Made by a program: the position numbers and the translations under genes. The notes beneath the pieces are model-generated. The model searched no databases. It was given only the letters and a program-made list of their open reading frames with translations, and was not told where the DNA came from. This document shows, piece after piece, positions 1 to 64,000 of a stretch of DNA of 64,000 bases (positions within the stretch are counted from its first letter, which is position 1; each line of letters begins with the position of its first letter). The stretch is from Mesostigma viride (lineage: Eukaryota > Streptophyta > Mesostigmatophyceae > Mesostigmatales > Mesostigmataceae): positions 5,154,504-5,218,503 of the forward strand of contig RPFO01000022.1 of the NCBI GenBank assembly GCA_009746045.1, in the 5' to 3' direction.

Positions 1-1813
1 CGCTAAGAGTTCCTGCTGGTGTACGGGATAGTTACGCTCCGCAGGGAGCATTGTCCTAGAGATATACTCAATTGGCTGTAAGCCCTGACCCTGATCCTGG
101 AGAAGGACGCCCCTATAGCTACTTTACTAGCATCTGTAGCTACAACAAAGGGTTTAGTAGTATCCGGTAGGATGAGTACAGGAGGGGAAAGGAGTAGGGA
201 TTTTAGACACTGAAAAGCCGACTGACATTCACTACTCCAAACAAAGGGGATATCCTTCTTTAATAAATGATTAATAGGGGCTGCTATAGTTGCGAAACGC
301 GGGATAAAACGCCTATAGTAAGAAGCAATTCCTAGAAACTACGTACACCTTTAACGTCGGTAGGAGTAGGCCATTCCTGAATTGACTTAGTTTTATCCGG
401 GTCGGTAGCGACCCCGGCATCTGACAGAACGTGCCCTAAAAATGGGACACTCCTACCCGAACGCACTTTAGCACGGCGCGCCCACAAAGAATTTTCAGCC
501 ATTATTTCTAATACTTTCTTTAAATCACGTAGGTGCGTTTCAAAATCAGGAGAGTAAATAAGAATATCATCTAAGTAAGCTTGAGCACAAGAACGGTCAT
601 GCTCAGATAAAGAAACAGAGGAGAAGGAAGGATCCTTTAAATCAGAGGACACCTGAGGAAGGTGAGAATTTCCCATAACAGGTCTAAGCACTTCATTCAT
701 TAACATTTGAAAAGAGGCAGGCGAGTTACAGAGTCCCATAGCCGCTACTCTAAACTGGTAATGACCAAAAGGGGTAGCAAAGGCGGTTTTATGGCAATCC
801 TCAGGAGCTATCCGCAACTGCCAAAAACCATCCGCACAATCCAGTACTGTGAAACAAGTGGAACCTTTAACCTTATTAAATATATCATCAATACGAGGTA
901 GAGGGTATTTAGACTTCACAGTAATATCATTCAACTTCCTATAATCAGTAACTAGGCGAAACTTGCCATTTGGCTTAGGAACTAACAGGACACCAGCTGA
1001 GTAGGGAGAGTTACTAGGCTCTATCAATCCTGCTTCTAATAGTGACACTAAAATCTGTTTTAGTTCCTTTAAGGTAGGGCCCATTCTATACATCGGAGAG
1101 TGCGTAGGAACTGCACCGTCCTTGATAACTACACGGTGTAAAACAGAACGAGGAGGAGGATAAGAAGGAGTCTTTTCTTCAAAAACTTTTGAGGAATCTA
1201 TCACAGCCATGTATCTTACTATTTCATTTTCAGTAAATCCCACTCCTATTGTATCCACTGTGTTTATATCTATATCCACACTATTATTAGTGATAGGTAT
1301 CTCCTGTACTTCTAACTGAAGGAACATACATAATAAATATCCATATTCCTTTAGTTCAGAACGCAACTCATCATTGGACATTAATACTTCAGGTATAGGT
1401 CTTACAGGAGGATCAACAGGTGTAGGAGGAGTAATATCTACCAAGGATAAATTTTCCAATCTATAATGACGTTCCGGTACCCAGTAAGAGCTATCTGGAA
1501 ACCAAATGACCATGGTATCATAATTAATAGTAATCTTATTATCCTGGTGCCAATCTAATCCTAGTAATACATCAGCGGTAGTGATAGGGCCTATAGTGGC
1601 CGTCAGGTTGACAGTACGTCCTTGTATGACCAGGGGAAGGGACACCGTACCCGGGGAATGACTGGTGCGACCATCAGCATAATGAACAGTGACAGGTTTG
1701 GTGTGAGGGGTAGGGACTAGTCCTAAACGCCTAACTAGGGCCTCGCTCACAAAGGAGCTAGCCGCACCGCTATCTACCAACACAGAGACATTCAAGAGTT
1801 CATCAGCATGCAA
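1..1813 (-). pseudogene. Ty3/gypsy-type pol (protease, reverse transcriptase, start of RNase H), frameshifted, runs off the window
   Basis: The open frame from 1813 to 332 starts with a retropepsin-like protease whose active-site motif VDSGAASSF lies at about residues 13-21, followed by a reverse transcriptase with YLDDILIYS and the usual LGHVLSDAG block after the catalytic centre. The frame stops at 332-334 because one base is missing within the conserved SFLGIASYYRRF motif; the RT thumb and the start of RNase H (ATDAS) continue in another frame. A second one-base loss lies near position 105, between GAS and LQDQGQG. In this order (protease, RT, RNase H) it is the pol of a Ty3/gypsy LTR retrotransposon, copying RNA into DNA in cytoplasmic particles. 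Integrase and the 3' LTR would lie to the left of the window. The two frameshifts make this copy non-functional unless they are assembly errors. Confidence 0.9.
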
Positions 1814-2022
1814 GAAGGGTCTACAACAGTGTGAGGGACGGTTAAACCACCATTCAAGAACATAAGAGGACGCACACGTAGTGGTAGGGAAGATTCAGCT
1901 CCTACAGAGGTTATAAAAACAGGCAGGCAAAAATTTTTATCTGGGGTACTATCTAAGGACCTGTCCAGGTTACCCCCGGCTGACAGGCCTACTGTTCCCC
2001 CTCCCCCCCAAATCCATAGGAA

Positions 2023-3721
2023 CTAACCCCGAAGAAGACCCTGGCGAAAAAGCCACTGCTGGAGGGTCACGAGGGAGCGAAGAGGGTGCGGGAGCCTGAT
2101 TATCATAGGGGAACCCTGGGGTCCTGCCTGCACAGCATTCAGCCTACTAGGGGTAGCTGAGGGAATGCGTCCTGAAGTAGGACGAATAGGAGCACGCTGA
2201 GGGGTACGAGGAGGGCGAGCGTCGGGATGAGGGGGAGCACCCGAAAGGAACTTGGGGCACTCACGTTTAAGATGACCTACTTCCTTACAATGATAGCATG
2301 TGATATGAGAGACATCAAGGGCTGAAAGGTCAGTAACACAGATATCTAATTCTTCTACATAGGAGTTCTCCTCCTCAGGGGTAAGGATAATATTATTAAT
2401 ACGGGAACGGGTAGGAAGAGAAGGGGTGGTGAAGAAATCTGCTACACGCAAGAGATGCTGGCGCACATGCTTGAGGGGCAGATCAGTAAAACGGTAGGCA
2501 GAGAACTGGCGCTTGACTTCACGTAATAAGGTCTACTGAGGCCTTGGAGGAAGCGAGCACGTACTTCTGCACCCGACAAATCCCTAATTCGTACCATCTG
2601 AGCATCAAACTCTTTCATATACTCCTTAAATGATTTAGTACCCTGCTGCAAGGTACCAAAGGCTAATCTATCCTGCCAATCTGAATCAGGAGGGACTAAA
2701 TGGTTCTCTAAACGCTTAAACAATTCTGCTACAGAGTTAGGGTAGGCATGAGAGGCCAAAGACTCACACTGAATGAGGTTAGCAAGCTCAGGAGTAATGC
2801 AGGTTGTAAGATAGTGAGGAACTAATACAGCATCAGAGAGACGCCATCTATTATGATTCTGCCACGACTCTGTGTTCTGGGTGAGCAACATAATAAAGGT
2901 GAAAAACTGTTGAGGGGTAGACTTGACATCCAGCTTGGGAAGGTTAGCAAAGAGGGGAAGAGCAGGGGGCTTAGGGGGATTAGAAGAGTCAGTTTTTCCC
3001 ATAGGGCCACTATCTTCCACTGCTACATAAGCGGGATAGAAGGAAGGAAGAGGAAAAGTCTTGGGTAGGGGTCTAGAAGGGGCCACCGTTTCAGGCTGGT
3101 GCCCATAAGAGAAGGGACAGTATATTGCTCACGAAGAGAGGAGTAGGCAAAATGATCATAATTTCTATCATCTAGGGGCATGGTGCTGAAATCACTATTA
3201 ACTTCTAAATCAGCCACACGGGTAGGGACCTGGGCTGCCTCATAGGCCGTCTCAGGGTAGGACCAGGAAGCAGGTGGGTAAAAGGGAACTGCACTAGGGC
3301 GTCCAGAGGGGCCGACAGGGGCAGAGGCACGACCCGTGTTAAAAGCAGGCATGGAAGGCACAGGGTGGGAAGGAGGCCTAGCAACATTGTTAGTTAGTGA
3401 GGACCTGCTGGGGGGTTGAGCCAAGGTTGCAGGAGGGGCAGGGGCCTGGTTCAGGGTAAGGGAAGGGTCATCACTAAATCTGACATGATGCATACGTTGT
3501 TCATAGGTAGGAGGGGTAAGTGAGGGACGACGGCGACCACCAGTAGCAGGAGAAGGAGGTGAGGTACGAAGATTACCTTGAGGGGTGAGATGGTGCACCG
3601 TTTCAAGTGAGTCCCGTCGGTTACCACGATTGTTGTTATGGTTGTTAGTATTGTTATTATTATTACTCATAGTAGGAGTGTTGGTAGGTATAGGCGACAT
3701 GTTACCACCCACTGGATCCAT
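2023..3721 (-). pseudogene. Ty3/gypsy-type gag (capsid plus CCHC zinc knuckle) split over three frames
   Basis: Three overlapping frames, 3721-3023, 3086-2442 and 2466-2023, together read as one Gag. The first is a Pro/Asn-rich N-terminus with a run of Asn. The second holds the retrotransposon gag/capsid domain (WQDRLAFGTLQQG, then FKEYMKEFDAQMVRIRDL). The third carries the nucleocapsid zinc knuckle CYHCKEVGHLKREC (C-x2-C-x4-H-x4-C), which binds the element RNA. The second-to-third shift falls near 2535-2545, where the sequence continues sensibly as EVKRQFSAYRFTDLPLKHV in the new frame. The pol frame follows about 210 bases downstream. One programmed frameshift is known in such elements, but two inside gag are more simply explained as decay. 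Confidence 0.85.
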
Positions 3722-3814
3722 TTTTAATTAAGTAAAGGAATAGGAATCTAGGTGAAAGCAACAAAGGAAAAAGGAAAAAAACCTTGAAGGTCTGAAGCAA
3801 GAACAAAATTAAAA

Positions 3815-4204
3815 TCAATCCTTTCCAACAGTAATAGATAGGGAGCCAAACTCCAAAGTGAGAGGTGTATCTAAGCTAGATGAGGATGCAGCCCGTTTAG
3901 GGGGAGAAGAAGGAGGGGTAGCAAAGACTAGAGCTTCTACGGGAGGACGACCATGAGGAATAGGGCGTACGTGCAGGCCTAAATCTGATTGGCTATGATC
4001 TATAAGGAACTGCTGAGCTTCTTCGAAGGTCATAAATTTCTTATACCTAATTACGTTGTATACACGGTTCTGGACAATCTTCCTAGCGTCGGACCAAGAA
4101 AGGAAAATGGAGGACCATTGAGGCGTAATCACTACGTAATATTTAGCTAGACTATTATCACTAGAAGAATGGGAAGGAGCAGTAAAAGATCGCCGCTGGC
4201 TCAT
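3815..4204 (-). CDS. Small protein with an RNase H1 N-terminal hybrid-binding / viroplasmin-like domain, just upstream of gag
   Basis: The 129-residue protein contains, at residues 22-70, a run beginning KYYVV and continuing through IFLSWSDARKIVQNRVY, IRYKKFMTFEEAQQF and LIDH. This is the pattern of the small domain found at the N-terminus of eukaryotic RNase H1 (binds RNA:DNA hybrids) and in the caulimovirus inclusion-body protein: Y-x-V, then F-x-SW-x-EA, then KKF-x-T-x-EEA. The Ser-rich N-terminus and Pro/Ser-rich C-terminus are low complexity. The frame is intact and lies only 93 bases upstream of the gag start on the same strand, so I infer it belongs to the Ty3-type element, perhaps binding the hybrid made in reverse transcription. 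It has no RNase H catalytic domain. The start ATG overlaps the stop codon of the frame upstream. Confidence 0.7.
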   Translation of the reverse strand: MSQRRSFTAPSHSSSDNSLAKYYVVITPQWSSIFLSWSDARKIVQNRVYNVIRYKKFMTFEEAQQFLIDHSQSDLGLHVRPIPHGRPPVEALVFATPPSSPPKRAASSSSLDTPLTLEFGSLSITVGKD

Positions 4205-4404
4205 GGTAACGCACCTTGTTCTTGAGTAGTCACGATAGGAGTGGAAGGGGTAGGAGTCGACTTAGCTGGGTTATCTGGATCACCGAAATGACGGGGGCGG
4301 CAATATTCCAGCGCTCGTAGTCCTAAAGTCAGCGACCCAGTGAGTTTCTGCGAGTGCGGCCGTCTAATGAGCAGCAACACGAAGGAAAAGGTGGAACCTA
4401 CCAC
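4201..4404 (-). CDS. Short upstream frame overlapping the hybrid-binding-domain ORF by a stop-start ATGA
   Basis: A 67-codon frame with a hydrophobic N-terminal stretch (FSFVLLLI) and a Pro/Thr-rich C-terminus. I do not recognise it. Its TGA stop shares bases with the ATG of the downstream hybrid-binding-domain protein (ATGA at 4204-4201), an arrangement that in compact retroelements and viruses allows reinitiation on one transcript. This overlap is the main reason to list it. It could equally be a chance frame in the leader of the LTR element. Confidence 0.3.
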   Translation of the reverse strand: MVGSTFSFVLLLIRRPHSQKLTGSLTLGLRALEYCRPRHFGDPDNPAKSTPTPSTPIVTTQEQGALP

Positions 4405-4598
4405 GATGCAGAAAAGTGTAATCTACGAGACGCTAGTCGTCTCTCTAACGCAGAACCAAAGCCACCTATCTACGACAGTAGGCCACATCTATCAAGAAAA
4501 CAAAACGAGGAAAAGGAAAAGGAACTAGCTACGTGAGGAGTTCATCCGCTTTGAGCAGGTCTAACTTCTAGGCAGGGCGTGTCCCGAATCGGGCAGCA

Positions 4599-5198
4599 CT
4601 ACCCCCCCAGCTCGCAGGCGACCCGCCCATTACCTGTCAAGTAGGTGTCGTCTTCATTTTCCCGGACGCGGAAGGGTTGATTCAATGACGTATGTTGCAG
4701 GGGATCGTCGTCTGGTTCTCTACCTAAAATTCCTCCGAGTCCATTGTTACGCCGCGGGTATCTACCACTACCTCTACCTCTAGCTGGCCTGATGCTACCT
4801 AAACTAGTCAAGCCTCCTCTAGTCAAACCTCTAGCGAAAGACGAACGAGACGATCCAGATCTCAATGCATTAACGTAAGTGTTGCTATAATACGCCATAA
4901 GCCATTTACACAACCCGTTTATTCCAGGAATAGAGGAAGGAAACACAACTACACTGCCGTGACCCAAGCCTATATGTGTCAATTCATTTAACACACGCCG
5001 AGTGCACACACGAGGGGTAGAACGTGCATAAATGGTCACCAACGGTCCAACACGCTCGGGCCGACATGGCCCTCGCCTACAGATGCACGCTGGTCCACTA
5101 CATCTACAGATGCACGCTGGTCCACTACATTCTACCAAAGGATCAGGACCACTAGTAAAGTACGCGGCGCGGCGCCCCAAAGACACCCAATGTACCAC
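4599..5198 (-). CDS. Unrecognised 199-codon open frame in the presumed leader/LTR region of the Ty3-type element
   Basis: An uninterrupted frame on the same strand as gag and pol. It is Gly/Arg/Ser-rich, contains a duplicated Cys-rich segment (SGPACICR twice) made by a 27-bp tandem DNA duplication, and an RGRGSGRYPRR run resembling an RNA-binding RG tract. I see no known domain. By position it lies where the 5' LTR or untranslated leader should be, so it may be an accessory protein or simply non-coding leader that is open by chance. Confidence 0.25.
   Translation of the reverse strand: MVHWVSLGRRAAYFTSGPDPLVECSGPACICRCSGPACICRRGPCRPERVGPLVTIYARSTPRVCTRRVLNELTHIGLGHGSVVVFPSSIPGINGLCKWLMAYYSNTYVNALRSGSSRSSFARGLTRGGLTSLGSIRPARGRGSGRYPRRNNGLGGILGREPDDDPLQHTSLNQPFRVRENEDDTYLTGNGRVACELGG
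5077..5130. repeat. 27-bp perfect tandem duplication
   Basis: Two adjacent identical 27-bp units starting CTACAGATGCACGC, at 5077-5103 and 5104-5130. The duplication keeps the reading frame of the overlapping 199-codon frame. Confidence 0.9.
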
Positions 5199-5783
5199 GG
5201 TACTGTTACGAGGACAATAATGTCCCGGTAGGAGCTACACGTAAACCTAGGGACAACCGAGGCAAAAGACCTAATTTACGTCCGTAACTACAACGAATTG
5301 TTACGCGACGTAACAATCCCACTCAACTCAGATCCCCGTCGGATTCAATGAGTCCACATGAATCCAAGAAGGAGTAAACAGGATCAAGGCACCTAAGCCA
5401 AACAAGGCGAGGCCACTCCATGTTCTGGGACACCACCCTCCCTCAGCTAGAGTCCACGGGTGAAAGACAAGCCTGACATTCCCAGGGATAACGGTTCATC
5501 CACAGGGATCCATGCCACGAAATACTGACAACGCTCACTGCTTGATCAGGGCAGGAAGCAGAGTGTCATGTAGCAAGGCTAACCCTCTATACAGCCAACC
5601 CCCCATAACTAACTGGGCTGCCAGGGTCCAAGGCTCATCAAAGCTAGTCACCACAGCACACCCAAAGATTCCAGCCCTTCTCAAGGGAAGAGGTATTCAG
5701 GGACAGATGCTGTATCACCACAACAGAGTGGCAGGTAACCGAGCCATAATAAATCCCCAATCCATCCCAACTGGGGACCTCCC
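5199..5783. other. No gene seen
   Basis: About 585 bases with no conserved motif that I recognise. It may be further leader or LTR of the element to the left or the degraded continuation of the Ty3 fragment to the right. I could not identify LTR ends because no second LTR copy is inside the window. Confidence 0.4.
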
Positions 5784-6110
5784 TCAGATCACCAACAGGT
5801 CATAATAGCAGGCTGGATGGATTCCAAGAATGCTCAATCCTAACACAGGGGCTGGCGTGAGCTTCTGCTGCAGCAAGTCCAAGGCCTGCTGACACCCGTC
5901 AGTCCACGCAAACTGGAACGAGGAAACGTCAACAGCGCCCCAGGTGGAAGTGCAGTCACCAAGAGGCAGGAGCAATCCAGCAGGAAGACGTTGCCAACAG
6001 GGTCGCCTCAGGAAGAGCAAGGGTATCTCAGAAGTACACCCATGATGAAGAGAGGCCGTGGACAGGGTTGTCACCAGTGGGTACCCGTCAGCAGGTTGGG
6101 GTGGTGCCAC
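5784..6110 (-). pseudogene. Degraded fragment of a second Ty3/gypsy-type pol (RT/RNase H junction)
   Basis: The translated stretch FAWTDGCQQALDLLQQKL, followed by TPAPVLGL, matches the conserved joint between reverse transcriptase and RNase H in Ty3/gypsy pol (F-x-W-T-x2-C-x2-A-F-x2-L-K-x2-L-x2-A-P-V-L). The expected following DAS of RNase H is absent and the frame ends 20 codons later. It differs in sequence from the element at 1-1813, so it is a separate, older insertion on the same strand. Confidence 0.5.
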
Positions 6111-7777
6111 AAAGCACAGCCAAAATAGCCCACCGATGGCCAGCGAAATCAGGATACCACATAGTCAGGGATCTATGAGGTGAGCCCGACAGGATGAACT
6201 GAAATCCCAGGGTGAATCCACGCTATGATCCTCACAGATCTCCTCCCCACCAGAACAAATTCCCCCCCTCCAGCCGCACCCAAGGAGTGAGAGTGAGGTA
6301 AAGCCACATCTCCTTAGTAGCTAGTACACTCAAACCCATAGCCCGGCAGTGGCCTATGATAATCACAAGGCACACTATTTCTCCATAAGATGCCTGGGAA
6401 AACCATCCACAGCCTTGAGAGGGATAGCAGAAGATCAGTAATGCCTCACCAGCATTATGAACGGTATGCCCCATCACTTGTAAATCGTAGCACACGCTAC
6501 CTCCATGCAAGGGTTAGATGCAGCCCAATCCCCTGCACGCCCTGCTTCCCACACAAATCCCCCTCAGCATAACTGGTAAACTGGAGACTACCAGCATGCC
6601 TAATAATTCCACCCCTCTGCGTAGAATAAGCTGTAATAATCCTGGTATCAGCTTCCCAAGATTGACAGCATGACCTAGCAGGAAGAAACGCCATGGGATA
6701 CGCATGAAGACAGAGGCCCAGCCAACCAGAGAAGGGTGGGGGAGGCAAGTCTCACTAAACCAGCCTCAGCCTCAGCCTCAGCCCACTAAACCACTGGTGG
6801 CCTGCAGGGTCGCTCTATTAAGACGTCCTATGCACCTCATGACTAGAGATGGGGTGGGAACTACAGCAAAGTGTCCAAGACAGAGTTGCATACAAGGCAG
6901 CTTGAGAGCAGACTGAAAGCAATCACCAATCAGCCAACTGATGTGCCCAAGCTTGGCAGGGCCCCAGCAACAACATCACTCCCCGCAACCATCCAGGTGG
7001 CACTACCATGCAAGGTAATGTGGGCATTAGGATCGAAGGAGCCCAAGACAAGGTTGCACAAGTAGGGCAGCGTAAGGGTATGCTGGATGAGGCCATCAGT
7101 CATCAAACAGATACACCCTCAGCTTGGCAGGGCCCTAGCAAGTAAACTGAACCATGTCCCCCTAGTCAAAGCATGGAAAGTAGTATCCATGTCCGTGGAC
7201 CACGTAGACTGCCAAATGGTATTAATGTCAGTGTACCACGGATACTGATGCACATGAGGCAGGTTGTAAGGGTGGTAGAGGGCTGAATGGGTCCCCCAAC
7301 TAACCCACACCTCTAAGCTCATGTGAGCCCCGCCCAGCACCAAGTAGTCCAACTCCTCAATTAAGAGTCAACGGAGTGGGCACCATTGTCATCACTGTCA
7401 TGCCAAAGATTCCAGCCGGCCCCACAGTTGTAGCTCCGTTGATCCCGCCCATCATCCAACCACAAGGACATCCTACCCATGCAAACATGATGCCAGACCC
7501 CCCGTGCAAGCAGTCCCATTCATACAACCATCATGCTGTGCAAGCAATCAGCTCAAGGGCGGATGGTGTACTATCAAGACAACAAGCCATCCTGGCACCA
7601 TGCAAGCAAGGATAGGTCCATAGCAGGGCAAAGCAAGGGTAGGAGGTTACTCATCTGCACAAGGCTGGCTTGATGTCCACCAGCAGGCAGGACCCAGCAC
7701 TGCGTCAGGAGCAGGCACCAGCATTACAGATACTCGTCACTTGGGCGTCCCCAAGTCACCAGAGTCGCCAGCGGCCA
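6111..7777. other. Anonymous sequence, no supported gene
   Basis: Only short frames without recognisable domains on either strand. A short (CAGCCT)n-like run lies near 6766-6783. Its base composition resembles that of the next 2 kb, suggesting one block of old, degraded repeat DNA. Confidence 0.4.
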
Positions 7778-7892
7778 CCATGCAGTGCTTGCAGTCGCCA
7801 CCACGAGTGCTCTCAGGCCCCACCATGAGTGCTGGTAGTCGCCACCAGGAGTGCTGGCACTCGTCACCATGAGTGCTTGCAGTTGCCACCAA
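7778..7892. repeat. Degenerate tandem repeat, about four units of 27-30 bp
   Basis: The motif gtCGCCACCA-nGAGTGCT recurs four times with slight changes (near 7795, 7829, 7850 and 7865). This is a short, diverged minisatellite. Confidence 0.6.
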
Positions 7893-8904
7893 CAGCACTA
7901 GTCCACTACCAGGGTACTCTCCAACGTAGCCTCCATGCACCATGCCCGCCATAGACATGTTCCAATCCCCCACTGGCCTCAAGCCCCCAATAGGCTACTG
8001 CCACCACGCCCAATCAGCGTTGGACCACCCCCACATGTGGGTATCCAACACAGCTGTTGCCTGACTGGACAACCAAGACTAGCTGCTTGCGCCGATCACG
8101 CTATGGGGAAGTGACTAAGCTGCTTTATGGAGGCCTGGGACGGACACCAATGAGCCTGGCTCCAGAAGCTGCTTGGAAGAAGGACCACATGCTGTCAACT
8201 GCCCGGACTAAACGTCAATCAGGCTGCAGGAAGGAGCCAGCACTCTTCACTATGGCACTCAGAAAAACTGCCTAGTAGGCAAGCCACAGACTGCCAACCT
8301 ATTAAGATAGCAGACTCGAACAGGGCTACTACCAAGTGCCAGGTAGCCAGAACTCCTAAGCCGGAGGAGCACAAGGGCCTGAGGTGGTCCAACAGCCAGC
8401 AGAATTGCCCAAAAGTCGAAAAAATGGGCCTAAAAACGCCTTGACCAGTGTCAAAAATTCTGATCTGAGAACTATATCAGATATATTCACAGATAAGAAC
8501 TATGACAGCAGCCCTGGTGTCCATACTTGCTGTCCTAGTGCACCTCCTAGGCCCAACAGGGACCATCTGCCAACAAGCAGTGGTAACCATCATGTCCTGG
8601 GAGAAGTAAATGCGTGGTCACAATGGTCTGGCGCAGGTAAGGGCCCCAACTGGCAAGTGACCCACACCCCACTTGTAAAGGGACGTTGTCAAGCAAGTGG
8701 TCCACCCCCTCTGGGAACATGTGTCAAAGGACACCGTCTAGCAAGTGGGCAACCCATGCAAGAGACACCTGGCAACTCATGGGTGCACGTGTGATACCCT
8801 CTAGGGGACAACCCACTGCAGGTATCCCGATGTCCCCTGATGTGGTGGCATCTACCATGCCATATGCCTCCATGATAGCATCTGGCACCCTTTGGCAGAC
8901 CTGG
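7893..8904. other. Anonymous sequence, no supported gene
   Basis: I see no coding motif, RNA gene or clean repeat. Between 8640 and 8770 a loose direct repeat of GCAAGTGG-type words occurs. Confidence 0.35.
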
Positions 8905-9178
8905 GATATCCACTCCCCCGCAGAAATTTTCTCAGGGTAACTAGACACAGCTGTCCAAGTATGATAGTGGAAACCCCGTAAATGCTGTTGTTCTGCCCTG
9001 GCATGTGTGATGCCGTCTGGAAATTACATTGCAGACATCCAGGATGTCCACTCCCCCGCAAAAAATTGCTCAGGGTAACCAGACGTAGCTGCCACCAATC
9101 TGGACAACTCCTAGGGAGCTCGCCCTACCCATAGTACCATGATGATAGTGGGAACAACACAAATGCCGTTGTTCTCCT
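8905..9178. repeat. Diverged direct duplication of about 130 bp
   Basis: The segment near 8907-8996 recurs near 9046-9176. Both copies contain TCCACTCCCCCGCA, a CTCAGGGTAAC word, and later an ATGATAGTGG word followed by AAATGC(T/C)GTTGTTCT. Between the copies the spacing has changed by insertions. I see no associated gene. Confidence 0.6.
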
Positions 9179-10576
9179 CCCCACCAAAACCAAACCACCA
9201 TACACGTGGGAGGAACCAAAGCTCAACCTAGAACGCCTCCACTGTCATGATGCTCAACAAGAAAAGGAAGAGTTTCCCCCACAACTGAAACAAATGTTTG
9301 GCGACGCGTGAATTAAGGACGTGCCACAGTCCTTAAACAGCAAGGGTAGGCTGCCCATGCACCGAAGAAAAGGATCCTGAAAGATTGTCAAGTGAGTGCA
9401 AAAGGAACCTTGCGTAAAAAAGGCAGCCATGAATCCCTACTGTCCGCTCATCCGGAGCCACCCTCAAAAGACACGAGGTGTAACCTGAGCCACACCGTAA
9501 AAATGTCGTCAAAGAAAAGCAGCACCGGGAAAAAAAAACAACCTTAGACGGCGACGTCGTCAGGCGGTCGCGGTGGTGGTCGTGCGTGCAGCCGCAACCC
9601 GGAAACCGGGTGATAGGTGCCGTCGGCAGCAACATTGCGTCGGCTCAGCCATAACCCGTAGCGCCATGTCGGCCTGGCCGAAAACAGAGCCTGCAGGGAA
9701 AAAAGACAGCTCCTAGCAGGATTCTGGAGCCGGACCTGCTGAGCTACTGGCCCAACACTCCGCATGGCCCTGCTCGAAACGTAGCAACACTTGCGTAATG
9801 CTAATATATAAAGATGTTTGGAGCTAGGCAGAGACTGCGGCGTCAGCAGCCACGACAGACAGGGCGGTGGTCGGACTTCAGCACGATGCGGCCAGCCAGC
9901 CGAAAGCCCGTAAGTAAGGACGCTTGTCAATGAAATATTGCACGAATTTAAAGAAAGGGACGGTGACTTAGTGGTGCGTTAATAATGGCTTATGCAACAC
10001 CCTTTTCTAGGGAGAGGTGAAGGAGAAGAAGTCGCCCACACCTGGTTCCGTAGGGATGAAGGTGATTGTGTAACCCGCCTCACTTCAGTCATAGAAGTAC
10101 GATTGAAAAAGTTGACGCCGTGGAGTATGAGTAGTTGTCTCAGCACCTTCCCTAGCAATGGGTTCAAGAGATGATGACGGATCGCTTGCACCTTGATTAG
10201 TAGGGGGTAAAGGTGATTGTGTCTTCGAACTACTCATACTACCACATGAAGTCGCGATCGTCTGCCTAGTAGAGACAACGGTTACGGCTGACTTCTAGTG
10301 TTACAGAGCAAGACAGTCACATCAGGATGTGTCTCTCTCTGTAACACCGTAAGTTTTCCGCAACTCTATGAATCTTCTCGGATGACAGACATCTGATCAA
10401 CGTTGTACTACCCGGAAGGTTACAACTTCAAGAGAAACACCAAAGTAGAGATCCTCCGATACCAATTTAACGACTAAAAATGATCATCAGCATCATCCAC
10501 AGTCCAATATGAAAGATCTTTTACCTGGGTTGCTTTCTTGAGTTGCAGAACTTCAAGTATCCGAGCAACGTTGAGA
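9179..10576. other. Anonymous sequence, no supported gene
   Basis: Frames up to 128 codons occur (for example 9930-9544 minus) but show no recognisable domain, no codon pattern distinct from background and no flanking splice context. I do not call them genes. Confidence 0.35.
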
Positions 10577-11334
10577 TGGAAATTCCACAGCACGTTGATA
10601 CCCTAGGCTTAGCAGGAATTAACTACTGGCTATATTTGGTGCTCACGTATGGCGCCGAGGCGTGGACCCTCCCACCCAAACTGGCAGCTCGGCTCGACGG
10701 CACAGTTTACAGGATGCTCCGGCAGGTCCTTAATGTAGGTTTTTCCGAGCGTCCGTCATCAGAGTCTTTGTATCATGGCATGCCTCGTGTTTCGGACGAG
10801 ATTAGGCAGCGTAGGATAGCATTTGTAGGACACCTTGCACGCACCAGCCAGGTCGACACCACCCTCGGTCTGGCCGGCCCCCAGCGGCTTGGACAGCCAG
10901 GGCGGCACATTCTGACCTGGCCTGGCCCCAAGGACATTCCCAAAAGGGTAGGGAAACCTGTCACGAACTACGTTCAGATGTTGCTGGACGACCTAGTGGT
11001 CCCAGCCCAGTTTGAGCACCGCATCCACTCTCTCTCCCGTCTTTGGACTGCCATGCAGGACAAGACGCGGTGGAAGGAGATTGTCAAGGCGCACACGCCC
11101 GACCCTGTGGGCAAGCCACCTCCCCCCAAGCGGAGGAGGCGTTTTGATGAGTAGTGCAGTTAGGATTTTCTAGATAGAGTTAGGATAGTTCGATCACGCG
11201 GCTTCCTCCACCCCATCCATCATGAAATATGTGCTACATGACCTCCCCACGGAAGCATGTTATAATTTAATTTAATTTAATTTTTATATTTGGAATAAAC
11301 GTACACCTATTTACCTGGAAATTCCACAGCACGT
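10577..11334 (+). mobile_element. 5'-truncated LINE (non-LTR retrotransposon) with 19-bp target-site duplication
   Basis: The 19-bp direct repeat TGGAAATTCCACAGCACGT lies at 10577-10595 and again at 11316-11334, the hallmark of target-primed reverse transcription. Between them is the 3' end of a LINE: the C-terminal part of ORF2, a 3' untranslated region and an A/T-rich tail with repeated AATTT units. The first 40 or so bases after the left repeat are not in the related copies near 24 kb and may be extra sequence added at the truncated 5' junction. Confidence 0.85.
10640..11154 (+). pseudogene. C-terminal fragment of LINE ORF2 (region after the reverse transcriptase)
   Basis: The fragment begins at LTYGAEAWTLP and continues through RMLRQVLNVGF, RIAFVGHLARTSQ and a basic C-terminus (PPPKRRRRFDE). 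The motif YG-x-E-x-WTL followed by a basic RMLR segment and a GHLAR segment is the conserved tail downstream of the RT domain in L1-like and related non-LTR retrotransposons. The same tail, 80-90% similar by eye, occurs at 23740-24125 and 24440-24940. The RT catalytic part is missing through 5' truncation, so this copy cannot act on its own. Confidence 0.85.
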
Positions 11335-12384
11335 GATTTAGGGAATCACAACCCCTTGTAGACACAAAGACAAGCTCGTGTATAGACGACCTCTGTGGAA
11401 CTGAAGGACGTCTATAGCCAAGGGGCTCTTATGAATGGACAACAAAGACAAGCTTTATTATACCATGATGAATCAAAACCAACGTAGCAACAATGGCGAC
11501 CCCACGTCCTTGATATCGACGTGCTTGTCGAGCATGCCTCAACCTTAGCCTGAAAAGAACCAATCAAAATCATGGAATTCTAAACAAGATCCTCGTATCC
11601 ATCCTAGTCACACAAAACAGAACAACAACGCCAACAGCCTGGCAGAATCTGTACATGAGATCCTGAATCTGTAGTAAGCACCAAAGTCCCAAAGGAACAT
11701 TTAAGACTTGGTAGTACCGACCAACAAACTATAACCCCACGTGGATCAGGCCACGACCAATAAGGGCTTCTAACAGTCGGTTGACAAAGTACAAGTTTCA
11801 AGTACCGCCTTCTTGGAAACCTCATAACTTTCCCAATACTGATCCACACTACAATTCGCTTCCGCGGACACCTTTTTCAGCGGGGAAAGTGCCCCCGGGC
11901 TTCCGGGGCAAATTCAGCAAGCGCTGCGGAACTTAGATACTAAAATTTCGTTTTTGGTTCGTACCGTACAGCCAATCATTTTGCGCCCGGATCAAATTGT
12001 GATCTGGGCACTGAACACGAAAATTTCAGCGGAACGTACGAAACACCAACGCAACTACAGAAAATTTTCAGTGACGAAACTGTAGTACCGTGTACCCAAG
12101 CAAAATGTAGTAGGACTTCGCTAAATTCACGTTTGGAAATTTTCCCCGCAAGATTCCCCCGCAAGATTCCCCCGCACGATTCCCCCCGCTAGGTTCAGGC
12201 TCCAGTCGATGCTCGCCAAATGGCGCAAAAAAAGAAACATATGTTAAAATCAACGGTGCGAATCCTCGTTACCGCTCGGGTAACATTCTCACTCATTTCG
12301 CGTCTCCTACGAACCGTATTGTAGTGAAAAGTCCTCGAATAAAAGTCAAACATTCACAAAACAAAGGATGTAACAACAAAGTCA
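11335..12384. other. Anonymous sequence, no supported gene
   Basis: Flanking DNA of the LINE insertion. Short open frames only. A run of CCCCCGCA(A/C)GATT words repeats three times near 12148-12186. Confidence 0.35.
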
Positions 12385-12518
12385 TTTTTGCTTGTTACAC
12401 TGGCGAGGGAGATGCGATGGTCCAGTTAGAATGTATGATAGGCCATATGCCCCTTCTCTGGGCTATGTGCTACATATACTCCCAACGGAGTTATGTTCCT
12501 TAATTAATTAATTAATAG
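12385..12518 (+). mobile_element. 3'-end fragment of the ORF1-only LINE family, ending in (TTAA)n
   Basis: Reading plus, the words ATATGCCCCTTCTC, GGCTATGTGCTACATATA and CTCCCAACGGAG followed by TTATGTTCC and repeated TTAA are the reverse complement of the 3' ends of the two larger minus-strand elements at 16430 and 51085. Only the last 130 or so bases are present. A separate (CTTA)n run lies near 12560-12580. Confidence 0.7.
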
Positions 12519-12948
12519 TACTCCGTGGCATGCCATTGCGCATGACACGCAAGTACCACTTACTTACTTACTTACTTATGTTGCCCTTGATTCATGACTA
12601 CCCTCCGCATTTTGGCGTAGGCGCAACTCATCAACAACAATTGTCCGCGAACCCATGAAGTAACTGAAAATGGTATCATTAAAAAATTAATTCTAAGATG
12701 ACTCCGTCGGTTGTGAGTCAGTCGTGAGATCATGAAAATGGTAAGCAAGGGGGGGGATGTTGGAATGGTCAGGGGAAAAAATTAAAGTGCAAAGTAAAAA
12801 GATTATGAACATATATATGGTTGTCTCCTTAATATATATCATAACCGATAGATAGTGATTGTGAAAAAGTAATGGTAGGCACGTGGAAGAAGATGTGTAG
12901 GTGAGAAACATATCGAAATGTCTCCAAGACATGGAGACATGTAAAAAT

Positions 12949-13019
12949 GATCCCAGGGCGTTTCGATCGCCCGACCTTCTCGGTGTTAACGAGATGCGCT
13001 TCCACTGCGCCATGGGATC
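12949..13019 (-). tRNA. tRNA with anticodon AAC (Val), copy 3 in transcription order
   Basis: It folds without a mismatch: acceptor GATCCCA/TGGGATC (7 bp), D stem GCGC/GCGC with loop AGTGGAA, anticodon stem TCTCG/CGAGA with loop TTAACAC, variable loop AGGTC, T stem GGGCG/CGCCC with loop ATCGAAA. The anticodon AAC reads Val codons. The 71-nt length and every loop size equal those of eukaryotic initiator tRNA, and the T loop (A54, A60) and D arm are of initiator type. A T5 run follows the discriminator A, as expected of a pol III terminator. Identical in sequence to the two neighbouring copies. Confidence 0.93.
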
Positions 13020-13063
13020 ACGACGTGCTATACGTATATGCGTGTGTGTGATGAAAAATGGAT

Positions 13064-13134
13064 GATCCCAGGGCGTTTCGATCGCCCGACCTTCTCGGTG
13101 TTAACGAGATGCGCTTCCACTGCGCCATGGGATC
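13064..13134 (-). tRNA. tRNA with anticodon AAC (Val), copy 2 in transcription order
   Basis: Base-for-base identical to the copies on either side over all 71 nt, whereas the spacers (44 and 56 bases) share little. A T5 run begins five bases after the 3' end. Identity confined to the tRNA suggests either recent duplication with rapid spacer change or gene conversion and selection on the tRNA body. Confidence 0.93.
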
Positions 13135-13190
13135 TCTGTCAGAAGGATGCCGGGGTATAACGGGAGGGGGATCGAAACGAAAACAAAAAT

Positions 13191-13261
13191 GATCCCAGGG
13201 CGTTTCGATCGCCCGACCTTCTCGGTGTTAACGAGATGCGCTTCCACTGCGCCATGGGATC
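13191..13261 (-). tRNA. tRNA with anticodon AAC (Val), copy 1 in transcription order
   Basis: Same 71-nt sequence and cloverleaf as the two copies downstream. The 3' end is followed directly by A and a T5 run, then a second T4 run, giving a strong pol III stop. No intron and no encoded CCA, as in eukaryotic nuclear tRNA genes. Confidence 0.93.
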
Positions 13262-13871
13262 TATGCTGCGATCATGGGAATAGATATACATATTCACTTT
13301 GCAAAGTACCTGTAAACGCACACGTGTCGCAATGTCAATGTTGGTTGGTGTTTTCTCAGGTTGTACTCCACTGAACGTGGTGTAGGCTACGGCCCTGCGC
13401 CCTGAGCCCCTGGCCACCGGCGCGGGAATAACCACAACTCGACTCAACTCAGCAGCTCCTGTGGGCGGGAGATACGCGGGACAAATTGGACACGGATGAT
13501 GGAGGGCGCGGGGGCGCCAGGGCTGCGAGCAGAAGTACCCGACGCAAAGCCTGTAGGCTGCAGCTCGCTGCGACGTTTTGTAAATTCAACCTCGTTTTGG
13601 CGCGAAAATCTTCCGTCTACGTGTATGTGTACCCCTCAGGACTCGGTCACGTTCACGTCTCCTTAGTCGACACGGACGAACTCCTCTAGTGATGCAATGG
13701 CGCCATTAATGCCGCAGAGAAAGCCAAGCAAGCGTATCTATCTGCATAACTCTAATGGGGAAAGCTTATTCTGAAGAATATTACAGTATCTCAATTCAGT
13801 TAAGTCCCGGTCATACGATACGACAACAGATTTTTGAGGGTCATGATTGAATTCTGCTAGCCCGTCGAAAT
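13262..13871. other. Intergenic stretch between the tRNA array and PRIM2
   Basis: It should hold upstream sequences of both divergently transcribed units. I see no clear TATA box or other element that I can assign. Confidence 0.3.
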
Positions 13872-15416
13872 ATGGATTTCATCACGACAGCTAAACGCGT
13901 TTCCGCTGACCCAGTCAGCAATGGATTTTCTTCGAGGCTTACCATGTACAACCGGCCCCCCGAAGGGGAGGTGGCTCTCGAGGAGTTTGAGCGCTTCGCG
14001 CTGGCCCGGCTCCGCGTGTTGAAAGGGATCGAAGAACATCGGTCCCGAGCAAAGGGTGCGAAGGACCTCGGCAGCGTCATCAATGATTTGTCGCAGAAGC
14101 ACTTACAAGGAACCAGCCGGGAGGATACCGCGCGTCGTGACCTCATCTCTCACTACGTGCTCCGCCTGGCGTACTGCCGCACGGAGGAGCTCCGCCGCTG
14201 GTTCCTCACGCAAGAGTGCGCCCTCTTCCGCCACCGATTCCAGAACGAGCGGCCCGAGGTGCAGACCAGCTTCTTCCAGGACAACGATCTCTGCTACGAG
14301 CTCATGGGGAAAAAGGAGTTCGAGGCGTTGAAAGAAGACCTGCTATCGGTTGCGCGGTCGACCACGTCCGGCCAGGGCGACCTGACCGTATCCCACCAGA
14401 TGTACTTCAAGGTCCCCTTCGAGGACGTGCCCGAGCTGGTGGGCTCTCGCCGCGTGCTCATCCGCCAGGGTATCGCGTTCGTGCCCAGGGACCAAATGGC
14501 CTCCATCGTCGTCGGCCACTTCCGCAGTCACCTGTCCAAGGCGCTCGCGCTCACCTGCCGCAAATGGACGGCCCAGATCGCGCCGCGCGAGTCTGACCGC
14601 CTGGCCCCGCTCGTCGAGTCCCTCAGCTCCCACTACCTGAGCGACTACACCCCCGGCGGCAAGGGCGGCTTGGTGGCCGGGTCGGTGCGCCTGGGTGACC
14701 TGGACACCCTGGCGAGAACCTCGTTCCCTCTGTGCATGCGTTCCTCCTTCCTCCGGCTGCGCGAGGATCATCACTTGAAGCACGGTGGCCGCATGCAGCT
14801 GGGCCTCTTCCTCAAGGGGATCGGCCTCAGCCTGGATGACGCGCTGGAATTCTGGCGCACTGAGTTCACGCACCGCATGCCCGCGGACAAGTGGCAGAAG
14901 GAGTACTCGTACACGATCCGCCACAACTATGGCAAGGAGGGCAAGCGCACCGACTACACCCCCTACTCGTGCATGAAGGTCATCCAGACAACACCTGGGC
15001 TGCATGACGCGTGCGGGTGCCCCTACCGGCGCTACGACGAGGACACGCTGCGGGCGGCACTAGGGAAACTCCAGATCCAGCCTAGGGCGATCGACGAGGT
15101 GGTCGACCGTGCCAAGAACCAGCATTACCAGGTCGCGTGCTCGCTGGCATTCGCAGCGGTCCACGGGACCCCCTGCGATTCGGGCATCAACCACCCCAAC
15201 CAGTATTTTGACGAGAGCCAGAACCTGTTGGCGGCGGCGGCGGGGACAACCCGGGACAAGGGGGCCGAGGCTGCGTCGGCTTTGGGGGGGGCAGCAGTCA
15301 CTGCCGGTGCTGTGCAGGACGCGGGGGTGGTGGTCTCCCCGGGGGTGGTGGTCTCCCCGGGGGTGGCCGGGGGTGGCAGCTCATCGGGGGATGCGCCAGA
15401 TGGCGGCCATGCATAG
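13872..15416 (+). CDS. PRIM2: DNA primase large subunit (p58), single exon
   Basis: The protein of 514 residues is the regulatory large subunit of the DNA polymerase alpha-primase complex, which helps the small subunit start and count the RNA primer in the nucleus. The N-terminal MYNRPPEGEVALEEFERFA and SHYVLRLAYCRTEELRRWF blocks are typical of the family. The C-terminal iron-sulphur domain carries four Cys at 288 (SFPLCMR), 367 (TPYSCMK), 383 (GCPYR) and 423 (QVACSL), matching the [4Fe-4S] ligands of the human protein almost to the residue number. Also present are the HGGRMQLGLFLKGIGL and RHNYGKEGKRTDYTPYSC signatures. The length equals that of animal and plant homologues; the last 60 residues are Ala/Gly/Val-rich and lineage-specific. 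The reading frame is complete, strongly GC-rich at third positions and lacks introns, unlike the exon-rich gene at 37-45 kb. The ATG at 13872 is the first in frame. Confidence 0.95.
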   Translation: MDFITTAKRVSADPVSNGFSSRLTMYNRPPEGEVALEEFERFALARLRVLKGIEEHRSRAKGAKDLGSVINDLSQKHLQGTSREDTARRDLISHYVLRLAYCRTEELRRWFLTQECALFRHRFQNERPEVQTSFFQDNDLCYELMGKKEFEALKEDLLSVARSTTSGQGDLTVSHQMYFKVPFEDVPELVGSRRVLIRQGIAFVPRDQMASIVVGHFRSHLSKALALTCRKWTAQIAPRESDRLAPLVESLSSHYLSDYTPGGKGGLVAGSVRLGDLDTLARTSFPLCMRSSFLRLREDHHLKHGGRMQLGLFLKGIGLSLDDALEFWRTEFTHRMPADKWQKEYSYTIRHNYGKEGKRTDYTPYSCMKVIQTTPGLHDACGCPYRRYDEDTLRAALGKLQIQPRAIDEVVDRAKNQHYQVACSLAFAAVHGTPCDSGINHPNQYFDESQNLLAAAAGTTRDKGAEAASALGGAAVTAGAVQDAGVVVSPGVVVSPGVAGGGSSSGDAPDGGHA

Positions 15417-16429
15417 CTCGGAAACAAGCACGGTTTCGAAGGGGTTGCTTTCCGATCGTGTTGGAGGCCTGCCGGTTTTATTGCCCTACCCTGGGGGTCA
15501 CCTTCGCAGAGCGTTGAAGGATGTAGTATTAGAACTTCTTATAATCCAGTCCTGGCCCTACCTGCAGGAAGCTGCCCCCCAAAACGCGGGCCCACCCCTC
15601 ACGGAGCGTTGCACTCTGGAACACAGAGCATCAGGGATGCCCCGTCTGGCATTTTGACATGTGAGGCTTGGCCAGTCTGGCACGGTTAGTGTGCCCAGGC
15701 GCCCATGCTATGGCTTCGCAAGCCAACCCCCGCCCCCTGGTTTGCGATGATGCTCCACTCTGGCACATTTGCTATGGGGTATGTCATGCCCAATCTGGCA
15801 AGTGCCATTAGAGGCATGCCATCACTGTCTGGCACGGATTAAGAGAGACATGCCCACCGTGGCAGCGTGGGGTTGGTTGTTTGTAAGGGGGGTGGGGTTG
15901 TTTGTAAGGGGGGTGGGGGTCTCTATATGCAAGCCTCTATATATCAATGAGACAACCTGTATATAGTAAGTGAGACAACTATATATGCCAAGTCCCTTAA
16001 GAGGGTTGGGTGTGTCGCGGTGCATGGCAGCTGGTTGAGACTCGCCATTGCCCCAGGAGGCTGTCAAATGTTGATTGCTTCATGAATTTGGAGGCTCTCT
16101 AGTCTAGTGTGTGACGCGCCTCGGCAGTTCATATCGCGGGACTGCCTCATCCCTGTCGAATGTACGGAGCTGCCCATTGTGGCATTGCACGTCGGCTGGG
16201 AACAGAGATAGAGCAACGATTATGTGGTCTTATTGTTTGTAGAAAATGATATGGTCCATTATAAACGCTAATGGGCACTTCGTCAGTGGTGCAGAGTACA
16301 TTTGCCAACTGGGCTGCTGGTGTACCATTAAATGATTTAAAGTGAGACAACTCCAGTATTGCACGTGGGCGTTTGGATAGGCAACACTGCCACAGGTTGC
16401 GGCGCACAGAATGGTTACTGGTCATGACA
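15417..16429. other. Downstream of PRIM2: no gene, short tandem duplication
   Basis: A 21-bp direct repeat (GTTGTTTGTAAGGGGGGTGG, twice) lies at about 15880-15921. GAGACAAC words occur near 15948 and 15971 and again near 18761 and 45998, so this is probably debris of a dispersed repeat. No coding motif. Confidence 0.4.
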
Positions 16430-17812
16430 TGTAATTAATTAGGAACATAACTCCGTTGGGAGTATATGTAGCACATAGCCCTGAGAAGGGGCATATGAGC
16501 CTATAATACATTCTAAGCTACTTCCTGCAAGGGTGGGAATGTAAACAACACTTGCTCTAGGTGCACCAGGGCACCCGCACCCTCATGGTCTATCACGCTA
16601 TGCCCGGGTAAGGGGGGAGCATGCCTGTGAGGGGGAAGATCATCATGGCTATACAAGAGCTATGGCATGGCTTCTCAGCAGAGAGTGACTCCCTGCATGG
16701 GCACAACATTACTAAATAAGGCTAGGCATCGTCTGGAGTGTGGCACATCATAGGCACACATGTACATGACTAAAAAGGCTAGGCCTCAGCTGGTATAGTG
16801 CCTGTAGTAGGCGGGCATGTACAAGGCCACTGTCTAACTATTCTACACTACTGCTGTATTCCCCTAGGCTGGGGCTGGAGTTGCTGGGGCCGCGGTGGTC
16901 GAGGGGGTCGCTTGCCAGGGCTTGTGGCCGACGTAGATGGCCGCCCCCTTCCAGTACACCGGCTGGCCCGCCTTGGTCTGCCGGAGCTGGAGGTAGGTCG
17001 ACCATAGCTCCCGTCGCCGTTGTTGCTGTGCCAGGGTCAAGTCGTCGTCAAGGGTGAAGAGAGTCTTCTCGAGCCGCTTGCGGCGTCTGAGAAAAGAAAT
17101 CTTGTCCGCCGGGGTCTTAAAGGTGAGAAGGAGCGGGGGCGGCCCGGCCTTACCCCGCGCGCGGGGAAGGCGGTGGGCGGCCAGCTCGATCTCACCAGTA
17201 AGGCCCATGCGATCAAGGATTTCTCTCTCAAAAGCACGCGCAAGCTTCTCGGAATTCTCACCTTCCTCCATCTTGAGATTCTTGACAATGACGTTGAGGC
17301 TGCGCTTGGCGAGCTCGGCCTCCTCGCGGAGGTCAAGCGTCTGCCGCTGGAGCTGGGCTGCGACGGCGGAGGTGGTGGAGGTGGTATGTTGCTTAAGCAT
17401 GTCCGCCCAGGTCGTGATGGGAGGAGCATCGCCGGCCAGGCCAGCCGGGGCTGGCTTGGCGGCAATGTCCTTCACTGCCTGGGCGGTGAGGCCGGCTGTG
17501 TTCTGCAAGACCTCGATAGCGATTGCATTATCCTTGAGGCGCTGGTCGATGTCGCGGAGCTGGGCGGTGATGGAGTCGGTGGAGACGGAGGGGGGGGGGG
17601 GTGGAGGCGAGGAGGGTGGCGGTGGCGGTGGGGATGGTGGGGAGCTCAGCAGCCAGCGTGCCGCCAAGTGCCGCCACATCTGCGGCAAGAGGGGTCACGT
17701 GCTGCTCGAAAGCTTCCTTGAGGAGGGTGCGGATGGAGGCTTCGGAGGGGAAGGGGGGCGGTTTGGGAGCCCAGAGCTCGGATTCGGAGCGTCCAAGAAG
17801 GGGGTCATGACA
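16430..17812 (-). mobile_element. LINE-derived element encoding only an ORF1-type protein, copy A (5'-truncated)
   Basis: It ends at the left with a TAATTAATTA-type tail and the 3' hairpin CTCCCAACGGAG (read on the minus strand), has a 3' untranslated region of about 430 bases and one protein-coding part. The 3' region aligns over its length with that of copy B (51085-51527). There is no RT region between the ORF1 stop and the tail in either copy, so the short structure is not a private deletion. The 5' end is cut near 17806 compared with copy B. Confidence 0.75.
16864..17806 (-). pseudogene. ORF1-type RNA-binding protein of a LINE (coiled-coil plus RRM-like core), 5'-truncated and frameshifted
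   Basis: From the C-terminal side the protein shows a heptad-like segment (ITAQLRDIDQRLKDNAIAIE), a hydrophilic helix, then a core with SLNVIVKNL, LAAHRLPR and PPPLLLTFKTPADKISFL, followed by LDDDLTLAQQQRRRELW. That order (coiled coil, RRM-like fold, C-terminal domain with D-x-T-x2-Q-x3-R) is the plan of L1 ORF1p, the RNA chaperone that coats LINE RNA. The frame is clean from 17688 to 16864, but continuation toward the N-terminus requires a shift inside a C10 run near 17590; in the shifted frame the sequence aligns with copy B (HVTPLAADVAALGGTLAAEL). Confidence 0.7.
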
Positions 17813-17819
17813 TGTAGGG

Positions 17820-17872
17820 TACAGCTAATTCCGTGGCTAGCTCCCCAACGGGACCGCATGTTGAATTAATGA
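17820..17872 (+). mobile_element. LINE 3' tail remnant
   Basis: CTCCCCAACGGGA followed by GCATGTTGAATTAAT resembles the conserved 3' hairpin and A/T tail seen at 11250, 12480 and 25055. Only about 50 bases are recognisable. Confidence 0.45.
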
Positions 17873-17896
17873 GTTAAAAATTAGCTGGCTAGATTT

Positions 17897-18187
17897 TCTG
17901 ATTTGGCACGCCGCAAAGGTGAAAACCATTTGCGTTCAGTGCCGGTCCGCAGAATACGCGGAAAACGCGATCTGCAAATGAATCCGACCGGAATCGAACT
18001 GGGGACCTCTCGCACCAACTTTCGCTGACTATAGGACTGACGTCTCCGGATCCTAGGGCATCGCCAACTTACACCTACAGTCATCCGCAAAAGTTCTCCT
18101 TTCCGGGGAGTGATGCAAGCCTTTCGGATTTGGTGCTAGATAAATCATTCGAGATCTGTGTGTGTAGGAGTACTACACACGTGGCTA
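17897..18187 (-). mobile_element. tRNA-derived SINE-like repeat, copy A
   Basis: The reverse complement is about 85-90% similar by eye, over some 290 bases, to 49330-49616. It contains a B-box-like AGTTCGATTCC preceded by GAGAGGTCCCC and CTATAGTCAGCGAAAGTTGG, giving a degenerate tRNA-like profile with imperfect acceptor and T stems. Such heads supply the internal pol III promoter of SINEs. The whole unit lies directly beside a LINE tail. I see no open frame that is conserved as protein between copies, although both copies are open over 69 codons. Confidence 0.6.
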
Positions 18188-18515
18188 GATATAAATTTGC
18201 AGTTTCGGAAAGATGCATGCCTGTAGGTGTACGAAAGAGACAACCAGTGTGTACGTGTGACGGATCTGCATATTCATAGCTAGCTTGCACGCCTCAATCT
18301 ACGTCTTGACGTAGCGCGCCCTCACCGGCCTCTGCTTTGTGCCAGCCTATACTAGGATGAGATGTACAACCAGCGCAGGCCAGATCGAAATCTTTGTGTC
18401 AGCCTATACTTCTATAGCTTGTCACATGTTGCACCCACAGATGGGCTTGCACCATGATGCAGATGAAGCGATCTTTGTGGCCGGCCCGCTTGTGGCAGTG
18501 ACATAACCTGCCATT

Positions 18516-18516
18516 G

Positions 18517-18547
<31 letters not shown>

Positions 18548-18562
18548 CGTATGTGTGTGTGT
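18516..18562. repeat. (GT)n microsatellite
   Basis: Alternating GT with a few C changes over about 45 bases. Confidence 0.9.
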
Positions 18563-18906
18563 TTTGCCTATCAACCTTTCTTGTTACCCTCTGTCTCCCT
18601 GGACATGCAGGCCTTCCTAAAGATACTAAGCCACGCGCAGCTCCCGCGGCCTTCGCGTCTTTTCTCTCAGACAACTACCCTAGTCCTTCCACGGCGTTGG
18701 ATGGCCTTGCGTCCAGGCATAGTTGTCTCACTACATAGTTCTGCTACTAGCTATATCAAGGAGACAACCTGGAGCTATAGTGTACCCGGGAACTACATAG
18801 GGGTGTGCACTCAAAGCGCACCCCTTAAGCTTCAAGCATGCAGATCTTGAGCATTGGAATGGGACAGCTTAGGCATTATTGCACGTCTTGGCATAAAGAT
18901 ATACGC

Positions 18907-18943
18907 CTACCACGAGCCACGAGCCACGAGCCACGAGCCACGA
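18907..18943. repeat. (CCACGAG)n, five units of 7 bp
   Basis: Perfect heptamer array directly upstream of the fragment that resembles the LINE 5' region. Confidence 0.9.
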
Positions 18944-19075
18944 GATAGCCTTGGCGCTGAGGGCGGAGCTCATAACTTTCACGTTTGGGCAAAAAATTTG
19001 GCCGTGAATATCACAATCGCTTCGTCTTTCTAAGACGCACACGCTGATATATTTTTCTGAAGCTATCACGCAATA
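18944..19075 (+). mobile_element. Fragment matching the 5' untranslated region of the ORF1-only LINE family
   Basis: GAGCTCATAACTTTCACGTTTG, a TGAATATCAC word and CTTCGTCTTTCTAAGACGCA match, in reverse complement, the region just upstream of the ORF1 start of copy B (about 52895-53000). No coding part follows, so this is an isolated 5' piece or a shared repeat that was captured by the LINE. Confidence 0.55.
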
Positions 19076-19918
19076 TAGGAGAAAGGGGGTCTCTGCCCTT
19101 TCCGCTTCCTGCTGTGCACATACAGGGATTCAAAGCTTGCACTCTGGTGCTCCATGACTCCCCAACGGGAGCACGAGTCATCTAAACTGTGTCTTGGGTT
19201 CGCGGACGGCCACTTGGCGGCTCCTTTCTGATACCCTTTGAGTTGATTAATTAATTAATTAATTAATCACGCAATATTTTGTTGTATTCACCTTTCCCCG
19301 GACTTTCAGACTTTTTTTAATAAAACTTACCTAAGTAATGAAAAAAACCTAAGTCCAAAGCAAAACCTCCTTTATAACGCAAATCTGCTTTTGGCTTAGG
19401 ACTTGTGTTTTTTGCCTAAGTCAGCCCTGCCAAAAAAAAAGCTGCTATCAAGGGTTACTGCACGGCTGAAACACTTATGTCCTGTGCTTTTTTCCTAACG
19501 CAGCCCTGCCAAAAAAAATTGATACCAAGGGTAGTGCAAGAGCTGAAAATGTAAACTTGTAGCATTTCCAAAAAAATAACGTGGAGACTTGCGTTTATTC
19601 ATTATGCTGTGTGTAATGCACATGTGCTTTTTTCATGTTGCCATGCCAGATTCATATAAGGTTACAGTTATGATATGATTGTGTGGGTCATGATCCAAGG
19701 CAAACAAGAATTGCATTAAAAATATTTTAAGTCACTTAATTTCATCCCCATGTTACAGCCATCATCACCATAACTTCACGTCACTTCAATGTAGTCCCCG
19801 CACAAAATCATCTCATCACGACCATCATCACTGTCTATGATTCTGTCTAGCCAGGCATCATTAAACTTGTCAGTCACCACACGTAATTGTGCAGGAGTTT
19901 TCTCTCCATGGGCAATTT
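19076..19918. other. No gene; A/T-rich spacer
   Basis: Contains a CTCCCCAACGGGAG hairpin near 19158, an (ATTA)n run at 19244-19266, and two diverged copies of a segment with CCTAA(G/C)(T/G)CAGCCCTGCCAAAAAAAA near 19417-19440 and 19495-19520. No coding motif. Confidence 0.4.
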
Positions 19919-21611
19919 CTACTTCCATCTCATTCTCAAAGTCCACCACTTGTTGGTACAGTGATGCGGTTGCGCGTCGTCAGCAACAGGTGACTCAATT
20001 TTGGCAGGTTCTTTTTTCAATTTTTTAGTGACAGGCTGCAGACCAGCCTCCTCCTCCCCGAGGTCGAAGTAGCGGTCGCGCGGAGCAAATATGGCGGCTG
20101 CCACCAGTGCCCCTATGCTGGATGCTGTGTACTCGTTCAGGGTGGGGCATGCCATGATCTCGAACAATGATTGCGCTTTCTTCCAGTCCATGCCCGCACC
20201 AGACAGAAACTTTGTGTCGATTGAGTAGTGGCCAGTTTGGAACATCATTCCCAGCGTGTTTAGCAGCCTTGGCCGCGATCCCAGCTTGCGGTGGTGTTTC
20301 TGGTAAAATACGACGCAGCGATCCATGAAATTGTATGAATTCAGTGGTAAGCCTCGTCTTCAACAAAGGGCTGCCGTACATCAAGTAATCTGTTCTGCCT
20401 TCCTCTAACTCCTGCTCACTCAAGTTCCTCTGAAAAAAACACTCGAAATCGTCATCCCATTCGCATTTCAGCAGATACCCTATGCAGCCATGCAGAAAAA
20501 TTGACCTTGTGCGACTTCAATACTTGCCGCACTTTGATGCTGCGCACGTGCGCTTCATCAGACTTGGCATCCCATCCCAGCTTTTGCCGCAGGACTTTCT
20601 GGATCATTTGGGCTGACGTGCTGTTTATCTCGCCCAAGATATGGCAATGTTTCTTCCCCTGAAAAACACCGGTCTCTAGCACTCCCATACCCTTGCGGAT
20701 GTGCCGGTGAGCAAAAGAGACGAGCACACGTCGCTCCTCCTCGCTCAGATCCCTGCTTGTAGCTGTCACGGTGATGTGGTAGGATGCCCATTTCAGCTTT
20801 TTCTCCGTGCTGGCCTTGTCGCCCATCACGGGAATATACTCCTCCTCGCTTCCGCCGGGGGCCTCCTCGGCAGGGGCAGACGGCTGCTTGGCTTGCTGGG
20901 CATCGGCTTGTGCTGCCTTCTTCTGCGCTTCCTTCTTCTCTGCTTTCTCCCTCGCCTTCCTGCAAAATCCCAGCATAACAGATAGCAGAAAGCCGAAATG
21001 TAATTAGCATGGATATAACGCAAAAGGTCAAAATGCAAGAATAGCGTCCACACGAACCACCAAAAAGCTTACTCTTTTTTTCTGGCTTCGCTGCTTAGGT
21101 GCTGTCTGCGTCGCCCTGGTGTTGTGAATGTCCGATTGCAGCAGTCGCACGGGTATCCATTAGTTGGTACAGGTGGTGCCCTCTCGTGCTCCCTCTGCTC
21201 GGCATAAGCCGAGTGCAGGTTGTACTGCGGGGTCACCTCAGTTTCTTCTTTTTCTTCATTTTCACACTCCCCTTCCTCTGAATCCTCGCCTTTGTCACTG
21301 TCCTCGCTCTCCACCACATTTTCTGAGTCGCCGCTCGATTCATCGCTTATAATGAAGTTTCTGTGCCGTGTGGTGCGCGGGTTAAGCTCGTCGGCGGCGA
21401 CGTCGTCGTCTTCATACTCATGCCGGGGTTGGCGGGCCGACGGCGTCTGGCTCCTCCAGCTTGACCCGCTTCGGTGTGCCGGGTTTTTCGTCTTCGCCAT
21501 CGTTAGATGCTGAGGTTAAGTCGATAGTAGTTCGCGATCCGGACTGCGAGCCGGACACGCTTGCGTCGTTCAGTGTATCCGTGAGAAAGGCCTCTTTTTC
21601 GGGATCCACCC
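19919..21611 (-). pseudogene. Putative HUH-type (Rep) endonuclease gene, main part: acidic N-region with zinc finger, 113-bp intron, HUH domain, C-region
   Basis: Exon 1 (to 21073) is acidic, has an SV40-like basic patch (PKRVKLEEPD) and a C2H2-like finger (CDCCNRTF then H near the end). A GT-AG intron at 21072-20960 joins it in frame to exon 2, which contains WASYHITVTATSRDLSEEE and GKKHCHILGEI; an H-x-H flanked by hydrophobic residues after a conserved beta-strand is what Rep-type rolling-circle nucleases use to bind metal. After a one-base shift in a T5 run near 20495 the frame continues CIGYLLKCEWDDDFECFF and then NLSEQELEEG, where GY-x2-K resembles the Tyr motif. A further shift near 20360 leads to the C-region ending at 19919. 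No helicase part is seen, unlike Helitrons. It most resembles the Rep-only transposons of algae (Replitrons), but this is from pattern alone. Confidence 0.5.
20960..21072 (-). other. Spliceosomal intron inside the putative Rep gene
   Basis: Donor GTAAGC and acceptor TTTTGCAG on the minus strand; stops occur in the retained frame. Splicing joins the Lys-rich end of exon 1 to the Lys/Ala-rich start of exon 2 with no frame change (AGA AAA AAA GA|G AAG). Confidence 0.65.
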
Positions 21612-21689
21612 AGTTATATACAACGATTCCTGCCGGAATCGACACTAAGCGCTTAGTGTCGATTCCGGCAGGAATCGTTGTATATAACT
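21612..21689. repeat. Perfect 78-bp palindrome (left terminus of locus I)
   Basis: Centre AAGC/GCTT at 21650/21651. Each half holds an inner stem-loop CGATTCC-TGCC-GGAATCG, so the whole can extrude as a cruciform. The same 78 bp recurs at 22469-22546. Confidence 0.97.
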
Positions 21690-22129
21690 AAAACTTTTGC
21701 TTGCGCCGGCAAGGCTAAGGCCGATACTAGTCGGGTCATCGAATTGGCTATTCGATTATCGAAGTTGCCTATTCGACCATCGAACTTTCCTATTCGATTA
21801 TCGAATTTTCCTTATTCGATTGTCGAAATTTCCTATTCGACGGGGGGTCAGAGGCCAGCGGCCTATCATACTCGGTGCCCAGCGAGCTACTAGGCCTAGT
21901 CGACATCGCGTGGAAATTAGCCGATTTCGGGGACTTAGCCGATTTTCGGAGCGACGTCGAACAACATAGATGATTAGCCGGTTGAGCACATCATATCATT
22001 CGAATAGCTAGCGCTGGTACTCGGCCTAGTAAGCGGAGAGCACTTGCCTATTTCGATTAACATGTTAGGCCGAACGATTAGCGTCCGCAACGTTATTCGC
22101 ATTACTAGGCGAAAAATCCACCCCCGGAA

Positions 22130-22179
22130 CGATCCTAGCGGGATTCGAACCCGGGATGCCGGCGTGTCGCAACAGTCTT
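22130..22179 (-). other. tRNA 3'-half-like sequence (locus I)
   Basis: On the minus strand it reads AAGACTGTTG, a GCG-ACA-CGC mini-hairpin like a long (type II) variable arm, then a T arm with loop TTCGAAT (B box GGTTCGAATCC, 4 of 5 stem pairs), then TAGGATC as acceptor strand. With the CT that ends the adjoining palindrome the loop would be CTAAGAC, anticodon AAG (Leu). No 5' half with the matching GATCCTA acceptor is present nearby. Confidence 0.6.
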
Positions 22180-22468
22180 AGTTATATACAACGATTCCTG
22201 ACGGAATCGACACTAAGCGCTTAATTTCCACGCGATGTCTCGCTATAATCGACTAGGCCTAGTTCGGTGGCTCGCTGGGCACCGAGTATGATAGGCCGCT
22301 GGCCTCTGACCCCCCGTCGAATAGGAAATTTCGACAATCGAATAAGGAAAATTCGATAATCGAATAGGAAAGTTCGATGGTCGAATAGGCAAACTTCGAT
22401 AATCGAAGAGCCAATTCGATGACCCGACTAGTATCGGCCTTAGCCTTGCCGGCGCAAGCAAAAGTTTT

Positions 22469-22546
22469 AGTTATATACAACGATTCCTGCCGGAATCGAC
22501 ACTAAGCGCTTAGTGTCGATTCCGGCAGGAATCGTTGTATATAACT
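22469..22546. repeat. Perfect 78-bp palindrome (right terminus of locus I)
   Basis: Identical to 21612-21689. The half copy at 22180-22222 differs by one base (TGACGG for TGCCGG) and ends just past the centre. Confidence 0.97.
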
Positions 22547-23067
22547 CACCCGGTGCGCCGGTAGCTGCGTAATTCCCTGGGTCGGGTCACGGTGGAGAGT
22601 AGGAGGGGGAGCAGAGGCTCCAGCTCAGCCGGTAAGTTCAGGCTGATTGTGTGGCAAAGATCGTTGAACTCTTTAAGGCGCTCTTCTTTTATCTTTTTGG
22701 CACGGTCGTGGTTCACGGACACATTCTTCACATTCTGTTCGTACGAAGTTTCGATATTGTTACTGTGAATCTTGCGCGCGGCCAGAAGTTGCCTGAATAG
22801 GACCGCCTCCGCTTTCGCGGCCTTGTCCAGGCTATCTTTCTTGACCTTCAGACTGTAGGAGATGTCTTTCGAGTAGCGATCGAGATTGACGAGTTTGGAA
22901 CGGATCACTGGGTGGTGGGCGAGTTCCTCCATTGTTCGCTGGGGAGGTAGTTGGCTGAGTTGGTGGTTCAGAGCCCACCGGTCCCGCCACGTTTTAATAA
23001 TCTTCGTAGATTTTCGAGTGCAACGCCGGACCACGCGTTCTTCCATTGGTTCATAATCCTCCACCAC
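22547..23067 (-). pseudogene. Probable N-terminal part of the gene split by the locus I element
   Basis: A 173-codon frame, Lys/Arg/Glu-rich and mostly helical in appearance (SLDKAAKAEAVLFRQLLAA, RAKKIKEERLKEFNDL), that ends at the element boundary (RSYRRTG then stop inside the palindrome). On the other side of the element the frame continues WVDPEKEAF. Removing the element and one copy of CACCC joins the two sides one base out of frame, so a further indel or a splice would be needed. I do not recognise the domain; the link to the Rep-like gene rests on position, strand and the matching target duplication. Confidence 0.4.
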
Positions 23068-23739
23068 GCTTGCTTCGGGTTCAGGCTCTTATCCCATTGG
23101 TCCGCGGACCATGTCCTGTTGTGTATGCGCTGGGATATGCGCTGGCATGTGCTTTCCAAATTTTATTCTTCCTTCCAATCGTGCGTGTCCATTTGGAATC
23201 CAATGCCTCTGATGCGGATCTGAATATGGGATATTCTTCTTCCCTCCACAGATTCTGTCGTTTCGTTTTTTCGTGGGACGCTGTCCAGTAGTATGCGCTG
23301 TCATGTCCTTTCCAGAATGTCCTTTCCGAATGTTTTGTTCCGTTTTTGTATCCAATCGTGCGTCTCCATTTCGATTTTTTTCCTCCGATCGTCCGTTTCG
23401 AATCTGATTGCCTTTCATGCGAATCTTTATCCCTCTACCGGTTCTGTCCATGACTTGGCGTTTCATTTTTTCGTCCAATCCTGAGTGTTCATTACCTCCT
23501 GTTCATAGCCTTTCCCTATGATTTGGCGTTTCATCGCTGATGTCGTACGCTGTGTACGACTTATATCAGTAGCACGACCCGCCACAGACGAGTTTCCGTG
23601 TTGTACACTTGTCTTCTCCCGGTTAGGGCTAAGTTTGCAAAAAACAAAAGTCCTAAGTCGAAACCATTTTTTCCGCCTGTTATGACGAGCAAACGCTCCT
23701 CTACGCAGCGCATGCTATGCTATCCTGTACGCTGCCTCG
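23068..23739. other. No supported gene; upstream flank of the split gene
   Basis: T-rich on the plus strand, with repeated TCCAATCGTGCGT and CATTTCGATTTTTTTCC-type words near 23175, 23350 and 23385. May contain the promoter side of the split gene. Confidence 0.3.
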
Positions 23740-24217
23740 TATTTCGGAGGAGATTATTAGGCAGCGTTACTAGGATAGCATTTGCAGGACACCTTGCTCG
23801 CACCAGCCAGGTCGACACCGCCCTAGCTTGGTCTGGCAGGCCCCCTGTCGGGCAGCGGCTTGGCCAGCCAGGGCGGCATATTCTGACCTGGCCTGGCCCC
23901 AAGAGCATTCCCAAAAGGGTAGGGAAACATGTCACGAACTACATCCAGATGTTGCTGGACGACCTAGTGGTCCCAGCCCAGTTTGAGCACCGCATCCACT
24001 CTCTCTCCCTTCTTTGGACTGCCATGCAGAACAAGACGCGGTGGCAAAAGATTGTCAAGGCTCACACGCCCGACCCTGTGGCCAAGCCACCTCCCCCCAA
24101 GCGGAGGAGGCGTTTTGATGAGTAGTGTATTTAGGATTTTCTAGACTAGATAGCTTAGAGTTAGGTTAGTTCGATTACGCGGCTCCTTCCACTCCACCCA
24201 TTCATCACGGAATATGT
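23740..24217 (+). pseudogene. LINE ORF2 C-terminal fragment plus 3' UTR, copy truncated at both ends
   Basis: Matches the LINE at 10577-11334 from the segment before RIAFVGHLARTSQ to the basic terminus (KRRRRFDE) and the first part of the 3' untranslated region (ATATGTGCTACA), where it ends abruptly. It contains small insertions (for example ATTATTAG for ATTAG) that break the frame before residue GHLAR. The next LINE copy starts about ten bases later in the same orientation. Confidence 0.8.
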
Positions 24218-24225
24218 GCTACACT

Positions 24226-25145
24226 ACGCATGATCTTGGAGGTCCCATTCCGCGACCGCTTCAAGCTGTTGGGGAGTTGGCTTCCTGACACGGCCGACGA
24301 TGTGGACACCCGCATCGGCCTTTCCTGGGCCAAGCTCCGTTCGCTCAACACCTACTGGCGCTCCAAGGGCCTGGACGAGCACCGCAAGCGCATGCTCTTC
24401 AAGGTCCTCGTCCTCACGGTGCTCACGTATGGCGCCGAGGCATGGACACTCATGGCAACACTGGCAGCCAAGCTAGACGGCACGCGGTAACCAGGATGCT
24501 CCGACAGGTCCTGAATGTAGGGTTTTCTCAGCGTAGGTCATTAGAGTCTTTGTATCACGGTATGCCTCGTATTTCGGATGAGATTAGGCAGCGTAGGATA
24601 GCATTTGTAGGACATCTTGCTCGCACCAGCCAGGTCGACACCGCCCTTGGTCTGGCCGGTCCCCAGCGGCTGGGCCAACCAGGGCGGCATATTTTGACCT
24701 GGCCTGGCCCCAAGAACATCCCTAAAAGGGTAGGGAAACATGCCATGATCTATACCCAGATGTTGCTGGACGACCTAGTGGTCCCAGCCCAGTTTGAGTA
24801 CCGCATCCCCTCGATCTCTCTCCCTTCTCTGGACTGCCATGCAGGACAAGAAGCGGTGGCAGAAGATTGTCAAGGCTCACACGCCAGCCCCTGTGGGCAA
24901 GCCGCCTCCCCCCAAGAGGAGGAGCCGTTTTGATGAGTAGCGTAGATAGGCTTTTCTAGACTAGATATAGCTTAGAGTTAGCTAGCTAGGTTATAGTTCG
25001 ATTACGCGGCTTCCTCCACACCACCCATCCAACCTGGAATATGTGCTACATGATCTCCCAACGGAGACATGTTATAATTTAATTTAATTTTTTTTACGCA
25101 TGATCTCCCAACGGAGGCATGTTATATAATTTAATTTAATTTTAC
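24226..25145 (+). pseudogene. LINE ORF2 C-terminal fragment with full 3' end and duplicated tail
   Basis: Begins further 5' than its neighbours, with FRDRFKLLGSWLPDTADDVDTRI and KRMLFKVLVLTVLTYGAEAWTL, the segment just after the RT domain. A shift near 24488 (after LDGTR) breaks the frame; it resumes as RMLRQVLNVGF to a basic terminus near 24940. The 3' end carries ATGTGCTACATGATCTCC, CAACGGAG and an AATTTAATTT tail, then the last 50 bases (hairpin plus tail) a second time up to 25145. Repeated 3' tails of this sort arise when reverse transcription restarts at the RNA end. Confidence 0.8.
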
Positions 25146-25675
25146 GCAACGCAGCCTGCATGGCGGCTGTGCTGAGCCCTGAAAATACGTCTGCAGCTCC
25201 GGCTGCAGCTTTGCCCTCCGGCCCGGATCGGCAGAGGTACTTCCACTAGCCAAGCACTAGTGGTCACCTCGCCCCCCGGGATCGCCTCGCCAGCCGCGTG
25301 GCGTGAGCCCAAGCGCAGTCGCCCTGCCGAGCCGAGCTGGGACGAGATCGACTTTGACGCCAGCCAGGTCAGCTTTTTTTACAAGCTCAAACACGACAGC
25401 CTCCTGGGCTACGTGTTTTTTGGATCGCGTGCCTCGCTTATTGAACTACAACAGGTGCAAGCAACTCCACCACCAGGGCCGCCTCCGCAAATATGCCTTC
25501 CGTTCAATATCGTTCGGCTGAAAAGCTCCACAGCGCCGCCCCAGCCCCCACCTTCAGCAATGCGCCCTCTTCTCCGGCCCTCCTTGGATGCTCGAGCTCC
25601 GCTAGAGCCCGCACATCCCCATCATCAACTACGTCACCATCGTCCACGCTATATTCCCCACAAAGACATCCATAG
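25146..25675 (+). pseudogene. 5' fragment of the ORF1-type LINE gene, frameshifted
   Basis: Starting at CAACGCAGCCTG the DNA follows the first codons of ORF1 in copy B (52875 downward), including NTSAA-x-AAA-x-PSGP. Later PKR(S/T)RPA and FFG-x-ASL-x-(E/D)L matches appear in a second frame. Two or more shifts and stops prevent a full product. It directly abuts the tail of the LINE to its left, in the same orientation. Confidence 0.6.
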
Positions 25676-26624
25676 GGTCAGACGGGCAGGCAGAGAACGA
25701 GGGGGAGAGGTGGGAACTAGCTCGCACGAAGTGCGCCACGTACGTCCGCGTAGTGGTGGAGAAGTCGCTCCCATGCGCTCGTGTGCGGCAGGTAAGGCTT
25801 GAGTCTGCTCCAGGGAATGTGGTGTTGCTTGCCCTGCAAGGACACAATCGCCTTGCGTACACATGCACGTCCTGACAGCCTCCACAGTGGCTGGGCCCTC
25901 CCATTGTCTCCTCGTATATATCCCTTCGAACCAGATTGGGAAACTTTTGCTGCAAATGCTGTGCCCATTCCTCTTCTACTTCAGGCAGTTAGTGGCCATG
26001 CTGCAATTGCCCTAGAGCTGCAGTGATAACACAATTTCGCGAAGGCACTGAAAGGAGCACACGGCGGTTTAGGCATGCAGAAATATGCAAAGCCCACACT
26101 AAACGGGAAGCATAAGAACCAAGAGCAGCCGCTCACCGTTCCGCCTCGCGGCTTGTTTAATTAATTCCTGCACAGCACGTTCCACCAAACCTTGCCCTTC
26201 ATGGTCTTGACGGCCCACTGTCCGGAGGTACTCAAACCCCGGCTTGCCCTCAAAGCATGCGAACTGCCTGTCCATTTGCAATGACTTCTAGGAGAGAAAG
26301 ACGCAGAGAGAATGTCAATAGCCTCCGCCAAATCTTCCGCTGACTGACGTACCCCGCAGCAGGATTACTGCTACATTATGAGCATACCTATCTATGGCTA
26401 TGAAATAAGGGAGAAGCGTCCAGAACAGTACGTCGCCTACAATTTGTCCTTAATTTGCATGCGGAGGGATGCTTAGCATGGTGGCGGGGAATTAAGCTTT
26501 GGCCCAGTAGCCTCACACACAGGACAATGCGCATAGCAATCTCGACATGCTGCCAAAAGCTCTGCCCCCACCCAATGCATTTGCAAATTTGTACGCATTG
26601 GTGCCATGGCCAAATGGTGTGTCG
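25676..26624. other. No supported gene
   Basis: Several 80-110 codon frames overlap on both strands, none with a recognisable domain. Ordinary-looking intergenic or intronic DNA before the GGGA tract. Confidence 0.35.
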
Positions 26625-28293
26625 AGGGAGGGAGGGAGGGAGGGAGGGAGGGAGGGAGGGAGGGAGGGAGGGAGGGAGGGAGGGAGGGAGGGAGGGAGGG
26701 AGGGAGGGAGGGAGGGAGGGAGGGAGGGAGGGAGAGGAGGGAGGGAGGGAGGGAGGGAGGGAGGGAGGGAGGGAGGGAGGAGGGAGGGAGGGAGGGAGGG
26801 AGGGAGGGAGGAGGGAGGGAGGGAGGGAGGGAGGAGGGAGGGAGGGAGGGAGGGAGGGAGGGAGGGAGGGAGGGAGGAGGGAGGAGGGAGGGAGGGAGGG
26901 AGGGAGGGAGGGAGGGAGGGAGGGAGGGAGGGAGGGAGGGGGAGGGAGGGAGGGAGGGAGGGAGGGAGGGAGGAGGGAGGGAGGGAGGGAGGAGGGAGGG
27001 AGGGAGGGAGGGAGGGAGGGAGGGAGGGAGGGGGAGGGAGGGAGGGAGGGAGGAGGGAGGGAGGAGGGAGGGAGGGAGGGAGGGAGGGAGGAGGGAGGGA
27101 GGGAGGGAGGGAGGGAGGGAGGAGGAGGGAGGGAGGGAGGGAGGGAGGGAGGGAGGGAGGAGGGAGGGAGGGAGGAGGAGGGAGGAGGGAGGGAGGGAGG
27201 GAGGGAGGGAGGGAGGGAGGGAGGGAGGAGGGAGGGAGGGAGGGAGGGAGGAGGGAGGGAGGGAGGGAGGAGGGAGGGAGGAGGGAGGAGGGAGGGAGGG
27301 AGGGAGGGAGGGAGGGAGGGAGGGAGGGAGGGAGGGAGGGAGGGAGGGAGGGAGGGAGGGAGGGAGGAGGGAGGAGGGAGGGAGGGAGGGAGGGAGGGAG
27401 GGAGGGAGGGAGGGAGGGAGGGAGGGAGGAGGGAGGGAGGGAGGGAGGGAGGGAGGGAGGGAGGGAGGGAGGGAGGGAGGGAGGGAGGGAGGGAGGGAGG
27501 GAGGGAGGGAGGGAGGGAGGGAGGGAGGGAGGGAGGAGGGAGGGAGGGAGGGAGGGAGGGAGGGAGGGAGGAGGAGGGAGGGAGGGAGGGAGGGAGGGAG
27601 GGAGGAGGGAGGGGGAGGGAGGGAGGAGGGAGGGAGGGAGGGAGGGAGGAGGGAGGGAGGGAGGGAGGGAGGAGGAGGAGGAGGGAGGGAGGGAGGGAGG
27701 GAGGGAGGAGGAGGGAGGAGGGAGGAGGGAGGGAGGGAGGGAGGGAGGGAGGGGGAGGAGGGAGGAGGGAGGGAGGGAGGGAGGGAGGGAGGAGGGAGGG
27801 AGGGAGGGAGGGAGGGAGGGAGGGAGGGAGGAGGGAGGGAGGAGGGAGGGAGGGAGGGAGGGAGGGAGGGAGGGAGGGAGGGAGGGAGGAGGAGGGAGGG
27901 AGGAGGGAGGGAGGGGGAGGGAGGGAGGAGGGAGGGAGGGAGGGAGGGAGGGAGGGAGGGAGGGAGGGAGGGAGGAGGGAGGGAGGGAGGGAGGGAGGGA
28001 GGGAGGGAGGGAGGGAGGGAGGAGGAGGGAGGGAGGGAGGGAGGGAGGGAGGGAGGGAGGGAGGGAGGGAGGGAGGAGGGAGGAGGAGGGAGGGAGGGAG
28101 GGAGGGAGGGAGGAGGAGGAGGGAGGGAGGGAGGGAGGGAGGAGGGAGGGAGGGAGGGAGGGAGGGAGGGAGGAGGGAGGGAGGGAGGGAGGGAGGGAGG
28201 GAGGGAGGGAGGGAGGGAGGGAGGGAGGGAGGAGGGAGGGAGGGAGGAGGGAGGAGGGAGGGAGGGAGGGAGGGAGGGAGGGAGGGAGGGGAG
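26625..28293. repeat. 1.67-kb GGGA/GGA repeat tract
   Basis: An almost unbroken plus-strand run of GGGA units with irregular GGA and GGGGA interruptions. One strand is all purine. It is open in all six frames, which gives spurious 600-codon products of Pro-Ser-Leu or Glu-Gly-Arg repeats. The tract can form G-quadruplexes or triplex DNA. Confidence 0.98.
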
Positions 28294-29670
28294 GTCACCC
28301 ACAGCATGGTTTATTCCCACCCCAGCAGGGCCCCTCCCTCACATCCGCGGCTGCAAAATCTGCTTGATGTCGCTTCTCTCTAGAATAAGCCGCACAGCCC
28401 TGATGCGAGCAAACGGCTCGCAATCACACTGTCGCTCACTGATGCTTTATACGCGCTTTCCGTAAGATGAAAACTGACGGAAAAGAGAGACTCGGGGAAA
28501 GGGGATACGGTGAAATACTTGTCTGCTACCGGCCGTGGTTTCAACAGTGAAGAAATTCGCACCTGAATGTGCACATACCACTCCTCCGTCACGTTGACAA
28601 CGGTCTTGCATCGCAACCGTGTCACAGACGCGGCAGCAAAAATTGCTGGCGGCATTGACATGCTCGCCGCAGTTAACGAACGTGCGGAGGTCCGTTTTAG
28701 CCCCTGACGCCATGGCGTCTTTGATGCCAAGAACGCCTGCAAAAGACACGATATCGAGCACAAAAGCACTTAAAAACGAATCACGGGTGTGCGACGCAGG
28801 CCTGGCCCAGCCTAGAAATTGGATAAAATATCGCGCCAGCTCGGTTAAAGAAAACTGAGCCGGTATAATGAAAAAAGTGCTTCGGTCAAGGCCTTAAAAA
28901 CTAAAAAATGCGTCGATTAGTTTCAAAAACCAGATGTTAGGGCGACTTTCATCGGGAAAATTTTTTGCTGCAGGTAGGTGGGGTCGAGAGAAAATCGGCG
29001 ACAAAACAGGCACCCACCTATGAATGACGCCAAAATGCCGAAGGACTCCGCAGAATTTGTGGCGAAAAAAAATAACGGCAAGTGATATATGTTAGGAGCA
29101 TACACTAAAATTTCCAGCCTAGATACTGCCTTTTTATTAGCTCACGATAGCCTGCCAGGCCGCCATGCCTGTCGGTGGAAATTCGGTCACCGTCGTGCAC
29201 ACCAAAAATCTTATTTCGCGCCACTTTTCGGGTCCTTCTTACGAGGCTGCATTTTGGCGGGGCTCGGACCGTTGTGTTATTTCTACGTTTACAGCGTCAA
29301 CCTTCGATCTAGAGATGCCTAGAAACCTTATCCTGCAATGTCGATACAAATATGGCAAAGCAGTATGCGTTGTGCACATGGAATTACCTTCTAGACACCA
29401 TACGCTAAACTGCCATGGTTAACAACCCGTGGCAAGACTGCAACCATTGTGGCCAGCAACACGAGACGTCGCGCCGGATTAATTGTCCGCATCCAGGTAA
29501 TCAACATCACATGCGGCAAACTGATATATTGCATAACAGAAGACCGGGACAGAATAATTCATACGTTTATTTCAATGTGTCGTTCCGACAGTATTTTTCC
29601 GAGCCCTGCCCAGCATCATGATTTGTAATGCTTTACAACTCCCCCCCACCGGCCTCGCACGCCCGCACGC
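28294..29670. other. No confirmed gene; two small Cys-rich frames
   Basis: On the minus strand from 28713 a frame begins MASGAKTDLRTFVNCGEH and continues with FCCRVCDT, and on the plus strand from 29415 one begins with NPWQDCNHCGQQHE and INCPH. Both have zinc-ribbon-like Cys/His spacing but no further domain. Either could be an exon; I cannot show it. Confidence 0.25.
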
Positions 29671-29694
29671 ACACATCACACACACACACACACT

Positions 29695-29769
<75 letters not shown>
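29671..29769. repeat. (CA)n microsatellite, about 100 bp
   Basis: Alternating CA with one TGA interruption near 29694. Confidence 0.97.
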
Positions 29770-29771
<2 letters not shown>

Positions 29772-30673
29772 GCAGACTGTCACACGCTCGGGTCCAGTGA
29801 CACAAGCTACACTTGCTAACATGCCGGATGCATGGACCATGCCATGAGTCTGGGACTTGGGACTTGAAGGCACTCAAGGCAGAGTCGGTGCGCGGCCGGT
29901 GGGCCACAACAACAACAACCAGAGTTTTGGAGGCAACCAGAGTTTTGGAGGCGGTTTTACGGCGAGGTAATTGATACGGCATAGCTCCGAGTTGCATTGT
30001 TATGCCGGAAGGGAGGCATGTGTAGCTTGTGTCACTGGACACGACCGGTCAGTGGGACCAGCGCTTTGTGGTCACGAGGGCCGACTTGTAGTCACGAGGG
30101 CCGCATGGCCCGAGTGACTACAAGTCGTCCCGAGTGGCCACAACGCGGCCCCACGACTTGGCATGCACAATGCCATCGATGGGTTGAGTTGAGGTGAGTT
30201 CATTCCCGCGCCGATGATGACATGACCCAGGCATGCCTGCAGTCAGACAGGCAGTCAGTTGAATCCCACGCCTTGCTTTGCTTTGGTACGGTAGACCGTG
30301 AACGACGCTGCAGACTCCTGCGCTGACTTGGTCATAGACGTCTTCCCTCATAATGACACGTGTAAGCAGTGCATTATGCAAGGGGCCTGCAAAAAGCAAG
30401 TGTTTTTGGCTGTGAATTGGGAATTAGAAACCTGCTGCATCAAAATCTCCGGTTGCTACGCAACAGACCCTTCAACATTTTCGGACAACAAAGTGCGGGC
30501 GTGATATTTTTTATGCGCTCAACTCAAGAAGGGTTATGTAATAGGCAAGATTCTGCATTGAGAGTCGATGTGGTAAGCCTTCCCAAGCAACTCCCCTTTG
30601 CGAAGACTCACTGAGCATTCCTAGGTGGCGCGCTCGTTATGCGTGGACGTAAGTAGGCAGCCATCATCACGGC
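29770..30673. other. No supported gene
   Basis: A short duplicated word (CAACCAGAGTTTTGGAGG, twice, 29918-29953) and GTCACGAGGGCC words near 30071 and 30093 are the only structures I see. Confidence 0.35.
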
Positions 30674-32128
30674 ATGGATGGCCGACGGATGAAAGGGGAC
30701 AGAGGGCGGGATAAGGAGCGTGGGGCTAGTGCTGCAGCGATGTTGAATCACAGCCGCGAAGTGGAGAGAGGCCGCCATGGTGAGCATGATGCAAGGGAGG
30801 AGTCACGGCACGGGCCATCGAGGGAAGTCGCACGCAACCAGGAAAGCCAACTCACGCATTACGGTGGCAAATCTTCGAGGCATGAGCTCCCCGGGGATAG
30901 CGACAAGGATAGACGCAACGAGGGGCCCCGGGGGAGACGCGACGACAGGGCAGATTACAGGGATAGGGATAGTGGCCACTCCCGAGGGCGCCATGGCACC
31001 CCGTCGGAGGGCAACAGGGATGCGAGGAAGGACGCACAGCAAGGGGGGAACATGCTCGCGAGGCCAGGGGAAGGCAGAAGTAGACATGAACCTGAAAGGA
31101 GATGTGAAGCTGACAGTAGACACGAACGTGAAAGGAGACTTGAGCGTGAAAGGTGGCACGAATCCACCTTTAGCAGCCGCGTTGATCAAGACCGGGACGA
31201 GCATCGAGGGGGGAGCTACCGACGAGGAGGCAGCCGGCATCGAGAATCCGCGGCTGTCCGGGACCATCAAGGGTGTCACGACGGCGAATCAGAAGCAAGG
31301 TCAGCTCGAGATCTCGATCAGGGAGATCCCGCGTGGGCGAGGCCAAGATCTCGCGGTTCAGAGCGATCCCCGGCGCGCGGTACGTACGGTTCCAGGGGGG
31401 AGGACCGTTCAGACCAACGCACCCGCTCCTCCGACCATCGGACGCGTTTGTCCGACCACCATCATGCGCGTTCGGCGGAGCTGGATCATCACCGGCCACG
31501 AGAGTTGTCCCTAGAGGCCAAGTCTTCAGGGGCCACATCTGTAGAGGCGAGGCCAAGGCCAACTTTAGAGGCGAGGCCATCCTCAGGGGCCAAGGCTCTA
31601 GGGTCCATGTCATTGGGGGCCAGCATAGAAGAGGCAAAGGACTGGGTGCCCCCAGTGCCAGGGAACCTTGCCGATAATAGCACGGCAAGGTGGGCCCCCC
31701 ACCGCCTGCCAACTCCACGGGTGGGACCGGCCAAGGGTGCCCATGAGGGAGATCCAGCTGTCACACTGACCAACATTTTCCGGACCCAACCCCCGGAGGA
31801 GGAGGCAGGGCGGAGCAAGGGGGAGGGGAAAGTGTCCACCGAGGAAGAGGGAGAGCGGACCAAGAGGGGGGGAAACGTTGGCACTGACGAGGAGGAAGGG
31901 CGCACCGAGCGGGCGAGACATCTGGCAGGGGCTGATCCCGCTTCTCGTGTACACGAAGGGCACACCAAAGAGGGGGGAGGAGGAGTGCGCACGAAGGGAG
32001 GGGAACAAGTGTGCAGGGAGGAGGAAACGTATGATGCGGGGCTGGACTTTTTCTCGGTAGGTGGCGCCACCGCGGTTGCTTCACACCTTTGCTTTCACCA
32101 CGGTTGCTTTGTGAAGCTTCACGAGTAG
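30674..32128 (+). CDS. Arg/Asp/Glu/His-rich protein, candidate first exon of a host gene
   Basis: The 484-codon frame is dominated by charged dipeptides (RRDDRADYRDRDSGHSRGRHG, SRHERERRLERERWHE, RSSDHRTRLSDHHHARS), like the RD/RS domains of splicing and RNA-processing proteins, followed by a less biased half with Glu/Lys/Gly-rich segments. No globular domain is visible. Near its end the sequence GGGCTGGACTTTTTCTCG is followed by GTAGGTGG, a good 5' splice site, so the real exon may end at about 32058. The same exon end and donor recur at the right edge of the neighbouring minisatellite (34683-34703). Composition bias makes chance openness possible. Confidence 0.4.
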   Translation: MDGRRMKGDRGRDKERGASAAAMLNHSREVERGRHGEHDAREESRHGPSREVARNQESQLTHYGGKSSRHELPGDSDKDRRNEGPRGRRDDRADYRDRDSGHSRGRHGTPSEGNRDARKDAQQGGNMLARPGEGRSRHEPERRCEADSRHERERRLERERWHESTFSSRVDQDRDEHRGGSYRRGGSRHRESAAVRDHQGCHDGESEARSARDLDQGDPAWARPRSRGSERSPARGTYGSRGEDRSDQRTRSSDHRTRLSDHHHARSAELDHHRPRELSLEAKSSGATSVEARPRPTLEARPSSGAKALGSMSLGASIEEAKDWVPPVPGNLADNSTARWAPHRLPTPRVGPAKGAHEGDPAVTLTNIFRTQPPEEEAGRSKGEGKVSTEEEGERTKRGGNVGTDEEEGRTERARHLAGADPASRVHEGHTKEGGGGVRTKGGEQVCREEETYDAGLDFFSVGGATAVASHLCFHHGCFVKLHE

Positions 32129-34703
32129 GTAGGATAAGGGCTGGAGTATCTCTCGGTAGGTCCCGTTGTGCAGCTATGAGAGTAGAGCAGTACAGCAAGG
32201 ACGTAAGGGCTGGAGTATCTCTCGGTAGGTCCCGTTGTGCAGCTATGAGAGTAGAGCAGTACAGCAAGGACGTAAGGGCTGGAGTATCTCTCGGTAGGCC
32301 CCGTTGTGCAACTATGAGAGTAGAGCAGTACAGCAAGGACGTAAGGGCTGGAGTATCTCTCGGTAGGCCCCGTTGTGCAACTATGAGAGTAGAGCAGTAC
32401 AGCAAGGACGTAAGGGCTGGAGTATCTCTCGGTAGGTCCCGTTGTGCAGCTATGAGAGTAGTACAGCAAGGACGTAAGGGCTGGAGTATCTCTCGGTAGG
32501 TCCCATTGTGCAGCTATGAGAGTAGAGCAGTACAGCAAGGACGTAAGGGCTGGAGTATCTCTCGGTAGGTCCCGTTGTGCAGCTATGAGAGTAGAGCAGT
32601 ACAGCAAGGACGTAAGGGCTGGAGTATCTCTCGGTAGGCCCCGTTGTGCAGCTATGAGAGTAGAGCAGTACAGCAAGGACGTAAGGGCTGGAGTATCTCT
32701 CGGTAGGTCCCGTTGTGCAGCTATGAGAGTAGAGCAGTACAGCAAGGACGTAAGGGCTGGAGTATCTCTCGGTAGGTCCCGTTGTGCAGCTATGAGAGTA
32801 GAGCAGTACAGCAAGGACGTAAGGGCTGGAGTATCTCTCGGTAGGTCCCGTTGTGCAGCTATGAGAGTAGAGCAGTACAGCAAGGACGTAAGGGCTGGAG
32901 TATCTCTCGGTAGGTCCCGTTGTGCAACTATGAGAGTAGAGCAGTACAGCAAGGACGTAAGGGCTGGAGTATCTCTCGGTAGGTCCCGTTGTGCAGCTAT
33001 GAGAGTAGAGCAGTACAGCAAGGACGTAAGGGCTGGAGTATCTCTCGGTAGGTCCCGTTGTGCAACTATGAGAGTAGAGCAGTACAGCAAGGACGTAAGG
33101 GCTGGAGTATCTCTCGGTAGGTCCCGTTGTGCAGCTATGAGAGTAGAGCAGTACAGCAAGGACGTAAGGGCTGGAGTATCTCTCGGTAGGTCCCATTGTG
33201 CAGCTATGAGAGTAGAGCAGTACAGCAAGGACGTAAGGGCTGGAGTATCTCTCGGTAGGCCCCGTTGTGCAGCTATGAGAGTAGAGCAGTACAGCAAGGA
33301 CGTAAGGGCTGGAGTATCTCTCGGTAGGTCCCGTTGTGCAGCTATGAGAGTAGAGCAGTACAGCAAGGACGTAAGGGCTGGAGTATCTCTCGGTAGGTCC
33401 CGTTGTGCAGCTATGAGAGTAGAGCAGTACAGCAAGGACGTAAGGGCTGGAGTATCTCTCGGTAGGTCCCGTTGTGCAGCTATGAGAGTAGAGCAGTACA
33501 GCAAGGACGTAAGGGCTGGAGTATCTCTCGGTAGGTCCCGTTGTGCAACTATGAGAGTAGAGCAGTACAGCAAGGACGTAAGGGCTGGAGTATCTCTCGG
33601 TAGGTCCCGTTGTGCAACTATGAGAGTAGAGCAGTACAGCAAGGACGTAAGGGCTGGAGTATCTCTCGGTAGGTCCCGTTGTGCAACTATGAGAGTAGAG
33701 CAGTACAGCAAGGACGTAAGGGCTGGAGTATCTCTCGGTAGGTCCCGTTGTGCAGCTATGAGAGTAGAGCAGTACAGCAAGGACGTAAGGGCTGGAGTAT
33801 CTCTCGGTAGGCCCCGTTGTGCAACTATGAGAGTAGAGCAGTACAGCAAGGACGTAAGGGCTGGAGTATCTCTCGGTAGGCCCCGTTGTGCAACTATGAG
33901 AGTAGAGCAGTACAGCAAGGACGTAAGGGCTGGAGTATCTCTCGGTAGGTCCCGTTGTGCAGCTATGAGAGTAGTACAGCAAGGACGTAAGGGCTGGAGT
34001 ATCTCTCGGTAGGTCCCATTGTGCAGCTATGAGAGTAGAGCAGTACAGCAAGGACGTAAGGGCTGGAGTATCTCTCGGTAGGCCCCGTTGTGCAGCTATG
34101 AGAGTAGAGCAGTACAGCAAGGACGTAAGGGCTGGAGTATCTCTCGGTAGGTCCCGTTGTGCAGCTATGAGAGTAGAGCAGTACAGCAAGGACGTAAGGG
34201 CTGGAGTATCTCTCGGTAGGTCCCGTTGTGCAGCTATGAGAGTAGAGCAGTACAGCAAGGACGTAAGGGCTGGAGTATCTCTCGGTAGGTCCCGTTGTGC
34301 AGCTATGAGAGTAGAGCAGTACAGCAAGGACGTAAGGGCTGGAGTATCTCTCGGTAGGTCCCGTTGTGCAACTATGAGAGTAGAGCAGTACAGCAAGGAC
34401 GTAAGGGCTGGAGTATCTCTCGGTAGGTCCCGTTGTGCAGCTATGAGAGTAGAGCAGTACAGCAAGGACGTAAGGGCTGGAGTATCTCTCGGTAGGTCCC
34501 GTTGTGCAACTATGAGAGTAGAGCAGTACAGCAAGGACGTAAGGGCTGGAGTATCTCTCGGTAGGTCCCGTTGTGCAGCTATGAGAGTAGAGCAGTACAG
34601 CAAGGACGTAAGGGCTGGAGTATCTCTCGGTAGGTCCCGTTGTGCAGCTATGAGAGTAGAGCAGTACAGCAAGGACGTAAGGGCTGGACTTTTTCTCGGT
34701 AAG
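32129..34703. repeat. 69-bp minisatellite, about 37 units
   Basis: Units of 69 bp start GTAAGGGCTGGAGTATCTCT, continue with CGGTAGGT(C/G)CCGTTGTGCA and end near GTACAGCAAGGAC. Unit variants are few (GGTCCC or GGCCCC; GCAGC or GCAAC) and two units lack six bases (near 32460 and 33972). As 69 is a multiple of three, frames stay open on both strands (23-residue repeats); these are not evidence of protein. Each unit contains CTCGGTAGGT, a copy of the splice donor at the end of the preceding open frame. Confidence 0.97.
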
Positions 34704-35713
34704 CCCGGCCAACGCGGTTGCATCATGAGGCTTTAAGAGTGTTATAGCAAGGGCGTGAGGGCTGGGCGTTTCTCGGTAGGTGGTATTTCACGTAGGTGGC
34801 TCGAGGAAAGTTTTTGTGAGGCAATAGAGATGTAGCATAGCGAGGGGGTGAGGGCTGGACGATAGGCCTCGGTGCTTTTTATCTTGCATTTATGGCATGG
34901 GGCATCCTTGATTGGGATGTTGTGCTAAGTGCTACCGCTTGGCAATGCAGCCCCTATTCATATCATAGCAAGTGGTAATGCTTTGAAACGCAGCCCCTTT
35001 TTCCTTGACGTGGTTGACAGACTCGAGCATTCGAGGCATCCATGGGCATGGGCATCGGGGGGTAGAAGTTCCTTGATTGACGGTGTTTGATAGCACAAGC
35101 ACGGGACCTAGCGCTTGGCCAGGCAAACCCTATCAATAGAACGTGGTTGACAGACGAGAGCAATCCAGGCATACATGGGCATGGGCATCGGGGGCGTAGA
35201 AGGTGTGTGTCAGCACGGGCACGGGACCTAGCGGTTGGCCAGGCACCCCGTCTTGTCGCAAGGACCTTGCTGTCACAAGGGCAGACTAGCAGGACGCCAC
35301 CCGCTCCTAGGGGTGGCCGTGCGACGTGGTAGAGAGCATTTGGGGCAACCATCCGCTCATTTGGTGCAACCGTTGGCATGGGCTTTGGGGTGTGGAAGGA
35401 GTTCCCTTGGGATGAGCATTAGGGAGTTGGAGGGGAGGCATTCCACGTGGAGTAAGGGGCGTGACAGGAGTTTGCTTAGCGTGGACGTTGGCGCGCGGGA
35501 GTCTGGGCACCAAGGCCTCAGATGGCAACCTTCTTCCGATAATGTTGCGTGCCGCTTTGGGGAGTCATGTGGGTGGTTCATGCCCTCGTGGTGCATGGCG
35601 GCATGGCAAGAGTGCACGTCATGGGTTGGTGGCGCGGAGGCCAGGGTGGATGGGAAATGCTAGCTAATTAGTAGCTATGTGGAACGCTATCTACTGGAGT
35701 AGCCTTGCAAGGT
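34704..35713. other. No gene; diverged tandem duplication of about 130 bp
   Basis: Words ACGTGGTTGACAGAC, CATGGGCATGGGCATCGGGG and GCACGGGACCTAGCG recur at 35010-35115 and 35141-35235. At 34735-34870 further diverged pieces of the 69-bp unit occur (GAGGGCTGG, CTCGGTAGGTGG). Long overlapping frames here lack recognisable domains. Confidence 0.5.
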
Positions 35714-35874
35714 GGCCACTGTAAAGGACACTGTAAGGGACACTGTAAAGGCCACTGTAAAGGCCACTGTAAAGGACACTGTAAAGGACACTGTAAAGGA
35801 CACTGTAAAGGACACTGTAAAGGACACTGTAAAGGACACTGTAAAGGACACTGTAAAGGACACTGTAAAGGACA
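35714..35874. repeat. 12-bp minisatellite (GGACACTGTAAA)n, about 13 units
   Basis: Near-perfect dodecamers, the first few with GGCCACTGTAAA. Open on the minus strand as an artefact of the 12-bp period. Confidence 0.95.
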
Positions 35875-36194
35875 CGGGTAGACCACCCTAGAGACCATGT
35901 CTTGTAGCCCTTGTTGACTTGGAACGCTTGTAGAATTCGTTCAGGTACATGTGACCCGCATTTCTTCAGGTACATGGGACCTGCCCGGCTGGCAAGCCAT
36001 GCACCAACTGTTCTGAGTTGATTAACCATGTGCCAGTTGTCAAACAGCACGTGCACGGACTGCTAATAAGAGCATGTATGTGTGTGAACAAACGACGCTA
36101 TTCCAAATGCCCGTATGGTTTTCGCGATTAAGACATGGCTATGCCTGGTTATTGGAAGACGGCTACTCTTTCCCTTTCACAGGATTGAGGATTT
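35875..36194. other. No gene seen
   Basis: A short repeat of TTCAGGTACATG(T/G)GACC near 35939 and 35965. Nothing else recognised. Confidence 0.35.
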
Positions 36195-36331
36195 GGCATG
36201 CCCTATCTCGCCACGCTGGTATGCCATACTAGCTGCCATACTAGCGGCTGGCATGCCCTATCTCGCCACGCTGGTGTGCCATACTAGCTGCCATACTAGC
36301 GGCTGGCATGCCCTATCTCGCCACTCTGGTC
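36195..36331. repeat. 55-bp tandem repeat, about 2.5 units
   Basis: Units at 36195-36249 and 36250-36304 differ by one base; a third stops after CTATCTCGCCAC. Confidence 0.9.
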
Positions 36332-36955
36332 TCCCTATATATATGACATACAGCGTACGTCATACGCCGTATATACACTCTCGGGTATACACGCAACATA
36401 CCGCCATGCCATGTTTCCCGCAGACTTATAGTCCATGGTCATGGACAGGATCTGACTGCCATTTGGCATGCAGGGGTTGCCTCGGGCCGCCCTTCACTTA
36501 TTTGATACTACTTCCTTGCCCCTATGAACGTGGCTCAAATGGATCACAGCCTCACTCATGTATCAGCATTTGGCAAATGGCGTTGATGTGTACAATTTTT
36601 TTGGTGATGGTTTTCTCCCTTAACTGGCATTCTTACGCAGGCAATGTCTTCACCCTGTTTGACCGGCCGACCCTCTTCTATGGCTCCGCACTTGTTCATG
36701 CTGTTGTGCACATTTTTCTGTGCCACGTCACATTTCTGTCATCGCTGTCTCGCACAGGTTTCCCATAACCCAAAGTAAAATAGGCAAGCCAACCCAAAAT
36801 AAACAAATACAGGCCACCTCATTCCTGGGTTTCCCTCTTCATGTGGCCACGTTTTCTCGATGGCATGATCCCCCTGTCCGTCCCATTTTCCCAAGTTTTC
36901 ATTGCAACATGGAATCTATCTCCGGCCAATCTTGTCTTTCTCTGTCAGTGCGTAG
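36332..36955. other. Probable intron or upstream part of the exon-rich gene
   Basis: A CTTACGCAG acceptor at about 36640 is followed by an open, hydrophobic stretch (LFYGSALVHAVVHIFLCHV), possibly a membrane-segment exon ending at a CACAG/GTTT site near 36759. I cannot confirm it. Confidence 0.25.
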
Positions 36956-37005
36956 GCCAAGTTTGATGCGCTGCGATGGGTTACTCTAGACCAAAGGAAA
37001 GGCCG
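36956..37005 (+). other. Exon-like copy 1 of a triplicated exon start
   Basis: After GTGCGTAG the sequence GCC AAG TTT GAT GCG CTG CGA reads AKFDALR, nearly the same as the exons at 37105 and 37261. No clear donor follows, so this is likely a decayed or cryptic copy; the right edge is approximate. Confidence 0.35.
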
Positions 37006-37104
37006 ATGGGCGACGGTTCCCTGTTTTATGATCCAGCGCTTGGCAAGGACACCCTTCCCTGATTCCGCTTTCCTACGCAGGTTTACTACCCTGTCTGCGT
37101 TCAG

Positions 37105-37167
37105 GCCGAGTTTGATGCACTGCTCTGTGTTACAGTCTGGACCAAAGGGAAGGCAGATGTACAGCAG
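37105..37167 (+). CDS. Exon-like copy 2 of a triplicated exon (21 codons)
   Basis: Acceptor GCGTTCAG, then AEFDALLCVTVWTKGKADVQQ, then donor GTGAATAC. The length is a multiple of three and the phase equals that of the exon at 37261, so the two could be alternative exons. I do not recognise the protein. Confidence 0.4.
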
Positions 37168-37260
37168 GTGAATACGTGGGTGAATACATGGTTGGTTGAT
37201 GTTTCTGGTTGCTTAATATCTCTGTATTGTGACCGCTGTTTGTTTTTTGTTTACGTACAG

Positions 37261-37368
37261 GCCGAATTTGATGCCCTCCGGGCGCTCTACCACGCCACCC
37301 TGGCTCCACCCAGGCCAAGTGTACGGCCCCTGGATAACGTGAACGCCTGCCGCCGGCTGCTGCCGCAG
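37261..37368 (+). CDS. Exon of an unrecognised host gene (36 codons)
   Basis: Acceptor TTTACGTACAG and donor GTAATCGG frame a phase-0 exon reading AEFDALRALYHATLAPPRPS and ending CRRLLPQ. The following exons at 38243, 38870 and 44264 are on the same strand with good splice sites. Together the predicted peptides are charged and helical (EVLDMLPKPAREG; SVRASKRAYQQLQTKLVDVL), suggesting a cytosolic helical region, perhaps of a multi-pass membrane protein, but I cannot assign a family. Confidence 0.5.
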
Positions 37369-37908
37369 GTAATCGGGGGTTTCCTGAAATATCTTTGATG
37401 TATGTATTATTATGCTACTTCTTCTTCTGTGGTAATTATTTACTTCGTGTGGGGTTCGCTGGCACTGCTTTATGTGCTTGCACACGCGTGCGCATGTACG
37501 CTGGTTTACCCTGCATCAGGTAGGCTTTACCCTGCAGTAGGCAGGGTAGGGTTCATGCCTGCAGGTTGCTGCTGCCTTCAGTAGGCTTGTCCTACTGTCG
37601 CTAGTTGTAGGGGTTTTGCATGCCGACTGCTGCCGTGGATAGTGACACACACTAGGGTAGTAGCAGGAGTGTACCAGTGTGTTACCTTGTAGGACCCGTA
37701 CTGCAGTAGTTCTTAGAACCATGTTTACCTACTCTTGGTTACAAGAATAGTACCTGTACACTGGTCACTGTCCCAAGCAATGGCGTGCATGTGTATATTC
37801 ATTCGTGCACGCACGTGTGTGCGTGTATGCTGCTCGCCTGGTAGTGCCGGCATGCATGTGCAATGAAGGTCACCTGCCTGCACACGCGGTGGGGTGGAGT
37901 TCCCAGCG

Positions 37909-38003
37909 TATGACGTCCTTACCCTATTCAGTATGACGTCCTTACCCTACTCAGTATGACGTTCTTACCCTATTCAGTATGACGTCCTTACCCTATTCAG
38001 TAT
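37909..38003. repeat. 23-bp tandem repeat, four units, in an intron
   Basis: TATGACGTCCTTACCCTATTCAG-type units, with one C/T change and one A/C change. Confidence 0.9.
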
Positions 38004-38242
38004 TCACCCTGATTTACTGTGTGTGATGGCTGATAACTGCTCACGTGACACAGCCTACGTGTAGTTAAATAAATGAATGAATGAATCAATTAATTGACTG
38101 CGTGCTTAATTTTTTGAAAAAATCCACCCTGCCTCATGCCTGCCTACATGCACCCTGCCCAGGTGCCTGGACCTAACACCCCACCCACATGTATTTTCAA
38201 TGTATGTAATGCATGCTTGCCCTACCCCATATTTTGCAACAG

Positions 38243-38332
38243 GAGGTGCTTGACATGCTGCCCAAACCTGCCAGGGAGGGCAGCAGGTCCGTGGTCGCGT
38301 GGGGCGAGGGCAAAGCGGCTGCCAAAGCCGAG
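38243..38332 (+). CDS. Exon of the same host gene (30 codons)
   Basis: Acceptor TTTTGCAACAG, donor GTGAATAA, 90 bases, phase 0 at both ends. It reads EVLDMLPKPAREGSRSVVAW and then GEGKAAAKAE. Just downstream, GCCGAGGTAAAT and GCCGAGGTTAAT recur, so the exon end with its donor has been partly duplicated several times (38362, 38459). Confidence 0.5.
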
Positions 38333-38869
38333 GTGAATAATTTTCTTAGCAGTACTGGCAGGGCCGAGGTAAATCATTTCTTAGCAAGGCAGTGCCGAGT
38401 TAAAATGTCTTAGCAACGCTGCCCATGCCGAGGCGCAATGGCTCAGCAAAGCTGCCAAAGGCGAGGTTAATGTCTTGGCAATGCTGGGTTTTGTGGAAGC
38501 AACTCTTCATGCATGCGATCGCCTGTGAGGTACCTGTCGCTGTGTTACTCTTGTGAACGGTGGGCCTGAGCCCTCCTGTTGCTACCTATGCCAACCGCAG
38601 GCAGCATGAACTCCAAACCGCTCCCGCTCAGGATCGCCCACCTTCCTCAGATTTTACCCTTTTAAGCCACTCTATAAGTAGCAGTATCGTAATATCCCCT
38701 TTTACGCAATTATGCCATGCATCACGCCTGTTATTCATGTCATTTTTATATGCAAGCATCACTTCACGCAAGCCATTCTGAGGGTTACTTTGGACCCTCG
38801 TCCTTGTCGGTGGCGTGCCACGTGCTGCCACATGTCCATCCTGCCACATGTCCTCCCCCCCCCCCGCAG

Positions 38870-38942
38870 ATGTACAACTCAGTGCGTGCCAGCAAGCGCG
38901 CGTACCAGCAGCTTCAGACCAAGCTGGTGGACGTGCTGGCAG
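38870..38942 (+). CDS. Exon of the same host gene (73 bases)
   Basis: A polypyrimidine run C10 GCAG precedes MYNSVRASKRAYQQLQTKL and VDVLA; donor GTGGGTGC. The exon enters in phase 0 and leaves in phase 1, so at least one more exon must lie before 44264, which is entered in phase 0. Confidence 0.5.
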
Positions 38943-38954
38943 GTGGGTGCCTGT

Positions 38955-39047
38955 GATCCTTAATTGATCCTTAATTGATCCTTAATTGATCCTTAATTGA
39001 TCCTTAATTGATCCTTAATTGATCCTTAATTGATCCTTAATTGATCT
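38955..39047. repeat. 11-bp minisatellite (GATCCTTAATT)n, about 8-9 units
   Basis: Starts 12 bases inside the intron after the exon at 38870. Each unit contains a TTAATT step and a GATC site. Confidence 0.95.
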
Positions 39048-39061
39048 GTGACCCTTAATTG

Positions 39062-39178
39062 ATCGCTTTTAAACGCTTCATCGAACACACGGCCCCACAT
39101 GGGAGATGCGGAGCCCTTCCCTCATCCTTGAACCGCTTCATCAAACACACGGCCCCACATGGGAGATGCGGAGCCCTC
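39062..39178. repeat. Direct duplication of about 48 bp
   Basis: The segment with CACACGGCCCCACATGGGAG and ATGCGGAGCCCT is present twice, at 39070-39116 and 39128-39177. Confidence 0.85.
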
Positions 39179-39204
39179 TATAGTGCTCCCCACCAAACAA
39201 TCGC

Positions 39205-39705
39205 ATTCCAGCAGTAGTCAATAATGGTGGTATGTCGGGCATAGTATTACTCTAGAGTGCGTTCAGCCTGAAAACTGTCGTCCAGCAGTTGAAATAGTAC
39301 GCTGCTAGGATTTTTGAACACAGGACCTCTGGCACAATTTCACGACTATAGTGGACTCTTGATCCTCAGGCATCCCGCACTATAGCCCAACTGAGGAAAG
39401 CTCTATACCGGAGAGCGGTGCCTGTGCGTTGAAAATTCCCTAGTAATGACCAGCGTAACCACAAACTATGTAGCGCCGCGGGCGCAAATGTCAGTAGGAA
39501 GTATCTAGCCCCACGGCCCGCGTGGTGACTGAAGTCAAACCCTTGAAAGGTGACTTGAGTTTGACCACGACCGAACTCTGACCGACATCTGGCAGAAGTC
39601 TTACTAGTGTGTCTGTAGTCCAGCAGCAGTAAATGATGGTAACATGGTGGACATAGCACTACTCTAGAGTGCGTTCCGTCTAATGTCCGTAGTCCAGCAG
39701 ATGGT
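39205..39705. repeat. Diverged direct repeat flanking a tRNA-SINE-like piece
   Basis: ACTCTAGAGTGCGTTC with flanking CATAG and CCAGCAG words occurs near 39248 and 39660, about 410 bases apart. Between them lies the SINE-like fragment. Confidence 0.5.
39297..39376 (-). mobile_element. Diverged head of the tRNA-SINE-like repeat, copy C
   Basis: On the minus strand GATGCCTGAGGATC, CTATAGTCGTGAAATTG and CAGAGGTCCTGTGTTCAAAA follow the same order as in the copies at 17897 and 49330, but the B box is damaged (GTTCAAAAATC). Only the tRNA-like head is recognisable. Confidence 0.45.
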
Positions 39706-39867
39706 AGCATACGGGGCATAGCCTCCTTGCCGCGTAGCGGGATGGTGCTTGCAGGTGGGTGTGAAATATCTTTGTAAGTAAGGTGGCTTACCACAAGCCG
39801 GCTTCATGGGATATTGATGGTAGGAGCTCTCACAAGGTCAAGCCTCGTCTGGCTGTCCCATCGATGT

Positions 39868-41791
39868 CATGGTCACTATACTATAGTGTCCAGCCTGTGC
39901 TGCTTGTCTCATGGATACCATGGTCACTATACTATAGACTATAGTATCCAGCCTGTGCTGCTTGTCTCATGGATACCATGGTCACTGTACTATAGACTAT
40001 AGTGTCCAGCCTGTGCTGCTTGTCTCATGGATACCATGGTCAATGTACTATAGACTATAGTGTCCAGCCTGTGCTGCTTGTCTCATGGATACCATGGTCA
40101 CTACACTGTAGTGGTGTCCAGCCTGTGCTGCTTGTCTCATGGATACCATGGTCAATGTACTATAGACTATAGTATCCAGCCTGTGCTGCTTGTCTCATGG
40201 ATACCATGGTCACTGTACTATAGACTATAGTGTCCAGCCTGTGCTGCTTGTCTCATGGATACCATGGTCACTACACTATAGTGGTGTCCAGCCTGTGCTG
40301 CTTGTCTCATGGATACCATGGTCAATGTACTATAGACTATAGTGTCCAGCCTGTGCTGCTTGTCTCATGGATACCATGGTCACTGTACTATAGACTATAG
40401 TGTCCAGCCTGTGCTGCTTGTCTCATGGATACCATGGTCACTATACTATAGTGGTGTCCAGCCTGTGCTGCTTGTCTCATGGATACCATGGTCACTGTAC
40501 TATAGACTATAGTGTCCAGCCTGTGCTGCTTGTCTCATGGATACCATGGTCACTATACTATAGTGTCCAGCCTGTGCTGCTTGTCTCATGGATACCATGG
40601 TCACTGTACTATAGACTATAGTATCCAGCCTGTGCTGCTTGTCTCATGGATACCATGGTCACTGTACTATAGACTATAGTATCCAGCTGGTGCTGCTTGT
40701 CTCATGGATACCATGGTCACTATACTATAGTGGTGTCCAGCCTGTGCTGCTTGTCTCATGGATACCATGGTCAATGTACTATAGACTATAGTGTCCAGCC
40801 TGTGCTGCTTGTCTCATGGATACCATGGTCACTGTACTATAGACTATAGTGTCCAGCCTGTGCTGCTTGTCTCATGGATACCATGGTCACTACACTGTAG
40901 TGGTGTCCAGCCTGTGCTGCTTGTCTCATGGATACCATGGTCAATGTACTATAGACTATAGTGTCCAGCCTGTGCTGCTTGTCTCATGGATACCATGGTC
41001 ACTACACTGTAGTGGTGTCCAGCCTGTGCTGCTTGTCTCATGGATACCATGGTCAATGTACTATAGACTATAGTGTCCAGCCTGTGCTGCTTGTCTCATG
41101 GATACCATGGTCACTGTACTATAGACTATAGTATCCAGCCTGTGCTGCTTGTCTCATGGATACCATGGTCACTGTACTATAGACTATAGTATCCAGCCTG
41201 TGCTGCTTGTCTCATGGATACCATGGTCACTGTACTATAGACTATAGTGTCCAGCCTGTGCTGCTTGTCTCATGGATACCATGGTCACTACACTGTAGTG
41301 GTGTCCAGCCTGTGCTGCTTGTCTCATGGATACCATGGTCAATGTACTATAGACTATAGTATCCAGCCTGTGCTGCTTGTCTCATGGATACCATGGTCAC
41401 TGTACTATAGACTATAGTGTCCAGCCTGTGCTGCTTGTCTCATGGATACCATGGTCAATGTACTATAGACTATAGTATCCAGCCTGTGCTGCTTGTCTCA
41501 TGGATACCATGGTCACTGTACTATAGACTATAGTGTCCAGCCTGTGCTGCTTGTCTCATGGATACCATGGTCACTGTACTATAGACTATAGTGTCCAGCC
41601 TGTGCTGCTTGTCTCATGGATACCATGGTCACTACACTGTAGTGGTGTCCAGCCTGTGCTGCTTGTCTCATGGATACCATGGTCACTGTACTATAGACTA
41701 TAGTGTCCAGCCTGTGCTGCTTGTCTCATGGATACCATGGTCACTGTACTATAGGCTATAGTATCCAGCCTGTGCTGCTTGTCTCATGGAG
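39868..41791. repeat. 52-56-bp minisatellite, about 35 units, rich in dyads
   Basis: Units carry GTCCAGCCTGTGCTGCTTGT, CTCATGGATACCATGGTCA and then either CTGTACTATAGACTATA or CTACACTGTAGTG. The variable end is always self-complementary (CTATAGACTATAG or CTACACTGTAG), and CCATGG is a further palindrome. Variants are interspersed rather than in blocks. It lies in the long intron before the exon at 44264. Confidence 0.95.
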
Positions 41792-42480
41792 CTTGATAGT
41801 AGTACAAGTGCTGAAAACTAGACCCAGTGCTGTACATCGGAGGCCTCATAGTCACGGCGTTGTCTCGTAGTGTTCGCACATGGTCACACGTAGTCATAGT
41901 GCTTCAGTGAAAGGTATTAGTACTGTGTTAGCCCTGTAGATTGCTTGCTGCTGGATGCATGCATTAGCTCACCAGGGTGGAAGCCATTGCAAACAAGCCA
42001 GCAAAAAGCCAGTACAAACAAACAACAGATGCGGGTGCCTCTGAGCTTTGTGGGGGCAACCCTCATTCATTGGAGGGTCAGACTCCTTAGAGGGCCTCTC
42101 CCGGACGAACTTCCCTTGGACCAAATCAGCCCCCTGTACTGTATCCTGGCCTAGCGTGTGCTGTCTGCCACATCTCATCATTCTTTCCGCAGCCACCATC
42201 GCATTCTTGTCGACCCACTTATTTGGCATGGTTTGCCTCCCCGTCACAGTGCACATGCCTTCATTCTTTTGACGTGCAATGCCGCACAGTTCCAACTCTA
42301 CTCATCTCCATCATCCTGAACTTGTCATCCCACGCAGATAAGATTAAGGCGGGCTCGAGCTACCATGGTCCAGACTTTACAGATCTCAGGCCTGCACTCT
42401 AGCTCTGCTTGATATCTATAACATGATTTTGGGGGGGTAAGTGTGCCTTCCCCTGGCACTATAATTTTGTATCCTTTTCC
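41792..42480. other. Intronic or intergenic stretch, no feature recognised
   Basis: Short frames only. A T/C-rich acceptor-like site occurs near 42340 (CCACGCAG/ATAAG), possibly another exon of the split gene, without supporting protein similarity. Confidence 0.3.
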
Positions 42481-42812
42481 TCGTCCCCCCCCCCACATCT
42501 CCCCCCACATGCCACCCCCTCATCCCACCCCCGTCCCACCCCCCATCCCACCCCCACCCCGCCCCCATCCCACCCCCAAATCCCACACATACGTCCACAC
42601 CCCCGCATCCATCTCTTCCACCCCCCCCATCCATTTCTTCCACCCCCCCCATCCATTTCTCCATCTTCCCATCCATTTCTTCCAACCCCCCCATCCATCT
42701 CTTCCAACCCCCCATTCATTTCTTCCATCCTCCCATCCATTTCTTCCACCCCCCCATCCATCTCTTCCACCCCCCATCCCTCTCTGTCTGTTTCACCCCC
42801 CCCCAATCCCTC
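42481..42812. repeat. C-rich tandem repeat (CCACCCC and CCCATCCATTTCTTCCA types)
   Basis: Imperfect 18-21-bp units of CCATC(C/T)(A/C)T(T/C)TCTTCCAC with C runs of up to nine. The opposite strand is G-rich. Confidence 0.9.
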
Positions 42813-42941
42813 ACATGGCAGAGTCGCTGGCATCCGGCCCCCTTTCACTTCTGCGTGAATGCCGGCTGAAACGCGAGCGTGTGTGCATTTGGACGCGGCA
42901 CACGCGCGGCGTGCGGGGCAGCTGTACTGCCTTCATCGTGG

Positions 42942-43706
42942 CGGTGGATAAGCACATGAACATGGTGAGGGGGGCGGTGGACAGGCACATGAACATGGTG
43001 AGGGGGGTGGTGGACAGGCACATGAACATGGTGAGGGGGGTGGTGGACAGGCACATGAACATGGTGAGGGTGGTGGTGGACAGGCACATGAACATGGTGA
43101 GGGGGGTGGTGGACAGGCACATGAACATGGTGAGGGGGGCGGTGGACAGGCGATGAACATGGTGAGGGGGGTGGTGGACAGGCACATGAACATGGTGAGG
43201 GGGGCGGTGGACAGGCACATGAACATGGTGAGGGGGTGGTGGACAGGCACATGAACATGGTGAGGGTGGTGGTGGACAGGCACATGGTGAGGGGGGCGGT
43301 CGACAGGCACATGAACATGGTGAGGGGGGCGGTGGACAGGCACATGAACATGGTGAGGGGGGTGGTGGACAGGCACATGAACATGGTGAGGGGGGCGGTG
43401 GACAGGCACATGGTGAGGGGGGCGGTGGACAGGCACATGAACATGGTGAGGGGGGTGGTGGACAGGCACATGAACATGGTGAGGGGGGCGGTGGACAGGC
43501 ACATGAACATGGTGAGGGGGGTGGTGGACAGGCACATGGTGAGGGGGGCGGTGGACAGGCACATGAACATGGTGAGGGGGGTGGTGGACAGGCACATGAA
43601 CATGGTGAGGGGGGTGGTGGACAGGCACATGGTGAGGGGGGCGGTGGACAGGCACATGAACATGGTGAGGGGGGCGGTGGACAGGCACATGAACATGGTG
43701 AGGGGA
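42942..43706. repeat. 33-bp minisatellite, about 23 units
   Basis: Unit GGTGGACAGGCACATGAACA followed by TGGTGAGGGGGG(C/T); shorter units lack the ACATGA part (for example 43274, 43410). Period-three lengths keep all frames open on both strands. Confidence 0.96.
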
Positions 43707-44263
43707 AGGGCGCGCCTTGGTGTAGACAACAGCATGAAAGATCGACGTAATCTTCCTCAAGGCGCTGCACAGAAAGCCTTGCCAGGAATTTCTTGCGTGA
43801 AAAATCTCCCCACCTCACCCGTTAGTGCGCAGGTTTGTGCCGGTTATTTGTCCACTGGGCACTGTAGCACATGCTCACTAAGGAATGCAGGCATCCCCCC
43901 CCCGTGCAAATACCATGGAATCCGGCCTCTTTAGCAAAGGGTGGCCTTTGCAAAGCTGAGTGCTTTATACAAATGACATTACCGAATCGATCCCCTCACC
44001 ACGCCCGCATCGCTACCGAACCCGGCGAACCGACCCCCTTCCCCCACCCTGCACCGTTACCGAACTGACCACCCACCACCACCCTCACCGTTACCGAATC
44101 GATCCCCTCCCCACTCTCAGCCTTACGCAACCAAACCCTCCCCGAACCCTCACACATGTGCCCACGCTCACACGTACCCACTTGTGCCCACACTCGCGCC
44201 CTCATGCGTGTATTTTCCACCCTCCTACCTGCGTGCGTGCACCTATCATTGCGCCCCACCCAG

Positions 44264-44827
44264 CTGCTGCGTGACGTCGACGAGACGTACACCGTGCGCA
44301 CACGCGTGGCACGGGAAGTCCTTGTGAACGTGCGGAGATCGACAGGCAGTGGCAGCAAGGAACATGAGGGAGGCGGTGACGGCAGCAAGGATCATGACAG
44401 AGATGGTGACGGCAGCAAGGAATATGAGAGAGGCGGCGACAGGGGCAGCGAGGGGGAAGTAGAATTAGCGAGCGGGGAGGGGCCTCCGGGGGTCGAACCA
44501 CCTGGAGGGTGGGACGGCCAACAGGATTACCGTGGGCAAGGCGCGGCTTGCGTTCAGGGGGCGCAGGGGGCGCCTTGTCATCACGGGGAACAGGATGCAG
44601 TTCATGAGCATGAGCATGAGCATGAGCATGGGCATGGGCATGGGCATGGACATGGGCATGCAGGGCATAGTTGTAGGCGTGATGGGTTCAGGGGGCCAGC
44701 TCCGATGGAGGGGTGTGAAGAGGAGGATGGAGATGAGCCCATTCCCGAGGAAGGGGTCATCGTGACAAAGGAGCGGCGGCTACGATGGTTTCCCAAGCTT
44801 GAGCACAGGAAGCGGCACCTTAACCAG
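44264..44827 (+). CDS. Large exon of the same host gene (188 codons), low complexity
   Basis: Acceptor CACCCAG and donor GTAGGGGC. It begins LLRDVDETYTVRTRVAREVL, followed by three diverged GSK(E/D)(H/Y) repeats, a Gly/Gln-rich part, a run of HEHEHEHEHGHGHGHGHG (from the hexamer array at 44602-44660) and ends RRLRWFPKLEHRKRHLNQ. Only the first 30 and last 40 residues look constrained. Phase 0 at both ends. Family not recognised; a second donor-like CTCAACCAGGTAGGGGC recurs at 44905, a duplicated exon end. Confidence 0.45.
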
Positions 44828-45241
44828 GTAGGGGCCTGAATAAAGGCCTTGTGTATGTTATGTTAGGGATCTTGTCAAGCCTGGCAACATCCTTGTGGCA
44901 TCTCAACCAGGTAGGGGCGGTGTGTGCGGTCTTGAGTGTGGAGTTATGGGAGTCTGAAGTGACGTGTTTGTGGGTGGAGAGGGGTTAGGTGGAGGTCGAG
45001 GCAGTGTGAAAGGTGGATAGAGTTGTAAATTCTGAACAATTCCTTTGAGGAGAGAGACCTATGGAAGCATCAGATCCAAGCAGCTTGAGGTCCAGTGCTT
45101 GGGATGTAATTAGAAATAGGGTTCAGGGTGTTGGGTTTATAATCCAAGGAGAAACTTGAAGAGTACGTGAGGGGTCTTCTAGTAGGTTCTGTAGAGGCAC
45201 ATGCCCAGCTCAGCTTTCGCTCCGCTCCCAGTTACACCCTC
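44828..45241. other. No gene seen
   Basis: Contains the repeated exon-end motif at about 44898-44915 and otherwise nothing recognised. Confidence 0.35.
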
Positions 45242-45428
45242 TGTTTAGGGTTTAGGGTTTAGGGTTTAGGGTTTACGGTTTAGGGTTAAGGGTTTAGGGT
45301 TTAGGGTTTAGGGTTTAGGGTTTAGGGTTTAGGGTTTAGGGTTTAGGGTTTAGGGTTTAGGGTTTAGGGTTTAGGGTTTAGGGTTTAGGTTTCAGGGTTT
45401 AGGGTTTAGGGTTTAGAGTTTAGGGTTT
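45242..45428. repeat. Interstitial telomere-type repeat (TTTAGGG)n, about 26 units
   Basis: Head-to-tail TTTAGGG with a few changed units (TTTACGG, TTAAGGG, TTTCAGGG, TTTAGAG). This is the telomere unit of land plants and many algae. The G-rich strand reads left to right. Unique DNA continues on both sides, so it is internal in this assembly. Confidence 0.97.
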
Positions 45429-47289
45429 CTTCTCTGGTAATGTAGGAATTTGGGCTTTCGGGTTCATTCACTATTCCCCGGTAATGTAGGAGCTGTGGCG
45501 CAAGGCAGGGATGTGTCATGGCCTGCGCCACCCCAGTGGGTCACACATTAATTAAAAGCACGGAGACTGCGTCACATGGGTACCAAGAAAGGAACTTTCA
45601 GGCCCTATACACAACAAGAATGAGGTAGGGCGCCCTAGCTTCTCTCACTGCCTCAAGTGGGCAGGGCCACACGTGCATGACACATGTGCCACAACACTAC
45701 CCAGAAGGCACCACAAAGTCTACCGTTACACTTTCTAGACCTGTCTTCTAATGTTCCATGGACCGTTGATGCCTGAATGGGCTTTCGGGCGGCGTTATGC
45801 CACGCTGTACAGCTCCTAGGAAAGGTGTATTGGCCAAAGGATTCAAATATTATAGGGGTCACATCCAGCATCTGTGGCAATCAACCTATGAAGCACCGCA
45901 TGCCTATTGCCAGCGTTTAAGCAGGACATCTCCTCCTACAACTCCTTGCTTTCACTGTTCTAATGAGATTCTATAAAGAATGCAATAGTAGTATCAATGA
46001 GACAACCAGCGCAGGCCAGAAAGAAGTAGTACGTTTGTTTACCGTACAAACAGTAGCGAGAATCAATCTATTGTGCCAATTTCCTCAGTATTCCCAATTC
46101 CCATGATGCGCTGACTTTGGGCAGCATTATCGCAAGCCAACCTAATATATTATCGCAACAAGGGGTTGCTTTGCGAAGCTGTAGTGGGTAAACAGTAAGT
46201 ACACATGTTTTATATTTAGAACTTGAGCTCATGTTGATGCCGGGGTTTTTGTCACCTTGCAATGGAATAACTACCTAAGTAAATAATGAAGTAGGTAAAA
46301 GTAGCCGTGTTCGTGATGCCACTACATAGCCTGTGCCCGCACCTCATCATCTTTCGCAGCATCAACGGTGAACGGTGAACCTCATCATCAGAAAACAAGA
46401 ACACTTGACTGCTAACTAAGCACTGAGGTTGTGTGGATGGCTGCCGATCGTGGCTGCCGACTTCACAGGTTTTCTTGCGAGGGGAGAGCGTGGTGATGGT
46501 CAGCCGCGCCTGCAACCTCTGATTAGAAATATAACAGGGGACTGGGTCCCTGACCGCCTGACTGTTGGGCACAGGACACTGCCATGATTCTACGGCTTCG
46601 CAAGGCAACCCCAGGGTTAGGTTCCAGAATTTTTTTTACGTCGTGTCGCAGGGCATGCCATGATCTTACTCGATCGGACACTTATCCGACAGGTTGCATG
46701 TCGGGTACTGCGAGTACGTCCGTCGCAGCCGTGCATGGCGCACCACGCCGGCCAGCCTCCGAGTGTCCAAGTGTGCCGTGCTTGCTGAGTGATTTGCTTT
46801 CTACGGGTACACACTCAGCATAGCGTAGATTATATGGCACTGCTCGACAATTGCACATAATAGCTCTGGTGGTTTCTATCTATAGATTCTAGCTCTGGCT
46901 CCTAATTGTGGCCATCAGCTTGCGCTTTAGCCAACGCCTGTGCATAGCCCACCTCACCTTTTTATAGCATAAGATCACGCTACCTGTGTCATTGCATGGT
47001 TGTATTGCTCCCACAGTGCTGTGCCCCGGCATTATGCTGCGGAGAGCCGCACTAGCGCTGTGGCCTGCCCAATTGGGGCACTGTGAGAGAAGCTAGGGCG
47101 CCCTCCGGCCCTCCTTCTCGTTGTACGTGTATAAGGGTTGAAGGTTCTTTTACTCTGTATCGGCGCCCATGCGTCACGTGCTTATTCATTATACGTTAAA
47201 CAGTTAAATACTACTACGAGTATATACGTGTGTGTGTGGGGGGGGGTGAAAATACGCGGGCTTAAAATACGCGACCGCGTTTCTAACTG
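45429..47289. other. No supported gene
   Basis: A GGTAATGTAGGA word is repeated at 45437 and 45481. A GAGACAACCAGCGCAGGCCAG word at 45998 recurs near 18364. Frames up to about 118 codons occur without recognisable domains. A TG/G run lies at 47229-47248. Confidence 0.35.
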
Positions 47290-49252
47290 AAGGGGTTTAG
47301 GGCGCGCATCCCGGCAAGCCCTGCGCGACAACCGCGACCCCGCCCGCCTCAAAGCCGATTACCACTCGGCCATCCGGCAGGCGACCAAGGAGTAGGAGGA
47401 CCTTGATGTCCGCGAGTACTTCGCCCACCTCAAGGACCAGCACGGCAAGTACGCCTGGACACGCCCAACGGCCCGCCGGCGGCGCGCAGCCGGCGCCGCG
47501 GACGCTCTCTGGCTCACCGCAGCAGCAGCTCGACCAGTGGTATTCCTCCCAGTCCCGGCTGCTCGGCGCCCCCCCGCCGCCTCCGCCGCTTGGCCCTCTG
47601 GCGGCCGCACGCCTGGCAGTCGCGCCTGTGGACGTCCCTGCGCCGCCCATGCCGCCCGCCGGTGAGCAGGACTACTCGTACCCAGACCTGACGGAACCCC
47701 TGGCCGACCCCAACGAGCTACCGCCGTTCACCGAGCTCGAGCTGAGCACCGCCGCCAAGCAACTCCGCTTCTACGCCGCCGTTGGACCTGCCTCAGCTCC
47801 CAGTCCCGGTGATTAAGCTGACGGCGCTCACGGGGTTCCTGCTTGACGTCTGCAACCGGATCCTGCTTGCCGATGTGCCGCCGATTCCTGAGTGGCAGCA
47901 CAGCTACCGTATTATGCTGTACAAAAACAAAGGTTCCCCTGACGACCCCTCCAACTACCGAGGAGTCTGCATCCAGAGCGCCGCACTCAAGTTGTTCATG
48001 CGCATGATCCTCAACCGCCTTCGTTCTGCTCTCGACTGTCACCAAGGGGAAAGTCAAATGGGCTTTCGTCCTGGGCGCAACACCGTCATGGCCATCTTCG
48101 TCGCGCGTCGCCTCTTCGAGGAAATCGCTCTCCTGCAACCTGGTACGTGAGTTTCCCGCCATCCTGATCTTCGTCGACTTCATCAAGGCTTTTGATTCTG
48201 TCCTCTGGGACGCTCTATGGGCTGTACTTGCTCGCGCTCGCGTCCCCACTCCCCTGATTACCGTCATCCGCACGCTGTATGAGGGGTCGACCACTTCGGT
48301 GCGCACTCAACACGGCATTACCCCGCCATGCCCACTGCAGACCGGCGTCTGGCAGGGTTGCGTCCTGTCGCCGTACCTGTTTATTATTGTAGTGGATTAT
48401 GTTATGCGCCAGGCACGTGCTCGCATCGCTAGCATTGCAGGCCGTGCCCCTGGCCTAGTAGCGATCACGAACGAGCTTGGAGAAGGGGGGCCGACTAACA
48501 AGCAGAATTTACTAGCTGACCTCATTTATGCCGACGACATCACGCTCATCGAGAAGCCGGAAGCTGCCCAACTTTGGCTAAACTGCATGGCGCTCGAGGC
48601 TCGGGCGGTTGGTCTAGAAATCAGCCCCAAAACGGAGGCCCTGGCCCTCGGCATGGCAGGGCCCCCACCCACACTCCGCCTCTTAGACGACACCGAGGTC
48701 ACTGAACTACCCTACTTCAGGCCGCTTCATTCAAGCTGCTCGGCAGTTGGCTTCCCGACTGCGAGGACGACCTGACGACACGGATCGGCATCATTGGCGT
48801 GAGCGCAACTCCATGACCACCGCCGCTGGTGCAGCAGCCCCGCCCTACCCCGGATCGTCAAGCGCGACCTCTTCAAGGTCGTCATTCTGATAAGCCTGAC
48901 CTACGGCGCCGAGACCTGGACACTGACGCAGGAGCTGGAGCAACGACTCGACGGCAACGTCACCAAGATGCTGCGCAAGGCCCTTAACATTCCCTTTGGT
49001 TTGCACATTAGTAATGAGGATTTTTACGCTGATTTGCCCTATGTTTCACACATTATTAGGCACAGGCGCCTGGGCCTAGCCGGGCACCTGGCCCGCACAG
49101 ATCAGGTAGATCGATACATCAGATAGACTACTGCTGGCACCAAGCCCGCCCAGCCTGGGCGATATGTCCTCACCTGGCGTGCCCCCGGCCGCGCGCGGCA
49201 GGGCCGCCACCCGTGGACATTTCGTGATAGCCTCGGCATGGACATGTGCTAA
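47290..49252 (+). pseudogene. LINE ORF2 (reverse transcriptase) with several frameshifts
   Basis: Successive frames give a recognisable RT: LYKNKGSPDDPSNYRGVCI with ALKLFMRMILNRL and QMGFRPGRNT (47930-48085), then in another frame FVDFIKAFDSVLW (motif A, Asp), VWQGCVLSPYLF (motif B) and YADDITLIE (motif C, two Asp), then after more shifts ASFKLLGSWLPDCEDDL, LTYGAETWTLTQELEQRLDG and HRRLGLAGHLARTDQVD. This is the order of an L1-like non-LTR retrotransposon ORF2 after its endonuclease. The N-terminal endonuclease is not recognised. At least three shifts and a stop (RYIR*) show it is dead. It is a more distant relative of the LINE fragments at 10.6 and 24 kb. Confidence 0.85.
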
Positions 49253-49329
49253 TTAAGAAGCCTTCTCATTAAGAAGGATCCAGCCGTGTTCAGCCCATCT
49301 CACGTTTCGAGACTGAACAAGTCTCGAGT

Positions 49330-49616
49330 GGACACGTGTGTAGTACAGTCCTACACACAGATCTCGAGTGATTTATCTAGTACCAAATCCGAAAGGCTTG
49401 CATCACTCCCGGAAAGGAGAACTTTTGCGGATGACTGTAGGTGTAAGTTGGCGATGCCATGGTAACCGGAGACGTCCGTCCTATAGTCAGCGAAAGTTGG
49501 TGCGAGAGGTCCCCAGTTCGATTCCGGTCGGATTCATTTGCAGATCGCGTTTTTCCGCGTTTTCCGCGGCCCGGCACTGAACGCAAATGGTTTTCACCTT
49601 TGCGGAGTGCCTGATC
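49330..49616 (+). mobile_element. tRNA-derived SINE-like repeat, copy B
   Basis: The same unit as 17897-18187, opposite orientation. The left end carries an imperfect inverted repeat around GTGTAGTAC/GTCCTACACAC; the tRNA-like head with AGTTCGATTCC lies at about 49455-49530; the right end carries CGTTTTTCCGCGTTTTCCGCGG. It begins about 80 bases after the decayed LINE RT, in the same orientation. Confidence 0.6.
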
Positions 49617-50107
49617 AGAATGTGCTACACTGAGACGTGACGGGCTCACACCCGGGCAGCCTCCTGGTTTGTCTGTAATATGGAGGCAGATGGTGCGCAA
49701 GGATAGATGGCAAGTAGTGATGAAGGAGACCACCCCCAAGTCTGTGGGGGCTCCGCGTGTGACCGCGTATGGCATTCATGGCGATTCGGGCCGCGGTGCC
49801 CATACCCCTGTCTGTAACTAGGACCTAGATAGTTTACACCATCCATTCCATCCCACCATGTTCCCCTCCCACTGAGGACTTATGCTCACGTGACGCAGTC
49901 ACGTGTCTACTAATTAATTAATTAATTAATTAATCCACGTGGAAAACACTTGCATTCATAGTATATATAGTAATTAGTAAGTAGTTTCATGGTATCAACA
50001 TGGCTCGCATGCAGTCAACCGCCATGACAACCATGGTTGGCTAAGCACATTTTATAGTGTTGTCACATCAACATAACAAGCGCATGCTCAAATAAACTAA
50101 GGGTGGC
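49617..50107. other. No gene; (TAAT)n run at 49909-49937
   Basis: Apart from the A/T tail-like run, which may be the end of another LINE fragment, nothing recognised. Confidence 0.35.
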
Positions 50108-50538
50108 AGTTAGGTTAATATTGTGCGGAAACCTTTTGCCACTCGGCTTCTAAGGTTCCGCACAATATTACCAGTGATAACCACTCGCAGGTACACTCCA
50201 GTTCATGCCGGCACAATACAATGCCTAACTAAAACCTGGCCTCGTGGAGGTGAGTGAAGGGCCGACAGTGAGCCACCCGCTTGGGGCCTGCTGAGCACGC
50301 ACTTGGGCGCCGGCGTGTCTCAAAGCGGATTCGAACCCCTGACCTCCAAGGTGCGCAGGTCTTAGTTAGGTAAATATTGGGCGGAGACCTTTTGCCACCT
50401 GCGGCAAAGGTTCCGCACAATATTTTACCGGAGTTAACCACTCTCCGGTACACTCAACTTGAGTGTACCGGAATGAACTTGAGTGAACCTTTGCCGCAGG
50501 TGGCAAAAGGTTTCCGCCCATGCAATATTTACCCAACT
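50108..50538. mobile_element. Composite palindromic element, locus II (431 bp), flanked by 5-bp duplication GTGGC
   Basis: GTGGC lies at 50103-50107 and 50539-50543. The left part (50108-50230) starts AGTTAGG and ends CCTAACT; the right part (50364-50538) starts AGTTAGGTAAATATT and ends AATATTTACCCAACT. Each folds into nested hairpins: a stem with TTGTGCGG/CCGCACAA type pairing enclosing ACCTTTTGCC, then a small hairpin with loop TAACCACT. Between them is a 133-bp unit (50231-50363) starting AAAAC and ending GTCTT, whose right end is a tRNA 3'-half on the minus strand. This is the simplest of the three loci. No protein frame. Confidence 0.8.
50316..50363 (-). other. tRNA 3'-half-like sequence (locus II)
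   Basis: The minus strand reads AAGACCTGCG, a variable-arm hairpin ACCT-TGG-AGGT, a T arm AGGGG-TTCGAAT-CCGCT (4 of 5 pairs) and the acceptor strand TTGAGACA. A long variable arm and anticodon AAG fit a Leu tRNA. A TGGCTCACTGTCGG word, similar to a tRNA A box, lies further along the unit, after the B box, but no GTCTCAA acceptor partner is present. Confidence 0.55.
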
Positions 50539-50543
50539 GTGGC

Positions 50544-51084
50544 AGCTCACTGTCTAGATGCAGTCACATGAATGCAATATCTCGAATTAATATGATCATC
50601 AGCAAAACACTTCTTTCCCTGCACGATAAAAATGTAAATTAGCCATTGACGGCCACTCAGCTTCCAAGCGCTGTGATGCCGCTGCGAAGAAAGGGTGTGG
50701 CACACTCACACAACAAGAATGCCCCAAAAGAACGCAAAAGACTTCGAATGACGTCAAGCTCGTTGAGGAAAGCACTGAAAGCAGATCACGTTTGCCACAA
50801 ATCTATTACCTTGACATCGTAAATCCCTCGCGGCCTCGCCCAGGCGAGCAACTTAAACTACCCATACGGGTATTTAACAACACGGCTTATGACTAGCGGT
50901 TGGCCAGCTGGCACTGTCGGCACCGGTATACTCGCTACTCACTCGGCAGCTGGCCGGCACAAGTCACAACTCTGCAGTCTGCACTAAAAAAAAAATCAGA
51001 CTGCAGTCTGCACTCGAAGAAATGTATGAGACAGGTGAGCCGCCAAGTGCTAGCCGTCTAGAAATTCTAGACGGGAATTTGGTG
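50544..51084. other. No gene seen
   Basis: A short repeat of AGACTGCAGTCTGCACT lies near 50970-51015. Otherwise anonymous. Confidence 0.35.
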
Positions 51085-53040
51085 GGTATAATCATTAATT
51101 AATTAGAACCATAACTCCGTTGGGAGTACATGTAGCACATATCCCTGAGAAGGGGCATATGGCTTTTTAATACATTCTGGGCTACTTCCTGCAAGGGTGG
51201 GAATGTAAGCGGCCCTTGCTCTAGGTGCACCAGGGCACCTGCACCCTCATAATCTTCACACTATGCCCAGCTAAGGGGGAGTATGTTATGTGGGGGAAGA
51301 TCATCATGGCTATACAAGAGCTAGGACATGGCTTCTCTACAGAGAGCATCTCTCTGCAGGGCATAGCATGGCTAAATTCTTAATGCAACATCCATGGGGG
51401 TCCCGTTATAGGCATGGCTTGGCTAGATTCTGTAGGCAACATCCATGGGGGCCATTATGGGCGCACATGTGCGTGGGCCACATGCTAGGCTAAGCCTTAC
51501 TAATCTACACTACTGGTATATATATTCCTAGTCTGAGGTGGCAGGAGGGGGGTGCCAGGGCTTGTGGTCAACGTGGATGACCGCCCCCCTCCAGTGTACC
51601 GGCTTCCCCCGTGCGCTCTGCCGGAGCTGGAGGTAGGTCGGCCATAGCTCGCGTCGCCGCTGTTGCTGGGCCAGGGTCAAGTCGTCGTCCAGCGTGCAGC
51701 GAGTCTCCGAGAGCTTCTTGCGGCATTTAAGGAACGACAGCTTGTCCGCCATGTACTTAAAGGTGAGGAGCACGGGTGCCGGGCCAGCCTTCCCCCGCGC
51801 GCGCACAGCCGACATGTCCAGCTCACCAGTGAGTAGCATGGGGGCAAAAATGTCGCGCTTAAATGCCGCAAGAAGGCTCGTGGAGGTCTCACCTGCTGGC
51901 TGGTCGAAGTGCTTGACGATGACATTGTGGCTGCGCCGGGCGATGTCGGCTTCCTCGCGAAGGTCGAGGGCTTGTTGCTTGAGTTGTGCCGAGATGGTGG
52001 AGGTGGTGGAGGTGGTGTGCTGCTTAAGCAAGTCCGCCCAGGTGGAGGGAGCATCGCCGGCCGAGCCAGCAGGCGCCGGCTGGGCGGCGATGTCCTTCAC
52101 CGCCTGGGCGGTGAGGCCGGCGGTGTCATGCAAGCTCTCAAGGGCGTTGGTTGGCGGTGGCTTGAAGGCGTTGGTTGAGGTCGAGGAGCTGGGCTTTGAT
52201 GTCGGCAGTGGAGGCGGAAATGGCAGTGGAGGTGGAGGCGGCGGCGGTGGAAATGTGAGGAAGTTCAGCAGTCAGCGTGCCGCCGATTGCTGCTATGTCG
52301 GCAGCAAGGGGGGTCACGTGCTGCTGAAAGGCTTCCGTGAGGATGGAGCGGAGGGTGGGGACGGAAAGGGATGGAGCCCAGATCTCGCCGTCAGAGCGCT
52401 GGAGAAGGGAGTTGAGGATGGCGTGCTGGAGATGGGGGCGGACGCAGCCGGACAGCTGGTAGATGTTGGCCCAGCGGCTGCCGGCCGGGTCGAGGAGGCG
52501 ATTGATGGAGTGGAGATGGAGGCACAGGTCGTAAAGCGAAGCGTAATCCCCGAAGAAGATGCAGCGCATAGCATCGGTCGGAGAAATGGTGGCCCAGTCG
52601 TAATCTGCGACCTTGAAAGGCCGGGGCCGAAAGCTCGGTTCCGGGGGGCGTGAAGACCCTCCTGTGTCGTCGGCTGGGCGGGTGCGCTTGGGGTCAGGCG
52701 ATGCAGATGGCGAGGCGTTAAGCCCGGGGGGTTGCTGGACGACCACCAGTGCAGGACTAGTGTCATCGCCGCCTGCCGGACCTGATGGCGAAGCTGCAGC
52801 CTGAGCTGCAGACGTATTTTCATTGCCGAGCGCAGCCGCCAGGCTGCGTTGCGTTGAGGCGCGTTTGTTCGCCATATGTTGCGTTTTAGATTCGGAAAAT
52901 TATATCAGCATGTGCGTCTTAGAAAGACGAAGCGATAGATAGTGATATTCACGGCTAAATTCGGTGCTCAAACGTGAAAGTTATGAGCTCCGACAGCCAT
53001 GGCTACCTCGTGGCCGGAATTTCGCGTGAGTTATGGATAT
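51085..53040 (-). mobile_element. ORF1-only LINE element, copy B (nearly full length)
   Basis: The right end (5' side) holds an untranslated region of about 150 bases, then the ORF1 start at 52875, the ORF1 stop at 51528, a 3' untranslated region of about 430 bases, the hairpin CTCCCAACGGAG (minus strand) and a TTAATTAATT tail. The 3' half aligns with copy A (16430-17812). No reverse transcriptase lies between ORF1 and the tail. The exact 5' end is not clear. Confidence 0.75.
51528..52875 (-). pseudogene. LINE ORF1-type protein, complete but for one frameshift
   Basis: The N-terminal frame (52875-52138) has a Ser/Ala/Pro-rich start, a basic patch (PDPKRTRPADD) and a folded-looking segment (FFGDYASLYDLCLHLHS and then INRLLDPAG) that is unique to this family as far as I can tell. 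It leads into a helical part (LDLNQRLQATAN). After one extra C near 52148 the second frame (to 51528) gives HDTAGLTAQAVKDIA, the RRM-like core (SHNVIVKHF, PAPVLLTFKYMADKLSFLK) and CTLDDDLTLAQQQRRRELW. Corrected length would be about 450 residues, longer than mammalian L1 ORF1p. No CCHC knuckle is present, unlike ORF1 of Jockey-type LINEs. Confidence 0.7.
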
Positions 53041-53158
53041 AGATAGGTATAATCATGGGAGGGTATAATTCATCAGTTCGGGGATGAATATGGGTCATTT
53101 GGTACCGGCAAAGTAGCCTACGTACTGGAGTTAGTCTCCATGCTTTGCTGCACACTAA

Positions 53159-53372
53159 AGTTATTATAAATAGTGACGGAACCTTTTTGCCACTTGGGCA
53201 ATTAGGTCCGTCACTATTTATCCGGCGTAAACCACTCGCCGGTATCTATTCCGCGTTAAGTTCACGTGAACGTGGCGCGGAATTGATACCGGCGAGTGGT
53301 TTACGCCGGATAAATAGTGACGGACCTAATTGCCCAAGTGGCAAAAAGGTTCCGTCACTATTTATAATAACT
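53159..53372. repeat. 214-bp near-perfect palindrome, copy 1 of 3
   Basis: Only the central 40 bases, around TTCACGTGAA, are imperfect. Each half contains a hairpin with stem AAATAGTGACGG/CCGTCACTATTT enclosing ACCTTTTTGCC, and a hairpin CCGGCG-TAAACCACT-CGCCGG. Identical to copy 2; copy 3 is the same sequence inverted, as shown by its asymmetric centre. Confidence 0.97.
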
Positions 53373-53444
53373 AAAACGTCGTAGTGTGGGGGCCGATATC
53401 TATCGTACCACTGATGCCTACTGCAGTACCGAATCTCGCCTTAA

Positions 53445-54097
53445 GGGGACTCGTCACCAAAACACCAAAAAATCAATAAAAATTCAAAACTCGCATTAAA
53501 CCTATGCAAACAGTGCCCAAAAGTGATTGGGGACACAAAGTAGCATTTATGACGATTTGTCGTGCACTTACTAGGGGTATGTCGCCTGGCATGTGGCTAA
53601 AAATAGCACAAGACGCTAAACCGTTCTTGCCGCCCAACGGTCAATAGGAGCATCTGTTTGACCTGCCCATACATTCCAAACGAGTTCCCCCTCTCCTCGA
53701 CCGTTTGAGCTACTAACATGGGTCGGCGGGGCAGGTTTGTGAGAGTTATTAATTTTCCCGCCAAAATACGGTCTTTTTTCGCGGGAAAATTAATAACTCT
53801 CACAAACCTGACCCGCTGAACCATGTTAGTAACTCAAACGGTCGAGGAGAGGGGGAACTTGTTTGGAATGTATGGGCAGGTCAATCAGATGCTCCTATTG
53901 ACCGTGGCGTGGCAAAAACGGTTTAGCGTCTTGTGCTATTTTTAGCCAAATGCCGGGGGTAATACCCCAAGTAAGTGCACGACAAATCGTCATAAATGCT
54001 ACTTTGGGTCCCCAAACCCATTTGGGCATTGTTCGCATAGGTTTAATGTGAGTTTTGAATTTTTATTGATTTTTTGGTGTTTTGGTGACGAGTCCCC
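53445..54097. mobile_element. 653-bp foldback element inserted at TTAA
   Basis: It begins GGGGACTCGTCACC and ends GGTGACGAGTCCCC, with TTAA directly on both sides (53441-53444, 54098-54101). The two halves are inverted copies of about 310 bp with scattered differences, around a centre near 53770. The other copy of the host unit has the uninterrupted site (ATCGTTAAGGCGAG at 54547), so this is a true insertion with TTAA duplication, the target rule of piggyBac-type transposons. No transposase frame. Confidence 0.88.
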
Positions 54098-54177
54098 TTA
54101 ACGATATTCCAACCGGGCATATTTTCCCTTCTGGCACTTTCGTTTGGCCTTCTGGTATCCGGTATTCGGAAATACCC

Positions 54178-54218
54178 GTGTCACCACAGGGATTCGAACC
54201 CCCGACTTACGAGGTCTT
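54178..54218 (-). other. tRNA 3'-half-like sequence (locus III, left copy)
   Basis: Minus strand: AAGACCTCGTAAGTC, then a T arm with loop TTCGAAT and B box GGTTCGAATCC, then acceptor-like TGGTGACA. The variable region is short here, unlike loci I and II. A perfect inverted copy lies at 54433-54473. Confidence 0.55.
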
Positions 54219-54432
54219 AGTTATTATAAATAGTGACGGAACCTTTTTGCCACTTGGGCAATTAGGTCCGTCACTATTTATCCGGCGTAAACCACTCGCC
54301 GGTATCTATTCCGCGTTAAGTTCACGTGAACGTGGCGCGGAATTGATACCGGCGAGTGGTTTACGCCGGATAAATAGTGACGGACCTAATTGCCCAAGTG
54401 GCAAAAAGGTTCCGTCACTATTTATAATAACT
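54219..54432. repeat. 214-bp palindrome, copy 2 of 3 (centre of locus III)
   Basis: Flanked by GTCTT on the left and AAGAC on the right, so the two tRNA 3'-halves face it symmetrically. Confidence 0.97.
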
Positions 54433-54473
54433 AAGACCTCGTAAGTCGGGGGTTCGAATCCCTGTGGTGACAC
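54433..54473 (+). other. tRNA 3'-half-like sequence (locus III, right copy)
   Basis: Exact inverted copy of 54178-54218. It would be transcribed away from the central palindrome. Confidence 0.55.
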
Positions 54474-54621
54474 GGGTATTTCCGAATACCGGATACCAGA
54501 AGGCCAAACGAAAGTGCCAGAAGGGAAAATATGCCCGGTTGGAATATCGTTAAGGCGAGATTCGGTACTGCACTAGGCATCAGTGGTACGATAGATATCG
54601 GCCCCCACACTACGACGTTTT

Positions 54622-54835
54622 AGTTATTATAAATAGTGACGGAACCTTTTTGCCACTTGGGCAATTAGGTCCGTCACTATTTATCCGGCGTAAACCACTC
54701 GCCGGTATCAATTCCGCGCCACGTTCACGTGAACTTAACGCGGAATAGATACCGGCGAGTGGTTTACGCCGGATAAATAGTGACGGACCTAATTGCCCAA
54801 GTGGCAAAAAGGTTCCGTCACTATTTATAATAACT
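54622..54835. repeat. 214-bp palindrome, copy 3 of 3
   Basis: Its asymmetric centre is the reverse complement of that in copies 1 and 2, as expected for the far arm of a large inverted repeat. Confidence 0.97.
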
Positions 54836-54954
54836 ACTAAGTATCAAAGGCAGTGTGAATACAACGTATGAATCAGCCTTGTTGTAAACCTACGTTGGTA
54901 TGAGAATATAAATACCATGTGGGCTATTCAGCCGGATAGGACGGCTAGTCGAGT

Positions 54955-57845
54955 CACATATATATTCATTGAGAATGATAGATTACGGAGGTGAGATAGG
55001 CATGCAACATAAGGAAAAACCCGATAACTGGGAGAATAACCCTAAAGAAATTAATAGTAATCTGACACAGACATCCAAGGATCACGCCAGCGGCACAAGG
55101 TACAACTAACTAGACATCACAAAACTACACGCAGCAACAGCGCTGCTGGCCCACCATGCAGGCCTGGAAGGGATCTAGACCGCATGGGTCGCGACAAAGT
55201 CGGCCCGGGTGCGGCGGAATAACACATCAGCCACGGTGCGAGTGAGGGCGAGTGACAGGCGCTGCCGCCAATACGAGGACCACGTGCGGGCCGACCACGG
55301 GGCGGTCTGACCCTCGAGGTCGAGGCGGTCTTCACGGCGCTGGCAGCACTCGTGGAAAAACTCCGCTGTCTTGGGGCCCATGGCCCCGAACTCCTCAAGG
55401 ACAAAGGGGATGACCCGGTGGGGCCCCACATTGCCGTAGGAGGCAAACTTGTCGCGCTCAGCCACAGTGGCAGCAGCGCCGGCATCCACAGCCGCCCGGA
55501 GGATGTGGCGACCGGAAAGCGGCCGAGCCACGGAGACATCGATGAGCAGGTGGCAACCCTGCCCGTCGTAGTCAAGCACGGTAATGTCGGGGCGGTGGTT
55601 GGGTGAGTAGAGGGCGGCCCCATCCGCGTCCTCGCACTTGATGGTGGAGTGGGGAAAGACCGACCGAACCATGGCACACACCACCCGGAGGAGAGCGGTA
55701 TGGAGATAGAGGAACCAGTTCTGGTTCTGCTGGCCACCCATGCACGCGATGTAGTGCGTCCCAGTAGTATCCAGAGCAAGCCCGCAGCTGCCGCAGGACG
55801 CACCCGCCGTGATGAGAGGTTGCGGGGCAAAGAGCTGGTGGCGGAGAGCGATGGCGTAAAGGGCCGGAACCAGCGTGAACAAAGGGCTCATGGGGAGGGC
55901 GCGCAGGAATGCGGACCCCACGCTCCCCTCAAGGGAAACGGAGTGAAGCCAAGCCTTCCCCTGATCGTTCAAGCTCGCGTGCAGACCCATCCAGTCGGCA
56001 CAGTGTAGTATACCCGCGTAGGTCTTTTGTTGTTTTTCATGAACGCAGGCAGGGAAGACACTAGGACTGACGACAGTAGACACGCCGGGCGTGCCCCGGG
56101 GCAGGCGACGGTGGACGGCCTGAGCGGGGCGGACGAGGTCGCAAGCCTGCTGGATCCCGAGGAAAGAATCCTGCACAGCCTGCACAAAGGGGAAGGGGGA
56201 TGGGGTGACCAAGTCGGGAATGGCGCTGACGGCGCTGGGGACCAACCGGCGGATCTCCGCCCAGGCCTGAGCAACAGAGCCAAGGAAGGCGGCGGGGGCG
56301 AGGCGGGCGGCGCGGGTGAGCCCACACCCGCCCATGCGGCAGGGGAGGGTGGCCAAGCGCATGGAGTGAGCTGGCAGGCTAGGGCCGGGGAGGAGCACCT
56401 GCAAGGCGGCCTGAATGCGCTCGTCATGGCCTTCCGCGGCAAGCCGCACCAAGTGGGGGGAGCGCCACGGAGCCAGTGAACCACCCGCGGGTGGGCGCAA
56501 AACCACAGGAGGAGCCCTTTGGTCTGGGGGTCCTTGAGGCGCGCCCAAGTCTCGAGGACATGGGTGCGCTGTTCCACGGTGGCCCGGAGCTCCTCTGCGA
56601 CGTAGTCAGGGTCACCCACAGGGACGCCTAGGCACGAGAAACCACGCGCCCGCGCCAATGCCCCCGGGATAGCCGCGGGGAAGCCAGAGCAGTCCCCCTG
56701 GGGCGAAAAGACTGCACACTTGGGGAGGGTGAGCCGAAGGTTGATGGCCGCCATGGCCACTTCAAGGGCAGCCAGGGCGGCAACCACAGCGTCGGCCGGG
56801 CCAAGGGCATGGATATCGTCCATATAGGCGAGGAGCACGACATCCGGGTGCGCAGCGTGGACACCTTGGAGAGCCTTGTGCAGCGGGGCAGACAGGTAAA
56901 AGGGGCCGAGGGGGTCACCTTGCTGGGTTCCCGTGCGGGAAGCGATGTCGGCGAACGTCCCATCCTCCATGAGGAAGGAGAGTTGAGTGGGGTCGCCGTA
57001 GCAGGCTGCTGTCCACGCAAGAAGGTCAGGGAACGCCTCGCCGACGGCCTCAAAGATGCAGCGCCACATGGGTCGGATGCGTCTCGAGGTAGGCCTGAAC
57101 TGTGTGCACGATGATGTCGCTGCCCCCTTTGGTGGCGACGCCAAGCTGGGCCGCGACGGACTCCTCAGTATCACTCCGGTTGGGGCAGAAGTAGGCGCGA
57201 AACTCGGGAGCCTTTTGGCGACAAATGACCTTACTCACCAGCTTGCGTAGGACCTCGCCGCAAGCAATGGGACGAACGCGGCCAGCAGGCGGGAGGACGT
57301 CGTCTTTCAGGAGGGCAATGAGGCGTGCCCCAGCCAGCCAAGGGCGCGCCTCGGGGGCCAGGGACCCCGCGGCCAAGTCGGCGGCAGCCTCAAAGAGTGC
57401 GGTCGCCCCGCCATGGCCCGCCATCACGGAGAGGTGCTCGTAGCGCCAGCCTGAGGGGCCGGTGGAGGAGGCGTTCGGCAGATCCTTCAGCACAGCCGTG
57501 AAGATGTCCAGGTCCAGGACAATAGGCGGGGGCGGGGGGGTGGCCGGGGCGGGCACCGCAAAGGCCGGTTCGTCGGGGTGAAGGTCGCGCAAAGCCTGCA
57601 GGGTCGGGGGAGTGGAGGGAGCCAACGCGGTCAGTTCAAGCTTTTGCATGGCCCGGCTCAATTCACCTACCTTCACCAACCGCATGACGTCAGCTTCCAC
57701 CCGGGCAAAGGAGGCGGCCCCCGACACCCGGGTGGAGGCCGGAGGCTGCAGCGCCCACAGCCCTTCCCAATCCCCGAGGAGGAACCGCCGGCAGCGAGCG
57801 ATGACCGCACCCTGTTATACCTTTTGGCTATACATCACATATATA
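54955..57845 (-). mobile_element. R2-like non-LTR retrotransposon (restriction-like endonuclease type), copy 1
   Basis: It shares coding and 3' untranslated sequence with copy 2 at about 97% by eye. Its 3' end (GAATATATATGTGA, minus strand) and its 5' end (at 57840) both lie in short TA runs. It stands head-to-head with copy 2. Confidence 0.88.
55175..57727 (-). pseudogene. Reverse transcriptase plus restriction-like endonuclease polyprotein, copy 1, broken
   Basis: The N-terminal part (57727-57050) has TGPSGWRYEHLSVM and VRPIACGEVLRKL, conserved blocks before the RT core. Compared with copy 2, 44 bases are missing at about 57055, removing the motif A Asp (VDCHNAF) and shifting the frame. 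The RT continues in a second frame with GTQQGDPLGPFYL and AYMDDIHAL. A second shift at about 56455 is due to a G6 run where copy 2 has C7. The third frame then runs through the zinc knuckle and endonuclease to the stop at 55175. Loss of a catalytic Asp makes this copy inactive. Confidence 0.9.
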
Positions 57846-58051
57846 TACCCGCCTTTGCGGTGCCCGCCCCGGCCACCCCCCCGCCCCCGCCTATTGTCCT
57901 GGACCTGGACATCTTCACGGCTGTGCTGAAGGATCTGCCGAACGCCTCCTCCACCGGCCCCTCAGGCTGGCGCTACGAGCACCTCTCCGTGATGGCGGGC
58001 CATGGCGGGGCGACCGCACTCTTTGAGGCTGCCGCCGACTTGGCCGCGGGG

Positions 58052-59348
58052 CAGTGTACAGCCATACGCAATACGCAATCATACGGGGCCCATGGGTATG
58101 GTGTATAATACGCCATACGGGGTATAATACGCAAATCATACGGGGACTCTTGAAAATGCTGTTTTTTGCATGGTTCAGGGGGTTCTTCAACATTCTGACC
58201 AATCAGGCATGTTTTTTTTGTGTTCTTGCAACACCACTTGCCTTTATTTAACACATCATCACATAATATTGCCGTTGCCGTCGCTGCATGCCTACAAATA
58301 CAAGCATTGTACATCTGTTGTTATTAATAATGTCTGTAAATAGCACACGGTCAGTCGGCCAACTTGCCAAAAGTAATAAGACATTGTGCCAGAAACAGAC
58401 ATCTTGCCTACTCGTGGTAGGCCACCATGCAATATTGATCTACATGAAGCAAGAATCCATACGGGCTGCCAACAATGTGGCTAGCGTGCAGGATACCATG
58501 CATGCCAGCAACCCGACCCAGCTTCCCTAAACCATTAACACATATGGTACGGTGGCTGGCTAGCAGCAGCCTGCATGGCTAAATAAGGCATTTATGTGCA
58601 TCGCGAGTCACACCAAATACCCCGCAGCCTGCGACGTAATGCCTCCGGCGGCCTCTTGCACTCGCTCACTCTTGCCTCCTTCGCGTACGTAGCGCCCATG
58701 ATATGGCGGGTGCTAGCCTTGCTCGGGTGGTAGAACCCGAGAATTTTGCATCCAAAAGTGTGCACGTCACTTAGCTTGTAGTTACCTGTCGGCTGCCATT
58801 TCTTGTTGAGAGTCTGTTCTTTCACGATGTGTGTCCAGACAGTCTCGAATACGGCCTGCATCTCGTCGGCCCAGTCATCATCGTGTTCCATAGACCCACA
58901 CCATCACCGTCGCTAGCCATGGTGCCTGGATGTCAATTGTGCTACGATTAAATGTTAGGTGCCAGATGCGCGCCCTTGTTGGCAGACAACATAACTTCGT
59001 CACCTAATTTCCTCGTCCTTCGTCTCCTAGACCCTAGTCCGACACGCAGCAATCTGCAGCAATGCACGTACAGTCGTACATGCACGGCCAGCTTGGCACC
59101 TGGATGTGGTTTATTTGTCGCGGAGTTCCAGGTCGCCTAGATACAGTCTAGTTCCGGCTTCACGTGCCGTCCAAAATGATGCCAGAAGCTACTTCGAACG
59201 CGGTTCATACGCAAAAAATACGCAAAAAATACGCAATACGCAAAAAATACGCAGTGCGTATTTTTTTTCCCATTTTCATACGGAAATCTTGCGTATGGCG
59301 TATAATACGCGCCATACGGCGTATTATACGCCGTATGGCTGTTCACTG
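58052..59348. mobile_element. Non-autonomous hAT-like DNA transposon, 1297 bp, 8-bp duplication CCGCGGGG
   Basis: Terminal inverted repeats CAGTGTACAGCCATACG and (read inward from the right) CAGTGAACAGCCATACG. CCGCGGGG occurs at 58044-58051 and 59349-59356 but once in copy 1 of the host element, giving an empty site. An 8-bp duplication and a C-A-R-N-G-type start define hAT. Both ends carry subterminal ATACGC and CATACGG repeats, denser on the right (59210-59340). The only frame of note (58891-58592, minus, 99 codons) lacks transposase motifs, so mobility would need another copy. Confidence 0.85.
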
Positions 59349-59486
59349 CCGCGGGGTCCCTGGCCCCCGCGGCGCGCCCTTGGCTGGCTGGGGCACGCCT
59401 CATTGCCCTCCTGAAAAACGACGTCCCCCGGCCTGCTGGCCGCGTTCGTCCCATGCATTGCTTGCGGCGAGGTCCTACGCAAGCTG

Positions 59487-61595
59487 GTGAGTAAGGTCAT
59501 TTGTCGCCAAAAGGCCCCCGAGTTTCGCGCCTACTTCTGCCCCAACCGGAGTGATACTGAGGAGTCCGTCGCGGCCCAGCTTGGCGTCGCCACCAAAGGG
59601 GGCAGCGACATCATCGTGCACACAGTTCAGGCCTACCTCGAGACGCATCCGACCCATGTGGCGCTGAAGGTGGATTGCCACAATGCGTTCAATGCTGTCA
59701 CCAAGGCTAGCATCTTTGAGGCCGTCGGCGAGGCGTTCCCTGACCTTCTTGCGTGGACAGCAGCCTGCTACGGCGAACCCACTCAACTCTCCTTCCTCAT
59801 GGAGGATGGGACGTTCGCCGACATCGCTTCCCGCACGGGAACCCAGCAAGGTGACCCCCTCGGCCCCTTTTACCTGTCTGCCCCGCTGCACAAGGCTCTC
59901 CAAGGTGTCCACGCTGCGCACCCGGATGTCGTGCTCCTCGCCTATATGGACGATATCCATGCCCTTGGCCCGGCCGACGCTGTGGTTGCCGCCCTGGCTG
60001 CCCTTGAAGTGGCCATGGCGGCCATCAACCTTCGGCTCACCCTCCCCAAGTGTGCAGTCTTTTCGCCCCAGGGGGACTGCTCTGGCTTCCCCGCGGCTAT
60101 CCCGGGGGCATTGGCGCGGGCGCGTGGTTTCTCGTGCCTGGGCGTCCCTGTGGGTGACCCTGACTACGTCGAAGAGGAGCTCCGGGCCACCGTGGAACAG
60201 CGCACCCATGTCCTCGAGACTTGGGCGCGCCTCAAGGACCCCCAGACCAAAGGGCTCCTCCTGTGGTTTTGCGCCCACCCGCGGGTGGTTCACTGGCTCC
60301 GTGGCGCTCCCCCCCACTTGGTGCGGCTTGCCGCGGAAGGCCATGACGAGCGCATTCAGGCCGCCTTGCAGGTGCTCCTCCCCGGCCCTAGCCTGCCAGC
60401 TCACTCCATGCGCTTGGCCACCCTCCCCTGCCGCATGGGCGGGTGTGGGCTCACCCGCGCCGCCCGCCTCGCCCCCGCCGCCTTCCTTGGCTCTGTTGCT
60501 CAGGCCTGGGCGGAGATCCGCCGGTTGGTCCCCAGCGCCGTCAGCGCCATTCCCGACTTGGTCACCCCATCCCCCTTCCCCTTTGTGCAGGCTGTGCAGG
60601 ATTCTTACCTCGGGATCCAGCAGGCTTGCGACCTCGTCCGCCCCGCTCAGGCCGTCCACCGTCGCCTGCCCCGGGGCACGCCCGGCGTGTCCACTGTCGT
60701 CAGTCCTAGTGTCTTCCCTGCCTGCGTTCATGAAAAACAACAAAAGACCTACGCGGGTATACTACACTGTGCCGACTGGATGGGTCTGCATGCGAGCTTG
60801 AACGATCAGGGGAAGGCTTGGCTTCACTCCGTTTCCCTTGAGGGGAGCGTGGGGTCCGCATTCCTGCGCGCCCTCCCCATGAGCCCTTTGTTCACACTGG
60901 TTCCGGCCCTTTACGCCATCGCTCTCCGCCACCAGCTCTTTGCCCCGCAACCTCTCATCACGGCGGGTGCGTCCTGCGGCAGCTGCGGGCTTGCTCTGGA
61001 TACTACTGGGACGCACTACATCGCGTGCATGGGTGGCCAGCAGAACCAGAACTGGTTCCTCTATCTCCATACCGCTCTCCTCCGGGTGGTGTGTGCCATG
61101 GTTCGGTCGGTCTTTCCCCACTCCACCATCAAGTGCGAGGACGCGGATGGGGCCGCCCTCTACTCACCCAACCACCGCCCCGACATTACCGTGCTTGACT
61201 ACGACGGGCAGGGTTGCCACCTGCTCATCGATGTCTCCGTGGCTCGGCCGCTTTCCGGTCGCCACATCCTCCGGGCGGCTGTGGATGCCGGCGCTGCTGC
61301 CGCTGTGGCTGAGCGCGACAAGTTTGCCTCCTACGGCAATGTGGGGCCCCACCGGGTCATCCCCTTTGTCCTTGAGGAGTTCGGGGCCATGGGCCCCAAG
61401 ACAGCGGAGTTTTTCCACGAGTGCTGCCAGCGCCGTGAAGACCGCCTCGACCTCGAGGGTCAGACCGCCCCGTGGTCGGCCCGCACGTGGTCCTCGTATT
61501 GGCGGCAGCGCCTGTCACTCGCCCTCACTCGCACCGTGGCTGATGTGTTATTCCGCCGCACCCGGGCTGACTTTGTCGCGACCCATGCGGTCTAG
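59487..61595 (+). CDS. Reverse transcriptase plus CCHC knuckle plus restriction-like endonuclease, long intact frame
   Basis: This 702-codon frame is the best-preserved copy. RT motifs are VDCHNAFNAV at about 62-71 (motif A), GTQQGDPLGP at about 117 (motif B) and AYMDDIHAL at about 152 (motif C). At about 497 a knuckle CGSCG...H...C (C-x2-C-x9-H-x3-C) precedes RPDITVLD and LLIDVSVARP at about 563-585; the spacing PD-x14-D is that of the restriction-like endonuclease in R2, CRE and related site-specific non-LTR elements. Product: RT and nicking endonuclease acting in target-primed reverse transcription. The ATG at 59487 is internal to the original protein: upstream coding is separated by the hAT-like element and shifted by a 4-bp GCAT insertion near 59455. 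Confidence 0.92.
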   Translation: MSKVICRQKAPEFRAYFCPNRSDTEESVAAQLGVATKGGSDIIVHTVQAYLETHPTHVALKVDCHNAFNAVTKASIFEAVGEAFPDLLAWTAACYGEPTQLSFLMEDGTFADIASRTGTQQGDPLGPFYLSAPLHKALQGVHAAHPDVVLLAYMDDIHALGPADAVVAALAALEVAMAAINLRLTLPKCAVFSPQGDCSGFPAAIPGALARARGFSCLGVPVGDPDYVEEELRATVEQRTHVLETWARLKDPQTKGLLLWFCAHPRVVHWLRGAPPHLVRLAAEGHDERIQAALQVLLPGPSLPAHSMRLATLPCRMGGCGLTRAARLAPAAFLGSVAQAWAEIRRLVPSAVSAIPDLVTPSPFPFVQAVQDSYLGIQQACDLVRPAQAVHRRLPRGTPGVSTVVSPSVFPACVHEKQQKTYAGILHCADWMGLHASLNDQGKAWLHSVSLEGSVGSAFLRALPMSPLFTLVPALYAIALRHQLFAPQPLITAGASCGSCGLALDTTGTHYIACMGGQQNQNWFLYLHTALLRVVCAMVRSVFPHSTIKCEDADGAALYSPNHRPDITVLDYDGQGCHLLIDVSVARPLSGRHILRAAVDAGAAAAVAERDKFASYGNVGPHRVIPFVLEEFGAMGPKTAEFFHECCQRREDRLDLEGQTAPWSARTWSSYWRQRLSLALTRTVADVLFRRTRADFVATHAV

Positions 61596-61815
61596 ATCCC
61601 TTCCAGGCCTGCATGGTGGGCCGGCAGCGCTGTTGCTGCGTGTAGTTTTGTGATGTATACATAGTTAGTTGTACCTTGTGCCGCTGGCGTGATCCTTGGA
61701 TGTCTGTGTCAGATTACTATTAATTTCTTCAGGGTTATTCTCCCAGTTATCGGGTTTTTCCTTATGTTGCATGCCTATCTCACCTCCGTAATCTATCATT
61801 CTCAATGAATATATA

Positions 61816-62553
61816 TATTATAAAAATATAATTACTTACAGCAGAGTGAAATCACTCAAACCAAAGCAAACGCCCAGCTATAAACCTATATACAGAGCCA
61901 TGTCAAAGCTCTATACTACCGATAAGACCAATGGAAACTCCTAACAGGAGGAACCTAATAGCCCTGCTGCACCGCAAAATCAGCCCGCGTACGGCGGAGC
62001 ATGATGTCAGCCATGGCCCGAGTAAGCGCCACCGACAAGCGCTGACGCCAATATGACGTCCAGGTCCGCGCCGACCATGGGGCCCGCTGGCCCTCCAGGT
62101 CCAGCCGGTCCTCCCGGAGCCGGCAACACTCCTTGAAGAAGGCGGAGGTCAGGGGCCCCATGGCCCCAAACTCCTCCAGGACAAAGGGCACCACACGATG
62201 GTGCCCGATGTCGCCGTAGGCCAGGAGCTTGGCCCGCTCCGCCCGGTCCGCCGTGTAACCTGCCGTGAGGGAGGCCCCAGCCACGTGGCTAACAGCCAAG
62301 GGCCGCGCCACCGAAACGTCAATAAGCAGATGCCGGCCAGGCGGCCACCCCCCTCAAAGTCCAGCACCACGATGTCAGGCCGGTGGTTGGGGGAATAGAA
62401 GGCAGCGCTATCCGCATCCTCGGACCGGATGTTCGCGCGGGGGAAAACCGACCGAACCATGGCGAGCACCACCGTCAGGAGGACAGTGTGCAAATACAAA
62501 TACCAATTCTGATTCTGTTGCCCCCCCATGCAGGCAAGGTAGTAGTGAGTCAC
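61816..62553 (-). mobile_element. R2-like non-LTR retrotransposon, copy 3 (second subfamily), 5'-truncated
   Basis: It meets copy 2 tail-to-tail in the TATATATATTATA run at about 61808-61822 and meets copy 4 head-to-head at CACATATATATG. It contains only the C-terminal 200 codons and a 3' untranslated region of about 130 bases unrelated to that of copies 1 and 2. Confidence 0.85.
61955..62553 (-). pseudogene. C-terminal (endonuclease) fragment of the R2-like protein, second subfamily
   Basis: Reading minus, YYLACMGGQQNQNWYLYLH, SPNHRPDIVVLDFEGGG and, after a shift near 62345, ARPLAVSHVAGAS and VVPFVLEEFGAMGP follow the endonuclease domain of copy 2 at roughly 70% identity. Ends ADFAVQQGY. 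Truncation removes RT, and the shift falls between the two endonuclease acidic residues. Confidence 0.87.
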
Positions 62554-62559
62554 ATATAT

Positions 62560-64000
62560 ATGTCGCTGGCCCCCGCCAATGCGGCTACCCTGGCGGCCTT
62601 GGAGGCTCTTCACCCTGCGGAGCCCGGATTCCAGCTGCCCGTGCCGGACCCCCTGCCGGCCCCCCTCCGGCTGGACCGCGACTGCTTCCTGGAGGTGATG
62701 CGTGCGGTCCCGCGGGCTTCCTCTACCGGGCCGTCGGGCTGGCGCTACGAGCACTTGGAGGTCCTGGTGGGGCATGGGGGCGAGGACATTCTCTTTGACA
62801 CCCTCATTGACCTGGCGGCTGGTCGCGTTCCTCCCGCTGCGCGCGAGTGGTTAGCGGGCGCTCGCCTCCTCGCTCTGCTCAAGGGTGTCTTGCCCCCCCC
62901 CGAGGGCAAGGTGCGCCCGATCGCCTGCGGTGAGGTGCTCCGCAAGCTCGTGGGCAAAGTGATCTGCCGCCAAAAGGCGCCCGAGCTCCGTGCCTTTTTC
63001 TGCCCGCCCCTCGCAGCGGGTGAGACCTCGGTGGCGGCCCAGCTGGGGGTGACGACTCCAGGCGGGGCGGATATCCTCATCCATTCGGTGCAGGCCTACC
63101 TCGAGGCCCACCCCACCCACGCGGTCGTCAAGGTCGACTGCCACAACGCGTTCAACAGTCTGTCCCGCGCCAGCATGTTTGCGGCCGTCATGGAGTCCTT
63201 CGAGGACTTGTACGCTTGGACAGCCGTGTGCTACGGCCAGCCCGGCCAACTGGTTCACATCATGGAGGACGGCACTCGCGGCGGCCTGCTGTCGCGGTCG
63301 GGCACCCAGCAAGGGGACCCCCTGGGACCCCTGTACTTTGCCGCCCCCCTCCAGGGTTGCCTCCAAGCGGTCCATGCTGCCCACCCGGCGGTCGCTATTC
63401 AGGCCTACTTGGATGATATCTACCTTCTGGGCCCTGTGCCGGACACCACCGCGGCTCTGCTGGCACTGCAGACCGCGGTGGCCGACATCAACCTCCAGTT
63501 GACCCTGGCCAAGTGCGCGGTGTACTCGCCCCAAGGTGATTGCTCCGGCTTTCCGCCCCAGCTCTTGGGCCGGGACGAGCGCCTCCATGGGTTGGATGTC
63601 CTCGGCGTTCCGGTTGGCGACCCCGCGTTTGTCATCGATGCTCTGCGGGCCGCCCTCGAGGCACGCACTGAGGTACTGCCCTTGATTGCGCGCCTTCATG
63701 ATTCGCAGACCAAGGGTCTGCTTCTGTGGTTTTGCGCTCACCCTCGCGTCGTTCACTGGCTCCGGGGCGCTCTTCCGGCTCAGGTCCGGCTGGCCGCCGA
63801 GGGCCACGACGAACGCATCCAGTCGGCCTTGGCGCAGCTGGTCCCGGGCCCCGACCTCCCGCCACATGCTATTCGCATTGCCTCCCTGCCTGCACGGATG
63901 GGTGGCTGCGGTCTGACTCGTGCCGCCCGGCTGGCCCCAGCAGCATTTTTGGGCTCCGTCGCTCAGTCGTGGGCGGAAAGCTGCCGGCTCCTGCCCCTTT
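62560..64000 (+). CDS. Reverse transcriptase of the second R2-like subfamily, copy 4, open to the window edge
   Basis: From the ATG at 62560 (directly after CACATATAT) the frame stays open for 480 codons and leaves the window. It includes TGPSGWRYEHLEVLVGHGG at about 65, VRPIACGEVLRKLVGKVICR at about 124, motif A VDCHNAFNSL at about 192, motif B GTQQGDPLGPLYF at about 247, motif C AYLDDIYLLG at about 282 and LLLWFCAHPRVVHWLRGA. The protein is about 65-70% identical to copies 1 and 2. No break is seen in the visible part, so it could be an active element if the zinc knuckle and endonuclease to the right are intact. The true N-terminus may lie further upstream in the family; here the first codon coincides with the TA junction. 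Confidence 0.9.
   Translation, partial: MSLAPANAATLAALEALHPAEPGFQLPVPDPLPAPLRLDRDCFLEVMRAVPRASSTGPSGWRYEHLEVLVGHGGEDILFDTLIDLAAGRVPPAAREWLAGARLLALLKGVLPPPEGKVRPIACGEVLRKLVGKVICRQKAPELRAFFCPPLAAGETSVAAQLGVTTPGGADILIHSVQAYLEAHPTHAVVKVDCHNAFNSLSRASMFAAVMESFEDLYAWTAVCYGQPGQLVHIMEDGTRGGLLSRSGTQQGDPLGPLYFAAPLQGCLQAVHAAHPAVAIQAYLDDIYLLGPVPDTTAALLALQTAVADINLQLTLAKCAVYSPQGDCSGFPPQLLGRDERLHGLDVLGVPVGDPAFVIDALRAALEARTEVLPLIARLHDSQTKGLLLWFCAHPRVVHWLRGALPAQVRLAAEGHDERIQSALAQLVPGPDLPPHAIRIASLPARMGGCGLTRAARLAPAAFLGSVAQSWAESCRLLPL

Follow-up and report, generated by a model that had tools for sequence, protein, structure and literature searches.

The 431-bp locus at positions 50108-50538 of the window (the whole 64,000-nt stretch of Mesostigma viride DNA that was analyzed) raises the question of which kind of mobile element could be built of two hairpins around a short internal unit, and of how such an element might spread. 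The original prediction had grouped this locus, hereafter locus II, with two others at 21612-22546 (locus I) and 53159-54835 (locus III), on the basis of an AGTTA start, an AACT end and flanking 5-bp repeats. These features were borne out at all three loci, where the target duplications are exact direct repeats of CACCC in locus I (21607-21611 and 22547-22551), GTGGC in locus II (50103-50107 and 50539-50543) and ACTAA in locus III (53154-53158 and 54836-54840), and where among repeat lengths of 2-12 only 5 fits each locus. Locus II is, as predicted, the simplest form, being the sole monomer of the three, in which a terminal palindrome (H), an internal unit (U) and a second terminal palindrome follow one another with lengths of 123, 133 and 175 nt. 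Its H1 is a decayed palindrome (50108-50230, plus strand), U is read on the minus strand and runs from AAAAC to GTCTT on the plus strand (50231-50363), and H2 closes the element (50364-50538, plus strand).

The predicted order of hairpin, unit and hairpin holds for locus II, whereas loci I and III each represent a mirror dimer (H-U-H-U'-H) with three palindromes and two mirrored internal units that share the middle palindrome. Locus III spans 1677 bp, or 1020 bp without an insert, and carries three 214-nt palindromes: H1 (53159-53372, plus strand) has eight arm-asymmetric positions forming four mismatched pairs, the middle H2 (54219-54432, plus strand) repeats H1 without change in the direct orientation, and H3 (54622-54835, minus strand) is the exact reverse complement of H1. 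Its first internal unit (53373-54218, minus strand; B box at 54190-54201, minus strand) measures 189 nt once the 657-nt insert is removed, as does its mirror copy U2 (54433-54621, plus strand, ending GTTTT; B box at 54450-54461, plus strand), and the two are identical at 188 positions. The insert itself (53445-54101) consists of another, near-perfect foldback element (arms of 326 nt including TTAA, 93% alike) plus one TTAA copy, for which the mirrored U2 provides the empty site. In locus I the outer palindromes H1 (21612-21689, plus strand) and H3 (22469-22546, plus strand) are perfect, identical and 78 nt long; between them lie a U1 of 490 nt (21690-22179, minus strand; B box at 22141-22152, minus strand), an H2 cut short just beyond its center with 44 of 78 nt left (22180-22223, plus strand), and a mirrored U' in which the B-box end is missing (22224-22468, plus strand). 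When the flanks of locus I are joined, a minus-strand frame of 192 codons (179 + 13) is open; a gene broken at this site is neither proved nor disproved, because the coding-like frame downstream lies in another phase.

The prediction that the elements carry no transposase held for the window loci, as the ORF listing contains no ORF of at least 150 aa within any of the three. Pfam searches with 30 of the 60 listed window ORFs detected a DNA primase subunit and proteins of retroelement type (reverse transcriptases, a gag and an aspartic protease), but nothing tied to the elements. Among the best 120 of 1847 matches, the primase large subunit is closest to sequences of streptophyte algae and land plants, Klebsormidium nitens matching with 57% over 87% and the top entry, Brassica cretica, with 53% over 63%. 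Several further features were recorded in the window. Adjoining locus III, two inverted copies with reverse transcriptase ORFs (54958-57062 and 59706-61816) are 99.2% identical and enclose nested inverted pieces (57059-57569, 57847-58051 and 59348-59666), which form another mirror arrangement. Long minisatellites occupy 32135-34707, 26624-28294, 39837-41790 and 42938-43705, the first of which has units of about 69 bases and is overlapped by a 758-codon ORF, and an unidentified repeat is present in two diverged copies (16428-17733 and 51093-52352; 86% then 75% alike).

The three loci had been described as three families of one structural class. This view needs revision for loci II and III, which are related because their diverged palindromes are homologous (66-71%), and stands for locus I, which has no visible sequence relation to the others and has in common with them only the ends, the edge motif, the B box and the layout. 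The edge motif TAACTAARAC occurs nine times in the window and all nine occurrences lie at H/U edges of the loci, against a chance mean of 0.13 and none of 100 shuffles reaching nine. The predicted recurrence of the same ends and motif in families without other similarity was confirmed. Similarly, GGATTCGAACCC occurs four times in the window with one mismatch allowed (all four exact), each time inside a locus, with a chance mean of 0.24. Within U, the motif GGGTTCGAATCC, which contains the Pol III B box consensus, is oriented from the GTCTT edge inward and the opposite edge ends in GTTTT; the B box is present at all three loci, in locus II at 50327-50338 on the minus strand. In an alignment of ten units chosen for their readable edges, comprising four families (a, b, c, which is locus III, and d, which is locus I), TAACTAARAC is present in all ten and GGTTYGAATCC in nine, the remaining one (L010) having GGTTCAAATCC; changed edges are found in other copies (L016 and L033).

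The internal unit had also been called a tRNA half. What stands of this is a Pol III B box flanked by T-arm-like sequence, to which a by-eye reading of the alignment letters adds, for subfamilies a and b, an apparent variable arm resembling that of class II; a full tRNA fold was not recovered. ARAGORN found no tRNA at the elements, and the predicted RNA folds of the three regions were no better than those of shuffled sequences (z -0.33, -0.02 and -0.56). At the Rfam gathering threshold the whole window gave only three tRNA-Val genes, which are the tandem tRNA-Val (AAC) genes at 12947-13261, each with a TTTT run at most 10 nt downstream. At loose thresholds locus III matched mascRNA (21.7 bits), tRNA (17.4) and Vault (16.3), all below the cut-offs, and the best scores of loci II and I (16.9 and 13.5 bits) were to unrelated families. 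A 7-mer in the H arm is complementary to the stretch after the T arm with a joint P of 0.004, and singly with 0.011 in locus III, 0.18 in locus II and 0.41 in locus I. The cloverleaf was accordingly rejected, with an empty ARAGORN result, weak sub-threshold hits, folds like those of shuffles and a pairing that stands out only in locus III; we use the term B box plus T-arm instead of half tRNA because ARAGORN was empty and folding was no better than in shuffles. An A-box-like 11-mer lies in H, 34 nt upstream of the edge, matching at 11 of 11 positions in locus III and 10 of 11 in locus II (TGGCAAAAGGT in the H2 arm, 50387-50397 on the minus strand, position derived from the offset of 34), with none clear in locus I; full 11/11 matches occur at 24 of 127,978 window positions. 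The proposed Pol III function rests on motifs, and locus I lacks a clear A box and has a TTTTT run early on.

Further copies were sought in the genome (439,911,974 bases in 2243 contigs) with locus II as query, which cannot reach sequence-unrelated families such as that of locus I, and at least 118 matches were obtained (40 scored of 1088 candidates). We took 38 stretches, representing every match cluster except the window's own, and looked in them mainly for 5-bp duplications, whose presence in other copies had been predicted. The prediction was upheld in part. Exact repeats flank AGTT/AACT ends in 10 of the 38 stretches (L013 CTCGG, L015 GGTGG, L020 CATAC, L027 TAGGC, L028 AAATG, L032 TCTCC, L035 CGTGC, L036 GTGGG, L038 ACTGT and L039 GAGGC), and an eleventh element, whose halves lie in the stretches L040 and L041, is bounded on its outer sides by GGGTC; two stretches (L010 and L011) match in four of five bases, and 24 show no 5-bp repeat, the terminal palindrome being incomplete in most of these 24. 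The halves of the eleventh element are separated by an LTR element of 35,251 bases that interrupts the middle H. This giant element (L047-L050, about 35.25 kb on G000:C224), located in the middle palindrome of the dimer, is rich in tandem repeats and has 667-base LTRs that are 99.1% alike with TG...CA ends.

A strict scan was added because the looser search had tried several end pairs per stretch; it required AGTT...AACT ends that match each other in 15 or more of 20 bases and are flanked by an exact 5-bp repeat. It returned eight matches in 292,788 bases, made up of the window and the fetched stretches, most of which had been selected for holding relatives; three of the eight are loci I, II and III, and the same sequence scanned with 40 control end motifs yielded a mean of 0.075 and a maximum of 2. 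In the 40 kb downstream of the window the strict scan came up empty and the edge motif did not occur, and exact pattern scans of viral contigs and prokaryote genomes gave zero matches. A candidate at 724-953 with AGGCG repeats was judged a chance match, lying within a retroelement ORF and showing a short end match only. Another relative by its ends is a 395-nt AGTTAG...CTAACT element in L027 (2473-2867), which has a GCTTG duplication and lacks the edge motif and the B box. In addition, L029, L030 and L031 hold four near-identical H-U-H copies within a CACCC/ACAC-rich short-repeat array on two contigs, for which no 5-bp duplication was found.

Three forms of the element were seen, each with examples between 5-bp repeats, namely solo H, the monomer H-U-H and the mirror dimer H-U-H-U'-H. 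H-only stretches number seven (L032 and L034-L039), of which five have exact repeats and two, L034 and the half palindrome L037, have none; they resemble solo LTRs, or else H moves alone. Beside the solo H of L034 lies a 129-nt AGTT...AACT candidate (2277-2405) between GCAGG repeats, with 14 of 20 matching end bases, which is perhaps due to chance. Mirror dimers were recognized seven times (I, III, L013, L015, L022, L028 and L040/L041), with the B-box end inside in all seven and outside in none, and one of them, L022, shows no 5-bp repeat. Pairs in the same direction were non-contiguous (L016, and L031 with two copies 3.6 kb apart). In L028 subfamilies a and b are joined via a shortened, chimeric middle H, and its outer H are not mirror images because this dimer is mixed. 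In both locus I and L015 the middle H breaks off past its center and continues into U' at an interior position, with two matching bases at the join in locus I and three beside a mismatch in L015; such truncated dimers could be later deletions.

The orientation of the palindromes was scored in 14 pairs of H1 and H2 around one U. Among the six pairs that differ by at least 20 score points, a threshold chosen after the scores were known, the direct orientation is better in five (II, L011, L027, L029 and III; 198 of 206 positions identical in L011) and the inverted one in L026, which has H of two subfamilies; the other eight pairs, differing by less than 20 points, divide into four direct and four inverted. 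In dimers H1 and H3 are inverted in four of five comparisons, in some of them by a narrow margin; only the mixed dimer L028 departs from this. In a five-copy alignment both arms of one H share a private variant in L035 (C at 58), L036 (G at 58) and L038 (T at 89), which suggests that one arm served as the source of the other. Such sharing is not the general pattern: differences confined to one arm number one more in L035 and two in the right H of L041, and in L039, outside the alignment, the G at 58 is present in the left arm only.

The single H arm can itself be folded, as DNA, into smaller hairpins, with z scores of -10.1 in locus III, -6.0 and -7.5 in locus II and -3.8 in locus I. When locus II is compared with locus III, the stems vary on both sides and conservation is seen in the loop parts, TTTTGCCAC and AACCACT. 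The fifth pair of the small hairpin is C-G in locus III, A-T in H2 of locus II and T-G in H1 of locus II, and standard pairs make up 6/6, 6/6 and 5/6 positions, respectively; in the larger hairpin, by hand alignment, they make up 15/15 in locus III, 16/16 in H1 of locus II and 15/16 in H2 of locus II. The comparison of these three arms suggests that the folded form of H matters.

We read the element, tentatively and at somewhat less than an even chance, as a small element whose terminal repeats are long palindromes and which moves via a self-priming single-stranded DNA copy, in the manner of a miniature LTR retroelement. A strand would be made whose 3' end is the H at the B-box end, and its normal outcome would be the linear duplex H-U-H; where the terminal palindrome folds first, it would prime itself, and copying of U and the far H would give a mirror dimer with an unchanged middle H. 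The complete folded palindrome is proposed as the primer because the middle H of locus III keeps the asymmetric positions of H1 and its H3 is the exact reverse complement of H1; a broken end mirrored at the center of H would leave a perfect middle palindrome, which that of locus III is not. The priming 3' end is placed on the B-box side because all seven dimers have one polarity. Truncated and mixed dimers would result where the 3' end primes at a match further inside or uses a different copy as template. An integrase acting in trans would then join the AGTTA/TAACT ends with a 5-bp stagger, and solo H would arise by recombination between two H or from an H moving alone. The strand would most likely be cDNA, the B box driving Pol III transcription of U that terminates at GTTTT beside H. 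An RNA template is favored because a transcript starting at the B-box side puts the cDNA 3' end there, and direct terminal repeats are the product of LTR replication; a strand-specific DNA mechanism fits the single polarity equally well. A Pol III primer encoded by the element, with a 3' UUUU ending exactly at the U/H edge, stays an idea because it would lie at the opposite end from dimer formation. Against the self-priming reading stand the 24 of 38 stretches without a repeat, the dimer L022 included, the even split of the eight closer H pairs, the inverted pair of L026, the arm variants that are not shared, and the fact that no TG...CA ends, tRNA primer site or polypurine tract were found; the reverse transcriptase, integrase or other partner is hypothetical, none being linked to the element.

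The same forms could be produced by DNA alone. In a rolling-hairpin replicon of parvoviral type, which we consider unlikely, hairpin transfer on palindromic telomeres would give mirror concatemers, of which H-bounded pieces or a lone H would be integrated. Fixed 5-bp duplications are not known from parvoviral integration, and such a replicon predicts both dimer polarities, where seven of seven dimers have one. It also predicts a random, flip and flop orientation of H; of the 14 pairs scored above, six are informative and five of these are direct. It does account for the solo and monomeric forms, for dimers whose units have one palindrome in common and for the partial homogenization of the arms, and the smaller hairpins folded from the H arms, with the z scores given above, are as it would have them; priming from a 3' hairpin and flip-flop palindromes are described in the available text of PMC12297876.

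A further reading, which we hold improbable, makes H the mobile unit of a cut-and-paste foldback or MITE-like element that uses a DDE or Polinton-type integrase, H-U-H being a composite and the dimers hairpin-induced inverted duplications formed in the chromosome before excision. Exact repeats around solo H in five of seven stretches and the 395-nt L027 element between GCTTG repeats, devoid of edge motif and B box, agree with it, as do the duplications of Polinton-like viruses, given as 5-6 bp and typically 6 bp in the accessible part of PMC12220804. A DDE-type cut, suggested by the 5-bp stagger, is an inference, and cleavage of the target may be the work of a DDE integrase, whether of Polinton type or another; nevertheless, the inner flanks of H in the four aligned families are inverted AARAC where random target would be expected, and the imperfect middle H of locus III and the single dimer polarity likewise weigh against this reading. 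Lastly, we disfavor as highly improbable a true tRNA-derived SINE whose copies lie by chance between hairpins. The B box of the four aligned families (9 of 10 units), the variable arm seemingly present in a and b and the GTTTT at the far edge would suit a SINE, an element with Pol III promoter boxes A and B; yet SINEs have target duplications of variable length, where ours are 5 bp at all three loci with the other lengths of 2-12 excluded there, the palindromes and AGTTA/AACT ends belong to the unit, and there is no cloverleaf.

The element also has to be placed among known systems. Foldback elements and palindromic MITEs resemble the element in being non-coding with long inverted or palindromic ends; they differ in that our internal unit has conserved edges and a B box and the H pairs are direct in five of six judgeable cases. 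Mirror dimers of parvoviruses share one palindrome, and this trait is present here, terminal palindromes occurring together with mirror dimers that share one of them. The likeness extends to the terminal imperfect palindromes and 3'-hairpin self-priming of homotelomeric parvoviruses, as covered in the consulted sections of PMC12297876 and PMC7352801; in contrast, the element has neither a Rep nor a capsid gene, and has 5-bp duplications and one dimer polarity. Retrozymes are likewise non-autonomous LTR elements with a structured RNA element, but they have a hammerhead ribozyme, a standard primer site and polypurine tract, and 4-bp duplications (PMC4918200, in part). Fungal GalEa Copia elements, with a Conserved Hairpin Site, are LTR elements without a primer binding site that have a hairpin at the LTR/internal edge, although theirs is a 9-bp palindromic motif with a partner in a Copia element, and palindromic LTRs are not mentioned in the portion of PMC5445492 available.

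The closest likeness is to TRIMs, whose terminal direct repeats of 100-250 nt enclose a small non-coding center within less than 1000 bp and of which one similar element without a clear primer site has been published (both from the accessible portion of PMC6934838). The element resembles them in its size, 431 bp in locus II, in terminal repeats that mostly measure 100-250 nt, in a short center that lacks a long ORF, in the 5-bp duplication and in the occurrence of solo repeats; the size and repeat limits fit II, L010 and L011, the H of locus I having only 78 nt and locus III exceeding 1000 bp, and the direct orientation is clear in five of the six informative pairs out of 14. TRIMs have TG...CA ends and a target duplication of about 5 bp, and their differences from the element are its palindromic terminal repeats and the mirror dimers it forms. 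TG...CA ends are absent, all three loci having AG...CT; TGG occurs within the first 9 nt at one of the six edges (left of locus II, offset 6), and the best primer-site matches to the two tRNA 3' ends tried were 6/12 to iMet and 9/18 to the host tRNA-Val. The longest purine run is 5 within 31 nt inside any of the six edges. We did not file the element as a TRIM because it lacks TG...CA ends, a recognizable primer site and a polypurine tract.

The original prediction of a new class is not established in the sense of a wholly new one, since size, terminal repeats, solo repeats and the 5-bp duplication resemble TRIMs, and its remark that it knew no named family with this layout agrees with the listings of the open literature searched. 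In those listings, which do not extend to Repbase and most subscription papers, no element combining palindromic terminal repeats, an internal B box and mirror dimers came up, so that its novelty is provisional. It is conceivable, though we regard it as doubtful, that a separate eukaryotic retroelement order exists in this streptophyte alga, in which the palindromes would serve as both primer and integration end, a Pol III transcript of U would be the template or primer, and mirror dimers would be a regular product.

Genomes do not, as a rule, keep palindromes of about 200 bp stably, and this lineage uses them as terminal repeats despite that instability. If self-priming is true, it would provide a start of the second strand without a tRNA primer or polypurine tract, and would unite principles of LTR elements and of parvoviral telomeres. 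Mirror dimers would in addition be a ready source of double-stranded RNA and a cause of chromosome breaks.
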